NCBI RefSeq assembly: GCF_964355755.1
Contig: NC_092680.1
Coordinates: 12,191,001-12,255,000 of the forward strand
Length of the DNA stretch: 64,000 nt
From: Antedon mediterranea
Taxonomy: Eukaryota > Echinodermata > Crinoidea > Comatulida > Antedonidae
Reading direction: 5' to 3'
Below, one piece after another: positions 1 through 64,000 of the stretch (positions within the stretch are counted from its first letter, which is position 1; every line of letters starts with the position of its first letter). Under the pieces are notes generated by a model. It worked only from the letters and a program-made list of their open reading frames with translations. It was not told where the DNA came from and made no database searches. Both the position numbers and the translations under genes were made by a program.

Positions 1-1571
1 ACCTTTTTTGTAAATAAGGTTGATTATTCCCCTTCTTTGTGACAAAGACATTTCTTGTGTGACAAAACCATAATTTAGTGCATCACAAACAAGGTCAGAG
101 ATAAGGTACCAGAAGAGTTGATTAAACTCAACTGTAAAACCGTCACTGCCTGGAGCTTTATTTTTTTTCATTTTCTTTATTGCTTGCTCACATTCGAAGA
201 GAGAGAGAGACCCTCACACATCTTTTGTTCTGCCTCTGTGAGTTTGGTTAAATTAACATGAGATAGGTACTTATCAATTGATTTGTAAGGAACATCTTGT
301 TTTGCATATATTTTTTTGAAGAAATTAACCTCTTCCTTTAATATCTCTGTGGAATTTGATATAATGGATCCGTCCTGTTTTTTAAATTTTTTTATATGTT
401 TTTTATTACTATTATTTTTCTCTAAACCAAGAAAATATCTAGTGTTTCGTTCGCCATCTTCTATCCACTTTACTCTTGACCTAATTTGAGCACCTTTAGC
501 TTCCAATAGGTAAATTTGCTCAAGTTCATTCTTTTTTTGATCTAATTCTGTTTCATACTGGATATTATTATCAGTATTATCCTTTTTCATAATTAAATAA
601 TTAATGATAACCATTTCCTTTTGAAGTATTTCTTTTCTTTTGCATTTATTTTTATTTTTCATTTTCCCATATTTTATGGAGAATTCCTTTATTTTTACTT
701 TAATCATTTCCCATTTATCCTTTGGGTTAAGTTCTTCTAATCTAGCTCTTCCAATTATGTTTTTGATGTTGTTTATATAATCTTCATTATCTAAGTGAGA
801 ATTGTTCATTTTCCATAATCCTGGGCCTCTTTCTTCATTAGTTAAACTTATTTTTAAGGATATGGCTTGTCGATCAGACATGATTGACGGCCTGATATCA
901 CATGTGTTAACATATTCACATAAGTCGTTAGATATAAAAAAATAGTCCAACCTTCTGTACGTTTGGGTGGATTTCCTTCGCCATGTGAATTGACATGTAT
1001 CCGGGTTATTTTTTCTCCAGATGTCATTAAGATTTAGATTTTTCATAAAATGTTTTATTGTAAAAACAGAATTATCTACTCTATCGACACTACCTTTTTG
1101 GTCACATTTTCTGTCTAGAGCACAATTCATGTCACCACCTATAATTATTTTATCATTTTTGCTTTCTTTGAAGTCAATAATTGTTTTATTTAAAGTCCTA
1201 AAGTAAGAACATCGATCTTTTACATAATTTGGGACATATGAATTAACAAGAATGAAATAGTTGTCATGTATTTCAACTCTTAGAAGTAAAAATCTACCAT
1301 TAATATCTTTGTATTGTTTTGTTACCCTGTGTTGAATTTTACTAGCAATAAATGTGGATGTTCCTCTACTGTGTGATGAGCCAAAGCAGTGGTAGGAATC
1401 ACCTTGCCATATATCATTCAGTGACTGGGTTTTATCATTTGTCAAATGTGATTCTTGAATGAAGATGATATCTGCTTTGTTGTCTTCGACCCATTTAAAA
1501 ATACTAATTTTTTTTTGTTTTTCTCTAAATCCTCTAACATTTAATGATAAAGGGTGTATGTTTGGTGTCAT
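1..1571 (-). pseudogene. LINE ORF2: APE endonuclease plus start of reverse transcriptase, frameshifted
   Basis: The open frame 1571-177 begins MTPNIHPLSLNVRGFR and shows endonuclease landmarks in order: Asn in SLNVRGFR (residue 11), Glu in FIQES (residue 40), GGDMN, and RRLDYFF. The usual SDH motif near the domain end reads SDR (codon 870-872), so the conserved histidine is missing. The frame stops at 177 just after a CT dinucleotide run (about 197-212). Below it a different frame encodes KKNKAPGSDGF and SQRRGIINLIYKKG, typical of the start of LINE reverse transcriptase. A repeat-length change in the dinucleotide run therefore explains the break. The rest of the RT lies outside the window. 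Endonuclease family is near certain; the exact clade is inferred. Confidence 0.85.
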
Positions 1572-1691
1572 ATGATTATTAAATATAAAAACATTTTATA
1601 AACCTTATAATTTATCTTAAATAAAAAAACTAAATTGTAATAATAAACATTTGAAGTCATATTGCACAGTATGATACAGTAGTTCTGCAAC

Positions 1692-2928
1692 TTACTTCCT
1701 TGTAACCCTTTTCCTTAGGTTGATTTTTTTTTTGGTTTTCTGTGGTGGATTTTCTGGTGATGTTTCCTTTAAATCTTTTTCAGTTCTACTTTCATCAGTG
1801 GTAGCCCCTTTCCTTTCATTGTTACTTTTTGAGTTTTGAGTGGAAGAAACAAAAAAATCTGTTACCTTCTTCTGTTCTTTGCTTTCACTTGATTCACTAA
1901 TGGTCGTTTCCTCACTGTCCAAAATTATTATATCTTTGTCTTTTACATGTTCTTGTTCTTCATCAGATTCACTTCCGCTGCTGTCATCTGCAGTATCTTG
2001 TGAGCTGAACACTTCATCAATATCTACTTCTGTGTCTGAATTTGGGTTTGCATTATCATGTGATTTATCTTTATCTGTTATCTTTAAGTCTTTATCTGTA
2101 ATTTGTTTTGGTATTGGAGTGTGCACAAATGATTCCCACATACGGTTAATATATGCCCCTGTTGATCCCATTGAGTTGGCTGATATTTGCTGTTGGCCTA
2201 TTTCATTGTTGCAAGTGCTCATAGTATGACCTTCTTGGTGACATTTAAAGCATACTCTATTAGCCTTACATTGATAAGCTTCGTGTCCATTTTACAAGCA
2301 TTTGTTACATTTGATCTCTTGTCCTTCGTGAAACACACGAGCTTTGAAAACCATTTAGAACAATTTGTCTAGGTATGGGGGATGACATTTTTTCAACAAA
2401 GACAGCCCTATCAACATTAAGCCAACTTGTCAGTTGTCCGTTGACTCTGATTTTTTGCCTTATTATATCACTTACTGGTTTGCAACCCAATGCTTTTAAC
2501 CGGTTTGCTATCTCGGAGTCCGCTACAGACAACGGAATATCTTTAATGAGGATTCTCGTACTGTCCGTTTTGTTATATGCAAGATATGGATTAATGTCGA
2601 ACACTGTGACATTACAATTTCTTATGTTAATACCGTTCGTTATTAGTTGCACTCTGTCTTTCCTATCATTGACATAGATTCTCCAGAGATTCCGGATTTT
2701 CTGAACACCTACGATGTGATCGGCGGGTATAATTTTTGTTAATGTAATGCATAGATCTTCATCTCTAAAGAACGATTTATCGGCTGGAATTTGGTCTGCT
2801 TTTAAAAACACCGGCTTTACACCTCCTTGTTGTTGCGTTGTTTGCATACCGGCTTTGTTTACTCGGTTGCTCATATCACCCGCTGACGCTGTAGAAGCGG
2901 CGGGAGATTTCGGTTGATATGTAGCCAT
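1692..2928 (-). pseudogene. LINE ORF1 (nucleic-acid binding, CCHC zinc knuckles), broken
   Basis: ORF1 starts at 2928 (MATYQPKSPAAS). A 207-residue N-terminal part contains an RRM-like stretch (TRILIKDIPLSVADSEIANRL). Near 2340 the frame shifts. The new frame runs through two CCHC knuckles, about 2260-2310 (CNKC..NGHEAYQC) and 2213-2256 (CFKCHQEGHTMSTC). A TAA stop at 2292-2294 interrupts the first knuckle. The remaining 176 residues (to 1692) are acidic and Ser-rich with a lysine/arginine-rich tail. Its place upstream of the endonuclease frame fits a LINE ORF1 that coats element RNA. The frameshift and the stop make this copy defective. Confidence 0.82.
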
Positions 2929-3132
2929 TAAGCTACGTTGGATTTTACACGTTAAACTTGAGTATATTATCGTAATATACCAAACGACATACGTCTTTTT
3001 TTTTCAGAATCCTTAAGTAAATCAGGATTACTTACCTAATTCTCGTTTCACAGTGAAATAATGGTGTAAAATTAACTATTTTACTCAGAGCTTAGTTTGG
3101 CCTGTAACCTTGGTTTCCTGACCAGAGCGCCC
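2929..3132 (-). other. LINE 5' leader
   Basis: About 200 bp between the ORF1 start and satellite A, with no open frame. The outer end on the minus strand begins AGAGGGCGCTCTGGTC, GC-richer than its surroundings, and touches satellite A directly. I read it as the element's 5' UTR with internal promoter. The exact 5' nucleotide is inferred from the change in sequence character only. Confidence 0.5.
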
Positions 3133-6100
3133 TCTATTCTTAGCACTTTGGTGCTTTTATGTTAACAAGTTTTTTCGGAAATCACAAAATGATCTAAAAC
3201 GTCTCCAAATGCGATTTACACTTTGGTGTTTTTATGTTAACAACTTTTTTCGAAAATAACAAAATGGTCTAAAACGTCTCCTAATGCGATTTGCAGCTAT
3301 TCTGTACACTTTGATGGTTTGTGTGAAAAAGTTTTGTCGAAATGCTCAAAATGGTCTAAAACGTTTTAAAATACCATATTAAACTATTTTGTGCATTTTG
3401 ATGTTTTTGTGTGAAAAGTTTTATCGAAATGCTAAAAATGGTCTAAAACGGTTTCTTATGTGATTCTAAGCACTTTGATGTTTTAGTGTAACCAAGTTTC
3501 ATCGAAATGCACAAAATGGTCTAAAACGTTTTCTAATGCGATTTGAAGCTATTCTGTACACTTTGATGTTAAGTTTTGTCGAAATGCTCAAAATGGTCTT
3601 TAAATACGATATTAAGCTATTTTGTGCTCTTTGATGTTTTTGTGTGAAAAGTTTTATCGAAATGCTCAAAATGGTCTAAAACGGTTTCTATTGTGATTTT
3701 AAGCTCTTTTATGTTTTTGTGTAACCAAGTTTCATCGGAATGCACAAAATGGTCTAAAACGTCTCCAAATGTGATTTGAAGCTATTCTGTACACTTTGAT
3801 ATTAAGTTTTGTCGAAATGCTCAAAATGGTCTAAAAAGTTTTTAGATACCATATTAAGCTATTTTGTGCACTTTAATGTTTTTGTGTGAAAAGTTTTATC
3901 GAAATGATCAAAATGGTCTAAAACGGTTTCTATTGTGATTTTAAGCTCTTTGATGTTTTTGTGTAACCAAGTTTTATCGAAATGCACAAAATGGTCTAAA
4001 ACGTCTCCAAATGCGATTTGAAGCTGTTTTGTACACTTTGATGTTTTCGAAAAACTTGTTAACATAAAAACATCAAAGTGATAAGAATAGCTTAAAATCG
4101 CATTTGGAGACGTTTTAGACCATTTTGTGATTTTCGAAAAAACTTGTTAACATAAAAACACCAAAGTGGTCAGAATAGCTTCAGATCGCACTTAGAGACG
4201 TTTTAGACCATTTTGTAATTTTCGAAAAAACTTGTTAACATAAAAACACAAAAGTGCTTAGAATAGCTTCAAATCGCATTTGGAGACGTTTTAGACCATT
4301 TTGTGCATTCCGATGAAACTTGGTTACACAAAAACATCAAAGTGCTTAAAATCAAATTAGAAACCGTTTTAGACCATTTTGAGCATTTCGATAAAAATTT
4401 TCACACAAAAGCATCAAAGAGTACAAAATAGCTTAATATCGTATTTAAAAACGTTTTAGACCATTTTGAGCATTTCGAGAAAAACTTTTTCACACAAAAC
4501 TTCAAAGTGTACAGAATAGCTTCAAATCGCATTTGGAGACGTTTTAGACCATTTTGTGGTTTTCGAAAAAACTTGTTAATAGCTTAATACAAAGTACTTA
4601 GAATAGCTTCAAATCGTGTTTGGAGACGTTTTAGACCATTTTGTGCATTTTGATGAAACTTGGTTACACAAAAACATCAAAGTGCTTAAAATCACATTAG
4701 AAACCGTTTTAGACCATTTTGAGCATTTCGTTAAAACTTTTCACACAAAAACATCAAAGAGAACAAAATAGCTTAATATCGTATTTAAAAACGTTTTAGA
4801 CCATTTTGAGCATTTCGACAAAACTTTTTCACACAAAACATCAAAGTGTACAGAATAGCTTCAAATCGCATTTGGAGACGTCTTAGACCATTTTGTGATT
4901 TTCGAACAAACTTGTTAACATAAAAACACCAAAGTGCTAAGAATAGCTTCAAATCGCATTTTTATACGTTGTAGACCATTTTGTGATTTTCGAAAAAAAC
5001 TTGTTAACATAAAAACACCAAAGTGCTAAGAATAGCTTCAAATCGCATTTGGAGACGTTTTAGACCATTTTGTGATTTTCGAAAAAACTTTTTAACATAA
5101 AAACATCAAAGTGCACAAAAAAGTTGAATATGGTATTTGAAAATGTTTTAGACCATTTTAAGCATTTCGACAAAACTTTTTCACACAAAACATTAAAGTG
5201 TACAGAATAGCTTCAAATCGCATTTGGAGACGTTTTAGACCATTTTGTGGTTTTCGAAAAAACTTGTTAACATAAAAACACAAAGTACTTAGAATAGCTT
5301 CAAATCGTATTTGGAGACGTTTTAGACCATTTTGTGCTTTTTGATGAAACTTGGTTACACAAAAACATCAAAGTGCTTAAAATCACATTAGAAACCGTTT
5401 TAGACCATTTTGAGCATTTCGTTAAAACTTTTCACACAAAAACATCAAAGAGAACAAAATAGCTTAATATCGTATTTAAAAACGTTTTAGACCATTTTGA
5501 GCATTTCGACAAAACTTTTTCACACAAAACATCAAAGTGTACAGAATAGTTTCAAATCGCATTTGGAGACGTCTTAGACCATTTTGTGATTTTCGAACAA
5601 ACTTGTTAACATAAGAACACCAAAGTGCTAAGAATAGCTTCAAATCGCATTTTTACACGTTTTAGACCATTTTGTGATTTTCGAAAAAAACTTGTTAACA
5701 TAAAAACACCAAAGTGCTAAGAATAGCTTCAAATCGCATTTGGAGACGTTTTAGACCATTTTGTGATTTTCGAAAAAACTTTTTAACATAAAAACATCAA
5801 AGTGCACAAAATAGCTGAATATGGTATTTGAAAATGTTTTAGACCATTTTAAGCATTTCGACAAAACTTTTTCACACAAAACATTAAAGTGTACAGAATA
5901 GCTTCAAATCGCATTTGGAGACGTTTTAGACCATTTTGTGCATTTCGAAAAAACTTGTTAACATTAAAACACCAAAGTTCTTAGAAAAGCTTCAAATCGC
6001 ATTTGGAGACGTTTTTGACCATTTTGTGCATTTCGATGAAACTTGGTTACACAAAAACATCAAAGTTCTTAAAATCACATTAAAAACCGTTTAAGACCAT

Positions 6101-6335
6101 TTTGAGCATTTCGATAAAACTTTTCACACAAAAACATCAAAGTGAACAAAATAGATTGATATGGTATTTAAAAACGTTTTAGACCATTTTGAAGATTTCG
6201 ACAGCATTTTTTCACACAAAACATCGAAGTGTACAGAATAGCTTCAAATCGCATTTGGAGACCTCTTAGACCATTTTGTGATTTTCGAAAAAACTTGTTA
6301 ACATAAAAACACCAAAGTGCTAAGAATAGTTACAG
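3133..6335. repeat. Satellite A, left array (about 88-90 bp monomer, two opposed blocks)
   Basis: Tandem array in which every monomer carries a form of GACGTTTTAGACCATTTTG or its complement, at roughly 88-90 bp spacing. Monomers fall into several types, differing after this core (TGATTTTCGAAAAAAC, GAGCATTTCGACAAAAC, GAGCATTTCGATAAAAC, GCATTTCGATGAAAC) and alternating in a semi-regular order. Up to about 4040 the units run in one direction. From about 4063 they run in the other, and the junction at 4035-4080 is palindromic (CACTTTGATGTTTT ... AAAAACATCAAAGTG). Within 4560-5940 a 691 bp block of about eight monomers is duplicated in tandem. Short open frames here are by-products of the repeat. 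Confidence 0.93.
4560..5940. repeat. 691 bp higher-order repeat in satellite A, two copies
   Basis: Landmarks recur at exactly 691 bp: GTTAAAAC at 4730 and 5421, GAGAACAAAATAGC at 4759 and 5450, and ACTTTTTAACATAAAAAC near 5087 and 5778. Private variants are shared between the two copies, so a multi-monomer block was duplicated rather than single units. Outer limits are approximate because the monomers themselves are similar. Confidence 0.8.
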
Positions 6336-8330
6336 TGTTAACATCATCTTATAGAGCCATAGTCAAAAATAAAAAAGGTATGTATGTGCATAAATGGCAA
6401 TATTATAGCATAATTTTAGAATTTTAAAAAGTGGAAATTTTGGCAATTTTTCGAAAAAATTCCTATGGTTCCTAGCAGGAAAAATTTTCGCAAAAATGGC
6501 CAAATTTCAACCCTTTTATTTTTTGACATAACTAGTTACTATGGCTCTATAAGATGATGTTAACACAATATATGTGCATAAATGGCAATATTATAGTCTA
6601 TTTATTGAATTTTAAAAAGTGGGAATTTTGACCATTTTTCGACCCTTTTATTTTTTTGACATAACTAGCTGCTATGTCTCTATAAGATGATGTTAACACA
6701 AATTTGCATAAATGCCAATATTATAGCATAATTATTGAATTTTAAAAAGTAGAAACTTTGGCCATTTTTCGAAAAAATTTCTATTCGAAAAATGTTCGAA
6801 AAATGGCCAAATTTCGACCTTTTATTTTTTGACATAACTAGTTACTATGGCTCTATAAGTTGATGTTAACACAATATATTTGCATAAATGGCAATATTAT
6901 AGCATAATTATAGAATTTTAAAAATTGGAAATTTTGGCCCTTTTTCAAAAAAAGATCCTATGGTCCCCCACAAGGAAATTTTTTCGAAAAATGGCCAAAT
7001 TTCGACCCTTTTATTTCTTGACATAACTAGTTTCTATGGCTCTATAAGATGATGTTAACACAATCAATGCGCATAAATGGCAATATTATAGCCTAATTAT
7101 AGAATTTTGAAAATTGGAAATTTTTTGCCATTTTTCGAAAAAATTCCTATGGTCCCCCGCAGGGAAATTTTTTATTTTTTTTTTTTTTTTAACCATATTT
7201 AATGAGGGTGATCAATCCAGCTATTGCTGATCATTAGGGACCCTCAGGGGTTCACAAGACAAACATATACACAAGATGCTCTACATAAACAAAGTCTTAT
7301 TACAAGTCTTTGGGAGTGGAGTAATTTGGTCCTTAGAAAAAATCCTGACATGTGACGGGACTTGAACCCAAGACCCTTAGAGTGGTAGGTAGGGTCTGTC
7401 TGTCGGTCCGGTATCACTTTGCGTTTTATCGCTTTTCTGTACTTTTGAACTGTTTTGATGTACAGAAAAGTTTTAAAGTACATTACTTTTTGAAAGTTCA
7501 TTTATTTCTGAGAGCACGCAACTTATGGTGGTTGGCCTTGTTTTTTGACATAACGAGTTACTATGGCTGTATAAGATGATGTTAACACAATATATGTGCA
7601 TAAATGGCAATATTATAGCCTAATTATAGAATTTAAATAGGTGGAAATTTTGGTCGTTTTCGAAAAAAATTGTATGGTCCCCCGCAGGGAAATTGTCGCA
7701 AAAATGGCGAAATTTCAAACCTTTTATTTTTTGACATAACTAGTTACTATGGCTCTATAAGTTGATGTTTACACAACATATGTGCATAAATGGCAATATT
7801 ATAGTCTAATTTTTGAATTTTAAATGGTGGAAATTTTGGTCATTTTGCGAAAAAAATTCCTGTGGTCCCCCGCAGGAAAATTTTGGAAAAAAGCCAAATT
7901 TCGACCCTTTTATTTTTTGACATAACTACTTACTCTGGCTGTATAAGATGATGTTAGCACAATATATTTGCATAAATGGCAATATTGTAGCATAATTTTC
8001 GAATTTTAAAAAGTGTACATTTTCGCCATTTTTCGAAAAAAAAATCTTATGGTCCCCAGTAGGAAAATTTTTTCGAAAAATGGCCAAATTCGACCGATTT
8101 ATTTTTTGACATAATTAGTTACTATGGCTCTATAAGATGATGTTAGCACAATATATGTGCATAAATGCATATATTATAGCCTAATTATTGAATTTTAAAA
8201 GGTGGACATTTTGGTTGTTTTTCGAAAAAATTCCTGTTGTCCCCCGCAGGGAAATTTTCGGAAAATGACCAAATTTCGATCCTTTTATTTTTTGACATAA
8301 CTAGTTACTATGGCTCTATAAGATGATGTT
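6336..8330. repeat. Satellite B, left array (about 187 bp monomer)
   Basis: The word TATGGCTCTATAAG or a close variant recurs near 6540, 6673, 6845, 7034, 7562, 7749, 7932, 8123 and 8309, mostly 183-191 bp apart. Each monomer also contains GCATAAATGGCAATATTATAG, a CCCCCGCAGGG segment and ATGGCCAAATTTCGACC. The first partial unit, 6330-6360, is reversed relative to the rest, giving an inverted junction with satellite A. A SINE-like insertion splits one monomer at about 7170-7545. Confidence 0.9.
7170..7545 (-). mobile_element. tRNA-derived SINE-like insertion in satellite B
   Basis: This stretch interrupts a satellite B monomer and matches nothing in the array. On the minus strand it contains GGGTCTTGGGTTCAAGTCCC (about 7358-7377), a good Pol III B-box and T-arm. 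It then runs to CACCCTCATTAAATATGG and an A-rich tail (the T-run at about 7170-7190 on the plus strand). A tRNA-like head and A-tail suggest a SINE. No clear A-box was found. The start of the element, near an 11 bp inverted repeat at 7431-7470 (CTTTTCTGTAC / GTACAGAAAAG), is uncertain. An intact target duplication was not found. Confidence 0.5.
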
Positions 8331-8640
8331 AGCACAGTAAATTTGCATAAATGGCAATATTATAGCATAAATGGTTACTATATCATAATAAACATGCGCA
8401 ATGTCGAATAATGCGTTCTGCGCATGTCAATTGTTATTTATTATGCTATAGTAAGCATTTATGTAAAAAATAAAAAAGTTCAAAATTGGGCATTTTTTGA
8501 AAAAAAATCTCTGTACTATTACAGGGATTTTTTTTCGCAAAATGGCTAATTTTCGTCCCTTTCACTTTTTACATTAATGCGTACTATAGCATAATACACA
8601 TGCACAGAGTCGAATAATGGTTTCTGTGCATACTATAGTA
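8156..8640. repeat. Left inner inverted-repeat core of candidate large transposon
   Basis: About 485 bp that recur in inverted orientation at 16374-16858. The best conserved part, about 8329-8640, matches with only about a dozen differences by eye. It includes AACATGCGCAATGTCGAATA, CAATTGTTATTTATTATGC and GGCTAATTTTCGTCCC. The outer part is the last satellite B monomer. Just inside, at 8641-8780, there is one more degenerate copy of the CATGCGCAGAGTCGAATAATGG module. The two cores flank the transposase-like gene symmetrically, the arrangement expected of terminal or subterminal inverted repeats. Confidence 0.8.
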
Positions 8641-10055
8641 CAGGGATTTTTTCGAAGAATGGGCAATTTTCGACCCCTTTATTTGTAGACATAAATGATT
8701 ACTATTGCATAATAAACATGCGCAGAGTGGAATAATGGTTCTGCGCATGTTAATTGTGCTATAGTAACCAGTTTTATCGCAAAAAAAAAATGTCGAAAAT
8801 TTGCAATTTTTCGAAAAATCCTTGCGCAAAGGGTACAGCTCAATCTTCTCACTCGAAACGGTAAAGAACGCAAAAATAAATGGACAAGAAATGGACAGAG
8901 CCATGTGGGGTCATTAAAACTGAATTGGACTGGGTCATTAGATAATGAGGAAACTAGACAATTGGCCAATGGGACCCAAGAATCTAGGAGGTTGTTTTGA
9001 ATACCGGCATACTAAAAACTGTCAATTTTAGGGGTTTATCACATGATCGATGTATTAAATGAATAAAAATATTAAATAATAGAATAATAAGACTTAAATT
9101 TTTTGTTAAAAGTTGAGAAAGTCGACATTTTTTTTATCCAATTTTCGAAAAATCCTTGTACTACAGTACATGAATTTTTTTTTTTAAAACACGGTAAATT
9201 CGACTACAATATGTATGTTGTATTAATTGTTAGTTCTTTTAATATGACGAGACGTTTTTTGTTGTGTTTTTAGGGTGTGAACAATTGTCAATCAAAATTG
9301 TATATATATGTTAAATACTATGTAACTATTTAAAAAACCCACCCTGACTTCTGATTGGCCAACCATATTCCAAGTAGTTTGATAAGTTAGCCTTTTTAAA
9401 AAATTTAGACAAAATTACCGTTAACTTTGTCTGGGGCTTTTTTTCTAGGCCACATGGTATCATAGGATATGTGTAACTGTAAGAGGAGTAACTGAAGGTT
9501 ACTGGATAATAACCTCTATAGTATGAGTTATTATCAAAATATATTATTAGAATTGGTGGAATGAATTATTTGATTCACATCAAAATGAATTGTAGTGGAA
9601 TTGCTCTTGAAATAAATATAAATTAGTTGAGAATTTACACTACTAAGGAAATAGTCTTGACAAGAATATAGAATTTAATGTACACTCAACTGCAAAAGTT
9701 TCCCCTCTGCTTTTTTTGTAAGGGCTTGGGACCTTCAAATACAAAGTGCAATGAATGATATAATGTAAATTATAATGTAATAATTAAAACTGAATGTAAT
9801 TTATAAAAATTACAAAATAATTTACAACATTAATCATTGCTCTTTGGATTTGGCAGCATTAAAAACTTTTTTTTTTATTATTATTATTAACTTTACTGCA
9901 CATTCAGAATACCATTATATATGGTGGCCCAATGGCCAAATTGCATAAAATACAAATATTTTGTAAAAAGTGAATATAAAATCACAGAACAAATAAAAAT
10001 TGAAGATATACGAAACAGTATAAAAACTATCCATGGCTACAACAATCATTTGGAA
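8641..10055. other. Non-coding DNA 3' of the transposase-like gene
   Basis: No open frame with coding character. 8641-8780 is an extra copy of the inner-core module. 9140-9190 contains another copy of a hairpin-like motif (CTTGTACTACAGTAC followed by a T run) also seen in the inverted cores. The minus-strand gene ends at 10056. A TTTATT run near 9872-9885 gives a minus-strand AATAAA about 170 bp past the stop, a plausible poly(A) signal. The remainder is AT-rich with nothing recognisable. Confidence 0.5.
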
Positions 10056-10587
10056 TCATTCTTTTTGCTGCTTTTTTTTCCTCTCTTGACGAAGGCGACG
10101 GATGGCAACCATAGCCGATTTCCATTCTTTAAAAGTCACATCAGATGTTGCAGCACAATACCAATTTCCATAGTACTGAGTGTGGTTCTTATTTAATCTT
10201 GGTTGCTTACACTTTGAGCACACAATCGCAGACGTTCTTGGTTTGTATATTTTGATCGGTTTCCCTTCCGATATGTCTTTAGCCACTCGTTTTCTGTACA
10301 AGAGGGTAGTTCTAGGAATACGAGTACTGCTAGCCTCAGGGACTGATGGTGGTGGTTTTGCTATCTCGCCAGGAACTGGGATCGACGGTCTGTTTCCTAG
10401 AGTCGCTAGGCCGGAAGTGTTTTTTGGTAGGACAAATGTGAAAGAAGGAGCGCTTGTATGAACGTTTAGCACCGCTGGCTTGGTTAAAGGTTCAAGTAGG
10501 GTTTTATCAGAGACAAGTTTGGGTATTGTTGCTGAGATGCCAGATTCCAACACTTGCCGCTCTTGCTTCTTTGACGTTCTGTTGTAC
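10056..10587 (-). CDS. DUF6729/DDE-like gene, last exon with C-terminal zinc motif
   Basis: 532 bp exon, acceptor TTCAACAG. It begins YNRTSKKQERQVLESG, continues through a Pro/Ser/Thr-rich region and a basic segment (KIYKPRTS), and ends with CSKCKQPRLNKNHTQYYGNWYC, a CxxC...C pattern likely to bind zinc, then a Lys/Arg/Gln-rich tail. TGA at 10056-10058 is the natural stop. Confidence 0.75.
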
Positions 10588-10676
10588 CTGTTGAAAATAA
10601 ATCAAACACAGTATTTAAAAACTTTAATGTATTTACTGTAGCGTAAAATAACAATCAATAACAAGTAAAAACTCAC

Positions 10677-10925
10677 CACTGGATGAGTGTCGTACGATTT
10701 ATCTCCATCAACTGAAGCTTAGCAAACAACATCAGGTGTCCATTCGATAGCACTTTCCGACGAATGTTCTTGTAGCCTTTGGTAATGAGCGGCCAGCGCT
10801 GGAAACGTTTACCTTCGATAGATACGGTAGATGGATACGCTTCACATAGTTTTGTAATAAGGCACTCCATATATCGATTGCAGTCCGGCCACTGAGCTGG
10901 CCCGGTGTTCTGACCTAAGAAGCAT
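10677..10925 (-). CDS. DUF6729/DDE-like gene, penultimate exon
   Basis: 249 bp exon, donor TG/GTGAGT. It encodes RCFLGQNTGPAQWPDCNRYME, a helical LITKLCEAYPSTV segment, RWPLITKGYKNIRRKVLSN and ends RTTLIQW. No interruption. The acceptor (TTTTAAAAAG) is weak, but the T-rich tract before it and the matching phase support it. Confidence 0.7.
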
Positions 10926-11007
10926 CTTTTTAAAAAAAAAACAAAGAAACAAGTTAGATTTAAGACACATCATGCAACAAAGTAAAAAACGCTGGAAACT
11001 GCCTTAC

Positions 11008-11265
11008 CGTCAAGTGCTTTCGACACCAGGTATTACGGAAGTAGTTCTTCTTGAACCTGCCTTTCGTCAGGTAATCTTGATGCCGTGCTTTGCGCTTAAT
11101 GGTTTTGTCATAAGCATCCAGGTTGTTCCACAACTTTGCGACATGTTCAGCATGACTTTGACTTATCACTCCACTGTCTTCCTTAAACTGCATAAGGTAG
11201 TCTGCCAGGGCTTCAACTTTGGCGTAGCCTGGAATGTTGTCTGGTCCAGTGGAATCCTCAAGTTT
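11008..11265 (-). CDS. DUF6729/DDE-like gene, helical exon with frameshift and TGA
   Basis: 258 bp exon, acceptor CAATTTAG, donor CG/GTAAGG. It reads KLEDSTGPDNIPGYAKVEALADYLMQFKED and KARHQDYLTKGRFKK. Then the frame must change near 11030 to give PGVEST, followed by TGA at 11010-11012 where the family, as I remember it, has a basic residue before RCFLGQ. The exon length is off by one base from the expected phase, independent support for the indel. Confidence 0.65.
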
Positions 11266-11373
11266 CTAAATTGTAAAATATGAAAACAAAATATATAATC
11301 AGACTCGTGCATTGTATTTCAAAACAGAAACAAAATTTGTGAGGTAGAAGCTAATGATACAAATTTAACTGAC

Positions 11374-11870
11374 TGTGTCAAAAAGGGCTGCTTTTCCTTC
11401 ACCATCATCATCATTATCGTCACATGAAGGCAAGGGCTCCAGCTGGGGTGGTGAGGGTTCTTTAGCATTTCGAGGTTTAAAACAACGCTTAGGTGGTTTG
11501 TAGTCTGGTTGAGTCTTGTCATCATACCCTTCATCAACATCAAAAGTGTAAATTTCTTTATCAAAGTCTTCATCATAAATGGTATCTGTTTTGACAGGAA
11601 ATTGAGTTTCGAGCACTTTGTTCGACTGGTTGTACAGGTACTCCACTCCGATGAGTTCTCCAGTGTACTTGTTTGGAATGATAAAACTTTTGTACACTTT
11701 TTTGCCAATCACTTGCTCTGACAGTATGTTGAGAGCATGCTGATGCAGTCCACTATATGTACTGGAGATGGGTCCTCCAGACTGGGTAGCAGCTAGTGCA
11801 CGGTTTGCATTCCATCGAACAAGTCCATCCATCAGGTAAGCTTGGAAATGTAAGTCGCTAGCACGCTCAC
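11374..11870 (-). CDS. DUF6729/DDE-like gene, post-catalytic exon with acidic linker
   Basis: 497 bp exon preceded by a 99 bp intron (11871-11969) that happens to be open in frame. It encodes GERASDLHFQAYLMDGLVRWN, a hydrophobic YSGLHQHALNIL segment and YTGELIGVEYLYNQ, followed by an Asp/Glu-rich linker ending at ACA/GTCAGT. That donor keeps phase 0 into the next exon, where the alternative TCA/GTTAAA would create a stop. Confidence 0.7.
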
Positions 11871-11969
11871 CTGAGAAAAAAATAAAACATCCATAATAAT
11901 GAAATAATACAAAAATCTGTAGATCGGTTTGAAGATTTGGTAGATACCAAATAAAAAGTAATACTGTAC

Positions 11970-12764
11970 CTGGAATAAACCTGTTAAGGTGAAGATGAAA
12001 CGATTCCAAAAAAGTGGAGCCTCTTGCGCAACGATATACTGGCAAGGTAACTCCACCCTTAAGCATCTCACTGGTTTTTGTGTAGAGCGGGATGCCTTCT
12101 GGATCCTGGATGCAGGCGATGTGTCGCTCTTGTGAGCTCCAGATATCCCAGGTCTGTTCAGAGTCTAAGAGTAGGACGCCCATTGTGTCACGGCCTTCTT
12201 TACCATCGAGGGAAGTCAGGAGCTCTCGGATTAGGTTGGCAGTCTCGCAAGTCCCTCGTGTTGTCCTGCGACAATCTGAGCATACTCCTTCTTGCTGATG
12301 TTTTTCAATATGATGTCGTCTGTTGGGTTGGAATGCTTCTTGCTTGCAATGAGCTGTTCACGCTTGGCGAGCTTCAGACGTTCAACATCGTCAGCGCTCC
12401 ACTCAAAAATGCAAGCGGAAAGACGTTTGAGAAATATCGGATACAACTGATGTGATTCTGTTGAACAAGCTGCAGCAATTCTCCTCGTGAAGTGCCAGAT
12501 GTCCAGACGAATTTTCATGTCAGGCCAGGCGCTGAACATCTTCCTTATGCTTGAATGACCGCAGCAGTCACGGTCGACGTAGAGAATCTCGGGAGGAGGT
12601 ACGCCTGCCAAAGCATATCGGTTAATGATGCCGTTTGTCATGTTGTTTAAGCCACATCCTTCTGCAGCAGTCAGGACTGTAATGAGCACCTGGCCGTACT
12701 CATTTCCGACGTTTGTTGCCCATGCTCCTGTTCCACATGCACGACCGGCTAGCTTCCTTACAAT
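11970..12764 (-). CDS. RNase H-like catalytic core exon, one-base deletion inside
   Basis: 795 bp exon, acceptor TTTTTGCAG, donor CCAG/GTACAG. It encodes IVRKLAGRACGTG, ILYVDRDCCG (Asp at 12573-12575), RLDIWHFTRRIAA (Asp at 12501-12503), HLYPIF-like helical segments, then CIQDPEGIPLY, VYRCARGSTFLESFHLHLNRF (Glu at 12004-12006). Near 12285 the frame changes from KKEYAQI to CRRTTRGTCETANL. The one-base loss also explains why this exon is one base short of the phase needed at its donor. The lesion lies between the second Asp and the Glu, so the unedited reading frame would lose the catalytic Glu. Confidence 0.75.
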
Positions 12765-12885
12765 CTGCAAAAAAACCCAAACAAATTTATTAGGAAGAAA
12801 GCTTCCCCACAATCTGCAAAAAAAAAAAGAAAATCAAATAATTAAAAGTAAATTGCAGAAATAGTATTGTTTATAAATTTTTTAC

Positions 12886-13682
12886 CCTTTTGGTCGAGTC
12901 AATCTTCAACACTCTTCCGAACGTCGATGTGATAGAAGCCTTGAGTTCGTCGATTCTTCCCATTACTTCGTTGCAGTAGATGGTAAGGAACCATTGGACA
13001 GAGGGAACAGGAATCATTTTAGACACCTCATCAAATTTAGAAGCAGCAATGACATAATCATCACGAGAACCACAGAACTTCTTGCAATTTTCTAAGTAGA
13101 GAGCCACTCTCTCATTCCACTGCCTTGTGTGTTGTTCTAAGACTTGTTGGCGAAGCTGTGATGGACTGTTACCGAGACCGCGGTACTTTAGAAGCTGCAG
13201 GACCCGGTTGTCGCAGGCCAAGTGATACGAAAGTACATCAGGAAACTGAAGGCGATGTGCTAAATCAAGTTGCTTTAAAATGTTTTCACTCCAGCCAATT
13301 TGTCTTTGTTTGCAATTAGAGCACCTCAGTTGCTCTGTTGCAAGAAAGTAGTGGCAGTCTAAATCCAGGACCGGACGAACGATTCCATGGAGGCCGCCTG
13401 ATGTTAGTGGATAGCTCTTGCATTCTGGCCGAGGGCAGACCAGCTTAACCTGCCAAGTTTTGCGGGGCAACCAAAGAAGAAGACGATGACCGAAGTAACT
13501 GTTGGCCATGGGTATGTTTTTGTTGAGCGGATCCGGTTGAGGTGGATAATACCAAAGTTGTTTGAGTTTAGTTGAATCCAACTCTGCGGTCCCCTTCTTC
13601 GATTTCTTGAATAAGGTTTTTGAAATCCACTGCTGATCGATCTCGGGCAAGTTCTTCTTCCATTTATCTGGTATGAGACAAT
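12886..13682 (-). CDS. DUF6729-like domain exon, ends at first catalytic Asp
   Basis: 797 bp exon without interruption. It starts DCLIPDKWKKNLPEID and includes WYYPPQPDPLN, MANSYFGHRLLLWLPRK, CPRPECKSYPLTSGG, RCSNCKQRQIGWS and SVQWFLTIYCNEV. Two Cys pairs suggest a zinc-binding fold. The end, RVLKIDSTKR, carries an Asp at 12898-12900 that sits where RNase H-like transposases have the first catalytic acid. This is the best preserved part of the gene. Confidence 0.75.
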
Positions 13683-13796
13683 CTGCAAGAAAAACCAAAA
13701 CAAAATTGTATAATTAATGAAACTACATTATGTAATTTTCATTTTCTAGTTTTAAAAATCAAACAAAATAATTAAAATTACACTGAAATAAACTAC

Positions 13797-13868
13797 CTTC
13801 ACTCTGTTTGATGGTTATTGTAGTGGATGGCATAGTACTAACAGGTTCATAAGATGTATTTGGTTGAG
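13797..13868 (-). CDS. DUF6729/DDE-like gene, short linker exon
   Basis: 72 bp exon, acceptor TCTTACAG and donor GAAG/GTAGTT, phase 1 on both sides. It encodes a Pro/Ser/Thr-rich linker (QPNTSYEPVSTMPSTTITIKQ, in part) between the N-terminal region and the DUF6729-like domain. The preserved phase on both sides is the main support. Confidence 0.65.
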
Positions 13869-14102
13869 CTGTAAGACGGAAAATTAAAGAATATTTAGCA
13901 GTAAACTACTTTCATTCGCTATCTACAGTATGCTATAAAACAATGTATTTAAACAACACGATTTTATGATTGAGTATAAATGAATGCATAAAAAAAACGT
14001 AAACCCAGCAAGCCTACAACATACACAGGCACTAAAAATGCAAAACCTGAAATTTGTAATTTAGAAAATGCACAAAAAACACAAATATGGAATAAGTCTT
14101 AC

Positions 14103-14670
14103 CTGGTGCATATGAGGTTGATGGTTGCAAAGAAGCATCAAAGACATCAGTACCAGAAAGCGTTTCATCTGTGACATCCTCAAGCTTTTGTAGCTTAATA
14201 CCAACAGGTATGTACGATGTCTGTCTAGTTGGGCATTTCCTGCGGCGTTTTATTTCTTTCATTGCTATGGCTTCTTTGCCTTCTGGGAAAGACTCCAAGT
14301 ACCTCTTAAAGTTGAATTTCTTAATACTAAGTGAACTTGTACTTGGAATTTCATTAGCCATTTTAATAACAAAACATACTGCATATTCCAGTACATTTTC
14401 GACCATCCACTTGAATGTTTGTCCACTGTATTTACTATGCTGAAACTTGTAGCAGCCCAACACATCACATTCATCTTTGGTGTTTCCACCCAGCCTGCAC
14501 ACCTCCTTCAAGGCATCTTGGCGTACATCATCAGGAGTTAGACACTTGCCAGTTGGTCGTTTTCTCAAGCTGTTAAATACTACAGCAGCAGATGTATCTT
14601 CAAGAATTAAGGCACCCTCTTCACTGCGCCGAAAAGTTGGTCTGAACATACTGTACTGTCTATTGAACAC
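14103..14670 (-). CDS. DUF6729/DDE-like gene, N-terminal exon
   Basis: 568 bp exon, acceptor TTTTGCAG and donor CCAG/GTAAGA. It encodes VFNRQYSMFRPTFRR through a Cys-containing stretch (CRLGG..CDVLGCYKFQ), a basic segment (KEIKRRRKC) that may be a nuclear signal, and a Ser/Thr-rich tail. It has no stop in frame. The function of this part is not known to me. Confidence 0.7.
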
Positions 14671-14744
14671 CTGCAAAATTAAAAAAACTGATCAAAGGCA
14701 AAAATATATATGTAAGTAAAGTATGTGATAAAAGAAAATTTTAC

Positions 14745-14785
14745 CCGTATAATGCCACTGTGCACCGTGCAGTTGTAGTAAATGG
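14745..14785 (-). CDS. DUF6729/DDE-like gene, small upstream coding exon
   Basis: 41 bp exon between TTATTTACAG (acceptor) and a GTAAAA donor. In the frame set by the next exon it reads IYYNCTVHSGIIR and continues into VFNRQYSMFRPTFRR. It enters with one base of a codon supplied from upstream, so at least one earlier coding exon should exist. I could not identify it in the 1.2 kb intron. Confidence 0.6.
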
Positions 14786-16011
14786 CTGTAAATAAAATAA
14801 AATCAAATCTAAATAAAATAAAATATCTGTGGGTTAAAATTTCTCAAGTAATAATTAATAGTAGACCAAGACTTTAAATGTAAAATATTAATAAAATGAA
14901 TTACATATAGCATTAAAACATATCTACTAAGAACAAACTATTTTATCTAAATTAAATTAAGAAAATATTACATATGAATAATTATGTTTTTTTTTCAATT
15001 AAAAAAACTATATAAAGAATTACAACATAAATTAGAGTAAATTGAATAATCTTTGTTTATTAAACAGTGTATGTATCAACTCTTTGATCCCTGAGCACTT
15101 CCTTTAATGCAATCAAATTATTTGAGAATCTTATCTAAATCCACAAATGCAGTTGATTGCCTAATTAAACGAATGCTTTAGATCAAAGAGTTGAAGCCTA
15201 CACTTAATTAAACAATCATTATAATAAAAGTTAAATTGTTTATCTATCAATTAAAAGGGTTGACATGTGAACAAGGCTTTAGTCTGTTTCCCATGGATGC
15301 TATTCTGATACAGCACACATTTAGTTTTTTATAGTTTATGTTTAGGCCTAAAATCTATTACAGGGTACATAGGCTAGTCTAACTAGTAATAGGATTGTTA
15401 AAATATTAAATAAATTAAACTTTAAAGAATAGCTTAATTACATTAAACTAAATTTATTTACTATGGGATGGTTCTACGATAAATACTAATCTAAGCCTAG
15501 GCCTAGTCTAAACTACTGTAGTAGATAAGTTTTGAAGAAAATAAATAACAGGGAGCCCTAAGTAGGTAGCATCTTACTAGGGCCTAGCCCTTACAGGCCC
15601 ATGGTTTGACTTACAATTCATGGCAACCAAAAAAGATCTAGGCCTACCTAGAGGTCTTTCTATCTAGCCTACTAGCTAGGCCTAGGCTATATAGTAAATA
15701 CATTAATTAAAGTAAGTGTCGAGTGACACTATCTAACCCTAACTAACCTATAAAGGCATGCGTTATTGTTAATACTTTATGAAATATATGTAGGCCTACT
15801 GGTAATTAGGGGGATAAGTAATAATAGCAAATGCATTTTACCACACACAGAGCAGACTACCGCCAACAAGAATTAGCGTCGGCACCCATACAAACACATT
15901 TGCTAGGCCATGGCATAGTTTCTATTGACTATGGCTGGGTTAGGCCTAGGCCAAACAAGTTATCAACACTTTAAATGCCGATTTCAAGCATGAAATCAAT
16001 TTCGCTCTTAC
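14786..16011 (-). other. Large 5' intron of the DUF6729/DDE-like gene
   Basis: AT-rich to about 15300, then dense in TAGGCC words to 15960. It contains a 120 bp hairpin (separate entry). I searched for the missing upstream coding exon and found no open segment with good splice sites in the right phase. Confidence 0.5.
15076..15194. repeat. Short palindromic MITE-like hairpin
   Basis: CAACTCTTTGATC at 15077-15089 and GATCAAAGAGTTG at 15181-15193 are a perfect 13 bp inverted pair. Pairing continues imperfectly inward (TTTAAT and GCAATCAA on one arm against ATTAAA and TTGATTGC on the other). The size, about 120 bp, and the near-palindrome fit a foldback MITE inside the intron. No target duplication is clear. 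Confidence 0.55.
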
Positions 16012-16150
16012 CTTTAATGCAAGTACACGTTCGAGTTGAATACAGCTACTACCAGAATTCGCCTTGAAATTAATAATAATAAGTCTAGAGGATTTGTAAA
16101 AAGATGTTGTCGCATGTAAGTCTCTGGACAAAATCTCATCATTGTTTGTG
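16012..16150 (-). other. Probable first (non-coding) exon of the DUF6729/DDE-like gene
   Basis: A strong donor (AAAG/GTAAGA) ends this segment at 16012, and it lies just downstream of the CCAAT/CRE-like cluster on the minus strand. It holds a short upstream ORF (MMRFCPETYMRQ...) that closes with TAA two bases before the donor. Joining this exon directly to 14745-14785 does not give the needed phase, so it is more likely 5' UTR or there is a further exon between. The transcription start is guessed from the promoter position. Confidence 0.35.
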
Positions 16151-16180
16151 TTGTGAAAAACTTGTTGAAGTCACATATTA

Positions 16181-16320
16181 ATTACGTCACTTTTCAGTGT
16201 TCTGATTGGTCAAAATGACAAATTTGGAACAATTTTTCTAATGCTCTGATTACGTCACTTTTCAGTGCTCTGATTGTTCAACTTTTGGAACGCTTTCCGC
16301 TGCTCTGATTGGTCAATCAG
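16181..16320 (-). promoter_or_regulatory. Duplicated CCAAT/CRE-like promoter module
   Basis: On the plus strand TTACGTCA occurs at 16182-16189 and 16250-16257, each followed by CTTTTCAGTG and TCTGATTG. The block repeats at 68 bp. A third TCTGATTGGTCAATCAG lies at 16304-16320. Read on the minus strand these are CCAAT boxes (GACCAATCAGA) each paired with a CRE-like TGACGTAA, just upstream of the probable first exon. This is a typical TATA-less animal promoter layout. It lies just inside the right inverted core, so it would travel with the element. Confidence 0.5.
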
Positions 16321-16373
16321 TTGTTCAATTCATTGTCCAATTCTACAGCACATATTGGGTTATTTGTAGCGCA

Positions 16374-16858
16374 ATAGTATGCACAGAACCCATTATTCGA
16401 CTCTGTGCATGTTTATTATGCTATAGTAAGCATTAATGTAAAAAGTGAAAGGGACGAAAATTAGCCATTTTGCGAAAACAATCCCTGTAATAGTACGGGG
16501 ATTTTTTTCAAAAGATGCCCAATTTTGAACTTTTTTATTTTTTACATAAATGCTTACTATAGCATAATAAATAACAATTGACATGCGCAGAACGCATTAT
16601 TCGACATTGCGCATGTTTATTATGATATAGTAACCATTTATTCTATAATATTGCCATTTATGCAAATTTACTGTGGTAACATAATCTTACAGAGCTATAG
16701 TAACTAGTTATGTCAAAAAATAAAAGGATCGAAATTTGGCCATTTTTGCGAAAATTTCCCTGCGGGTGACCATAGGAATTTTTTCGAAAAATGGCCAAAC
16801 TATATCAAAATTTCCACTTTTCAAAATTCGAAAATTATGCTATAATATTGCCATTTAT
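16374..16858. repeat. Right inner inverted-repeat core of candidate large transposon
   Basis: Inverted counterpart of 8156-8640. From inside outward it holds the CATGCGCAGA/TCGAATAATG module, the ATAACAATTGACATGCGCAG segment and about one satellite B monomer, then satellite A starts at 16859. The left flank holds about nine further B units, so the flanks differ mainly in satellite copy number. Confidence 0.8.
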
Positions 16859-19800
16859 ACATAAAAACACCAAAGTGCTTAGAATAGCTTCATATCACAT
16901 TTGGAGACGTTTTAGACCATTTTGTGCATTTCGATGAAACTTGGTTACAAAAAAACATCAAAGTGCTTAAAATCACATTTGAAACCGTTTTAGACCATTT
17001 TGAGCATTTCGATAAAACTTTTCATACAAAAACACCAAAGTGCTAAGAGTAGCTTGATATCGTATTTAAAAACGTTTTAGATCATTTTGAGCATTTCGAC
17101 CAAACTTTTTCAGACAAAACATCAAAGTGTACAGAATAGCTTCAAATCGCATTTGGAGACGTTTTAGAACATTTTGTGATTTTCGAAAAAAACTTGTTAA
17201 CATAAAAATCACCAAAGTGCTTAGAATAGCTTCAAATCGCATTTGGAGACGTTTTAGACCATTTTATGATTTTCGAAAAAAACTTGTTAACAAAGAAACA
17301 CCAAAGTGTTAAAAACATCAAAGTGTAGAGAATAGCTTAAAATCGCATTTGGAGACGTTTTAGACTATTTTGGGAATTTCGAAAAAACTTTTAACACAAA
17401 AACATCAAAGAGCATAAAATAGCTTGATATCGTATTTAAAAACGTTTTAGACCATTTTGAGCATTTCGACAAAACTTTTTCACACAAAACATCAAAGTGT
17501 ACAGAATAGCTTCAAATAGCATTTGGAGACGTTTTAGACCATTTTGGGATTTTCGAAAAAACTTTTCACACAAAAACATCAAAGAGCATAAAATAGCTTA
17601 ATATCGTATTAAAAAACGTTTTAGACCATTTTGAGCATTTCGACAAAACTTTTTCACACAAAACATCAAAGTGTACAGAATTGCTTCAAATCGCATTTGG
17701 AAACGTTTTAAACCATTTTGTGATTTTCGAAAAAACTTGTTAACATAAAAACATCAAAGTGAAAAGAATAGCTTCGAATCGCATTTGGAGACGTTTTAGA
17801 CCATTTTGTGATTTTCGAACAAACTTGTTAACATAAAAACACCAAAGTGCTTTGAATAGCTTCAAATCGCATTTGGAGACGTTTTGGACCATTTTATTCA
17901 TTTCGATGAAATTTGGTTACACAAAAACATCAAAGTGCACAAAATAGCTTAATATGGTATTTGAAAACGTTTTAGACCATTTTCAGCATTTCGACAAAAC
18001 TTTTTCACACAAAACATCAAAGTATACAGAATAGCTTCAAATCGCATTTGGAGACGTTTTAGACCATTTTGTGCATTTCGATGAAACTTGGTTACACAAA
18101 AACATGAAAGTGCTTAAAATCACACTAGAAACCGTTTTAGACCATTTTGAGCATTTCAACAATACTTTTTCACACAAAACATCAAAGTGTACAGAATAGC
18201 TTCAAAGCGCATTTGGAGACGTTTTAGACCATTTTGTGATTTTCGAAAAAACTTGTTAACATAAAAACACCAAAGTGCTTAGAATAGCTTCAAATCGCAT
18301 TTGGAGACGTTTTAGACCAATTTGTTCATTTCGATGAAATTTGGTTAAACAAAAATATCAAAGTGCACAAAATAGCTTAATATGGTATTTGAAAACGTTT
18401 TAGACCATTTTGAGCATTTCGACAAAACTTTTTCACACAAAACATCAAAGTATACAGAATAGCTTCAAATCGCATTAGGAGACGTTTAGACAATTTTCAG
18501 CATTTCGATAAAACTTTTCACACAAAAACATCAAAGATCACAAAATAGCTTAATATCGTATTTTAAAAAGTTTTAGACCATTTTGAGCATTTCGACAAAA
18601 CTTAACATCAAAGTGTACAGAATAGCTTCAGATCGCATTTGGAGACGTTTTAGACCATTTTGTGCATTTCGATGAAACTTGGTTACACAAAAACATCAAA
18701 GTGCTTAAAATCACATTAGAAACCGTTTTAGACCATTTTGAGCATTTCGATAAAACTTTTCACACAAAAACATCAAAGAGCACAAAATAGCTTAATATCG
18801 TATTTAAAAACGTTTTAGACCATTTTGAGCATTTCGACAAAACTTTTTCACATAAAGCATTGGTGTTTTTATGTTAACAAGTTTTTTCGAAAATCACAAA
18901 ATGGTCTAAAACGTCTCCAAATGCGATTTGAAACTATTCTAACCACTTTGGTGTTTTTATGTTAACAAGTTTTTTCGAAAATCAGAAAATGGTCTATAAC
19001 GTCTCCAAATGCGATTTGAAGCTATTCTAAGCACTTTTGTGTTTTTATGTTAACAATTTATTTTCGAAAATCACAAAATTGTCTAAAACGTCTCCAAATG
19101 CGATTTGCAGCTATTCTGTACACTTTGATGGTTTGTGTGAAAAAGTTTTGTTGAAATGCTCAAAATGGTCTAAAACGTTTTTAAATACGATATTAAGCTA
19201 TTTTGTGCTCTTTGATGTTTTTGTGAAAAGTTTTATCGAAATGCTCAAAATGGTCTAAAACGGTTTCTAATGTGATTTTAAGCACTTTGATGTTTTTGTG
19301 TAACCAAGTTTCATTGAAATGCATAAAATGGTCTAAAACGTCTCAAAATGCGATTTGAAGCTATTCTAAGCACTTTGGTGTTTTTATGTTAACAAGTTTT
19401 TTGGAAAATCACAAAATGGTCTAAAACTTCTCCAAATGCGATTTGAAGCTATTCTGTACACTTTGATGTTTTGTGTGAAAAAGTTTTATCGAAATGCACA
19501 AAATGGTCTAAAACGTTTCCAAATGCGATTTGAAGCTATTCTAAGCACTTTTGTGTTTTTATGTTAACAAGTTTTTTCGAAAATCACAAAATGGTCTAAA
19601 ACGTCTCCAAATGCGATTTGAAGCTATTCTGTACAATTTGATGTTTTGTGTGAAAAAGTTTCATCGAAATGCACAAATTGGTCTAAAACGTTTCCAAATG
19701 CGATTTGAAGCTATTCTAAGCACTTTTGTGTTTTTATGTTAACAAGTTTATTCGAACATCACAAAATGGTCTAAAACGTCTACAAATGCGATTTGAAGCT

Positions 19801-20020
19801 ATTCTTAGCACTTTGGTGTTTTTATGTTAACAAGTTTTTTCGAAAATCACAAAATGGTCTAAAACGTCTCCAAATGCGATATGAAGCTATTCTGTACACG
19901 TTGATGTTTTGTGTGAAAAAGTTTTGTCGAAATGCTCAAAATGGTCTAAAACGTTTTAAAATACCATATTAAGCTATTTTGTGCACTTTGATGTTTTTGT
20001 GTGAAAAGTTTTATCGAAAT
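16859..20020. repeat. Satellite A, right array with inversion near 18860
   Basis: Same ~88-90 bp family as 3133-6335, with the same monomer types. Units run in one orientation to about 18858 and in the opposite orientation from about 18865 to 20020, with the switch at ATAAAGCATTGGTGTTTTTATG. It ends abruptly at GTTTTATCGAAAT followed by unrelated sequence (ACCACCCGATTCTGC). The orientation of the block next to the inverted core differs from that on the left side. Confidence 0.92.
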
Positions 20021-21773
20021 ACCACCCGATTCTGCTACTGTCCACAGGTGCTATCTGTAAAACTATAGCAAGTTATACACGTTGCTGTCTGCTATAAATG
20101 CTGTACTTTTAACACACGGTACACTGTCTGTAGTACAGTGTGTGTTGACCATTTACAATGATGTACAACCATAGGCAGGTTTTAGTACTGCCATGCAAGA
20201 ATGGATAGGTGTTTTCCGCCGCTTTTAGGCCTTCTAGTCAATTATTGTTATTATTATACGAATTATGTAATTAGTCTAGTAGCTCATCTACCTTTTTAGC
20301 AGGGCATAATGAATATTGTAACTAGGCTAGGCCTACTAGTCTAGCGGGAAATCAACCAATTATTTGGTTGGATACGAGTTTAGGGTACGAAGTTAAGTAC
20401 GAGTTGGCATGGGTACGAGTCGACCAGGGGTGAATCGACCAGAGTACACCCGGCCGCCCTACTAGAGCATAGGCTACAGGCCTGCAGGAATGGGAAATCT
20501 GTCCTAGCTATAGGCATAGGCCTACATTGGGACGCCCAAAAAAGCCATCATATGAGCATAAAAAGGCCTCGTAGAGCCAGACATGTTAACATATACTACA
20601 CAGTACTAGTACGTCTACCATTTATTATAGTTCCATGGTACTACGGATCACTACTATCTAGGTCTAGTAGGCTAGGGTAGGGTTCCAGTAATTTCGGTCT
20701 CGTTTTTTCAGGAGTGCATGTGAGAGGTGAGGTAGGTTAGCCCAGCTAGGCTAAACTAACATGTAAGTAGTATTCTACCATGGGATGGGAACGAGTCGGC
20801 ATGGGGGTACGGGTTGATCTTTATCCGTATTCCGTAACGTACCCATGTCAACTCTTACCAAACTTGGCTAACTCGTACCCAAATAATTGGTCAACTCGTA
20901 CCAATAGCTTTATAGCTTTATTGATAGCTGGGTTCAAATCTAGGTTGGGACGGTTTTTTCTCATTCTAAAACAGAATTCCTTATAATAATAAAATAATAT
21001 CGACCTATGAATTTAACTGTAATATTGTATTGTATACATAATATTAGTAGTAATAGTAATTCCCATTGCATTTTAATTCATTATTATAATATATTTTACG
21101 ATTACCCCTTAATTATACTATAGTATAACTTCCTTGTTATATTTTACAATATTTTCTTCATAATTCAACAATTTTTTTTCACAGCTAATTATCAAACTGA
21201 ATCATCACACACCAAATCTCATGAAATCTCTAGTGTATTTCTCCAAGCTAATCCAGCTACATGGTATTGCCTTGAGGCTAAACTACATTGTATACTGGGC
21301 ACTACCATCATTCCTGGCCCGTCAACCTGGACCACATTATGGTCCAACACAGTCGTGTACTACTGATTCCAAATAGTGAATTACATCCTGTGGTCAGTAT
21401 TTATTTGCACTTATGCTTATTTCCTCCAACATACAGAGTACGTATGGCTTTTAATTTGCTTTTATACCTGTAAAAAAATCGTTTATGCCTATTGTTGCAT
21501 AAAGATCAAATTTAGACTGTAAATACTGGGATGATCACCCTAAATTTTCTTTTTCATTTAACAATTTTATATTTCACAGCCAGAAAAAAGCATACAGAGT
21601 TTTTTTTATTCATAACTGTTGAATTGCATCCCAATACATGGTACCTATTGGTATTATATCTATAAATATAAAGTACTCTCTTATAAATAGATGTATCTCT
21701 CCAACCTATTCCAACTACCTAATTTAATAATAGTACTATTAGCATACTACTGTACACTTTGTAGACAAGAAAT
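20021..21773. other. AT-rich spacer with TAGGCC words and GGTACGAGTTG-like repeats
   Basis: No convincing gene. 20280-20760 is dense in TAGGCC/CTAGTAG words. Degenerate copies of a GGTACGAGTTG-type word lie at about 20365-20435 and, mixed in orientation, 20785-20905. A lone B-box-like GGTTCAAATCTAGG at about 20931-20944 hints at an old SINE but has no partner A-box. The remainder shows nothing recognisable. Confidence 0.5.
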
Positions 21774-23332
21774 AAGTTGTATCTACCTAGAGGACTTATG
21801 GTAGTACTGTACAGTCGATCGTCCTCTCACTGGCCTGGTCAACATAATCTATGCCTAGATTATTACAGTAATTAAAAAGTACATTATTACAGAGATTTTT
21901 TTTTTTTGCAGAAATCAAAGTTATGTGTATAGAAAGCAGTACTCGTATTAAAAACTAAGCAGGTTGTACTGAACGCAAACTGGCAGGATATTTTGAATAT
22001 TTTTTGTTCATTTTCTACGAACTGGAGACAAAGACATATTACGACCTTTTTATTTAGATTTATTTGGATAGACCTCCATGTAAATTCATTAAAGGCTATA
22101 TGATTGTTTTATATTTTAATAATGTGATAGTAGAAAACCATTGTGCATAATGAGGACTATGAATCTAATATTTACTTGCATTCTCATCTTTTTAACATTT
22201 TATTTATAATGCTGGTAATGAATTTACTATTGAAAAGGTCATGTTTCCACTTATCTCAAATGTTGGCACCCACCTCTAACCTTGGTAGAACTGACTGTGT
22301 TCTACATGAGTACATATAGTAGTGTTTCCACCAGACTACTTCAACCTGGTAATTGAATAAATTTCATTGGGGTAACATTTAAACTAATTATCACCTTTAA
22401 CATAAAGTATCCTCCTGAAACATGTATTTGTACTGTACTTCATCTAATATCCATTACTTAATACTAATTTATGTGATTTATGTCTAACTTCAGGAATGAT
22501 CTGAGGCTAGAAGAACGAATTTCTGTACACATATAAAAAATAAACCAATGTTTTCCTAATAATTTAACCCCTAGGTTGATAACTAACAAAGAAATTATTG
22601 AAATTATGTTCTCACAATATATAGGTGTACTGTATTTACATATGCATGCTGCTGTACTTGTTTTTAACCGCATAATGGCATTGAAAACAAGAATGTTTTA
22701 TAATTATTATAGGTTATTTCCAAATATTAAAGGTCTGAAACAGAAACTAAATGTTACCAAACTATGTTTTTGAAAATCTCTATGATATAATATAATAATA
22801 TGAACATAATATTAAATTATATTGATAATCATCATGTCCTTATAAATTCATTTATATTTCTTTTGTGTAATATAGTTCATATATTATGTATTAAATAAAT
22901 TGGTAAGGTATTGTTTATATTTAAGGAAAGTTTATATACACTATTATTTTATGCCTACCAATATTAGTATTAATTGTTTATGTAACTATTTTGTCTAATT
23001 GCATTGATTTTTTGTATAGGCCAATGGCATTAATGTTTTTCTCAAACCAAATTAGCCTAATAATGCCATATTTAGACACATAATTCATTGATTTCTGATA
23101 TTCTGTACTTGTGTATGCATTACTAAAATAGTAGTTATTTTATTTCATTTATAATGTATGTATAAACCTTTATTCAGGTTTTTTTTTGCGTTCAAGAGTA
23201 CAACCTGCTTAGTTTTTAATACGAGTACTGCTTTCTATACACATAACTTTGATTTCTGAAAAAAAAAAATCTCTGTAATAATGTACTTTAATTACATAGT
23301 ACTAACATAAGTCCTCTAGGTGGATACAACTT
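21774..23332. mobile_element. 1.56 kb inverted-repeat element (non-autonomous DNA transposon-like)
   Basis: The left arm begins AAGTTGTATCTACCTAGAGG at 21774 and the right arm ends with its complement at 23332. Shared segments in inverted order include AAGTACATTATTACAGAGAT, AAATCAAAGTTATGTGTATA and TACTCGTATTAAAAACTAAG, giving arms of about 150 bp on the right and about 215 bp on the left, where about 60 bp extra is inserted (21811-21870). The 1.2 kb interior is AT-rich and lacks a credible open frame. Long arms without a transposase suggest a MITE-like or foldback element. No clear target duplication. Confidence 0.72.
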
Positions 23333-23467
23333 CATAGCGTGACAAGAAAGCGCTAGGCCCCCTAAACATTCCATCGCTTGGTGAATTTCCGCATCTGTCA
23401 TTGTCGCTATGGCATGACGTTGTTCAAGTCGGGCTTGCACGAAGAAAATAATGTAATTTGTATACAG

Positions 23468-24051
23468 TGTAATATAATGTTGCGTTGTTGAGGTACTAAT
23501 GAAGACTCTGACTCGCTTGACTGTCGTAACACATATATTGTTTATTCAGTATAATACTTCAGTACAATATACAACTATAAGTATAGATAAGGAACGGAGG
23601 ATCAATGATGCTGTCGGTGAGGTGTGAAGTGTGTAGGTCTGCTTCTGAAGAAGTGGCTGTGAGGTGTGTCTGGGCCCTTCTGAAACTTGGGAGTATATTG
23701 GCTCCGGTTCATTTGCATATGTCACTACGTAATCTGGGAGGGTAACGATTGGTCCTAACTTGATCCAGGGGTGTTTAAGTGGGAGTGATTGATCTTATCT
23801 GGGGAGGTTACATTGATGAATTGGCCCTGACGAATCTCTGCTTAAAACTGTCAATATCTAATTGTTTTACGATGGGAACAGTCACAAAATTAAGCTAAGT
23901 GTTTTCTTTAGGGATTCTATTATAAACTAAATGGTCATTAAAACATCTGGACAAACTCTCCTCTGGACATTCTGGGTCAAGTTTGTGAACCTCTTTGAAT
24001 TCCGATACAAAGGTCGATTTCTTAAATATAAAAGTATATCGTTATATTACA
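23468..24051 (-). mobile_element. Solo LTR, 584 bp, with ACAG target duplication
   Basis: The segment begins TGTAATATAATG and ends TTATATTACA, so the termini are TG...CA with a short inverted repeat. ACAG flanks it on both sides (23464-23467 and 24052-24055), a 4 bp target duplication as made by Ty3/gypsy-type integrases. On the minus strand an AATAAA (TTTATT near 23540) sits about 70 bp before the end, where an LTR poly(A) signal belongs, so minus orientation is preferred. No internal retroelement sequence is adjacent, hence a solo LTR from recombination. Confidence 0.75.
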
Positions 24052-24055
24052 ACAG

Positions 24056-24189
24056 TTGTAAATAAAGATGATTTTCATAATATAAAAATAGATATTTCAT
24101 TCTTAAATATCTGGCTAATATAACAACTCAATGACTGTTAAGTTTTTCATAAACATCGTTTAAAAAACATTTAGTCAAACATTTCACTT
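24056..24189. other. Short unique spacer before the GA-rich array
   Basis: AT-rich, no open frame or repeat recognised. Confidence 0.4.
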
Positions 24190-24226
24190 CGGGGGACCAA
24201 AGAATTTTTTTTGAAAAATGGCCAAA
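24190..24226. repeat. Satellite B fragment at the edge of the GA-rich array
   Basis: GGGGGACCAAAGAATTTT and TTTTGAAAAATGGCCAAAG match the middle of the satellite B monomer seen at 6.3-8.3 kb. The fragment is fused directly to the first GATCAGCGAGAGAG unit. It may be a truncated copy of the same family of elements; it is short, so only moderately certain. Confidence 0.5.
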
Positions 24227-24939
24227 GATCAGCGAGAGAGAGAGATAGATCAGCGAGAGAGAGAGAGATAGATCAGCGAGAGAGAGAGATAGATCAGCGA
24301 GAGAGAGAGAGATAGATCAGCGAGAGAGAGAGATAGATCAGCGAGAGAGAGAGAGAGATAGATCAGCGAGAGAGAGAGATAAATCAGCGAGAGAGAGAGA
24401 GAGAGATAGATCAGCGAGAGAGAGAGAGAGAGATAGATCAGCGAGAGAGAGAGAGAGATAGATCAGCGAGAGAGAGAGAGAGAGATAGATCAGCGAGAGA
24501 GAGAGAGAGATAGATCAGCGAGAGAGAGAGATAGATCAGCGAGAAAGAGAGAGAGATAGACCAGCGAGAGAGAAAGATAGATCAGCGAGAGAGAGAGAGA
24601 GATAGATCAGCGAGAGAGAGAGATAGATTGATCAGCGAGAGAGAGATAAATCAGCGAGAGAGAGATAGATCAGCGAGAAAGAGAGAGATAGATCAGCGAT
24701 AGAGACATAGATCAGCGAGAGAGAGAGATAGATCAGCGAGAGAGAGAGATAGATCAGCGAGAGAGAGAGATAGATCAGCGAGAAAGAGAGAGAGAGAGAG
24801 AGAGATAGATCAGTGACAGAGAGATAGATCAGCGACAGGGAGATAGATCAGCGACAGAGAGATAGATCAGCGACAGAGAGATAGATCAGTGAGAGAGAGA
24901 TAGATCAACGACAGAGAGATAGATCAGCGAGAGAGAGAG

Positions 24940-25985
24940 ATAGATCAGCGACAGAGAGATAGATCAGCGAGAGAGAGATAGGTCAGCGAGAGAGATATAG
25001 ATCAGCGAGAGAGATATAGATCAGCGAGAGAGAGATAGATCAGCGACAGAGAGATAGATCAGCGAGAGAGAGATAGATCAGCGAGAGAGAGATAGATCAG
25101 CGAGAGAGATAGATCAGCGAGAGAGAGATAGATCAGCGAGAGAGAGATATATCAGCGAGACACAGATAGATCAGCGAGAGAGAGATAGATCAGCGAGAGA
25201 GAGATCGACCAGCGAGACACAGATAGATCAGCGAGAGAGAGATAGATCAGCGAGACACATATATATCAGTGAGAGAGAGATAGATCAGCGAGAGAGAGTT
25301 AGATCAGCGAGAGAGAGAGATAAATCAGCGAGACACAGATATATCTGCGAGAGAGAGATAGATCAGCGAGACACAGATAGATCAGCGAGAGAGATAAATC
25401 AGTGAGAGAGAGAGATAGATCAGCGAGAGAGAGATAGATCAGCGAGAGAGAGAGATAGATCAGCGACAGAGAGAAAGATCAGCGAGAGAGAGATAGGTCA
25501 GCGAGAGAGATATAGATCAGCGAGAGAGATATAGATCAGCGAGAGAGAGATAGATTAGCGACAGAGAGATAGATCAGCGAGAGAGAGATAGATCAGCGAG
25601 AGAGAGATAGATCAGCGAGAGAGATAGATCAGCGAGAGAGAGATAGATCAGCGAGAGAGAGATATATCAGCGAGACACAGATAGATCAGCGAGAGAGAGA
25701 TAGATCAGCGAGAGAGAGATCGACCAGCGAGACACAGATAGATCAGCGAGAGAGAGATAGATCAGCGAGACACATATATATCAGCGACAGAGAGATAGAT
25801 CAGCGAGAGAGAGTTAGATCAGCGAGAGAGAAAGATAAATCAGCGAGACACAGATATATCTGCGAGAGAGAGATAGATCAGCGAGACACAGATAGATCAG
25901 CGAGAGAGATAAATCAGCGAGAGAGAGAGATAGATCAGCGAGAGAGAGATAGATCAGCGAGAGAGAGATAGATCAGCGAGAGAGA
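24940..25985. repeat. 515 bp tandem duplication inside the GA-rich satellite
   Basis: Rare variants recur 515 bp apart: GATAGGTCAGC near 24978 and 25493, and GATCGACCAGC at 25203 and 25718. The shared order of variants between them shows a block duplication. A further relative of part of the block lies near 27420-27660. Confidence 0.75.
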
Positions 25986-27247
25986 GAGAGATAGATCAGC
26001 GAGAGAGATATAGATCAGCGGGAGAGAGAGATAGATCAGCGAGAGAGAGATAGATCAGCGAGAGAGAGAGATAGATTAGCGAGAGAGAGATAGATCAGCG
26101 AGAGAGAGAGAGAGATAGATCAGCGAGAGAGAGATAGATCAGCAAGAGAGAGATAGATCAGGGAGAGAGATATAGATCAGCGAGAGGGAGATAGATCAGT
26201 GAGAGGGAGAGATAAATCAGCGAGAGAGAGATAGATCAGCGAGAGAGAGATAGATCAGCGAGAGAGAGATAGATCAGCGAGAGAGAGATAGATCAGCGAG
26301 AGAGAGAGATAGATCAGCGAGAGAGAGAGATAGATCAGAGAGAGAGAGATAGATCAGCGAGAGAGAGATAGATCAGCGAGATAGAGATAGATCAGCGAGA
26401 GAGATAGATCAGCGAGAGAGAGATAGATCAGCAGGGGAGAGATATATCAGCGAGAGAGAGATAGATCAGCGAGAGAGAGATAGATCAGCGAGATAGAGAT
26501 AGATAAGTGAGAGAGAGATAGATAAGCGACAGAGAGATGGATATCAGCGAGAGAGAGATAGATCAGAGAGACACAGATAGATCAGCGAGAGAGAGATAGA
26601 TCAGCGAGAGAGAGTTAGATCAGCGAGAGAGAGATAGATCAGCGAGACACAGATAGATCAGCGAGAGAGAGATAGATCAGCAAGACACAGATAGATCAGC
26701 GAGAGAGAGATAGATCAGCGAGAGAGGGATAGATCAGCGAGAGAGAGATAGATCTGCGAGAGAGGGATAGATCAGCGAGAGAGAGATAGATCAGCGAGAG
26801 AGGGATAGATCAGCGAGAGAGAGATAGATCAGAGATAGAGAGAGATAGATACGCGAGAGAGAGATAGATCAGCGAGAGAGAGAGATAGATCAGCGAGAGA
26901 GCGATAGATCAGCGAGAGAGAGATAGATCAGCGAGAGAGAGATAGATCAGCGAGAGAGAGATATATCAGCAAGAGAGAGATAGATCAGCGAGAGAGAGAT
27001 AGATCAGCGAGAGAGAGATAGATCAGCGAGAGAGAGAGATAGATCAGCGAGAGAGAGATAGATCAGCGAGAGAGAGAGAGAGATAGATCAGCGAGAGAGA
27101 GATAGATCAGCGTGAGAGAGATAGATCAGCGAGAGAGAGAGATAGATCAGCGAGAGAGAGAGAGAGAGAGATCAGCGAGAGAGAGATAGATCAGCGAGAG
27201 AGAGAGATAGATCAACGAGAGAGATAGATCAGCGAGAGAGAGATAGA

Positions 27248-27302
<55 letters not shown>

Positions 27303-27304
27303 GA

Positions 27305-27342
<38 letters not shown>

Positions 27343-28369
27343 TCAGCGAGAGAGAGATAGATCAGCAAGAGAGAGATAGATCAGCGAGAGAGATAGATCA
27401 GCGAGAGAGAGATAGATCAGCGAGAGAGAGAGATATATCAGCGAGACACAGATAGATCAGCGAGAGAGAGATAGATCAGCGAGAGGGAGATCGACCAGCG
27501 AGACACAGATAGATCAGCGAGAGAGAGATAGATCAGAGAGACACATATATATCAGCGAGAGATAGATCAGCGAGAGAGAGTTAGATCAGCGAGAGAGAGA
27601 TAGATCAGCGAGAAACAGATATATCTGCGAGAGAGAGATAGATCCGCGAGACACAGATAGATCAGCGAGAGAGATAGATCAGCGAGAGAGAGATAGATCA
27701 GCGAGAGAGAGATAGATCAGCGAGAGAGAGAGATAGATCAGCGAGAGAGAGATAGATCAGCGAGAGAGAGATAGATCAGCGAGAGAGATATAGATCAGCG
27801 AGAGAGAGAGATAGATCAGCGAGAGAGAGATAGATCAGCGAGAGAGAGAGAGAGATAGATCAGCGAGAGAGAGAGAGATGGATCAGCGAGAGAGAGATAG
27901 ATCAGCGAGAGAGAGAGATAGTCCAGCGAGAGAGAGATAGATCAGCAAGAGAGAGATAGATCAGCGAGAGAGTGATAGATCAGCGAGAGGGAGATAGATC
28001 AGTGAGAGGGAGAGATAGATCAGCGAGAGAGAGATAGATCAGCGAGAGAGAGATAGATCAGCGAGAGAGAGATAAATCAGCGAGAGAGAGATAGATCAGC
28101 GAGAGAGAGAGATAGATCAGCGAGAGAGAGATAGATCAGAGAGAGAGAGATAGATCAGCGAGAGAGAGATAGATCAGCGAGATAGAGATAGATCAGCGAG
28201 AGAGAGATAGATCAGCGAGATAGAGATAGATCAGCGAGAGAGATAGATCAGCGAGAGAAAGATAGATCAGCAAGAGAGAGATATATCAGCGAGAGAGAGA
28301 TAGATCAGCGAGAGAGAGATAGATCAGCGAGATAGAGATAGATAAGCGAGAGAGAGATAGATAAGCGAC

Positions 28370-31300
28370 AGAGAGATGGATATCAGCGAGAGAGAGATAG
28401 ATCAGAGAGACACAAATAGATCAGCGGGGGAGAGATAGATCAGCGAGAGAGAGTTAGATCAGCGAGAGAGAGATAGATCAGCGAGACACAGATAGATCAG
28501 CGAGAGAGAGATAGATCAGCAAGACACAGATAGATCAGCGAGAGAGAGATAAATCAGCGAGAGAGGGATAGATCAGCGAGAGAGAGATAGATCAGCGAGT
28601 GAGGGATAGATCAGCGAGAGAGAGATAGATCAGCGAGAGAGAGATAGATCAGCAAGAGAGGGATAGATCAGCGAGAGAGATATATCAGCGAGAGAGAGAT
28701 ATATCAGCGGGAGAGAGATAGATCAGCAAGAGAGAGATAGATCAGCGAGAGAGAGATAGATCAGCGAGAGGGAGATAGATCAGTGAGAGGGAGAGATAGA
28801 TCAGCGAGAGAGAGATAGATCAGCGAGAGAGAGATATATCAGCGAGAGAGAGATAGATCAGCGAGAGAGAGATAGATCAGCGAGAGAGAGAGAGATAGAT
28901 CAGCGAGAGAGAGAGATAGATCAGAGAGAGAGAGAGATAGATCAGCGAGAGAGAGATAGATCAGCGAGATAGAGATAGATCAGCGAGAGAGATAGATCAG
29001 CGAGAGAGAGATAGATCAGCAGGGGAGAGATATATCAGCGAGAGAGAGATAGATCAGCGAGAGAGAGATAGATCAGCGAGATAGAGATAGATAAGCGAGA
29101 GAGAGATAGATAAGCGACAGAGAGATGGATATCAGCGAGAGAGAGATAGATCAGAGAGACACAGATAGATCAGCGAGAGAGAGATAGATCAGCGAGAGAG
29201 AGTTAGATCAGCGAGAGAGAGATAGATCAGCGAGACACAGATAGATCAGCGAAAGAGAGATAGATCAGCAAGACACAGATAGATCAGCGAGAGAGAGATA
29301 GATCAGCGAGAGAGGGATAGATCAGCGAGAGAGAGATAGATCTGCGAGAGAGGGATAGATCAGCGAGAAAGAGATAGATCAGCGAGAGAGGGATAGATCA
29401 GCGAGAGAGAGATAGATCAGCGAGAGAGAGATAGATCAGCGAGAGAGAGATATATCAGCAAGAGAGAGATAGATCAGCGAGAGAGAGATAGATCAGCGAG
29501 AGAGAGATAGATCAGCGAGAGAGAGAGATAGATTAGCGAGAGAGAGATAGATCAGCGAGAGAGAGAGAGAGATAGATCAGCGAGAGAGAGATAGATCAGC
29601 GTGAGAGAGATAGATCAGCGAGAGAGAGATAGATCAGCGAGATAGAGAGAGAGATCAGCGAAAGAGAGATAGATCAGCGAGAGAGAGATATATCAGTGAG
29701 AGAGAGATAGATCAGCGAGAGAGAGATAGATCAGCGAGATAGAGATAGATAAGCGAGAGAGAGATAGATAAGCGACAGAGAGATGGATATCAGCGAGAGA
29801 GAGATAGATCAGAGAGACACAGATAGATCAGTGGGGGAGAGATAGATCAGCGAGAGAGAGTTAGATCAGCGAGAGAGAGATAGATCAGCGAGACACAGAT
29901 AGATCAGCGAGAGAGAGATAGATCAGCAAGAGAGAGATATATCAGCGAGAGAGAGATAGATCAGCGAGATAGAGATAGATAAGCGAGAGAGAGATAGATA
30001 AGCAAGAGAGAGATATATCAGCGAGAGAGAGATAGATCAGCGAGATAGAGATAGATAAGCGAGAGAGAGATAGATAAGCGACAGAGATATCAGCGAGAGA
30101 GAGATAGATCAGAGAGACACAAATAGATCAGCGGGGGAGAGATAGATCAGCGAGAGAGAGTTAGATCAGCGAGAGAGAGATAGATCAGCGAGACACAGAT
30201 AGATCAGCGAGAGAGAGATAGATCAGCAAGACACAGATAGATCAGCGAGAGAGAGATAGATCAGCGAGAGAGGGATAGATCAGCGAGAGAGAGATAGATC
30301 AGCGAGTGAGGGATAGATCAGCGAGAGAGAGATAGATCAGCGAGAGAGAGATAGATCAGCGAGAGAGGGATAGATCAGCGAGAGAGATATATCAGCGAGA
30401 GAGAGATATATCAGCGGGAGAGAGATAGATCAGCAAGAGAGAGATAGATCAGCGAGAGAGAGATAGATCAGCGAGAGGGAGATAGATCAGTGAGAGGGAG
30501 AGATAGATCAGCGAGAGAGAGATAGATCAGCGAGAGAGAGATAGATCAGCGAAAGAGAGATAGATCAGCGAGAGAGAGATAGATCAGCGAGAGAGAGAGA
30601 TAGATCAGCGAGAGAGAGAGATAGATCAGAGAGAGAGAGAGATAGATCAGCGAGAGAGAGATAGATCAGCGAGATAGAGATAGATCAGCGAGAGAGATAG
30701 ATCAGCGAGAGAGAGATAGATCAGCAGGGGAGAGATATATCAGCGAGAGAGAGATAGATCAGCGAGAGAGAGATAGATCAGCGAGATAGAGATAGATAAG
30801 CGAGAGAGAGATAGATAAGCGACAGAGAGATGGATATCAGCGAGAGAGAGATAGATCAGAGAGACACAGATAGATCAGCGAGAGAGAGATAGATCAGCGA
30901 GAGAGAGTTAGATCAGCGAGAGAGAGATAGATCAGCGAGACACAGATAGATCAGCGAAAGAGAGATAGATCAGCAAGACACAGATAGATCAGCGAGAGAG
31001 AGATAGATAAGCGAGAGAGGGATAGATCAGCGAGAGAGAGATAGATCTGCGAGAGAGGGATAGATCAGCGAGAAAGAGATAGATCAGCGAGAGAGGGATA
31101 GATCAGCGAGAGAGAGATAGATCAGCGAGAGAGAGATAGATCAGCGAGAGAGAGATATATCAGCAAGAGAGAGATAGATCAGCGAGAGAGAGATAGATCA
31201 GCGAGAGAGAGATAGATCAGCGAGAGAGAGAGATAGATTAGCGAGAGAGAGATAGATCAGCGAGAGAGAGAGAGAGATAGATCAGCGAGAGAGAGATAGA

Positions 31301-31780
31301 TCAGCGTGAGAGAGATAGATCAGCGAGAGAGAGATAGATCAGCGAGATAGAGAGAGAGATCAGCGAAAGAGAGATAGATCAGCGAGAGAGAGATATATCA
31401 GTGAGAGAGAGATAGATCAGCGAGAGAGAGATAGATCAGCGAGATAGAGATAGATAAGCGAGAGAGAGATAGATAAGCGACAGAGAGATGGATATCAGCG
31501 AGAGAGAGATAGATCAGAGAGACACAGATAGATCAGTGGGGGAGAGATAGATCAGCGAGAGAGAGTTAGATCAGCGAGAGAGAGATAGATCAGCGAGACA
31601 CAGATAGATCAGCGAGAGAGAGATAGATCAGCAAGAGAGAGATATATCAGCGAGAGAGAGATAGATCAGCGAGAGAGAGATAGATCAGCGAGATAGAGAT
31701 AGATAAGCGAGAGAGAGATAGATAAGTGACAGAGAGATGGATATCAGCGAGAGAGAGATAGATCAGAGAGACACAGATAG
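28370..31780. repeat. 1.7 kb tandem duplication inside the GA-rich satellite
   Basis: Landmarks recur at 1705-1707 bp: CACAAATAGATCAGCGGGGG at 28411 and 30118, GCGAGTGAGGG at 28595 and 30302, CAGCAGGGGAGAG at 29017 and 30722, CAGCGTGAGAG at 29597 and 31302, and GTGGGGGAGAG at 29831 and 31536. The small drift in spacing comes from changes in (GA)n length. Confidence 0.82.
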
Positions 31781-31839
31781 ATCAGCGGGAAAGAGATAGA
31801 TCAGCGAGAGAGAGTTAGATCAGCGAGAGAGAGATAGAT

Positions 31840-32450
31840 CCGCGAGACACAGATAGATCAGCGAGAGAGATAGATCAGCGAGAGAGAGATAGATCAGCGA
31901 GAGAGAGAGATAGATCAGCGAGAGAGAGAGATAGATCAGCGAGAGAGAGATAGATCAGCGAGAGAGAGATAGATCAGCGAGAGAGATATAGATCAGCGAG
32001 AGAGAGATAGATCAGCGAGTGAGGGATAGATCAGCGAGAGAGATAGATCAGAGAGAGAGAGATAGATCAGCGAGAGAGAGAGATAGATCAGCGAGAGAGC
32101 GATAGATCAGCGAGAGAGCGATAGATCAGGGAGAGAGAGATAGATCAGCGAGATAGAGATATATCAGCGAGAGAGAGATACATCAGCGGGAGAGAGATAG
32201 ATCAGCGAGAGAGAGATAGATCAGCGAGAAAGAGAGATAGATCAGCGAGAGAGAGAGAGAGAGAGATAGATCAGCGAGAGGAGAGAGAGATAGATCAGCG
32301 TGAGAGAGATAGATCAGCGAGAGAGAGATAGATCAGCGAGAGAGAGAGAGAGAGAGAGAGATCAGCGAGAGAGAGATAGATCAGTGAGAGGGAGAGATAG
32401 ATCAGCGAGAGAGAGATAGATCAGCGAGAGAGAGATAGATCAACGAGAGA

Positions 32451-32494
<44 letters not shown>

Positions 32495-34375
32495 TCAGCA
32501 AGAGAGAGATAGATCAGCGAGAGAGAGATAGATCAGCGAGAGGGAGATAAATCAGCTAGAGAGAGATAGATCAGCGAGAGAGAGATAGATCAGCGAGAGA
32601 GAGATAGATCAGCGAGAGAGATAGATCAGCGAGAGAGAGATAGATCAGAGAGAGAGAGAGATAGATCAGCGAGAGAGAGATAGATCAGCGAGATAGAGAT
32701 AGATCAGCGAGATAGAGATAGATAAGCGAGAGAGAGATAGATAAGCGACAGAGAGATGGATATCAGCGAGAGAGAGATAGATCAGAGAGACACAGATAGA
32801 TCAGCGGGGGAGAGATAGATCAGCGAGAGAGAGTTAGATCAGCGAGAGAGAGATAGATCAGCGAGACACAGATAGATCAGCGAGAGAGATATAGATCAGC
32901 GACAGAGAGATAGATCAGCGAGAGAGAGATAGATGAGCGAGAAAGAGATAGGTCAACGACCGAGAGATAGATCAGCGAGAGAGAGATAGATCAGCGACAG
33001 AGAGATAGATAGATCAGCGAGAGAGAGATAGATCAGCGAGAGAGAGAGATAGATCAGCGAGAGAGATAGATCAGAGAGAGAGAGATAGATCAGCGAGAGA
33101 GAGAGATAGATCAGCGAGAGAGCGATAGATCAGCGAGAGAGCGATAGATCAGGGAGAGAGAGATAGATCAGCGAGAGAGAGATATATCAGCGAGAGAGAG
33201 ATATATCAGCGGGAGAGAGATAGATCAGCGAGAGAGAGATAGATCAGCGAGAAAGAGAGATAGATCAGCGAGAGAGAGATAGATCAGCGAGAGAGAGATA
33301 GATCAGCAATAGAGAGAGAGATAGATCAGCGAGATAGAGATAGATCAGCGAGAGGGAGATAAATCAGCTAGAGAGAGATAGATCAGCGAGAGAGAGATAG
33401 ATCAGCGAGAGAGAGATAGATCAGCGAGAGAGAGAGAGAGATAGATCAGCGAGAGAGAGATAGATAAGCGACAGAGAGATTGATATCAGCGAGAGAGAGA
33501 TAGATCAGAGAGACACAGATAGATCAGCGGGGGAGAGATTGATCAGCGAGAGAGAGTTAGATCAGCGAGAGAGAGATAGATCAGCGAGACACAGATAGAT
33601 CAGCGAGAGAGAGATAGATCAGCAAGACACAGATAGATCAGCGAGAGAGAGATAGATCAGCGAGAGAGGGATAGATCCGCGAGAGAGAGATAGATCAGCG
33701 AGAGAGGGATAGATCAGCGACAGAGAGATAGATCAGCGAGAGAGAGATAGATCAACGACAGAGAGATAGATCCGCGAGACACAGATAGATCAGCGAGAGA
33801 GATAGATCAGCGAGAGAGAGATAGATCAGCGAGAGAGAGAGATAGATCAGCGAGAGAGAGAGATAGATCAGCGAGAGAGAGATAGATCAGCGAGAGAGAG
33901 ATAGATCAGCGAGAGAGATATAGATCAGCGAGAGAGAGATAGATCAGCGAGAGAGGGATAGATCAGCGAGAGAGATAGATCAGAGAGAGAGAGATAGATC
34001 AGCGAGAGAGAGAGATAGATCAGCGAGAGAGCGATAGATCAGCGAGAGAGCGATAGATCAGGGAGAGAGAGATAGATCAGCGAGATAGAGATATATCAGC
34101 GAGAGAGAGATACATCAGCGGGAGAGAGATAGATCAGCGAGAGAGAGATAGATCAGCGAGAAAGAGAGATAGATCAGCGAGAGAGAGAGAGAGAGAGAGA
34201 GATAGATCAGCGAGAGGAGAGAGAGATAGATCAGCGTGAGAGAGATAGATCAGCGAGAGAGAGATAGATCAGCGAGAGAGAGAGAGAGAGAGAGATCAGC
34301 GAGAGAGAGATAGATCAGTGAGAGGGAGAGATAGATCAGCGAGAGAGAGATAGATCAGCGAGAGAGAGATAGATC

Positions 34376-34438
<63 letters not shown>

Positions 34439-35735
34439 TCAGCAAGAGAGAGATAGATCAGCGAGAGAGAGATAGATCAGCGAGAGGGAGATAAATCAGC
34501 TAGAGAGAGATAGATCAGCGAGAGAGAGATAGATCAGCGAGAGAGAGATAGATCAGCGAGAGAGATAGATCAGCGAGAGAGAGATAGATCAGAGAGAGAG
34601 AGAGATAGATCAGCGAGAGAGAGATAGATCAGCGAGATAGAGATAGATCAGCGAGATAGAGATAGATAAGCGAGAGAGAGATAGATAAGCGACAGAGAGA
34701 TGGATATCAGCGAGAGAGAGATAGATCAGAGAGACACAGATAGATCAGCGGGGGAGAGATAGATCAGCGAGAGAGAGTTAGATCAGCGAGTGAGAGATAG
34801 ATCAGCGAGACACAGATAGATCAGCGAGAGAGATATAGATCAGCGACAGAGAGATAGATCAGCGAGAGAGAGATAGATGAGCGAGAAAGAGATAGGTCAA
34901 CGACCGAGAGATAGATCAGCGAGAGAGAGATAGATCAGCGACAGAGAGATAGATAGATCAGCGAGAGAGAGATAGATCAGCGAGAGAGAGAGATAGATCA
35001 GCGAGAGAGATAGATCAGAGAGAGAGAGATAGATCAGCGAGAGAGAGAGATAGATCAGCGAGAGAGCGATAGATCAGCGAGAGAGCGATAGATCAGGGAG
35101 AGAGAGATAGATCAGCGAGAGAGAGATATATCAGCGAGAGAGAGATATATCAGCGGGAGAGAGATAGATCAGCGAGAGAGAGATAGATCAGCGAGAAAGA
35201 GAGATAGATCAGCGAGAGAGAGATAGATCAGCGAGAGAGAGATAGATCAGCAATAGAGAGAGAGATAGATCAGCGAGATAGAGATAGATCAGCGAGAGGG
35301 AGATAAATCAGCTAGAGAGAGATAGATCAGCGAGAGAGAGATAGATCAGCGAGAGAGAGATAGATCAGCGAGAGAGAGAGAGAGATAGATCAGCGAGAGA
35401 GAGATAGATAAGCGACAGAGAGATTGATATCAGCGAGAGAGAGATAGATCAGAGAGACACAGATAGATCAGCGGGGGAGAGATTGATCAGCGAGAGAGAG
35501 TTAGATCAGCGAGAGAGAGATAGATCAGCGAGACACAGATAGATCAGCGAGAGAGAGATAGATCAGCAAGACACAGATAGATCAGCGAGAGAGAGATAGA
35601 TCAGCGAGAGAGGGATAGATCCGCGAGAGAGAGATAGATCAGCGAGAGAGGGATAGATCAGCGACAGAGAGATAGATCAGCGAGAGAGAGATAGATCAAC
35701 GACAGAGAGATAGATCAGCGAGAGAGAGATAGATC
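31840..35735. repeat. 1.94 kb tandem duplication inside the GA-rich satellite
   Basis: GAGAAAGAGATAGGTCAACG occurs at 32939 and 34883, CAGCAATAGAGAG at 33304 and 35248, and TGATATCAGC at 33481 and 35425, each 1944 bp apart. Nearer the start the spacing is 1932-1936 bp (CCGCGAGAC at 31840 and 33772; CAGCGTGAG at 32296 and 34232), the difference lying in long (GA)n runs. Confidence 0.82.
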
Positions 35736-35941
35736 AGCGACAGAGAGATAGATAGATCAGCGAGAGAGAGATAGATCAGCGAGAGAGAGAGATAGATCAG
35801 CGAGAGAGATATAGATCAGCAAGAGAGAGATAGATCAGCGACAGAGAGATAGATCAGCTAGAGAGAGATAGATGAGCGAGAGAGAGATAGATCAGCGAGA
35901 GAGATAGATCAGCGAGAGAGAGATAGATCAGCGAGAGAGAG

Positions 35942-38900
35942 AGATATATATCAGTGAGACACATATAGATCAGCGAGAGAGAGATAGATCAGCGAGAGAG
36001 AGATAGATCAGCGAGAGGGAGATAGATCAGCGAGACACAGATAGATCAGTGAGAGAGAGATAGATCAGCGAGACACAGATAGATCAGCAAGAGAGAGATA
36101 GATCAGCGAAAGAGAGTTAGATCAGCGAGAGAGAGAGATATAGATCAGCGAGACACAGATAGATCAGCGAGAGAGAGATAGATCAGCGAGAGAGAGATAG
36201 ATCAGCGAGAGGGAGATAAATCAGCTAGAGAGAGATAGATCAGCGAGAGAGAGATAGATCAGCGAGAGAGAGATAGATCAGCGAGAGAGATAGATCAGCG
36301 AGAGAGAGATAGATCAGAGAGAGAGAGAGATAGATCAGCGAGAGAGAGATAGATCAGCGAGATAGAGATAGATCAGCGAGATAGAGATAGATAAGCGAGA
36401 GAGAGATAGATAAGCGACAGAGAGATGGATATCAGCGAGAGAGAGATAGATCAGAGAGACACAGATAGATCAGCGGGGGAGAGATAGATCAGCGAGAGAG
36501 AGTTAGATCAGCGAGAGAGAGATAGATCAGCGAGACACAGATAGATCAGCGAGAGAGATATAGATCAGCGACAGAGAGATAGATCAGCGAGAGAGAGATA
36601 GATGAGCGAGAGAGAGATAGGTCAACGACAGAGAGATAGATCAGCGAGAGAGAGATAGATCAGCGACAGAGAGATAGATAGATCAGCGAGAGAGAGATAG
36701 ATCAGCGAGAGAGAGAGATAGATCAGCGAGAGAGATAGATCAGCGAGAGAGAGAGATAGATCAGCGAGAGAGCGATAGATCAGCGAGAGAGCGATAGATC
36801 AGGGAGAGAGAGATAGATCAGCGAGAGAGAGATATATCAGCGAGAGAGAGATATATCAGCGGGAGAGAGATAGATCAGCGAGAGAGAGATAGATCAGCGA
36901 GAAAGAGAGATAGATCAGCGAGAGAGAGATAGATCAGCGAGAGAGAGAGAGAGAGATAGATCAGCGAGAGATAGATAGATCAGCGAGAGAGAGATAGATC
37001 AGCGAGAGGGAGATAAATCAGATAGAGAGAGATAGATCAGCGAGAGAGAGATAGATCAGCGAGAGAGAGATAGATCAGCGAGAGAGAGAGAGAGAGATAG
37101 ATCAGCGAGAGAGAGATAGATAAGCGACAGAGAAATGGATATCAGCGAGAGAGAGATAGATCAGAGAGACACAGATAGATCAGCGGGGGAGAGATAGATC
37201 AGTGAGAGAGAGTTAGATCAGCGAGAGAGAGATAGATCAGCGAGACACAGATAGATAAGCGAGAGAGAGATAGATCAGCAAGACACAGATAGATCAGCGA
37301 GAGAGAGATAGATCAGCGAGAGAGAGATAGATCCGTGAGAGAGAGATAGATCAGCGAGAGAGGGATAGATCAGCGACAGAGAGATAGATCAGCGAGAGAG
37401 AGATAGATGAGCGAGAGAGAGATAGATCAACGACAGAGAGATAGATCAGCGAGAGAGAGATAGATCAGCGACAGAGAGATAGATAGATCAGCGAGAGAGA
37501 GATAGATCAGCGAGAGAGAGAGATAGATCAGCGAGAGAGATATAGATCAGCAAGAGAGAGATAGATCAGCGACAGAGAGATAGATCAGCTAGAGAGAGAT
37601 AGATGAGCGAGAGAGAGATAGATCAGCGAGAGAGATAGATCAGCGAGAGAGAGATAGATCAGCGAGAGAGAGAGATATATCAGCGAGACACATATAGATC
37701 AGCGAGAGAGAGAGATAGATCAGCGAGAGAGAGATAGATCAGCGAGAGGGAGATAGATCAGCGAGACACAGATAGATCAGTGAGAGAGAGATAGATCAGC
37801 GAGACACAGATAGATCAGCGAGAGAGAGATAGATCAGCGAAAGAGAGTTAGATCAGCGAGAGAGAGAGATATAGATCAGCGAGACACAGATAGATCAGCG
37901 AGAGAGAGATAGATCAGCGAGAGAGAGATAGATCAGCGAGATAGAGATAGATCAGCGAGAGAGATAGATCAGCGAGAGAGAGTTAGATCAGCGAGAGAGA
38001 GATAGATCACCGAGACACAGATAGATCAGCAAGAGAGAGATAGATCAGCAAGACACAGATAGATCAGCGAGAGAGAGATAGATCAGCGAGAGAGGGATAG
38101 ATCAGCGAGAGAGAGATAGATCGAGGAGAGAGGGATAGATAAGCGAGAGAGATATAGATCAGCGAGAGAGGGATAGATCTGCGAGAGAGAGATAGATCAG
38201 AGAGAGAGAGAGTGATAGATCCGCAAGAGAGAGATAGATCAGCGAGAGAGAGAGATAGATCAGCGAGAGAGCGATAGATCAGCGAGAGAGAGATAGATCA
38301 GCGAGAGAGAGATAGATCAGCGAGAGAGAGATATATCAGCGAGAGAGAGATATATCAGCGAGAGAGAGATAGATCAGCGAGAGAGAGATAGATCAGCGAG
38401 AAAGAGAGATAGATCAGCGAGAGAGAGAGATAGATCAGCGAGAGAGAGTGAGATAGATCAGCGAGAGAGAGATAGATCAGCGAGAGAGAGATAGATCAGC
38501 GAGAGAGAGATAGATCAGCGAGAGAGATATAGATCAGCGAGAGAGAGAGAGAGATCAGCGAGAGAGATATAGATCAGCGAGAGAGAGATAGATCAGCGAC
38601 AGAGAGATAGATCAGCGACAGAGAGATAGATCAGCGACAGAGAGATAGATCAGCGAGAGAGATAGATCAGCGAGAGAGATAGATCAGCGAGAGAGAGAGA
38701 TATATCAGCGAGACACAGATAGATCAGCGAGAGAGAGATAGATCAGCGAGAGAGAGATAGATCAGCGAGAGGGAGATAGATCAGCGAGACACAGATAAAT
38801 CAGCGAGAGAGAGATAGATCAGCGAGACACATATAGATCAGCGAGAGAGAGAGATAGATCAGCGAGAGAGAGATAGATCAGCGAGAGGGAGATAGATCAG

Positions 38901-41900
38901 CGAGACACAGATAGATCAGTGAGAGAGAGATAGATCAGTGAGACACAGATAGATCAGCGAGAGAGAGATAGATCAGCGAAAGAGAGTTAGATCAGCGAGA
39001 GAGAGAGATATAGATCAGCGAGACACAGATAGATCAGCGAGAGAGAGATAGATCAGCGAGAGAGAGATAGATCAGCGAGAAAGAGATAGATCAGCGAGAT
39101 AGAGATAGATCAGCGAGATAGAGATAGATCAGCGAGAGAGATAGATCAGCGAGAGAGAGATAGATCACCGAGACACAGATAGATCAGCAAGAGAGAGATA
39201 GATCAGCAAGACACAGATAGATCAGCGAGAGAGAGATAGATCAGCGAGAGAGGGATAGATCAGCGAGAGAGAGATAGATCGAGGAGAGAGGGATAGATAA
39301 GCGAGAGAGATATAGATCAGCAAGAGAGGGATAGATCTGCGAGAGAGAGATAGATCAGAGAGAGAGAGATAGATCAGAGAGAGAGAGAGTGATAGATCCG
39401 CGAGAGAGAGATAGATCAGCGAGAGAGAGAGATAGATCAGCGAGAGAGCGATAGATCAGCGAGAGAGAGATAGATCAGCGAGAGAGAGATAGATCAGCGA
39501 GAGAGAGATATATCAGCGAGAGAGAGATAGATCAGCGAGAGAGAGATAGATCAGCGAGAGAGAGATAGATCAGCAAGAAAGAGAGATAGATCAGCGAGAG
39601 AGAGAGATAGATCAGCGAGAGAGAGAGAGATAGATCAGCGAGAGAGAGATAGATCAGCGAGAGAGAGACAGATCAGCGAGAGAGAGATAGATCAGCGAGA
39701 GAGATATAGATCAGCGAGAGAGAGAGAGAGATCAGCGAGAGAGATATAGATCAGCGAGAGAGAGATAGATCAGCGACAGAGAGATAGATCAGCGACAGAG
39801 AGATAGATCAGCGACAGAGAGATAGATCAGCGAGAGAGATAGATCAGCGAGAGAGATAGATCAGCGAGAGAGAGAGATATATCAGCGAGACACAGATAGA
39901 TCAGTGAGAGAGAGATAGATCAGCGAGAGAGAGATAGATCAGCGAGAGGGAGATAGATCAGCGAGACACAGATAGATCAGCGAGAGAGAGATAGATCAGC
40001 GAGACACAGATAGATCAGCGAGAGAGAGATAGATCAGCGAAAAAGAGTTAGATCAGCGAGAGAGAGAGAGATAGATCAGCGAGACACAGATAGATCAGCG
40101 AGAGAGAGATAGATCAGCGAAAGACAGTTAGATCAGCGAGAGAGAGAGAGATAGATCAGCGAGACACAGATAGATCAGCGAGAGAGAGATAGATCAGCGA
40201 GAGAGAGATAGATCAGCGAGAAAGAGATAGATCAGCGAGATAGAGATAGATCAGCGAGATAGAGATAGATCAGCAAGAGAGATAGATCCGCGAGAGAGAG
40301 ATAGATCAGCAAGAAAGAGATATATCAGCGTGAGAGAGATAGATCAGCGAGAGAGAGATAGATCAGCGAGACAGAGATAGATAAGCGAGAGAGAGATAGA
40401 TAAGCGACAGAGAGATGGCTATCAGCGAGAGAGAGATAGATCAGAGAGACACAGTTAGATCAGCGAGAGAGAGATAGATCAGCGAGAGAGTGTTAGATCA
40501 GCGAGAGAGAGATAGATCAGCGAGAGAGAGAGATATATATCAGTGAGACACATATAGATCAGCGAGAGAGAGATAGATCAGCGAGAGAGAGATAGATCAG
40601 CGAGAGGGAGATAGATCAGCGAGACACAGATAGATCAGTGAGAGAGAGATAGATCAGCGAGACACAGATAGATCAGCAAGAGAGAGATAGATCAGCGAAA
40701 GAGAGTTAGATCAGCGAGAGAGAGAGATATAGATCAGCGAGACACAGATAGATCAGCGAGAGAGAGATAGATCAGCGAGAGAGAGATAGATCAGCGAGAG
40801 GGAGATAAATCAGCTAGAGAGAGATAGATCAGCGAGAGAGAGATAGATCAGCGAGAGAGAGATAGATCAGCGAGAGAGATAGATCAGCGAGAGAGAGATA
40901 GATCAGAGAGAGAGAGAGATAGATCAGCGAGAGAGAGATAGATCAGCGAGATAGAGATAGATCAGCGAGATAGAGATAGATAAGCGAGAGAGAGATAGAT
41001 AAGCGACAGAGAGATGGATATCAGCGAGAGAGAGATAGATCAGAGAGACACAGATAGATCAGCGGGGGAGAGATAGATCAGCGAGAGAGAGTTAGATCAG
41101 CGAGAGAGAGATAGATCAGCGAGACACAGATAGATCAGCGAGAGAGATATAGATCAGCGACAGAGAGATAGATCAGCGAGAGAGAGATAGATGAGCGAGA
41201 GAGAGATAGGTCAACGACAGAGAGATAGATCAGCGAGAGAGAGATAGATCAGCGACAGAGAGATAGATAGATCAGCGAGAGAGAGATAGATCAGCGAGAG
41301 AGAGAGATAGATCAGCGAGAGAGATAGATCAGCGAGAGAGAGAGATAGATCAGCGAGAGAGCGATAGATCAGCGAGAGAGCGATAGATCAGGGAGAGAGA
41401 GATAGATCAGCGAGAGAGAGATATATCAGCGAGAGAGAGATATATCAGCGGGAGAGAGATAGATCAGCGAGAGAGAGATAGATCAGCGAGAAAGAGAGAT
41501 AGATCAGCGAGAGAGAGATAGATCAGCGAGAGAGAGAGAGAGAGATAGATCAGCGAGAGATAGATAGATCAGCGAGAGAGAGATAGATCAGCGAGAGGGA
41601 GATAAATCAGATAGAGAGAGATAGATCAGCGAGAGAGAGATAGATCAGCGAGAGAGAGATAGATCAGCGAGAGAGAGAGAGAGAGATAGATCAGCGAGAG
41701 AGAGATAGATAAGCGACAGAGAAATGGATATCAGCGAGAGAGAGATAGATCAGAGAGACACAGATAGATCAGCGGGGGAGAGATAGATCAGTGAGAGAGA
41801 GTTAGATCAGCGAGAGAGAGATAGATCAGCGAGACACAGATAGATAAGCGAGAGAGAGATAGATCAGCAAGACACAGATAGATCAGCGAGAGAGAGATAG

Positions 41901-44900
41901 ATCAGCGAGAGAGAGATAGATCCGTGAGAGAGAGATAGATCAGCGAGAGAGGGATAGATCAGCGACAGAGAGATAGATCAGCGAGAGAGAGATAGATGAG
42001 CGAGAGAGAGATAGATCAACGACAGAGAGATAGATCAGCGAGAGAGAGATAGATCAGCGACAGAGAGATAGATAGATCAGCGAGAGAGAGATAGATCAGC
42101 GAGAGAGAGAGATAGATCAGCGAGAGAGATATAGATCAGCAAGAGAGAGATAGATCAGCGACAGAGAGATAGATCAGCTAGAGAGAGATAGATGAGCGAG
42201 AGAGAGATAGATCAGCGAGAGAGATAGATCAGCGAGAGAGAGATAGATCAGCGAGAGAGAGAGATATATCAGCGAGACACATATAGATCAGCGAGAGAGA
42301 GAGATAGATCAGCGAGAGAGAGATAGATCAGCGAGAGGGAGATAGATCAGCGAGACACAGATAGATCAGTGAGAGAGAGATAGATCAGCGAGACACAGAT
42401 AGATCAGCGAGAGAGAGATAGATCAGCGAAAGAGAGTTAGATCAGCGAGAGAGAGAGATATAGATCAGCGAGACACAGATAGATCAGCGAGAGAGAGATA
42501 GATCAGCGAGAGAGAGATAGATCAGCGAGATAGAGATAGATCAGCGAGAGAGATAGATCAGCGAGAGAGAGTTAGATCAGCGAGAGAGAGATAGATCACC
42601 GAGACACAGATAGATCAGCAAGAGAGAGATAGATCAGCAAGACACAGATAGATCAGCGAGAGAGAGATAGATCAGCGAGAGAGGGATAGATCAGCGAGAG
42701 AGAGATAGATCGAGGAGAGAGGGATAGATAAGCGAGAGAGATATAGATCAGCGAGAGAGGGATAGATCTGCGAGAGAGAGATAGATCAGAGAGAGAGAGA
42801 GTGATAGATCCGCAAGAGAGAGATAGATCAGCGAGAGAGAGAGATAGATCAGCGAGAGAGCGATAGATCAGCGAGAGAGAGATAGATCAGCGAGAGAGAG
42901 ATAGATCAGCGAGAGAGAGATATATCAGCGAGAGAGAGATATATCAGCGAGAGAGAGATAGATCAGCGAGAGAGAGATAGATCAGCGAGAAAGAGAGATA
43001 GATCAGCGAGAGAGAGAGATAGATCAGCGAGAGAGAGTGAGATAGATCAGCGAGAGAGAGATAGATCAGCGAGAGAGAGATAGATCAGCGAGAGAGAGAT
43101 AGATCAGCGAGAGAGATATAGATCAGCGAGAGAGAGAGAGAGATCAGCGAGAGAGATATAGATCAGCGAGAGAGAGATAGATCAGCGACAGAGAGATAGA
43201 TCAGCGACAGAGAGATAGATCAGCGACAGAGAGATAGATCAGCGAGAGAGATAGATCAGCGAGAGAGATAGATCAGCGAGAGAGAGAGATATATCAGCGA
43301 GACACAGATAGATCAGCGAGAGAGAGATAGATCAGCGAGAGAGAGATAGATCAGCGAGAGGGAGATAGATCAGCGAGACACAGATAAATCAGCGAGAGAG
43401 AGATAGATCAGCGAGACACATATAGATCAGCGAGAGAGAGAGATAGATCAGCGAGAGAGAGATAGATCAGCGAGAGGGAGATAGATCAGCGAGACACAGA
43501 TAGATCAGTGAGAGAGAGATAGATCAGTGAGACACAGATAGATCAGCGAGAGAGAGATAGATCAGCGAAAGAGAGTTAGATCAGCGAGAGAGAGAGATAT
43601 AGATCAGCGAGACACAGATAGATCAGCGAGAGAGAGATAGATCAGCGAGAGAGAGATAGATCAGCGAGAAAGAGATAGATCAGCGAGATAGAGATAGATC
43701 AGCGAGATAGAGATAGATCAGCGAGAGAGATAGATCAGCGAGAGAGAGATAGATCACCGAGACACAGATAGATCAGCAAGAGAGAGATAGATCAGCAAGA
43801 CACAGATAGATCAGCGAGAGAGAGATAGATCAGCGAGAGAGGGATAGATCAGCGAGAGAGAGATAGATCGAGGAGAGAGGGATAGATAAGCGAGAGAGAT
43901 ATAGATCAGCAAGAGAGGGATAGATCTGCGAGAGAGAGATAGATCAGAGAGAGAGAGATAGATCAGAGAGAGAGAGAGTGATAGATCCGCGAGAGAGAGA
44001 TAGATCAGCGAGAGAGAGAGATAGATCAGCGAGAGAGCGATAGATCAGCGAGAGAGAGATAGATCAGCGAGAGAGAGATAGATCAGCGAGAGAGAGATAT
44101 ATCAGCGAGAGAGAGATAGATCAGCGAGAGAGAGATAGATCAGCGAGAGAGAGATAGATCAGCAAGAAAGAGAGATAGATCAGCGAGAGAGAGAGATAGA
44201 TCAGCGAGAGAGAGAGAGATAGATCAGCGAGAGAGAGATAGATCAGCGAGAGAGAGACAGATCAGCGAGAGAGAGATAGATCAGCGAGAGAGATATAGAT
44301 CAGCGAGAGAGAGAGAGAGATCAGCGAGAGAGATATAGATCAGCGAGAGAGAGATAGATCAGCGACAGAGAGATAGATCAGCGACAGAGAGATAGATCAG
44401 CGACAGAGAGATAGATCAGCGAGAGAGATAGATCAGCGAGAGAGATAGATCAGCGAGAGAGAGAGATATATCAGCGAGACACAGATAGATCAGTGAGAGA
44501 GAGATAGATCAGCGAGAGAGAGATAGATCAGCGAGAGGGAGATAGATCAGCGAGACACAGATAGATCAGCGAGAGAGAGATAGATCAGCGAGACACAGAT
44601 AGATCAGCGAGAGAGAGATAGATCAGCGAAAAAGAGTTAGATCAGCGAGAGAGAGAGAGATAGATCAGCGAGACACAGATAGATCAGCGAGAGAGAGATA
44701 GATCAGCGAAAGACAGTTAGATCAGCGAGAGAGAGAGAGATAGATCAGCGAGACACAGATAGATCAGCGAGAGAGAGATAGATCAGCGAGAGAGAGATAG
44801 ATCAGCGAGAAAGAGATAGATCAGCGAGATAGAGATAGATCAGCGAGATAGAGATAGATCAGCAAGAGAGATAGATCCGCGAGAGAGAGATAGATCAGCA

Positions 44901-45115
44901 AGAAAGAGATATATCAGCGTGAGAGAGATAGATCAGCGAGAGAGAGATAGATCAGCGAGACAGAGATAGATAAGCGAGAGAGAGATAGATAAGCGACAGA
45001 GAGATGGCTATCAGCGAGAGAGAGATAGATCAGAGAGACACAGTTAGATCAGCGAGAGAGAGATAGATCAGCGAGAGAGTGTTAGATCAGCGAGAGAGAG
45101 ATAGATCAGCGAGAA
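35942..45115. repeat. 4589 bp tandem duplication inside the GA-rich satellite
   Basis: Two copies, about 35942-40530 and 40531-45115. AGATATATATCAGTGAGACA starts at 35942 and 40531; AGACACAGATAGATCAGCAA at 36071 and 40660; AGTGAGAGAGAGTTAGATCA at 37201 and 41790. All three spacings are exactly 4589 bp. Wherever I compared them the copies looked identical, including rare variants (GATCGAGGAGAG, ATCCGTGAG, GATGAGCGAG). That means either a very recent duplication or an assembly artefact. Confidence 0.85.
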
Positions 45116-47180
45116 AGAGAGATAGATCAGCGAGAGAGAGAGATAGATCAGCGAGAGAGAGAGAGATAGATCAGCGAAAGAGAGATAGATCAGCGAGAGA
45201 GAGATAGATCAGCGAGAGAGAGATAGATCAGTGAGAGAGATATAGATCAGCGAGAGAGAGAGAGAGATCAGCGAGAGAGATATAGATCAGCGAGAGAGAG
45301 ATAGATCAGCGACAGAGAGATAGATCAGCGACAGAGAGATAGATCAGCGACAGAGAGATAGATCAGCGAGAGAGATAGATCAGCGATAGAGATAGATCAG
45401 CGAGAGAGAGAGATATATCAGCGAGACACAGATAGATCAGCGAGAGAGAGATAGATCAGCGAGAGAGAGATAGATCAGCGAGAGGGAGATAGATCAGCGA
45501 GACACAGATAGATCAGCGAGAGAGAGATAGATCAGCGAGACACAGATAGATCAGCGAGAGAGAGATAGATCAGCGAAAGAGAGTTAGATCAGCGAGAGAG
45601 AGAGAGATAGATCAGCGAGACACAGATAGATCAGCGAGAGAGAGATAGATTAGCGAAAGACAGTTAGATCAGCGAGAGAGAGAGAGATAGATCAGCGAGA
45701 CACAGATAGATCAGCGAGAGAGAGATAGAGGATAGATCAGCGAGAGAGGGATAGATCAGCGAGAGAGAGATAGATCAGCGAGAGAGGGATAGATCAGCGA
45801 GAGAGAGATAGATCAGCGAGAGAGAGATAGATCAGCGAGAGAGAGATAGATCAACGAGAGAGAGATAGATCAGCGATAGAGGGATAGATCAGCGAGAGAG
45901 ATATAGATCAGCGAGAGAGCGATAGATCAGCGAGAGAGAGATAGATCAGCGAGAGAGAGATAGATCAGCGAGAGAGAGAGATAGATCAGCGAGAGAGAGA
46001 TAGATCAGCGAGAGAGAGATAGATCAGCGAGAGAGAGATAGATCAGCGAGAGAGAGATAGATCAGCGAGAGAGCGATAGATCAGCGAGAGAGAGAGATAG
46101 ATCAGCGAGAGAGCGATAGATCAGCGAGAGAGAGATAGATCAGCGAGAGAGGGATAGATCAGCGAGAGAGGGATAGATCAGCGAGAGAGGGATAGATCAG
46201 CGGGAGAGGGATAGATCAGCGAGAGAGGGATAGATCAGCGAGAGAGAGATAGATCAGCGAGAGAGGGATAGATCAGCGAGAGAGGGATAGATCAGCGAGA
46301 GAGAGATAGATCAGCGAGAGAGAGATAGATCAACGAGAGAGAGATAGATCAGCGAGAGAGGGATAGATCAGCGAGAGAGAGAGATAGATCAGCGAGAGAG
46401 AGATAGATCAGCGAGAGAGAGATAGATCAGCGAGAGAGAGATAGATCAGCGAGATAGAGATAGATCAGCGAGAGAGAGATAGATCAGCGAGATAGAGATA
46501 GATAAGCGAGAGAGAGATAGATCAGCGAGAGAGAGAGATAGATCAGCAAGAGAGAGATATATCAGCGAGAGAGAGATAGATCAGCGAGAGAGAGATAGAT
46601 CAGCGAGAGAGAGATAGATCAGCGAGAGAGAGATAGATAAGCGAGAGAGAGATAGATCAGCGACAGAGAGATAGATTAGCGAGAGAGAGATAGATCAGCG
46701 ACAGAGAGACAGATTAGCGAGAGAGAGATAGATCAACGACAGAGAGATAGATCAGCGAGGAGAGATAGATCAGCGACAGAGAGATAGATAGATCAGCGAG
46801 AGAGAGAGATAGATCAGCGAGAGAGAGAGAGATAGATCAGCGAGAGAGATATAGATCAGCGAGAGAGAGATAGATCAGCGACAGAGAGATATATAAGCGA
46901 GAGAGAGATAGATCAGCGAGAGAGAGATAGATCAGCGAGAGAGAGATAGATCAGCGAGAGAGAGAGATAGATCAGCGAGAGAGAGATAGATCAGCGAGAG
47001 AGAGAGAGAGAGATAGATCAGCGAGAGAAAGATAGATCAGCGAGAGAGAGATAGATCAGCGAGAGAGAGATAGATAAGCGAGAGAGAGAGAGAGAGATCA
47101 GCGAGAGAGAGATAGATCAGCGAGAGAGAGAGATAGATCAACGAGAGAGAGATAGATCAGCGAGAGAGAGATAGATCAGC

Positions 47181-47216
<36 letters not shown>

Positions 47217-47438
47217 GATAGATCAGCGAGAGAGAGAAAGATCAGCGAGAGAGAGATAGATCAGCGAGAGAGAGAGAGATAGATCAGCGAGAGAGAGAGA
47301 GATAGATCAGCGAGAGAGAGATAGATCAGCGAGAGAGAGAGAGGTAGACCAGCGAGAGAGAGATAGATCAGCAAGAGAGAGATAGATCAGCGAGAGAGAG
47401 ATAGATCAGCGAGAGGGAGATAGATCAGTGAGAGGGAG

Positions 47439-48733
47439 TGTCACACAGCCGCAATTACGGCTCTTTCGGACATGTAATATCTGGTAACCACCGGTAAACA
47501 ACGGTAAATAGCCACCACTGTACACATATAAATGTAAAAAGTAAATTTAATAATAATCTTTGACAAACAATTCTTCCTTCTATAATCCAAACCCCACCTA
47601 AAAAAAAACCCCCCCAAAAAACCCAAGCAATTCTCAACCAATGATACAGTACCCCTATTCCCACACAATTTATACACTTTCCCAAATTCCCAATCCTTCC
47701 AGACAAAATATCGACAATCTTCTTATTGTCAGATATAAATCCCAGAAACCCCCCTTCCAAATACAATAATATCACAAGATGAATAATACAATAATAAATG
47801 TCCACAATATCGTTCCTTCTTGCCTTTTCTCCTACGCTGACACAAAACAAATTCGAAAGATAAAAGTTAAAACGATTCCGCAACTAAACAACTCCTCTGC
47901 TCCCGTTCTGCTTGTATTCCCAATTATACTTCTTCTCAACCTGCAACTATCTTCTGACATATAAATAAATGCAATATAAAGTTAAAAATGTTTCTTGAGG
48001 TCCTTCTGCACTGCAATCCGCTCCCCGATCAATTATTTCTTTCTCCTTTTCCACGTAACATAATATCAGTATCAATAAAGTCAGTCTTCGATACTTTCAA
48101 CAAAAGCTTTCTTTAAAAGCAATTAATTCTGCTATTTCCAACAGTTATTATTCGATTTATTAACTTCATGTATCTCACTTTATTTCATTTCTGCTCCAGC
48201 TCTAGATCACCATAATTATTTCCAACTCACAATTTATTAACTTCATGTATATCACCTTATTTCGTTTCTGCTTCAGCTCTATATCACCATAATTATTTCC
48301 AACTCACAATTTACTAACTTCATGTAGATCACCTTATTTCCTTTCCGCTTCAGCTCTATATCACCATACTTCTTTCCAACCCACAATTTATTAACTTCAT
48401 ATATACCACTTTACTTCCTTTCTGCTTCAACATAACATAACCCTCCTTCTCTGTCTCCTCTCAATTTTCATCTCCTTCTCAAACTTCCCTCAATTGCACA
48501 CATACCACCACCTTATCCTTCTCAACCAATCAGCAACTCACACACCAACTCAACTCTTACACCTCTCCTCCAATCAGCAACCTCCACACACTCCTTCTCT
48601 GCACACTAACACTCTGCTCCACTGGCTTCAAACAATAGTTTCCTAAAACAAAAGAAAGGTTCAAATAATGAAAACAAAAGGAAAAGTAAGAATAACTTGC
48701 ACAATAAATACGAAACTTATGTCACTTGTGACA
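47439..48733 (-). repeat. 3' LTR of the Gmr1-like element
   Basis: 1295 bp, plus-strand ends TGTCACACAGCC and CTTGTGACA. It holds four tandem copies of a 77 bp unit starting at 48161, 48238, 48315 and 48392 (TAACTTCAT...). In element orientation these lie in the first half of the LTR, where U3 enhancers belong. Short open frames here (47441-47964) are not believed to be genes. Confidence 0.93.
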
Positions 48734-48736
48734 TTT

Positions 48737-48750
48737 ACTCCCCTCTAAAA
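48737..48750 (-). other. Polypurine tract of the Gmr1-like element
   Basis: The minus strand reads AGAGGGGAGTAAA immediately before the 3' LTR. A purine run at this position is where plus-strand DNA synthesis is primed. Confidence 0.65.
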
Positions 48751-48782
48751 GAAATATGTACCAACATTTTCTCTAAATATAT

Positions 48783-51700
48783 TTACACTCGACTTAGATA
48801 ATCAGCTCCTACATTTTCACTGCCTTTAATCGCCTCTATTCGGAACTTGTACGGTTGTAGAGCCAGGGCCCATCTCATAATTCGCCCATTGGACAATTTC
48901 GCTCGCTGCATAAACACAAGCGGCTGGTGATCAGTCTCCAACGTGAAGTTTCGTCCATATAAATAAGATTCAAACTTTCGTACACTCCAGACAATGGCTA
49001 AACATTCTTTTTCCATCACTGAATATGCTTTTTCTCGAGGAAGCAGTTTCTTGCTAGCGTACGCCACGGGAAACTTCACGTCACCATACTGCTGCATTAG
49101 AACCGCTCCCACTCCACATTCGGACGCATCTGTTCTCAAAATAAAATCTTTGTTTAAATTGGGAAGGCATAAAATTGGAGTACTATTTAATTTTCCCTTA
49201 AGTTTAACAAACGCACTTTCCTGGGCCTTCTCCCAACATATTCGGTTAGGTTCCCGATTCTTCGTTTTGTCGGTTAATGGACAAGCAATTACAGAGTAAT
49301 TAGGAATGAACTTCCTATAGTAGTTGGTCATCCCAAGGAATGACCGGAGTTGTTTCTTCCTTTCTGGCTGTTTGGCTGACAGGATGCTTTGCACTTTCTC
49401 CACCCTAGGTTTAACCTGTCCTTTCCCTACCACATGGCCAAGAAACTCGATTGTTTCATAACCAATGAAACATTTGCTCGGTCGAGCAGTTAGGTTGGCC
49501 CTGCGGAGACGTCCAAACAATTCAGACAAACATTTCATATGTTGATCCCAAGAAGCTGTGTGAATTAGAATGTCATCAATATAATTAAGTGTATTATCCA
49601 TTCCTTTGAGTAATTTTCTCATGATACGACTGAAAGTAGCTGGTGCATTGACTAAGCCGAACGGCATGACATTAAATTGAAACAAACCATCTGGTGTTAG
49701 AAAGGATGTTAAAGGTTTTGACGCTTCATCCATGGGAACTTGCCAATACCCTTTACTTAAATCTATCTTAGTAAAATAATGATCGTGGGCCAACCTTGTG
49801 AACAGTTCCTCTTGGTCCGAGATCGGTTCGGCGTCAAAAACTGTAACCTGATTAAGTTTCCGAAAGTCCACGCAGAATCGATTTGACCCATCCGGTTTCT
49901 TTACCAATACTATTGGTGATGCAAACGGTGCCCCTGAAGGCTCCACTACACCCAGATTTAACATCATATTTACCTCATCCTTAATGGTACCTCGCAACGC
50001 ATGTGGAAGTGGATAGGGCTTGGAACGGATTATATCCTCAGTTTCCAACTTGATTTCATGCTGCCCAAGTGTAGTCTTCCCCGGTAAATCCGTCAATACA
50101 TCTTTGTAGTTTCCGATGAGTCGGTGCACCTCATGCTTTAGGGTATCATCCAGGCTTTCGTTGATGCGAATGTCGGCTGTTGTTTCTTTTGCTAGTAAAG
50201 GGTGGAGCTGCAAAAGATTCTCATTAGATAGATGATAATTTTGGTTACTTGTAAATGTTTCATTAGGTTCGCATTCAATAACAGCGGTGCTAGCTAATTC
50301 AAGGATACCAGAAGGCTCGGATACCTCCAGAGCAGCACTAATGTCTGCGGTTCGCTCATAATACCTTTTCAAGAGATTGGCGTGAAATATTTTGAATTTC
50401 CCATTAATGTCAATTTGGTAGTCTAGATACCCACATTTCTTTACAACCTTAAAAGGACCTTTCCATTGAAGCAACAGTTTGTTTTTGTCTGTGGGTAGTA
50501 AAAGTAGTACCTTATCCCCAACCTCAAATTCCCGGGACTTACTCTTTTTGTCATAATATTGTTTATACCTGACCTTTGATTTTTGTAGATTCTTCTGAGC
50601 CATCTGACAGGTTTCATGTAATCGTTCCTGTAAATCCATAACGTACTGGTAGGTGGTTTTTGTTTCTGGTGTTTCAATTTCTTCGGTCCACAATTCCCTT
50701 AGGATGGACATGGGTCCTCGGACGGTACGGCCATATAAGAGTTCAAAAGGAGAAAAACCTAAACTTTCTTGTGAAGATTCCCTAACAGCAAACAGTAGTG
50801 GGTCAATGTATCGATCCCAATCAGTAGGCCTTTCGGCACACATACGTTTCAGCATTTGTTTGAGTGTTCCATTGAACCGTTCGACCAAACCATTACAAGC
50901 TGGGTGATATGGAGATGTCATTACCTGACGTATAGACAACAACTTACTAACTTGCTTCATGACTTCCGATGTAAATTGTGATCCCCTATCGGTAAGCATT
51001 TCTTTCGGGATACCAAGTCTAGAGAAAACACCAACCAAGGCCTCAGCAACCCGTTCAGCTTCAATACTTGGTAGAGGCACTGCCTCGGGATAACGAGTAG
51101 CAAAATCTATTATTGTGATTATATAACGATTACGACCTTTAGACATGGGGAAAATGGGACCAACTATATCAACGGCAATCCGTTCAAACGGCACCTCGAT
51201 CAAAGGCATGCTTCCTAGAGGCACTTTCGTAACTCTACCTTTTTGTACAGTTCTCTGACAAATGTCACAGGATCGACAATATCGAGTAATATCCGCAGTG
51301 ACCCCAGGCCACCAAAAAGTTGTCAACACTTTATCCGTCGTCTTTTTGACCCCTTGGTGTCCTCCTAATAATGTTTCATGGGCTTGGCGCATTACCTGGC
51401 GTCGATAGTCAGCTGGCACTACCAGTTGGGTAAACTTATCCCCGTGTTCAATATTAGGAGAGGAAAATTGCCTATATAATAGGTCTTTATGATAAATAAA
51501 CCTAGACGTGGCTTGTTTGTTACTCACAGTTGTAGTTTGCTTCTCTGCAAGATCCTTGAATTTTGCAAGGCTGACATCTTGTTGCTGAGCGGTCTTCATA
51601 GTTACCGCTGTGATGATTTGCTGGTGTATTTCTGTAGTTTTAAGTGTTCTGAATGGTTTATCCATATTGTTAGCTTGAGACCGGGTGACCACAGAACATC

Positions 51701-53138
51701 CTTCAAGATTCCGCTCTGCCCATGTGGGATCTGGATTTCCTGGTGCTCGTACTCCTGCAATATTACCTAATATCAAGTCATAAATAGGGTTATTCATACA
51801 TAGTGCATACGTATTTCCTGAAAAAAATGGTGTATTAACCTGTATTAATGCAACCGGTAGGTTGCGGACCGTGCCGTCAATCAGCACACAGGTTTTCTCC
51901 TTACCAGTAAGTTGTTCGGCTGATACCAGATCTTTCTTTACAACCACCCCACTACAGCCACTGTCACGAAGAACAGAGACGCAGCGTGACCCGACACAGC
52001 CTGTATAAACGGGCATTTTACTAATTGAATTATTTAGAGCCGCTGTCATAATTGGAAGACAGTGCCCACATTGAAGAGTGACCCTATCACCATCATCATT
52101 GATACAACATTGATTTAAAGATTCTGACATTTTTGTAACCATACTGGCACCCACATCGGGAATTTCTTTTTTGGCTTTACATTCGTGTTGTTTTGTACAT
52201 TTTTGGCAATCAGACTCTTTTTGTGGTGAAGTAGACAACCCAGCGCAACTGTTGGCGTCCTGTCTACAATTTCTGGCAATATGTCCTGTTTTTAAGCATC
52301 GGTAACATTTTGGAGGAGAGTTTGGTTTATACATAGTTGAAACTCTGCAATTTCTAGCTAAGTGACCTACACGATGGCATATAAAACAAGTTGGACTACG
52401 GAAACTAGAAGGGCTTTGTGCTGAGGATGTACTGGGAACATTATTAGAGGAAAGTTGAGGGGAATTCGGCTCCTTTTGTTTAAACTCTATTGGTTTACCA
52501 AATAACCCCCCACGGGCTTCCAAATATTGTTCAGCAATTTCAGCCATCGCTTGTATCGTTTTCGGTTGACGTTCCCTTAGGAACAAGGCAAGGTCCTTCC
52601 CACACCCATCAGTAAATTGCTCTCGCAGCAATAAATCTTTTAACCCTTGAAAGGTTTTCTCCCCCTCTGCTAGGTCAATCCACCTATCCAGATAATTGCT
52701 TAACCTTGCAGCGAACTGCAGTCCACTTTCCCCGTGTTTGGGCTTGGCTGTTCGTAACTTATGTCGAAATCCATCGGCGGTTAACTGAAACCGTTTTAGA
52801 AGAGCCAATTTCAACAGTTTGTAATCATTAGCTTCAGCTGAAGACAACCTGTAATAAACTTCGAGAGCTTTCCCAGTTAGTAGGGCACTTAAGTTAACCG
52901 GCCACTCACTTTCTTTCCACTCCTGACTAGTCGCATACCGTTCAAACCTTTTCAGATAGGCATCTAGGTCATCTGTTCGGTCATGGAAAGGGGGTAATTT
53001 AGGTTTACTGGCCTTAACCCGTGACTCAGGATTGGGCAATACTCTACCACCTGGCCGTGCCCGATTCTTTTCTTGCTCTAATTGGATTTCTAACCTTCGC
53101 ATTTCTATGAGATAGGCCTGATTTTCAGCTTCTTTCAC
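48783..53138 (-). CDS. Gag-Pol polyprotein, order Gag-PR-IN-RT-RNase H
   Basis: 1451-residue uninterrupted frame. It contains a gag capsid-like region (about 45-210); two CCHC knuckles (about 251-264 CFICHRVGHLARNC and 277-290 CYRCLKTGHIARNC); an aspartic protease with DSG at Asp392; an integrase zinc domain (H-H-C-C, about 587-627); an integrase core with Asp657, Asp717 and Glu753 (D-D-35-E); reverse transcriptase with KIDLSKGYWQVP, FGLVNAPATF and YIDD at 1186-1189; and RNase H with DAS at Asp1337, MEKECLAIVW and TDHQPL. Integrase before reverse transcriptase is the Gmr1 arrangement rather than the usual Ty3/gypsy order. All key residues are present, so activity is plausible. The first residues of gag lie in another frame (next entry); this frame's reported start codon is not a natural start. 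Confidence 0.95.
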   Translation of the reverse strand: MKEAENQAYLIEMRRLEIQLEQEKNRARPGGRVLPNPESRVKASKPKLPPFHDRTDDLDAYLKRFERYATSQEWKESEWPVNLSALLTGKALEVYYRLSSAEANDYKLLKLALLKRFQLTADGFRHKLRTAKPKHGESGLQFAARLSNYLDRWIDLAEGEKTFQGLKDLLLREQFTDGCGKDLALFLRERQPKTIQAMAEIAEQYLEARGGLFGKPIEFKQKEPNSPQLSSNNVPSTSSAQSPSSFRSPTCFICHRVGHLARNCRVSTMYKPNSPPKCYRCLKTGHIARNCRQDANSCAGLSTSPQKESDCQKCTKQHECKAKKEIPDVGASMVTKMSESLNQCCINDDGDRVTLQCGHCLPIMTAALNNSISKMPVYTGCVGSRCVSVLRDSGCSGVVVKKDLVSAEQLTGKEKTCVLIDGTVRNLPVALIQVNTPFFSGNTYALCMNNPIYDLILGNIAGVRAPGNPDPTWAERNLEGCSVVTRSQANNMDKPFRTLKTTEIHQQIITAVTMKTAQQQDVSLAKFKDLAEKQTTTVSNKQATSRFIYHKDLLYRQFSSPNIEHGDKFTQLVVPADYRRQVMRQAHETLLGGHQGVKKTTDKVLTTFWWPGVTADITRYCRSCDICQRTVQKGRVTKVPLGSMPLIEVPFERIAVDIVGPIFPMSKGRNRYIITIIDFATRYPEAVPLPSIEAERVAEALVGVFSRLGIPKEMLTDRGSQFTSEVMKQVSKLLSIRQVMTSPYHPACNGLVERFNGTLKQMLKRMCAERPTDWDRYIDPLLFAVRESSQESLGFSPFELLYGRTVRGPMSILRELWTEEIETPETKTTYQYVMDLQERLHETCQMAQKNLQKSKVRYKQYYDKKSKSREFEVGDKVLLLLPTDKNKLLLQWKGPFKVVKKCGYLDYQIDINGKFKIFHANLLKRYYERTADISAALEVSEPSGILELASTAVIECEPNETFTSNQNYHLSNENLLQLHPLLAKETTADIRINESLDDTLKHEVHRLIGNYKDVLTDLPGKTTLGQHEIKLETEDIIRSKPYPLPHALRGTIKDEVNMMLNLGVVEPSGAPFASPIVLVKKPDGSNRFCVDFRKLNQVTVFDAEPISDQEELFTRLAHDHYFTKIDLSKGYWQVPMDEASKPLTSFLTPDGLFQFNVMPFGLVNAPATFSRIMRKLLKGMDNTLNYIDDILIHTASWDQHMKCLSELFGRLRRANLTARPSKCFIGYETIEFLGHVVGKGQVKPRVEKVQSILSAKQPERKKQLRSFLGMTNYYRKFIPNYSVIACPLTDKTKNREPNRICWEKAQESAFVKLKGKLNSTPILCLPNLNKDFILRTDASECGVGAVLMQQYGDVKFPVAYASKKLLPREKAYSVMEKECLAIVWSVRKFESYLYGRNFTLETDHQPLVFMQRAKLSNGRIMRWALALQPYKFRIEAIKGSENVGADYLSRV

Positions 53139-53146
53139 TCTTTCAT

Positions 53147-53428
53147 TTACTCTCTCTTTTTCTTCACTCGCTCTTTTCTCTCTGCTTCGTCCCTCTCTAG
53201 CACCTCTCTTCTCTCTCTCTCTTCCTTTTCTAGTACCTCTCTTCTCTCTCTCTCTTCCTTGTCTCTGTTTCGCTCTTTTTCTTCTCTCTCCCTGTTTCTT
53301 TCTTCTCTCTCTAGTGCTCTCTCTTCTCTCTCTCTGGCAGCTTCCTCTCTCTTTTCCACAAACTCTCTTAATTCCACTCCATCTAACCCCAACGCTTTTC
53401 CTGCGTCAACAATTTTAGTGAGATCCAT
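53147..53428 (-). CDS. N-terminal Gag segment, charged coiled coil
   Basis: 93 residues starting MDLTKIVDAGKALGLDG, about 150 bp after the primer site, then a Glu/Arg-rich stretch likely to form a long charged helix. The frame ends at 53147. The following 1451-residue frame can be traced upstream (...ERVNERVKEAENQ) to overlap this end, so moving from one to the other needs a -1 shift in the A/G-rich overlap at about 53147-53180. Either a programmed frameshift or a single indel in a low-complexity stretch would do. The best reading is that this is the real gag start. Confidence 0.7.
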   Translation of the reverse strand: MDLTKIVDAGKALGLDGVELREFVEKREEAAREREERALEREERNREREEKERNRDKEERERREVLEKEERERREVLERDEAERKERVKKKRE

Positions 53429-53575
53429 TTCTTAAGAAAAAAAAAATATATATATATATATATGTATAAGTATCCAATATAAGTATACAGTATGTCAATA
53501 ATATGACAAATAGACAATCCAATCAATTACGTACAATTGTTTCATCTACCGATGTTCACGCTAAGTTACAAAGTT

Positions 53576-53592
53576 TCCCGGACGAGCCCCCA
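53576..53592 (-). other. Primer binding site, tRNA-Pro type
   Basis: On the minus strand, four bases after the 5' LTR, TGGGGGCTCGTCCGGGA occurs. It equals the first 17 bases of the tRNA-Pro primer site familiar from murine leukaemia virus; base 18 differs. This would prime minus-strand DNA synthesis. Confidence 0.8.
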
Positions 53593-53596
53593 TAAA

Positions 53597-54891
53597 TGTC
53601 ACACAGCCGCAATTACGGCTCTTTCGGACATGTAATATCTGGTAACCACCGGTAAACAACGGTAAATAGCCACAACTGTACACATATAAATGTAAAAAGT
53701 AAATTTAATAATAATCTTTGACAAACAATTCTTCCTTCTATAATCCAAACCCCACCTAAAAAAAAACGCCCCAAAAAAACCCAAGCAATTCTCAACCAAT
53801 GATACAGTACCCCTATTCCCACACAATTTATACACTTTCCCAAATTCCCAATCCTTCCAGACAAAATATCGACAATCTTCTTATTGTCAGATATAAATCC
53901 CAGAAACCCCCCTTCCAAATACAATAATATCACAAGATGAATAATACAATAATAAATGTCCACAATATCGTTCCTTCTTGCCTTTTCTCCTACGCTGACA
54001 CAAAACAAATTCGAAAGATAAAAGTTAAAACGATTCCGCAACTAAACAACTCCTCTGCTCCCGTTCTGCTTGTATTCCCAATTATACTTCTTCTCAACCT
54101 GCAACTATCTTCTGACATATAAATAAATGAAATATAAAGTTAAAAATGTTTCTTGAGGTCCTTCTGCACTGCAATCCGCTCCCCGATCAATTATTTCTTT
54201 CTCCTTTTCCACGTAACATAATATCAGTATCAATAAAGTCAGTCTTCGATACTTTCAACAAAAGCTTTCTTTAAAAGCAATTAATTCTGCTATTTCCAAC
54301 AGTTATTATTCGATTTATTAACTTCATGTATCTCACTTTATTTCATTTCTGCTCCAGCTCTAGATCACCATAATTATTTCCAACTCACAATTTATTAACT
54401 TCATGTATATCACCTTATTTCGTTTCTGCTTCAGCTCTATATCACCATAATTATTTCCAACTCACAATTTACTAACTTCATGTAGATCACCTTATTTCCT
54501 TTCCGCTTCAGCTCTATATCACCATACTTCTTTCCAACCCACAATTTATTAACTTCATATATACCACTTTACTTCCTTTCTGCTTCAACATAACATAACC
54601 CTCCTTCTCTGTCTCCTCTCAATTTTCATCTCCTTCTCAAACTTCCCTCAATTGCACACATACCACCACCTTATCCTTCTCAACCAATCAGCAACTCACA
54701 CACCAACTCAACTCTTACACCTCTCCTCCAATCAGCAACCTCCACACACTCCTTCTCTGCACACTAACACTCTGCTCCACTGGCTTCAAACAATAGTTTC
54801 CTAAAACAAAAGAAAGGTTCAAATAATGAAAACAAAAGGAAAAGTAAGAATAACTTGCACAATAAATACGAAACTTATGTCACTTGTGACA
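53597..54891 (-). repeat. 5' LTR of the Gmr1-like element
   Basis: 1295 bp copy of 47439-48733, offset 6158 bp. Differences seen: one C/A near the start (CCACCACTG versus CCACAACTG), two in the C-rich run near 53768-53773, and one in ATAAATGCAAT versus ATAAATGAAAT. The 77 bp tandem units are at about 54319-54588. This copy should carry the active promoter. Confidence 0.93.
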
Positions 54892-55030
54892 GGGAGAGAT
54901 AGATCAGCGAGAGAGAGATAGATCAGCGAGAGAGAGATAGATCAGCGAGAGAGAGATAGATCAGCGAGAGAGAGATAGATCAGCGAGAGAGAGATAGATC
55001 AGCGAGAGAGAGATAGATCAGAGAGGGAGC
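54892..55030. repeat. GA-rich satellite, continuation after the retrotransposon
   Basis: Seven to eight units of the GATAGATCAGCGAGAGAGA type, the same phase and orientation as 24227-47438. They are split from it only by the LTR element and its GGGAG duplication. The array ends at about 55030 (GAGAGGGAGCGCACAATG). Confidence 0.93.
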
Positions 55031-56059
55031 GCACAATGCAACTTTTCAATGCTAATCAGCGGCGGCCGATCAGCATATCGCGATGCAACCTGTTTTTTGG
55101 GTGCAATTATGCTGATTTCAGATGCACTCGCGTCGATTGAAGAATTTTCAGCAGTTAGGTAATCACTGGCATTCAGCCTCTTTCACTAATTTTATAAATA
55201 AACCCATCCGGACGCGGTGTTTTTTTAAATTTTTAAATTCATCTGTATTGATCTGATCGTTAAAACAGACTGTTTGTAGAAAGGTAAGGCTATAAGCTAG
55301 GTACTTTTATTACATTTTATTATCCTAACATAAATTTTTATTGCATAACCAAGTGCCTTAATCCCTGTACTAAAGTACAGAGATTTTTTGTTTTAAATGG
55401 CCAAAATAAAAAAATACCACCATAAAATGATTGTGGCCTAGCCTAGCCTAGGCCTAGGCCTAGGCCTAGCCTAGAGGCCCCTAGTTAGGCTTAGGCCTAC
55501 TAGCCTAGGCCCTAGAGGGCTAGGTCTAGGCCTAGCTAGGCTAGGCCTAGGCCTAGCTAGCTAGCTAGAGGCCTAACAATAATTAATAAGCCCTCCTAGC
55601 TAGGCTAGGTCCTAGCTAGCTTAGCTAGGCCTAGCCTAGGAGGCATAGCCTACCTAGCTAGGCCTAGGCCTGCGTATTAAAGTATTATTATAGGCCTAGG
55701 CCTAGATAGGGTAGGAACTAAACCTACCTCCTTGGGCCAGGCTATAGGGCCTACTAGCCTGGTCTACCTAGCTAGGCCTAGGCTAGGTTAATAATAGTTT
55801 AGGCCTAGCCTAGTTGGCTGAATCTGTCTGTAGCCTAGATAGGAGGTTAGGTGTAGGCCTATGTCATGTATAGGCCTAGTCTCTAGCTAGGCCTATCAAT
55901 CATACCACACTAGCTAGGTTAGAGTAGGCCCCTAGGCCTAGCATAAAGGAGAGGGTATTAAAAGTTGGACCACAGTAGGCCCTTCTCGTTAGCAAGTATA
56001 TGCTACCCCTGGCTTCAGTGCTTTTTTTTTCTTCAAAAAATGTATCATTTGTTCCACAG
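55031..56059 (+). other. Upstream region of the zinc-finger gene; possible 5' UTR exon and TAGGCC-rich intron
   Basis: Unique GC-richer sequence at 55031-55150 could be promoter. A strong donor (GAAAG/GTAAGG) at 55283/55284 may end a non-coding first exon. 55360-55402 holds a hairpin-like motif (CCTGTACTAAAGTACAG then T run). 55437-55960 is packed with TAGGCC/CTAGGC words, low-complexity DNA also seen at 15.3-16.0 and 20.3-20.7 kb. No coding frame was found. Confidence 0.45.
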
Positions 56060-56094
56060 ATTATTTCAAAATGGACCGTTTTTGTAATTCACCC
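56060..56094 (+). CDS. Zinc-finger gene, first coding exon
   Basis: Acceptor GTTCCACAG, ATG at 56071 in a fair context (AAAATGG), donor CCC/GTAAGT. It encodes MDRFCNSP. The acceptor implies an untranslated exon upstream, possibly ending at 55283. Confidence 0.5.
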
Positions 56095-59000
56095 GTAAGT
56101 AAACAATTCATTTACCTAAATTTACCTGAATCCAGGATGATTTATTCCAGGTTTGGTGGAGCGATTCAACTCGCTTTGTATACTGAAACATCCAGATTTT
56201 ATGCTGGACCAAATGGTTGTTGTCAGTTGTTGGTATTTTAAGTTTATAAAATGTTATCGCTAAAGCAGACTTTTTATAAAATGTACGTCATTACTAATCT
56301 AATCTCCTAAATGAGCTGACATGTCCCGTACTGATAATGCTCCTTGGCTGAATCACAAATGTAATAATCCATTTATCTAGAGCTTATCTTAGTCATGGAA
56401 TTCAACTTTTTCAAGTACAGTATATAAAAGTAAGGTTAAGCCTTAGAAAAGTAATAATAATACTGCACTATGTAATAATAGTTACGGATAACTTTAGTTT
56501 AATTATTTGTAACAAATATACAATAATAATAACATTATTTTTTTATAGCAACCTGATGAATTAACTGAAAGCGATTTTTTTTAATCATGAAGACTGGTAA
56601 GTATAGTTAGAAATTTATTGATAAATTACTCCATTTTTACATCCATGACAAATTTAGATGGTAAGTATTTTATTTTTAATTCCAATATTGTATCTTCGTT
56701 GGTACAGCCTTCTTGAAAAATGACATGTTATAAACAAACCTTTATTCATTTTTATTCATAATGATAAAAAAGTAAGGGTTTGAAATGATTTTTTTAATTA
56801 TTTGCTTTAATGAAATAAAAGAGGTTAATAATTAGAGCCTGTATTTGTTTTTCAAAGTAAAAATTAACTAACAATATTTGTTTAATTTTATTATTAGTAG
56901 CAAAGAAGACTACATGTCTGACAAAGTGTAAGTATCCAATTTGAGAATAAATCGGTTGTGTTTGTATGAACCACGACATCCAGATTACTGATCTTGCGCT
57001 GATGGCTAGGGTTTAATTTGAGCCTACCTTGCAAATTTTAATATTAATCGGTTCAATAATTAACCAGTTAGTTAACTCGGGTGATTTGTTATCTGTGATA
57101 AACCATTTTTGCCATAAATTTACAATTTTGTTTTATTTTGACGTAATTATTTATACTTTATTATTCACACCATACAATTCAAACTTATTTTTGTTAAAAA
57201 ATAAATACTTGAAATTATTTTGTTAACGAAGAATAGGATATATACTGTTGTTTATTTACCTAAAGCCAAACATCTATTCTAATTTGTGCAAACATACATG
57301 CTTATATAATTTCTATATTATTTCATAGTAGGTCTATAAATAGTTTTTTTTTTCGACTTTTATTTTAATACACCTACAATATTTGTGTGTACTTTGTGAA
57401 CTATTAATAGAAGTGAGGATGGAGAATTTGAGAAGAAAGAAAATAAGGAAGAGGAAAACATGGAGGAGGAAGAAAATGAGAAAGAAGACGAGGAAGAAGA
57501 AATGGAGGAAGAGGAAAACATGGAGGAGGAGGAGGAGATGGAGGAGGAGGAGGAGGAGGAAGAAGAAGAAGAAGAAAGCGAGAAAGAAGACGAGGAAAAA
57601 GAAGAGGAGGTAGTTGAGATGTAAGTTATGAACTGTTTTGTATTTAGACATTCTAGAATGAACATAGTTTATCATTTTCTAAAATTTACCAGTATTATTT
57701 TTCTAGATTGAGCTTATTATGTAGCAAAACATATACTATTGAGCATCCTTATTTGTGTTAACTTTAGTTATTACTATAACCATAACAATATTTTTTTAAT
57801 TTGTTTAGGTATAGTGATTTTCAAAAGAAGGGAAAAAAGTAAATATAATATTTTTTGACTAATACTGTAATTAAAATAAACAGCCAATGGATCACTTAGG
57901 CCCTAAATGCTATGTTATTAAATAATGTAAAAATAAAAATACGGTAGTTATATACAGTTAACATGAAATATTATATTACTTTATCAGTACTTTTCCTTTA
58001 ATACCTATGTGTTGTATTTTGTTTTTATTAGGAAGGACATAGAAAAGAAGAAAGCTGTAAGGGAAAGTAGCATATTGAATATACTTTTGTACTTAATTTG
58101 AAGTAAAATATTAACTTAAACTTTGTTTCCTCATTTTTTTTATTATCAATTTAGCTAGATTAAATTTTCCCTGTAGATTAGCATCAAAAATCTAATTACC
58201 GTAGATAGTTGTAGTTTACATCTGTGGTTACTGAAGTCTTAAATTATTTAACTTCATTAAAATAGTTTTTTTTATTGAATACAAATAATATAAAATTTTA
58301 TATTTTGATATTGGTTGTTGATAATGAATAGACCTTAAAGCATTCATTCAAAATAGTCATGGTTTATTATTGCCTACAGAACAGAAAATTGTTAACATGC
58401 ATTCTGTGTGGCCGCATAAGCAGGTACCTTGCCAGCCATCTGGAAAAGGCCCACAAAATAATAAATAGAGAAATAATTAAAAACATGGTTGCTGATGCTA
58501 GAAAAAGGTGAGTACTTCATTCATTATGAACAATTTTTTTCATGTGGTTACCAGCTAAATTATAAATAACATATTGTTAAGTATAACATGGAGTTTCTTC
58601 AGCTAAATATAATAAATTACATATTTTTATTTATCTTAGTTTTGTTTGCAGTTTCTTTTTTATAGAATATTTTACTAGTTAACTCTACCAATACTGGAAA
58701 CCGAAAACTGCACTTGTAATGTATTGAAAACCAAACATTCTCAATGGTTTCTATTTTTGGGTGAATTGAATACTGTGATTGGATTATTGAAAAATGATAA
58801 ACAGTTTTGTATGTTTTATCTAGTTATCATGAGTGTATCATTTAAAGTTTTCTAGATACTAATGATAAAGGGGGAAAAAAAAAGCCAGACATTCCTGCAG
58901 TGTGCCTGGATGTTCGGCTAAAAACCTGGCAAGGTATGACATGCATCTGCAAAGGAAGCATAAATTCCCTGTAAGTTAAAATTCTTTCAACTTTAGCAGA

Positions 59001-62000
59001 TATATGTTCAATCAAATGTTAAATTAAATTTTTTGTTTTATTTCAGACCAAGAAATAGTGTGTAGAGTAGTAATGTATTTCCAACTATTATAATTGTTTG
59101 TTTATTGTTTATTTTTTTTTAAAATATGTATGTTAATTACAAAAATCTATTTTTTAGAGTTCGTAGAGTATCACCACTCTGTCTCAGGTCCAAATTTTGA
59201 GGTGTACATGCAGTACACTTTAAAATTATTTATTATTTTGTTAGTATTTAATAGAATGTGTGTTTGTTTTATTTTAATCTATGCTTAAATCCACCACATT
59301 CAAATTCGGATGTGGCATACACTTTCATATTAACATCATCCACCAGATAACTGCATGCATGTTTATTTGTTTAGTAGTTTATAGAATGTGTTTGTATGTT
59401 TGTTTTTTTTTTATTTAATCTATGCTAATTTTTCAGATTCAAATCCTGATGTGGCATACACTTTCATATTAACATCATCCACCAGATAACTGCATGCATG
59501 TTTATTTATTTAGTAGTTTATAGAATGTGTTTGTGTGTTTGTTTTATTTTAATTTAATCTATGCTAATCACTCAGATTCAAATCCTGATGTGGCATACAC
59601 TTTCATATTAACATCATCCACCAGATAACTGCATGAATGTTTATTTGTTTAGTAGTTTATAGAATGTGTTTGTATGTTTGTTTTATTTTAATTTAATCTA
59701 TGCTAATCACTCAGATTCAAATCCTGATGTGGCATACACTTTCATATTAACATCATCCACCAGATAACTGCATGCATGTTTATTTGTTTACTAGTTTATA
59801 GAATGTGTTTGTGTGTTTGTTTTTAAAAAATTTAATCTATGCTAATTTTTCAGATTCAAATCCTGATGTGGCATACACTTTCATATTAACATCATCCACC
59901 AGATAACTGCATGCATGTTTATTTGTTTAGTAGTTTATAGAATGTGTTTCAGTTTTTGTTTTTTTTAATTTAATCTATACTAATTTTTCAGATTCAAATT
60001 CGGATGTGGCATACACTTTCATATCTCACATCATCCACCAGATAACTGCATGCATGTTTTTTTTGTTTAGTAGTTTATAGAATGTGTTAATCCATGCTAA
60101 TCACTAAAATCTATTTCTTTTATAGAATGCTATCATAGCTCAGCTGGTAGAGCATCGGCACTCTTGTCGAAGGTCTCGGGTTCAAATCCTGATGTGGCAT
60201 ACACTTTCATATTAACATCATCCACCAGATAACTGCATGCATGTTTATTTGTTTAGTAGTTTATAGAATGTGTTTGTGTGTTTGTTTTATTTTAATTTAA
60301 TCTATGCTAATTTTTCAGATTCAAATCCTGATGTGGCATACACTTTCATATTAACATCATCTACCAGATAACTGCATGCATGTTTTTTTGTTTAGTAGTT
60401 TATAGAATGTGTTTGTGTGTTTATTTTACTTTAATTTAATCTATGCTAATCACTCGGATTAAAATCCTGATGTGGCATACACTTTCATATTAACATCATC
60501 CACCAGATAACTGCATGCATGTTTATTTGTTTAGTAGTTTATAGAATGTGTTTGTGTGTTTATTTTTGTTAATTTAATCTATGCTAATCACTCAGATTCA
60601 AATCCTGATGTGGCATACACTTTCATATTAACATCATCCACCAGATAACTGCATGCATGTTTTTTTTGTTTAGTAGTTTATAGAATGTGTTAATCTATGC
60701 TAATCACTAAAATCTATTTCTTTTATAGAATGCTATCATAGCTCAGCTGGTAGAGCATCGGCACTCTTGTCGAAGATCTCGGGTTCAAATCCTGATGTGG
60801 CATACACTTTCATATTAACATCATCCACCAGATAACTGCATGCATGTTTATTTGTTTAGTAGTTTATAGAATGTGTTTGTGTTTTGTTTTATTTTAGTTT
60901 AATCTATGCTAATTTTTCAGATTCAAATCCTGATGTGCCATACACCTTCATATTAACATCATCCACCAGATAACTGCATGCACGTTTTTTTGTTTAGTAG
61001 TTTATAGAATATGTTAATCCATGCTAATCACTAAAATCTATTTCTTTTATAGAATGCTATCATAGCTCAGCTGGTAGAGCATCGGCACTCTTGTCGAAGG
61101 TCTCGGGTTTGAATCCTGATGTGGCATACACTGTCATATTAACATCATCCACCAGATAACTGCATGCATGTTTTTTTGTTTAGTAGTTTATAGAATGTGT
61201 TTGTGTGTTTATTTTATTTTAATTTAATCTATGGTAATCACTCAGATTCAATTCCTGATGTGGCATACACTTTCATATTAACATCATCCACCAGATTACT
61301 GCATGCATGTTTATTTTTTATTTACTTTGTAATTGTTTTTAAATACTTTAATTTTCGCTGTATGTCTTAATCCATGCTAATTTCTTAGCTTACTTGTGAT
61401 GCAAATCAAAGTTATATAGGTAAGTTATACATTTACATTTTTTTTTTGGTTGGCAATCCTGAATATATTAAGTTCAGACAACAAAAAGTCTGTAAATTTG
61501 CAGGTAACCTTTTATTTATAAAATTATTATAAAGTTTCATTTTTTGATAGATAATTAATAGTTTCAATTTAAAAATAAATGTGTACCTTTTATTGACAAA
61601 AACAATTCATTTTATCTATGCTGGAGAATTATAATTACCTAATTTCTACTACTAACTACTACATTTAGGTCAAATACAAAGTTCTCTTTATCCCAAATAA
61701 TTACTATTAATTTAGATAACCAATCCCAGACACTAATAAATAAAATTACTGTAATAACAATTGTAATATAATAATAATTATGTCATGGGTCAACTTTCGG
61801 ATCCTGAACTTTGTTTTCCAAGAATGGACTTATTTTTAATGTCATTAAAGTCTTTTTAACTTCTATAGAGCCATCTACAACAATGAGCCGGTTCAAGGCC
61901 TACATGTTAGAAACTTTAAAAATACCGGCAAAGCATGCAGCACAGGTCATAAAGGGGATAGAGGGAATTTGGAGTGAAGCAGGGGAGAAGGGATATTCTC

Positions 62001-63140
62001 CAAAGATATTAAAGACGTAACATTTTTTTATTACAATTATATTAATAGAAAAAGGAAGAAGCCAAACAATTTAAATTTCATTTAGCATTAAAATAAAAAG
62101 TTTTCTTAAATGTCAGCTATAGATTGTGAGTATAATGTATTATTGCCTGCTACCTTCATTTTCTTGAAGGAAGAAATAAATGTTAAGTTGAATTTGAATT
62201 GAATTTTAAACCATGTGAAGTTACCATGAATCACTCGATCCTAATTACTATAATGAAGATATTACATATTTTAATATTTGATTTTTGTGTATTGTACTCT
62301 TCTTTTCATTTTTTTAAAAATAATTGTTTAGTGCTGTTAGCCATTTACAATTGAAGCTTGCTGGCTCCACGTTAAGACACTACCTGTGCTCCTTTGTGAA
62401 AATATTGGACTACATTTCAATATACGAATCTAAATCTGTTTCGCTTGCCGAAATATACAAGTGCAAAGATGCATGCAAAGGCCTGAGCAAAGCTCTCAGA
62501 AAACGCATTTCTGAAGAGAAGGCCAAAAAGCACGAAGAAATTGAAGGTAACATCTACTGAATTAAAGTTTTTCTTTTCATCAAATGTTTGAAAGTCATAT
62601 TATTTAAATTGAAATAATAATAATAATATGTTTTAATTTTCTTTTAAGGTGATCTAGTTTCGGCGGACGAACAATCCCATTATCTCAGAAAATCTGAGAA
62701 AACAATTAAAAGCATAGTTGGTATGTTTTTTTATATATTATTTCTTTATCCATAAAATGTATTGATAATCATAAGATTTATCATATTGTATGTTATTAGG
62801 TAAAGACTAGGAGAAACTAGGAGAAATAACTATAACTAACCTTAATCCTAGCTTATTTAGTCATTGTGTTAGTAAAGGTAATTAGGTATAGGTAAAATGT
62901 TGATTATGATATTGTTCTAAGGTTCACCTGTATTTACCAGGACAAGGTCACTATGTAAATGATCAAAATCCTTTTACTAAACTAAGTACAGTAGTAGTTA
63001 ATTGATTTCCAAGTACCCTTAATCTATCTGGGTGCATTCTTGCACAATATTATTATGGTTGTCTGGCTGGCTATCCTTTTACTTTTACTATTGATATATA
63101 AAAATGTAGTATGTTACCTTTTATTTCAGGCATTGGATGA
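56060..63140 (+). CDS. Acidic two-zinc-finger protein with recombinase core-binding-like C-terminus
   Basis: Exons: 56060-56094 (ATG at 56071), 56549-56596, 56898-56927, 57411-57620, 57809-57838, 58032-58056, 58380-58507, 58871-58970, 61389-61419, 61869-62016, 62332-62546, 62649-62720, 63130-63140 (TGA). All junctions are GT-AG. From the third exon on, phases agree at every junction, giving about 356 residues. Layout: short N-terminus, long Glu-rich tract, finger 1 (CILCGRISRYLASHLEKAH), finger 2 (CSVPGCSAKNLARYDMHLQRKH), then a basic helical segment (MSRFKAYMLETLKI ... STLRHYLCSFVKILDYI). That segment reminds me of the N-terminal half of tyrosine-recombinase-like genes common in marine invertebrates. 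The catalytic half is absent. The second exon has a run of eight T that puts a TAA in the frame from 56071; one T fewer would restore it, or translation may start at the ATG at 56914. A poly(A) signal lies at 63228. Confidence 0.65.
56549..56596 (+). CDS. Zinc-finger gene, exon 2 with T8 run
   Basis: Acceptor TTTTATAG, donor CTG/GTAAGT. Encodes QPDELTESDFF, then meets TAA because of eight consecutive T (56575-56582). The downstream exons need the frame reached with one T fewer (NHEDC...). Confidence 0.5.
56898..56927 (+). CDS. Zinc-finger gene, 30 bp microexon
   Basis: Acceptor TTATTAG, donor AAAGT/GTAAGT. Encodes SKEDYMSDKV in the frame of the later exons and holds an ATG at 56914-56916 that could be an alternative start. 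Confidence 0.55.
57411..57620 (+). CDS. Zinc-finger gene, Glu-rich exon
   Basis: Acceptor TATTAATAG, donor GAGAT/GTAAGT. 210 bp reading SEDGEFEKKENKEEENMEEEE and on to EEVVEM, almost all Glu with Lys, Met and Asn. Its GAGGAG/GAAGAA composition is repeat-like, yet phases on both sides match. The Leu/Ser-rich frames on the other strand are artefacts of this composition. Confidence 0.7.
57809..57838 (+). CDS. Zinc-finger gene, 30 bp microexon (basic)
   Basis: Acceptor TTGTTTAG, donor AA/GTAAAT. Encodes YSDFQKKGKK; joins phase 2 to phase 2 between the Glu-rich exon and 58032-58056. Confidence 0.55.
58032..58056 (+). CDS. Zinc-finger gene, 25 bp microexon (basic)
   Basis: Acceptor TTTTTATTAG, donor GCT/GTAAGG. 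Encodes KDIEKKKA, returning the frame to phase 0 before the first finger exon. The run of Lys across this and the neighbouring exon could be a nuclear signal. Confidence 0.55.
58380..58507 (+). CDS. Zinc-finger gene, finger 1 exon
   Basis: Acceptor TGCCTACAG, donor AG/GTGAGT. Encodes NRKLLTCILCGRISRYLASH and on through LEKAHKIINREI to ARKR. Pattern C-x2-C-x9-H-x4-H, a C2H2-type finger with a short middle. Confidence 0.72.
58871..58970 (+). CDS. Zinc-finger gene, finger 2 exon
   Basis: Encodes GKKKARHSCSVPGCSAKNLA then RYDMHLQRKHKFP, pattern C-x4-C-x10-H-x4-H, donor CCT/GTAAGT. The acceptor used (GATAAAG at 58870) keeps the frame. A stronger-looking one (TTTTCTAG) 16 bp upstream would bring stops into frame. 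A TACTAAT branch-point-like word lies just before. Confidence 0.68.
59047..59058 (+). CDS. Zinc-finger gene, possible alternative last exon (TKK-stop)
   Basis: Acceptor TTTTATTTCAG followed at once by ACC AAG AAA TAG in the phase left by 58871-58970. Using it would end the protein after finger 2, giving a short isoform without the recombinase-like part. No clear AATAAA follows closely. Confidence 0.4.
   Translation, partial: TKK
60129..60199 (+). repeat. tRNA-like head, copy 1
   Basis: 71 bp with A-box TAGCTCAGCTGGTAGAGC, D-stem GCTC/GAGC, and B-box/T-arm CGGGTTCAAATCC. The acceptor stem pairs partly (GCTAT with GTGGC using G-T pairs) and the anticodon stem is poor, so it is a tRNA relic or SINE head rather than a working tRNA. 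Confidence 0.7.
60732..60802 (+). repeat. tRNA-like head, copy 2
   Basis: Same 71 bp as copy 1 except for GAAGATCTC in place of GAAGGTCTC before the T-arm. Confidence 0.7.
61056..61126 (+). repeat. tRNA-like head, copy 3
   Basis: Same as copy 1 except the T-loop reads GGGTTTGAATCC. Confidence 0.7.
61389..61419 (+). CDS. Zinc-finger gene, 31 bp microexon
   Basis: Acceptor TTTCTTAG, donor ATATAG/GTAAGT. Encodes LTCDANQSYI and supplies the G that with AG of the next exon makes GAG. It bridges phase 0 to phase 1 exactly, across a 2.4 kb intron full of tandem repeats. Confidence 0.55.
61869..62016 (+). CDS. Zinc-finger gene, exon 10 (helical, basic)
   Basis: Acceptor TTCTATAG, donor AC/GTAACA. 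Encodes EPSTTMSRFKAYMLETLKIP and AKHAAQVIKGIEGIW to SPKILKT. Reads as amphipathic helices. Confidence 0.65.
62332..62546 (+). CDS. Zinc-finger gene, exon 11 (core-binding-like helices)
   Basis: Acceptor TTGTTTAG, donor GAAG/GTAACA. Encodes AVSHLQLKLAGSTLRHYLCS, FVKILDYISIYES and KGLSKALRKRISEEKAKKHE. The STLRHYLCSFVKILDYI stretch is like the helix pair of a recombinase core-binding domain, by memory of the family only. Confidence 0.65.
62649..62720 (+). CDS. Zinc-finger gene, exon 12
   Basis: Acceptor TTCTTTTAAG, donor GTTG/GTATGT. Encodes DLVSADEQSHYLRKSEKTIK then SIV, phases matched on both sides. Confidence 0.6.
63130..63140 (+). CDS. Zinc-finger gene, terminal coding exon
   Basis: Acceptor TTATTTCAG, then GC ATT GGA TGA, ending the protein ...SIVGIG. 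A poly(A) signal follows 88 bp later. The short coding part makes it less certain; an alternative exon beyond the window cannot be excluded. Confidence 0.45.
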
Positions 63141-63227
63141 TTGGCAATTTTAATTTTATTAAATTAAACTAGGAGAATGGGAAAAGTAAACTATTTTAAA
63201 GGCAAAAATATTCACACATAATTTTAT

Positions 63228-63233
63228 AATAAA
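63228..63233 (+). terminator. Poly(A) signal AATAAA of the zinc-finger gene
   Basis: AATAAA within ATAATAAATAAATAACC, 88 bp past the TGA and just before the tRNA-derived repeats resume. Confidence 0.45.
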
Positions 63234-63394
63234 TAAATAACCTTATTTCTGAACATTTACATCTAGTTCAAATCCTGATGTGTCATACATCATCCACTCA
63301 ATAACTGTGTATTTAATTTTTAATATTTTGTTTTAGTGGTTTATAGAATGTGTTAATCCATGCTAATCACTAAAATCTATTTCTTTTATAGAAT

Positions 63395-63465
63395 ACTATC
63401 ATAGCTCAGCTGGTAGAGCATCGGCACTCTTGTTGAAAGTCTCAGGTTAAAATCCTGATGTGGCA
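63395..63465 (+). repeat. tRNA-like head, copy 4 (degenerate)
   Basis: Starts ACTATC, and the B-box is decayed (CAGGTTAAAATCC); also TTGTTGAAAGTC in the middle. The most diverged of the five. Confidence 0.65.
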
Positions 63466-63722
63466 TACACTTTCATATTAACATCATCCACCAGATAACT
63501 GCATGCATGTTTTTTTTTTGTTTAGTAGTTTATAGAATGTGTTTGTGTGTTTATTTTACTTTAATTTAATCTATGCTAATCACTCAGATTCAAATCCTGA
63601 TGTGGCATACACTTTCATATTAACATCATCCACCAGATAACTGCATGCATGTTTATTTGTTTAGTAGTTTATAGAATGTGTTAATCCATGCTAATCACTA
63701 AAATCTATTTCTTTTATAGAAT

Positions 63723-63793
63723 GCTATCATAGCTCAGCTGGTAGAGCATCGGCACTCTTGTCGAAGGTCTCGGGTTCAAATCCTGATGTGGCA
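63723..63793 (+). repeat. tRNA-like head, copy 5
   Basis: Identical by eye to copy 1 over 71 bp. Confidence 0.7.
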
Positions 63794-64000
63794 TACACTT
63801 TCATATTAACATCATCCACCAGATAACTGCATGCATGTTTATTTGTTTAGTAGTTTATAGAATGTGTTTGTATGTTTGTTTTATTTTAATTTAATCTATG
63901 CTAATCACTCAGATTCAAATCCTGATGTGGCATACACTTTCATATCTAACATCATCCACCAGATAACTGCATGCATGTTTATTTATTTAGTAGTTTATAG

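Follow-up and report, generated by a model that had tools for sequence, protein, structure and literature searches.

The transposase-like gene in the window (a 64,000-bp stretch of Antedon mediterranea DNA, C11:12191001-12255000) belongs, with a probability of about 0.9, to a DNA transposon of the Dada superfamily whose habit is nearest to that of Dada-U6, whose ends lie at 8830 and 16368 and whose target is the surrounding hairpin and satellite repeat, here called B (Table 1). The original prediction for this DNA was a giant mobile unit of about 17 kb with satellite-filled inverted ends. A DNA transposon with a transposase-like gene is indeed present, but that size and those ends do not hold, since the copies on C5, C1 (11.13 Mb) and C4 of the searched genome (354 Mb, 18 contigs) have only 8830-16368 in common.

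Table 1. Features of the transposon and its surroundings (positions in the window)
Feature	Position	Strand	Basis or remark
Satellite A, left block	3143..6329	.	orientation '<' then '>'
Satellite/hairpin repeat B, probable target, outside the transposon	6365..8828	+	
B hairpin unit adjoining the insertion on its left	8639..8823	+	DNA fold z = -8.45 (this one unit folded)
Left flanking hexamer GCGCAA	8824..8829	+	
Probable Dada-type transposon, complete, 7,539 bp, without terminal inverted repeats	8830..16368	- (transposase)	ends common to the C5, C1, C4 and C8 copies
Left end, TCTTCTC 14 nt after the hexamer, spacing as in antisense U6	8830..8857	+	15 of 21 bases as in U6
C-terminal exon, predicted CCHC zinc finger (CSKC...H...C)	10056..10553	-	no Pfam match
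Transposase continuation; SLES in other copies is the candidate E	11365..12183	-	no Pfam match
DDE exon frame: predicted second D (VDRD), DxxH (DIWH)	12231..12812	-	
DUF6729 exon frame: predicted CCCC zinc finger and first catalytic D (KIDSTK)	12871..13698	-	Pfam PF20499, E 3.7e-80; spacings
N-terminal exon frame	14032..14676	-	equal frame in other copies; no Pfam match
Right flanking hexamer GCGCAA	16369..16374	+	
Inverted B core, right target flank	16375..16858	-	
Satellite A, right block	16859..20020	.	orientation '>' then '<'

As originally claimed, the gene lies between two inverted arms; it runs on the minus strand and is apparently multi-exon. One exon matches the Pfam family DUF6729, a name for which a literature search returned no paper, and the four remaining frames gave no Pfam match up to E 10. 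The finger spacings are 5/33/3 for CCCC and 3/9/9 for CCHC. With the splice placed by eye, the putative first and second catalytic aspartates (KIDSTK and VDRD) would be 68 residues apart, and DIWH provides the predicted DxxH. A candidate E would fall 190 residues after the second D, an assignment that is uncertain for this third acidic residue. Compared with the five other aligned copies, the window copy has a frameshift close to the end of its DDE exon. A 782-aa open frame in the C5 copy was considered as a fused gene and rejected, the frame merely reading through a short intron.

The DUF6729 exon has 24 matches in the genome; over the full length of the exon 12 of these, the window among them, are 98-100% identical. 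The unit starts AGGGTACAG and finishes GGGTTATTTGTA, and both of its ends recur in the copies on contigs C5, C1 (11.13 Mb), C4 and C8, judged for C8 from the outer parts of the copies. When gaps are left out of account, six aligned copies (window, C5, C1, two on C4 and one on C3) have identities of 99.05-99.46%, the C4 pair 100%. By comparison, the 300-bp flanks of the copies compared agree at 68-88% on the left (94% for a C4-C2 pair) and at 71-90% on the right, values only slightly higher than the 68-79% that this gapped alignment returns for clearly unrelated flanks. Since the flanks differ while the units are about 99% identical, the satellite DNA on either side is not carried along with the unit. 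Nor does the unit end in inverted repeats of its own: four of the 12 terminal bases match, and the longest pair common to both 200-bp ends is 9 bp, GAATTGGAC.

The same six bases stand on both sides of the unit in the window and on C5 (GCGCAA) and at C1 11.13 Mb (GTACTA), while the two sides differ at C4, C8 and C10. A first reading of the ends had given a 5-bp flanking repeat, which was revised to 6 bp upon comparing C1 and C4. Units are arranged head to tail on C4 (two) and C8 (four), separated by just 6 bp and free of intervening satellite, and one hexamer likewise separates tandem copies at C5 17.12 and 17.57 Mb. The C8 copies show no difference over the 3,825 bp compared, as would be expected of a host gene family amplified by segmental duplication. 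That origin is nevertheless extremely improbable, since the same precise ends recur in different flanks on several chromosomes and matching 6-bp repeats are found at three loci.

The placement in Dada rests on the lack of terminal inverted repeats, the 6-bp flanking repeats, the tandems parted by one hexamer, and the CCCC and CCHC fingers and putative D-D-DxxH core at Dada-like spacings; it is thus an assignment by published traits and spacings. In the portions of the published description consulted here, Dada elements are characterized by the absence of terminal inverted repeats, target duplications of 6-7 bp, tandems parted by one duplication (a Dada-U1 pair is separated by one hexamer), CCCC and CCHC zinc fingers and a DDE transposase with DxxH (Kojima and Jurka, 2013; PMC3706591). 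For Dada-U6 the same text gives GCGCAA as the duplication, and for Dada-U6_DR spacings of 5/35/3 (CCCC), 3/10/9 (CCHC), 68 residues between the aspartates and 176 from the second D to E, which compare with the 190 of the candidate E here. The window family also shares with Dada-U6, as described in that text, the position of the GCGCAA repeat after CT, TCTTCTC near one end and a multi-exon transposase, tandem insertion being a trait of the superfamily. It differs in keeping the subterminal repeat at one end only and in its target, a hairpin/satellite repeat instead of U6. "Many" Dada elements are said to target multicopy small RNA genes in the accessible part of a later study (Kojima, 2022; PMC8869645), a habit not treated here as defining.

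What, then, are the satellites? The inverted pair that first drew attention to the gene is real: 8156-8640 matches 16374-16861 on the opposite strand at 92% (91.6% over 490 aligned positions). Satellite A, with a period of about 87 bp, and the B repeats are also confirmed. A foldback-type transposon of about 17 kb, with B and A as its own inverted termini, would account for such a pair around the gene, and Tetris offers a precedent, at least as far as the accessible text describes these tandem-repeat foldback elements linked to satellites (PMC4079207). However, the mirror-image order proposed for the satellites is not what the motifs of satellite A give. The inner blocks are direct (18 '>' motifs at 4112-6176 and 15 '>' at 16909-18812) and the outer blocks are both '<' (8 and 9 motifs), so that the order reads '< > ... 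> <' where inverted termini would read '< > ... < >'. Together with the common ends of the copies, their differing flanks and the head-to-tail units without satellite, this makes the giant foldback element hardly credible. Membership of the foldback class, whose long inverted termini move with the element, was set aside on the shared ends, the satellite A orientation and the differing flanks, and B as the unit's own terminal inverted repeat on the flanks and the tandems without B.

The other occurrences of the arms point the same way. The core (8156-8640) has at least 782 matches in the genome; apart from six long ones, those listed are confined to the B part, its first 236 bases. Four further places match 422 or more of the 485 bases, and at all four the unit is absent from the 1.5 kb on each side; the exon search gave no DUF6729 match within 1 Mb of them. 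At core loci on C10 and C9, B passes into satellite A and the unit is absent. Core and B thus occur mostly without the gene, the outcome that the original prediction had itself named as speaking against one mobile unit that includes the satellites.

The satellites on both sides are best read as parts of the landing site. The right arm abuts the unit, while the left arm is parted from it by the hairpin unit at 8639-8823, and relatives of this hairpin unit free of insertion (loci L002, L003 and L006) end CCCTGTACTATA. From these flanks and relatives, the transposon probably entered at one end of a central hairpin unit, and the pre-insertion state would have been a palindrome of core, hairpin unit and inverted core; this would account for the unequal distances of the two arms from the unit. 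B is the usual flank of the family: 22 external left ends could be read, and 12 of them adjoin B's CCCT point (9 CCCT, 1 CCTT, 1 TCCT, 1 CTCT), one is at another B site with a hexamer of its own (GCATGT) and one in an unclear context (ATAGTA). Targeting is not strict, since the other eight lie outside B, five of them belonging to degenerate or distant copies. Whether a flank is B was judged by eye and, for the window, C5 and C1, by BLAST. The C3 copy, which lacks 26 bp at one end, is located outside B.

The main entry points in B are CCCT-GTACTA-TAGTACAGGG and TTTCCCT-GCGGGG. Five of the 12 B left ends have an ATCCCT-like context (native CCCTGTACTA) and seven a TTTCCCT-like one (native often CCCTGCGGGG). 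The pattern CCCTGTACTN{0,4}TAGTACAGGG occurs 707 times on the forward strand of the genome and 703 times on the reverse strand, against none for a reversed control; as most of the matches listed are palindromic and counted on both strands, these represent some 700 sites and not twice that number. The matches listed are all on C1, scattered from 0.43 to 36.5 Mb. In five B satellite arrays none of 37 CCCTG contexts reads GTACTA and 19 read GCGGGG; because GTACTA is lacking there, the arrays are regarded as a form of B distinct from the dispersed palindrome. At C5 17.12 Mb and on C4 the left and right flanks, compared by eye, derive from different B points, and one-ended events or deletions therefore occur. 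Does B contain a small RNA gene? No match in the B of the window reached the Rfam gathering cut-offs, the five such matches in the window all being tRNA at 60-64 kb, although ARAGORN called no tRNA in the window; an Rfam scan of the B flanks gave miRNA-precursor matches only, below their cut-offs.

Insertion into a small RNA gene was found for a sister family but not for the window family. The sister is 76% identical to the window family in the DUF6729 exon, and its copy on C10 interrupts a U6 gene, with Rfam model positions 1-71 before the unit and the remainder after it, at the site used by Dada-U6. The sequence of the interrupted U6 copy is CCCCTGCAAGGA, and the repeat on either side of the sister is GCAAGG(A) instead of GCGCAA. 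On C9 another sister copy adjoins a U6 fragment (positions 1-55), the U6-side end of the copy being truncated. A third, on C1, follows a window-family unit with GCGCAA between the two and ends at GCGCAATAGTACAGGG in B, and at C4 31.83 Mb a window-family right end is followed by the left end of the sister. The genome has at least 14 U6 matches, at least 11 of them above the cut-off and at least eight of these full length with more than 90 bits. CCCCTGCGCAAGGATG was read in five of the eight full-length genes, the other three lying on the minus strand, outside that reading. None of the 14 U6 matches found stands next to a window-family end, and the window family is for this reason not filed as Dada-U6. 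Its left end does have TCTTCTC at the distance from the hexamer found in antisense U6, which fits descent from a U6-targeting element.

Where do the hexamers of the window family come from? Among the 12 left ends in B, 11 begin with GCGC (10 GCGCAA, 1 GCGCTA) and one is GTACTA. Eight of 11 right ends in B begin with GCGC (6 GCGCAA, 1 GCGCAT, 1 GCGCGG), the others being GTACTA (two) and GTACAG (one); of the six GCGCAA right ends one belongs to the sister family and another, at C8 26.28 Mb, resembles B only in part, and the count leaves out two right ends that are continued by the sister. It could be that GCGC(A) is the last part of the element itself, a short terminal repeat TGCGC, and that the target is not duplicated at all. 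The presence of GCGC at most ends suits this reading, which is all the same very unlikely given GTACTA on both sides at C1 11.13 Mb, GTACTA between the copies and on the right on C4, and tandem units that share one hexamer, not two.

Alternatively, GCGCAA may be an ordinary target duplication, the element having preferred the few B units, or TGCGCAA sites elsewhere, in which this hexamer was already present, and having used these up. Several observations lend themselves to this: the window and C5 hexamers are equal on both sides, the second B context, GCGGGG, is only three bases away from GCGCAA, and GCGCAA, preceded by GT, flanks two insertions outside B as well. A TGCGCAA preference explains the latter two, so they need no other source for their hexamer. 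Genome-wide pattern searches, however, located GCGCA at the CCCT-GTACTA and CCCT-GCGGGG points of B solely beside insertions. The pattern CCCTGCGCAN{0,4}TAGTACAGGG has no match genome-wide, as against the roughly 700 exact palindromes with GTACT, and GCGCAN{0,3}TAGTACAGGG has two, one a window-family right junction and the other a sister right junction. AAWWTCCCTGCGCA is found at 12 places, namely seven window-family left junctions, one B unit that a different insert interrupts at GCGCAA and four places without a B match; in B it thus stands beside an insertion in eight of eight cases. This search does cover the seven TTTCCCT-like left ends, to which the palindrome null does not apply. Among 126 uninterrupted CCCTG contexts in the retrieved DNA, not all of them B, GCGCAA is absent, GTACTA occurs 31 times and GCGGGG 25 times. 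The clearest single case is on C5, where the flanking DNA has an uninterrupted unit about 0.3 kb from the transposon that reads CCCTGTACTATAATAATACAGGG and the junction at the right flank reads GCGCAATAATAATACAGGG. Fisher tests on the hexamers gave p values of 2e-15 to 2e-23, which serve as a guide only, since the ends were sorted by eye, seven of the 12 left ends fall outside the palindrome null and not all ends are independent (C4 and one C2 flank are 94% alike, and two C2 ends lie 630 bp apart).

Mixed junctions also argue against GCGCAA having been there beforehand, which on this evidence seems unlikely. The left junction on C10, GCGCTA, looks like a mosaic. On C4 GCGCAA stands on the left and GTACTA between the copies and on the right, which looks one-sided, but these flanks may be from different B points. 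The GCGCAT of C8 may reflect the loss of one base, and GCGCGG at C5 17.57 Mb is ambiguous.

The hexamer replacement is the second case of its kind, after the published Dada-tA. In five of six full-length zebrafish copies of that family the native TAGCAT has given way to GCGCAA "by an unknown mechanism"; the replacement is in some cases confined to one side, and the author's suggestion, in the part of the text at hand, is that the old flank was carried along (PMC3706591; Kojima, 2022; PMC8869645). Dada-tA targets tRNA-Ala, whereas the repeat targeted here offers some 700 exact sites, and a mosaic-looking junction (GCGCTA) is added. A Dada copy within a non-RNA repeat has likewise been described for Dada-tV_OL, in hAT-N16_OL, although this concerns one of five copies in the account consulted (PMC8869645), while in the window family the repeat is the usual flank. 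Literature searches covering titles and abstract openings found no satellite-targeting Dada.

A mechanism can be proposed along the same lines. The lineage would once have inserted into the U6 snRNA gene, at CCCCT-GCGCAA-GGATG, and later have turned to hairpin repeat B. Its chemistry would be of the cut-and-paste DDE type, with the target cut at a stagger of 6 bp that accounts for flanking repeats of this length. The element would bring along the hexamer of its donor site, GCGCAA and originally that of U6, and join it to the target as a mismatched hexamer, and repair would then settle each side separately as donor, target or mosaic. Carry-over followed by heteroduplex repair would explain both the mosaic-looking C10 junction and the one-sided-looking junction on C4. 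Carry-over becomes less probable because, in seven of the 12 left ends in B, the original hexamer could have been GCGGGG, and coupling-sequence integration of this kind by a eukaryotic DDE transposon is put forward tentatively, at a little less than even odds. Coupling sequences are familiar from Tn916, in which the flanking hexamer is moved between sites and settled by heteroduplex resolution. The proposed model has both steps in common with Tn916, but the latter is bacterial and uses a tyrosine recombinase where Dada has a DDE transposase, and the comparison is one of analogy only.

Dada has been presented, in the text available, as a superfamily targeting small RNA genes (PMC3706591). The present genome holds one family member in U6 and a related family in a repeat whose native site recurs, in identical form, hundreds of times. 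This abundance makes hexamer replacement testable against a genome-wide null and the mechanism readable from one-sided and mosaic-looking junctions, and it suggests a route by which a safe-site transposon switches target. Carry-over, if true, would keep a legible trace of earlier targets and could let a lineage pass from a scarce RNA gene, of which eight full-length copies were found, to an abundant repeat.

The family also includes altered copies. Those at C1 9.39 Mb and C10 15.43 Mb are interrupted, and the tandems at C5 17.12 and 17.57 Mb consist of a derivative with a period, taken from the coordinates, of about 5.2 kb.

The B block, a hairpin repeat that is the landing site of the Dada-type transposon in the window, seems from the sequence at two loci to be an insertion into a satellite-A array. 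In the window, satellite A to the left of B ends with the bases GAATAG (boundary 6329/6365), and at L003, a locus elsewhere in the genome with a B relative and without the window transposon, satellite A starts again at AATAGCTTC, downstream of B. Among the matches listed, strong matches to the B part of the inverted core are grouped in one to a few regions per contig on all 11 large contigs (C1-C11), for example at 17.27-17.58 Mb on C5 and 16.46-17.30 Mb on C3, and these clusters are possibly pericentromeric. In contrast, the exact B palindrome is, again among the matches listed, dispersed along C1.

At C9:20419224-20419637, B is interrupted at GCGCAA by a different sequence, whose first bases are TACACGGTAATTATAATC; this insert may represent one end of a Dada element from a third family. 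The related sister-family copy inserted in a U6 snRNA gene (C10:15947500-15952547) contains two internal CCCTGTACTATAGTAC-like stretches, at most about 0.6 kb after position 2206. These are look-alikes of the B target, and BLAST for B gave no match at either stretch. A genome search with the transposase exon carrying the DUF6729 domain found distant copies at C8:15027397-15041383 and C3:36533511-36534377 (30-39% identity).

Towards the window edges, a Pfam search with the second LINE-like frame gave no match. None of the five Rfam tRNA matches was called as a tRNA by ARAGORN, and the stretch 59263-63793, which holds these matches and the tandem repeats, is perhaps a tRNA-derived repeat.

Further features of the window
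Feature	Position	Strand	Details
LINE-like frame	177-1571	minus	endonuclease domain (Pfam PF03372)
Second LINE-like frame	2305-2928	minus	adjoins satellite A
19-bp satellite array	24226-47438		unit AGATCAGCGAGAGAGAGAT; 23 kb, about 1,200 copies
Tandem repeats	59263-61320		units of 139 bp and 325 bp
tRNA matches	60129-63793		5 Rfam matches
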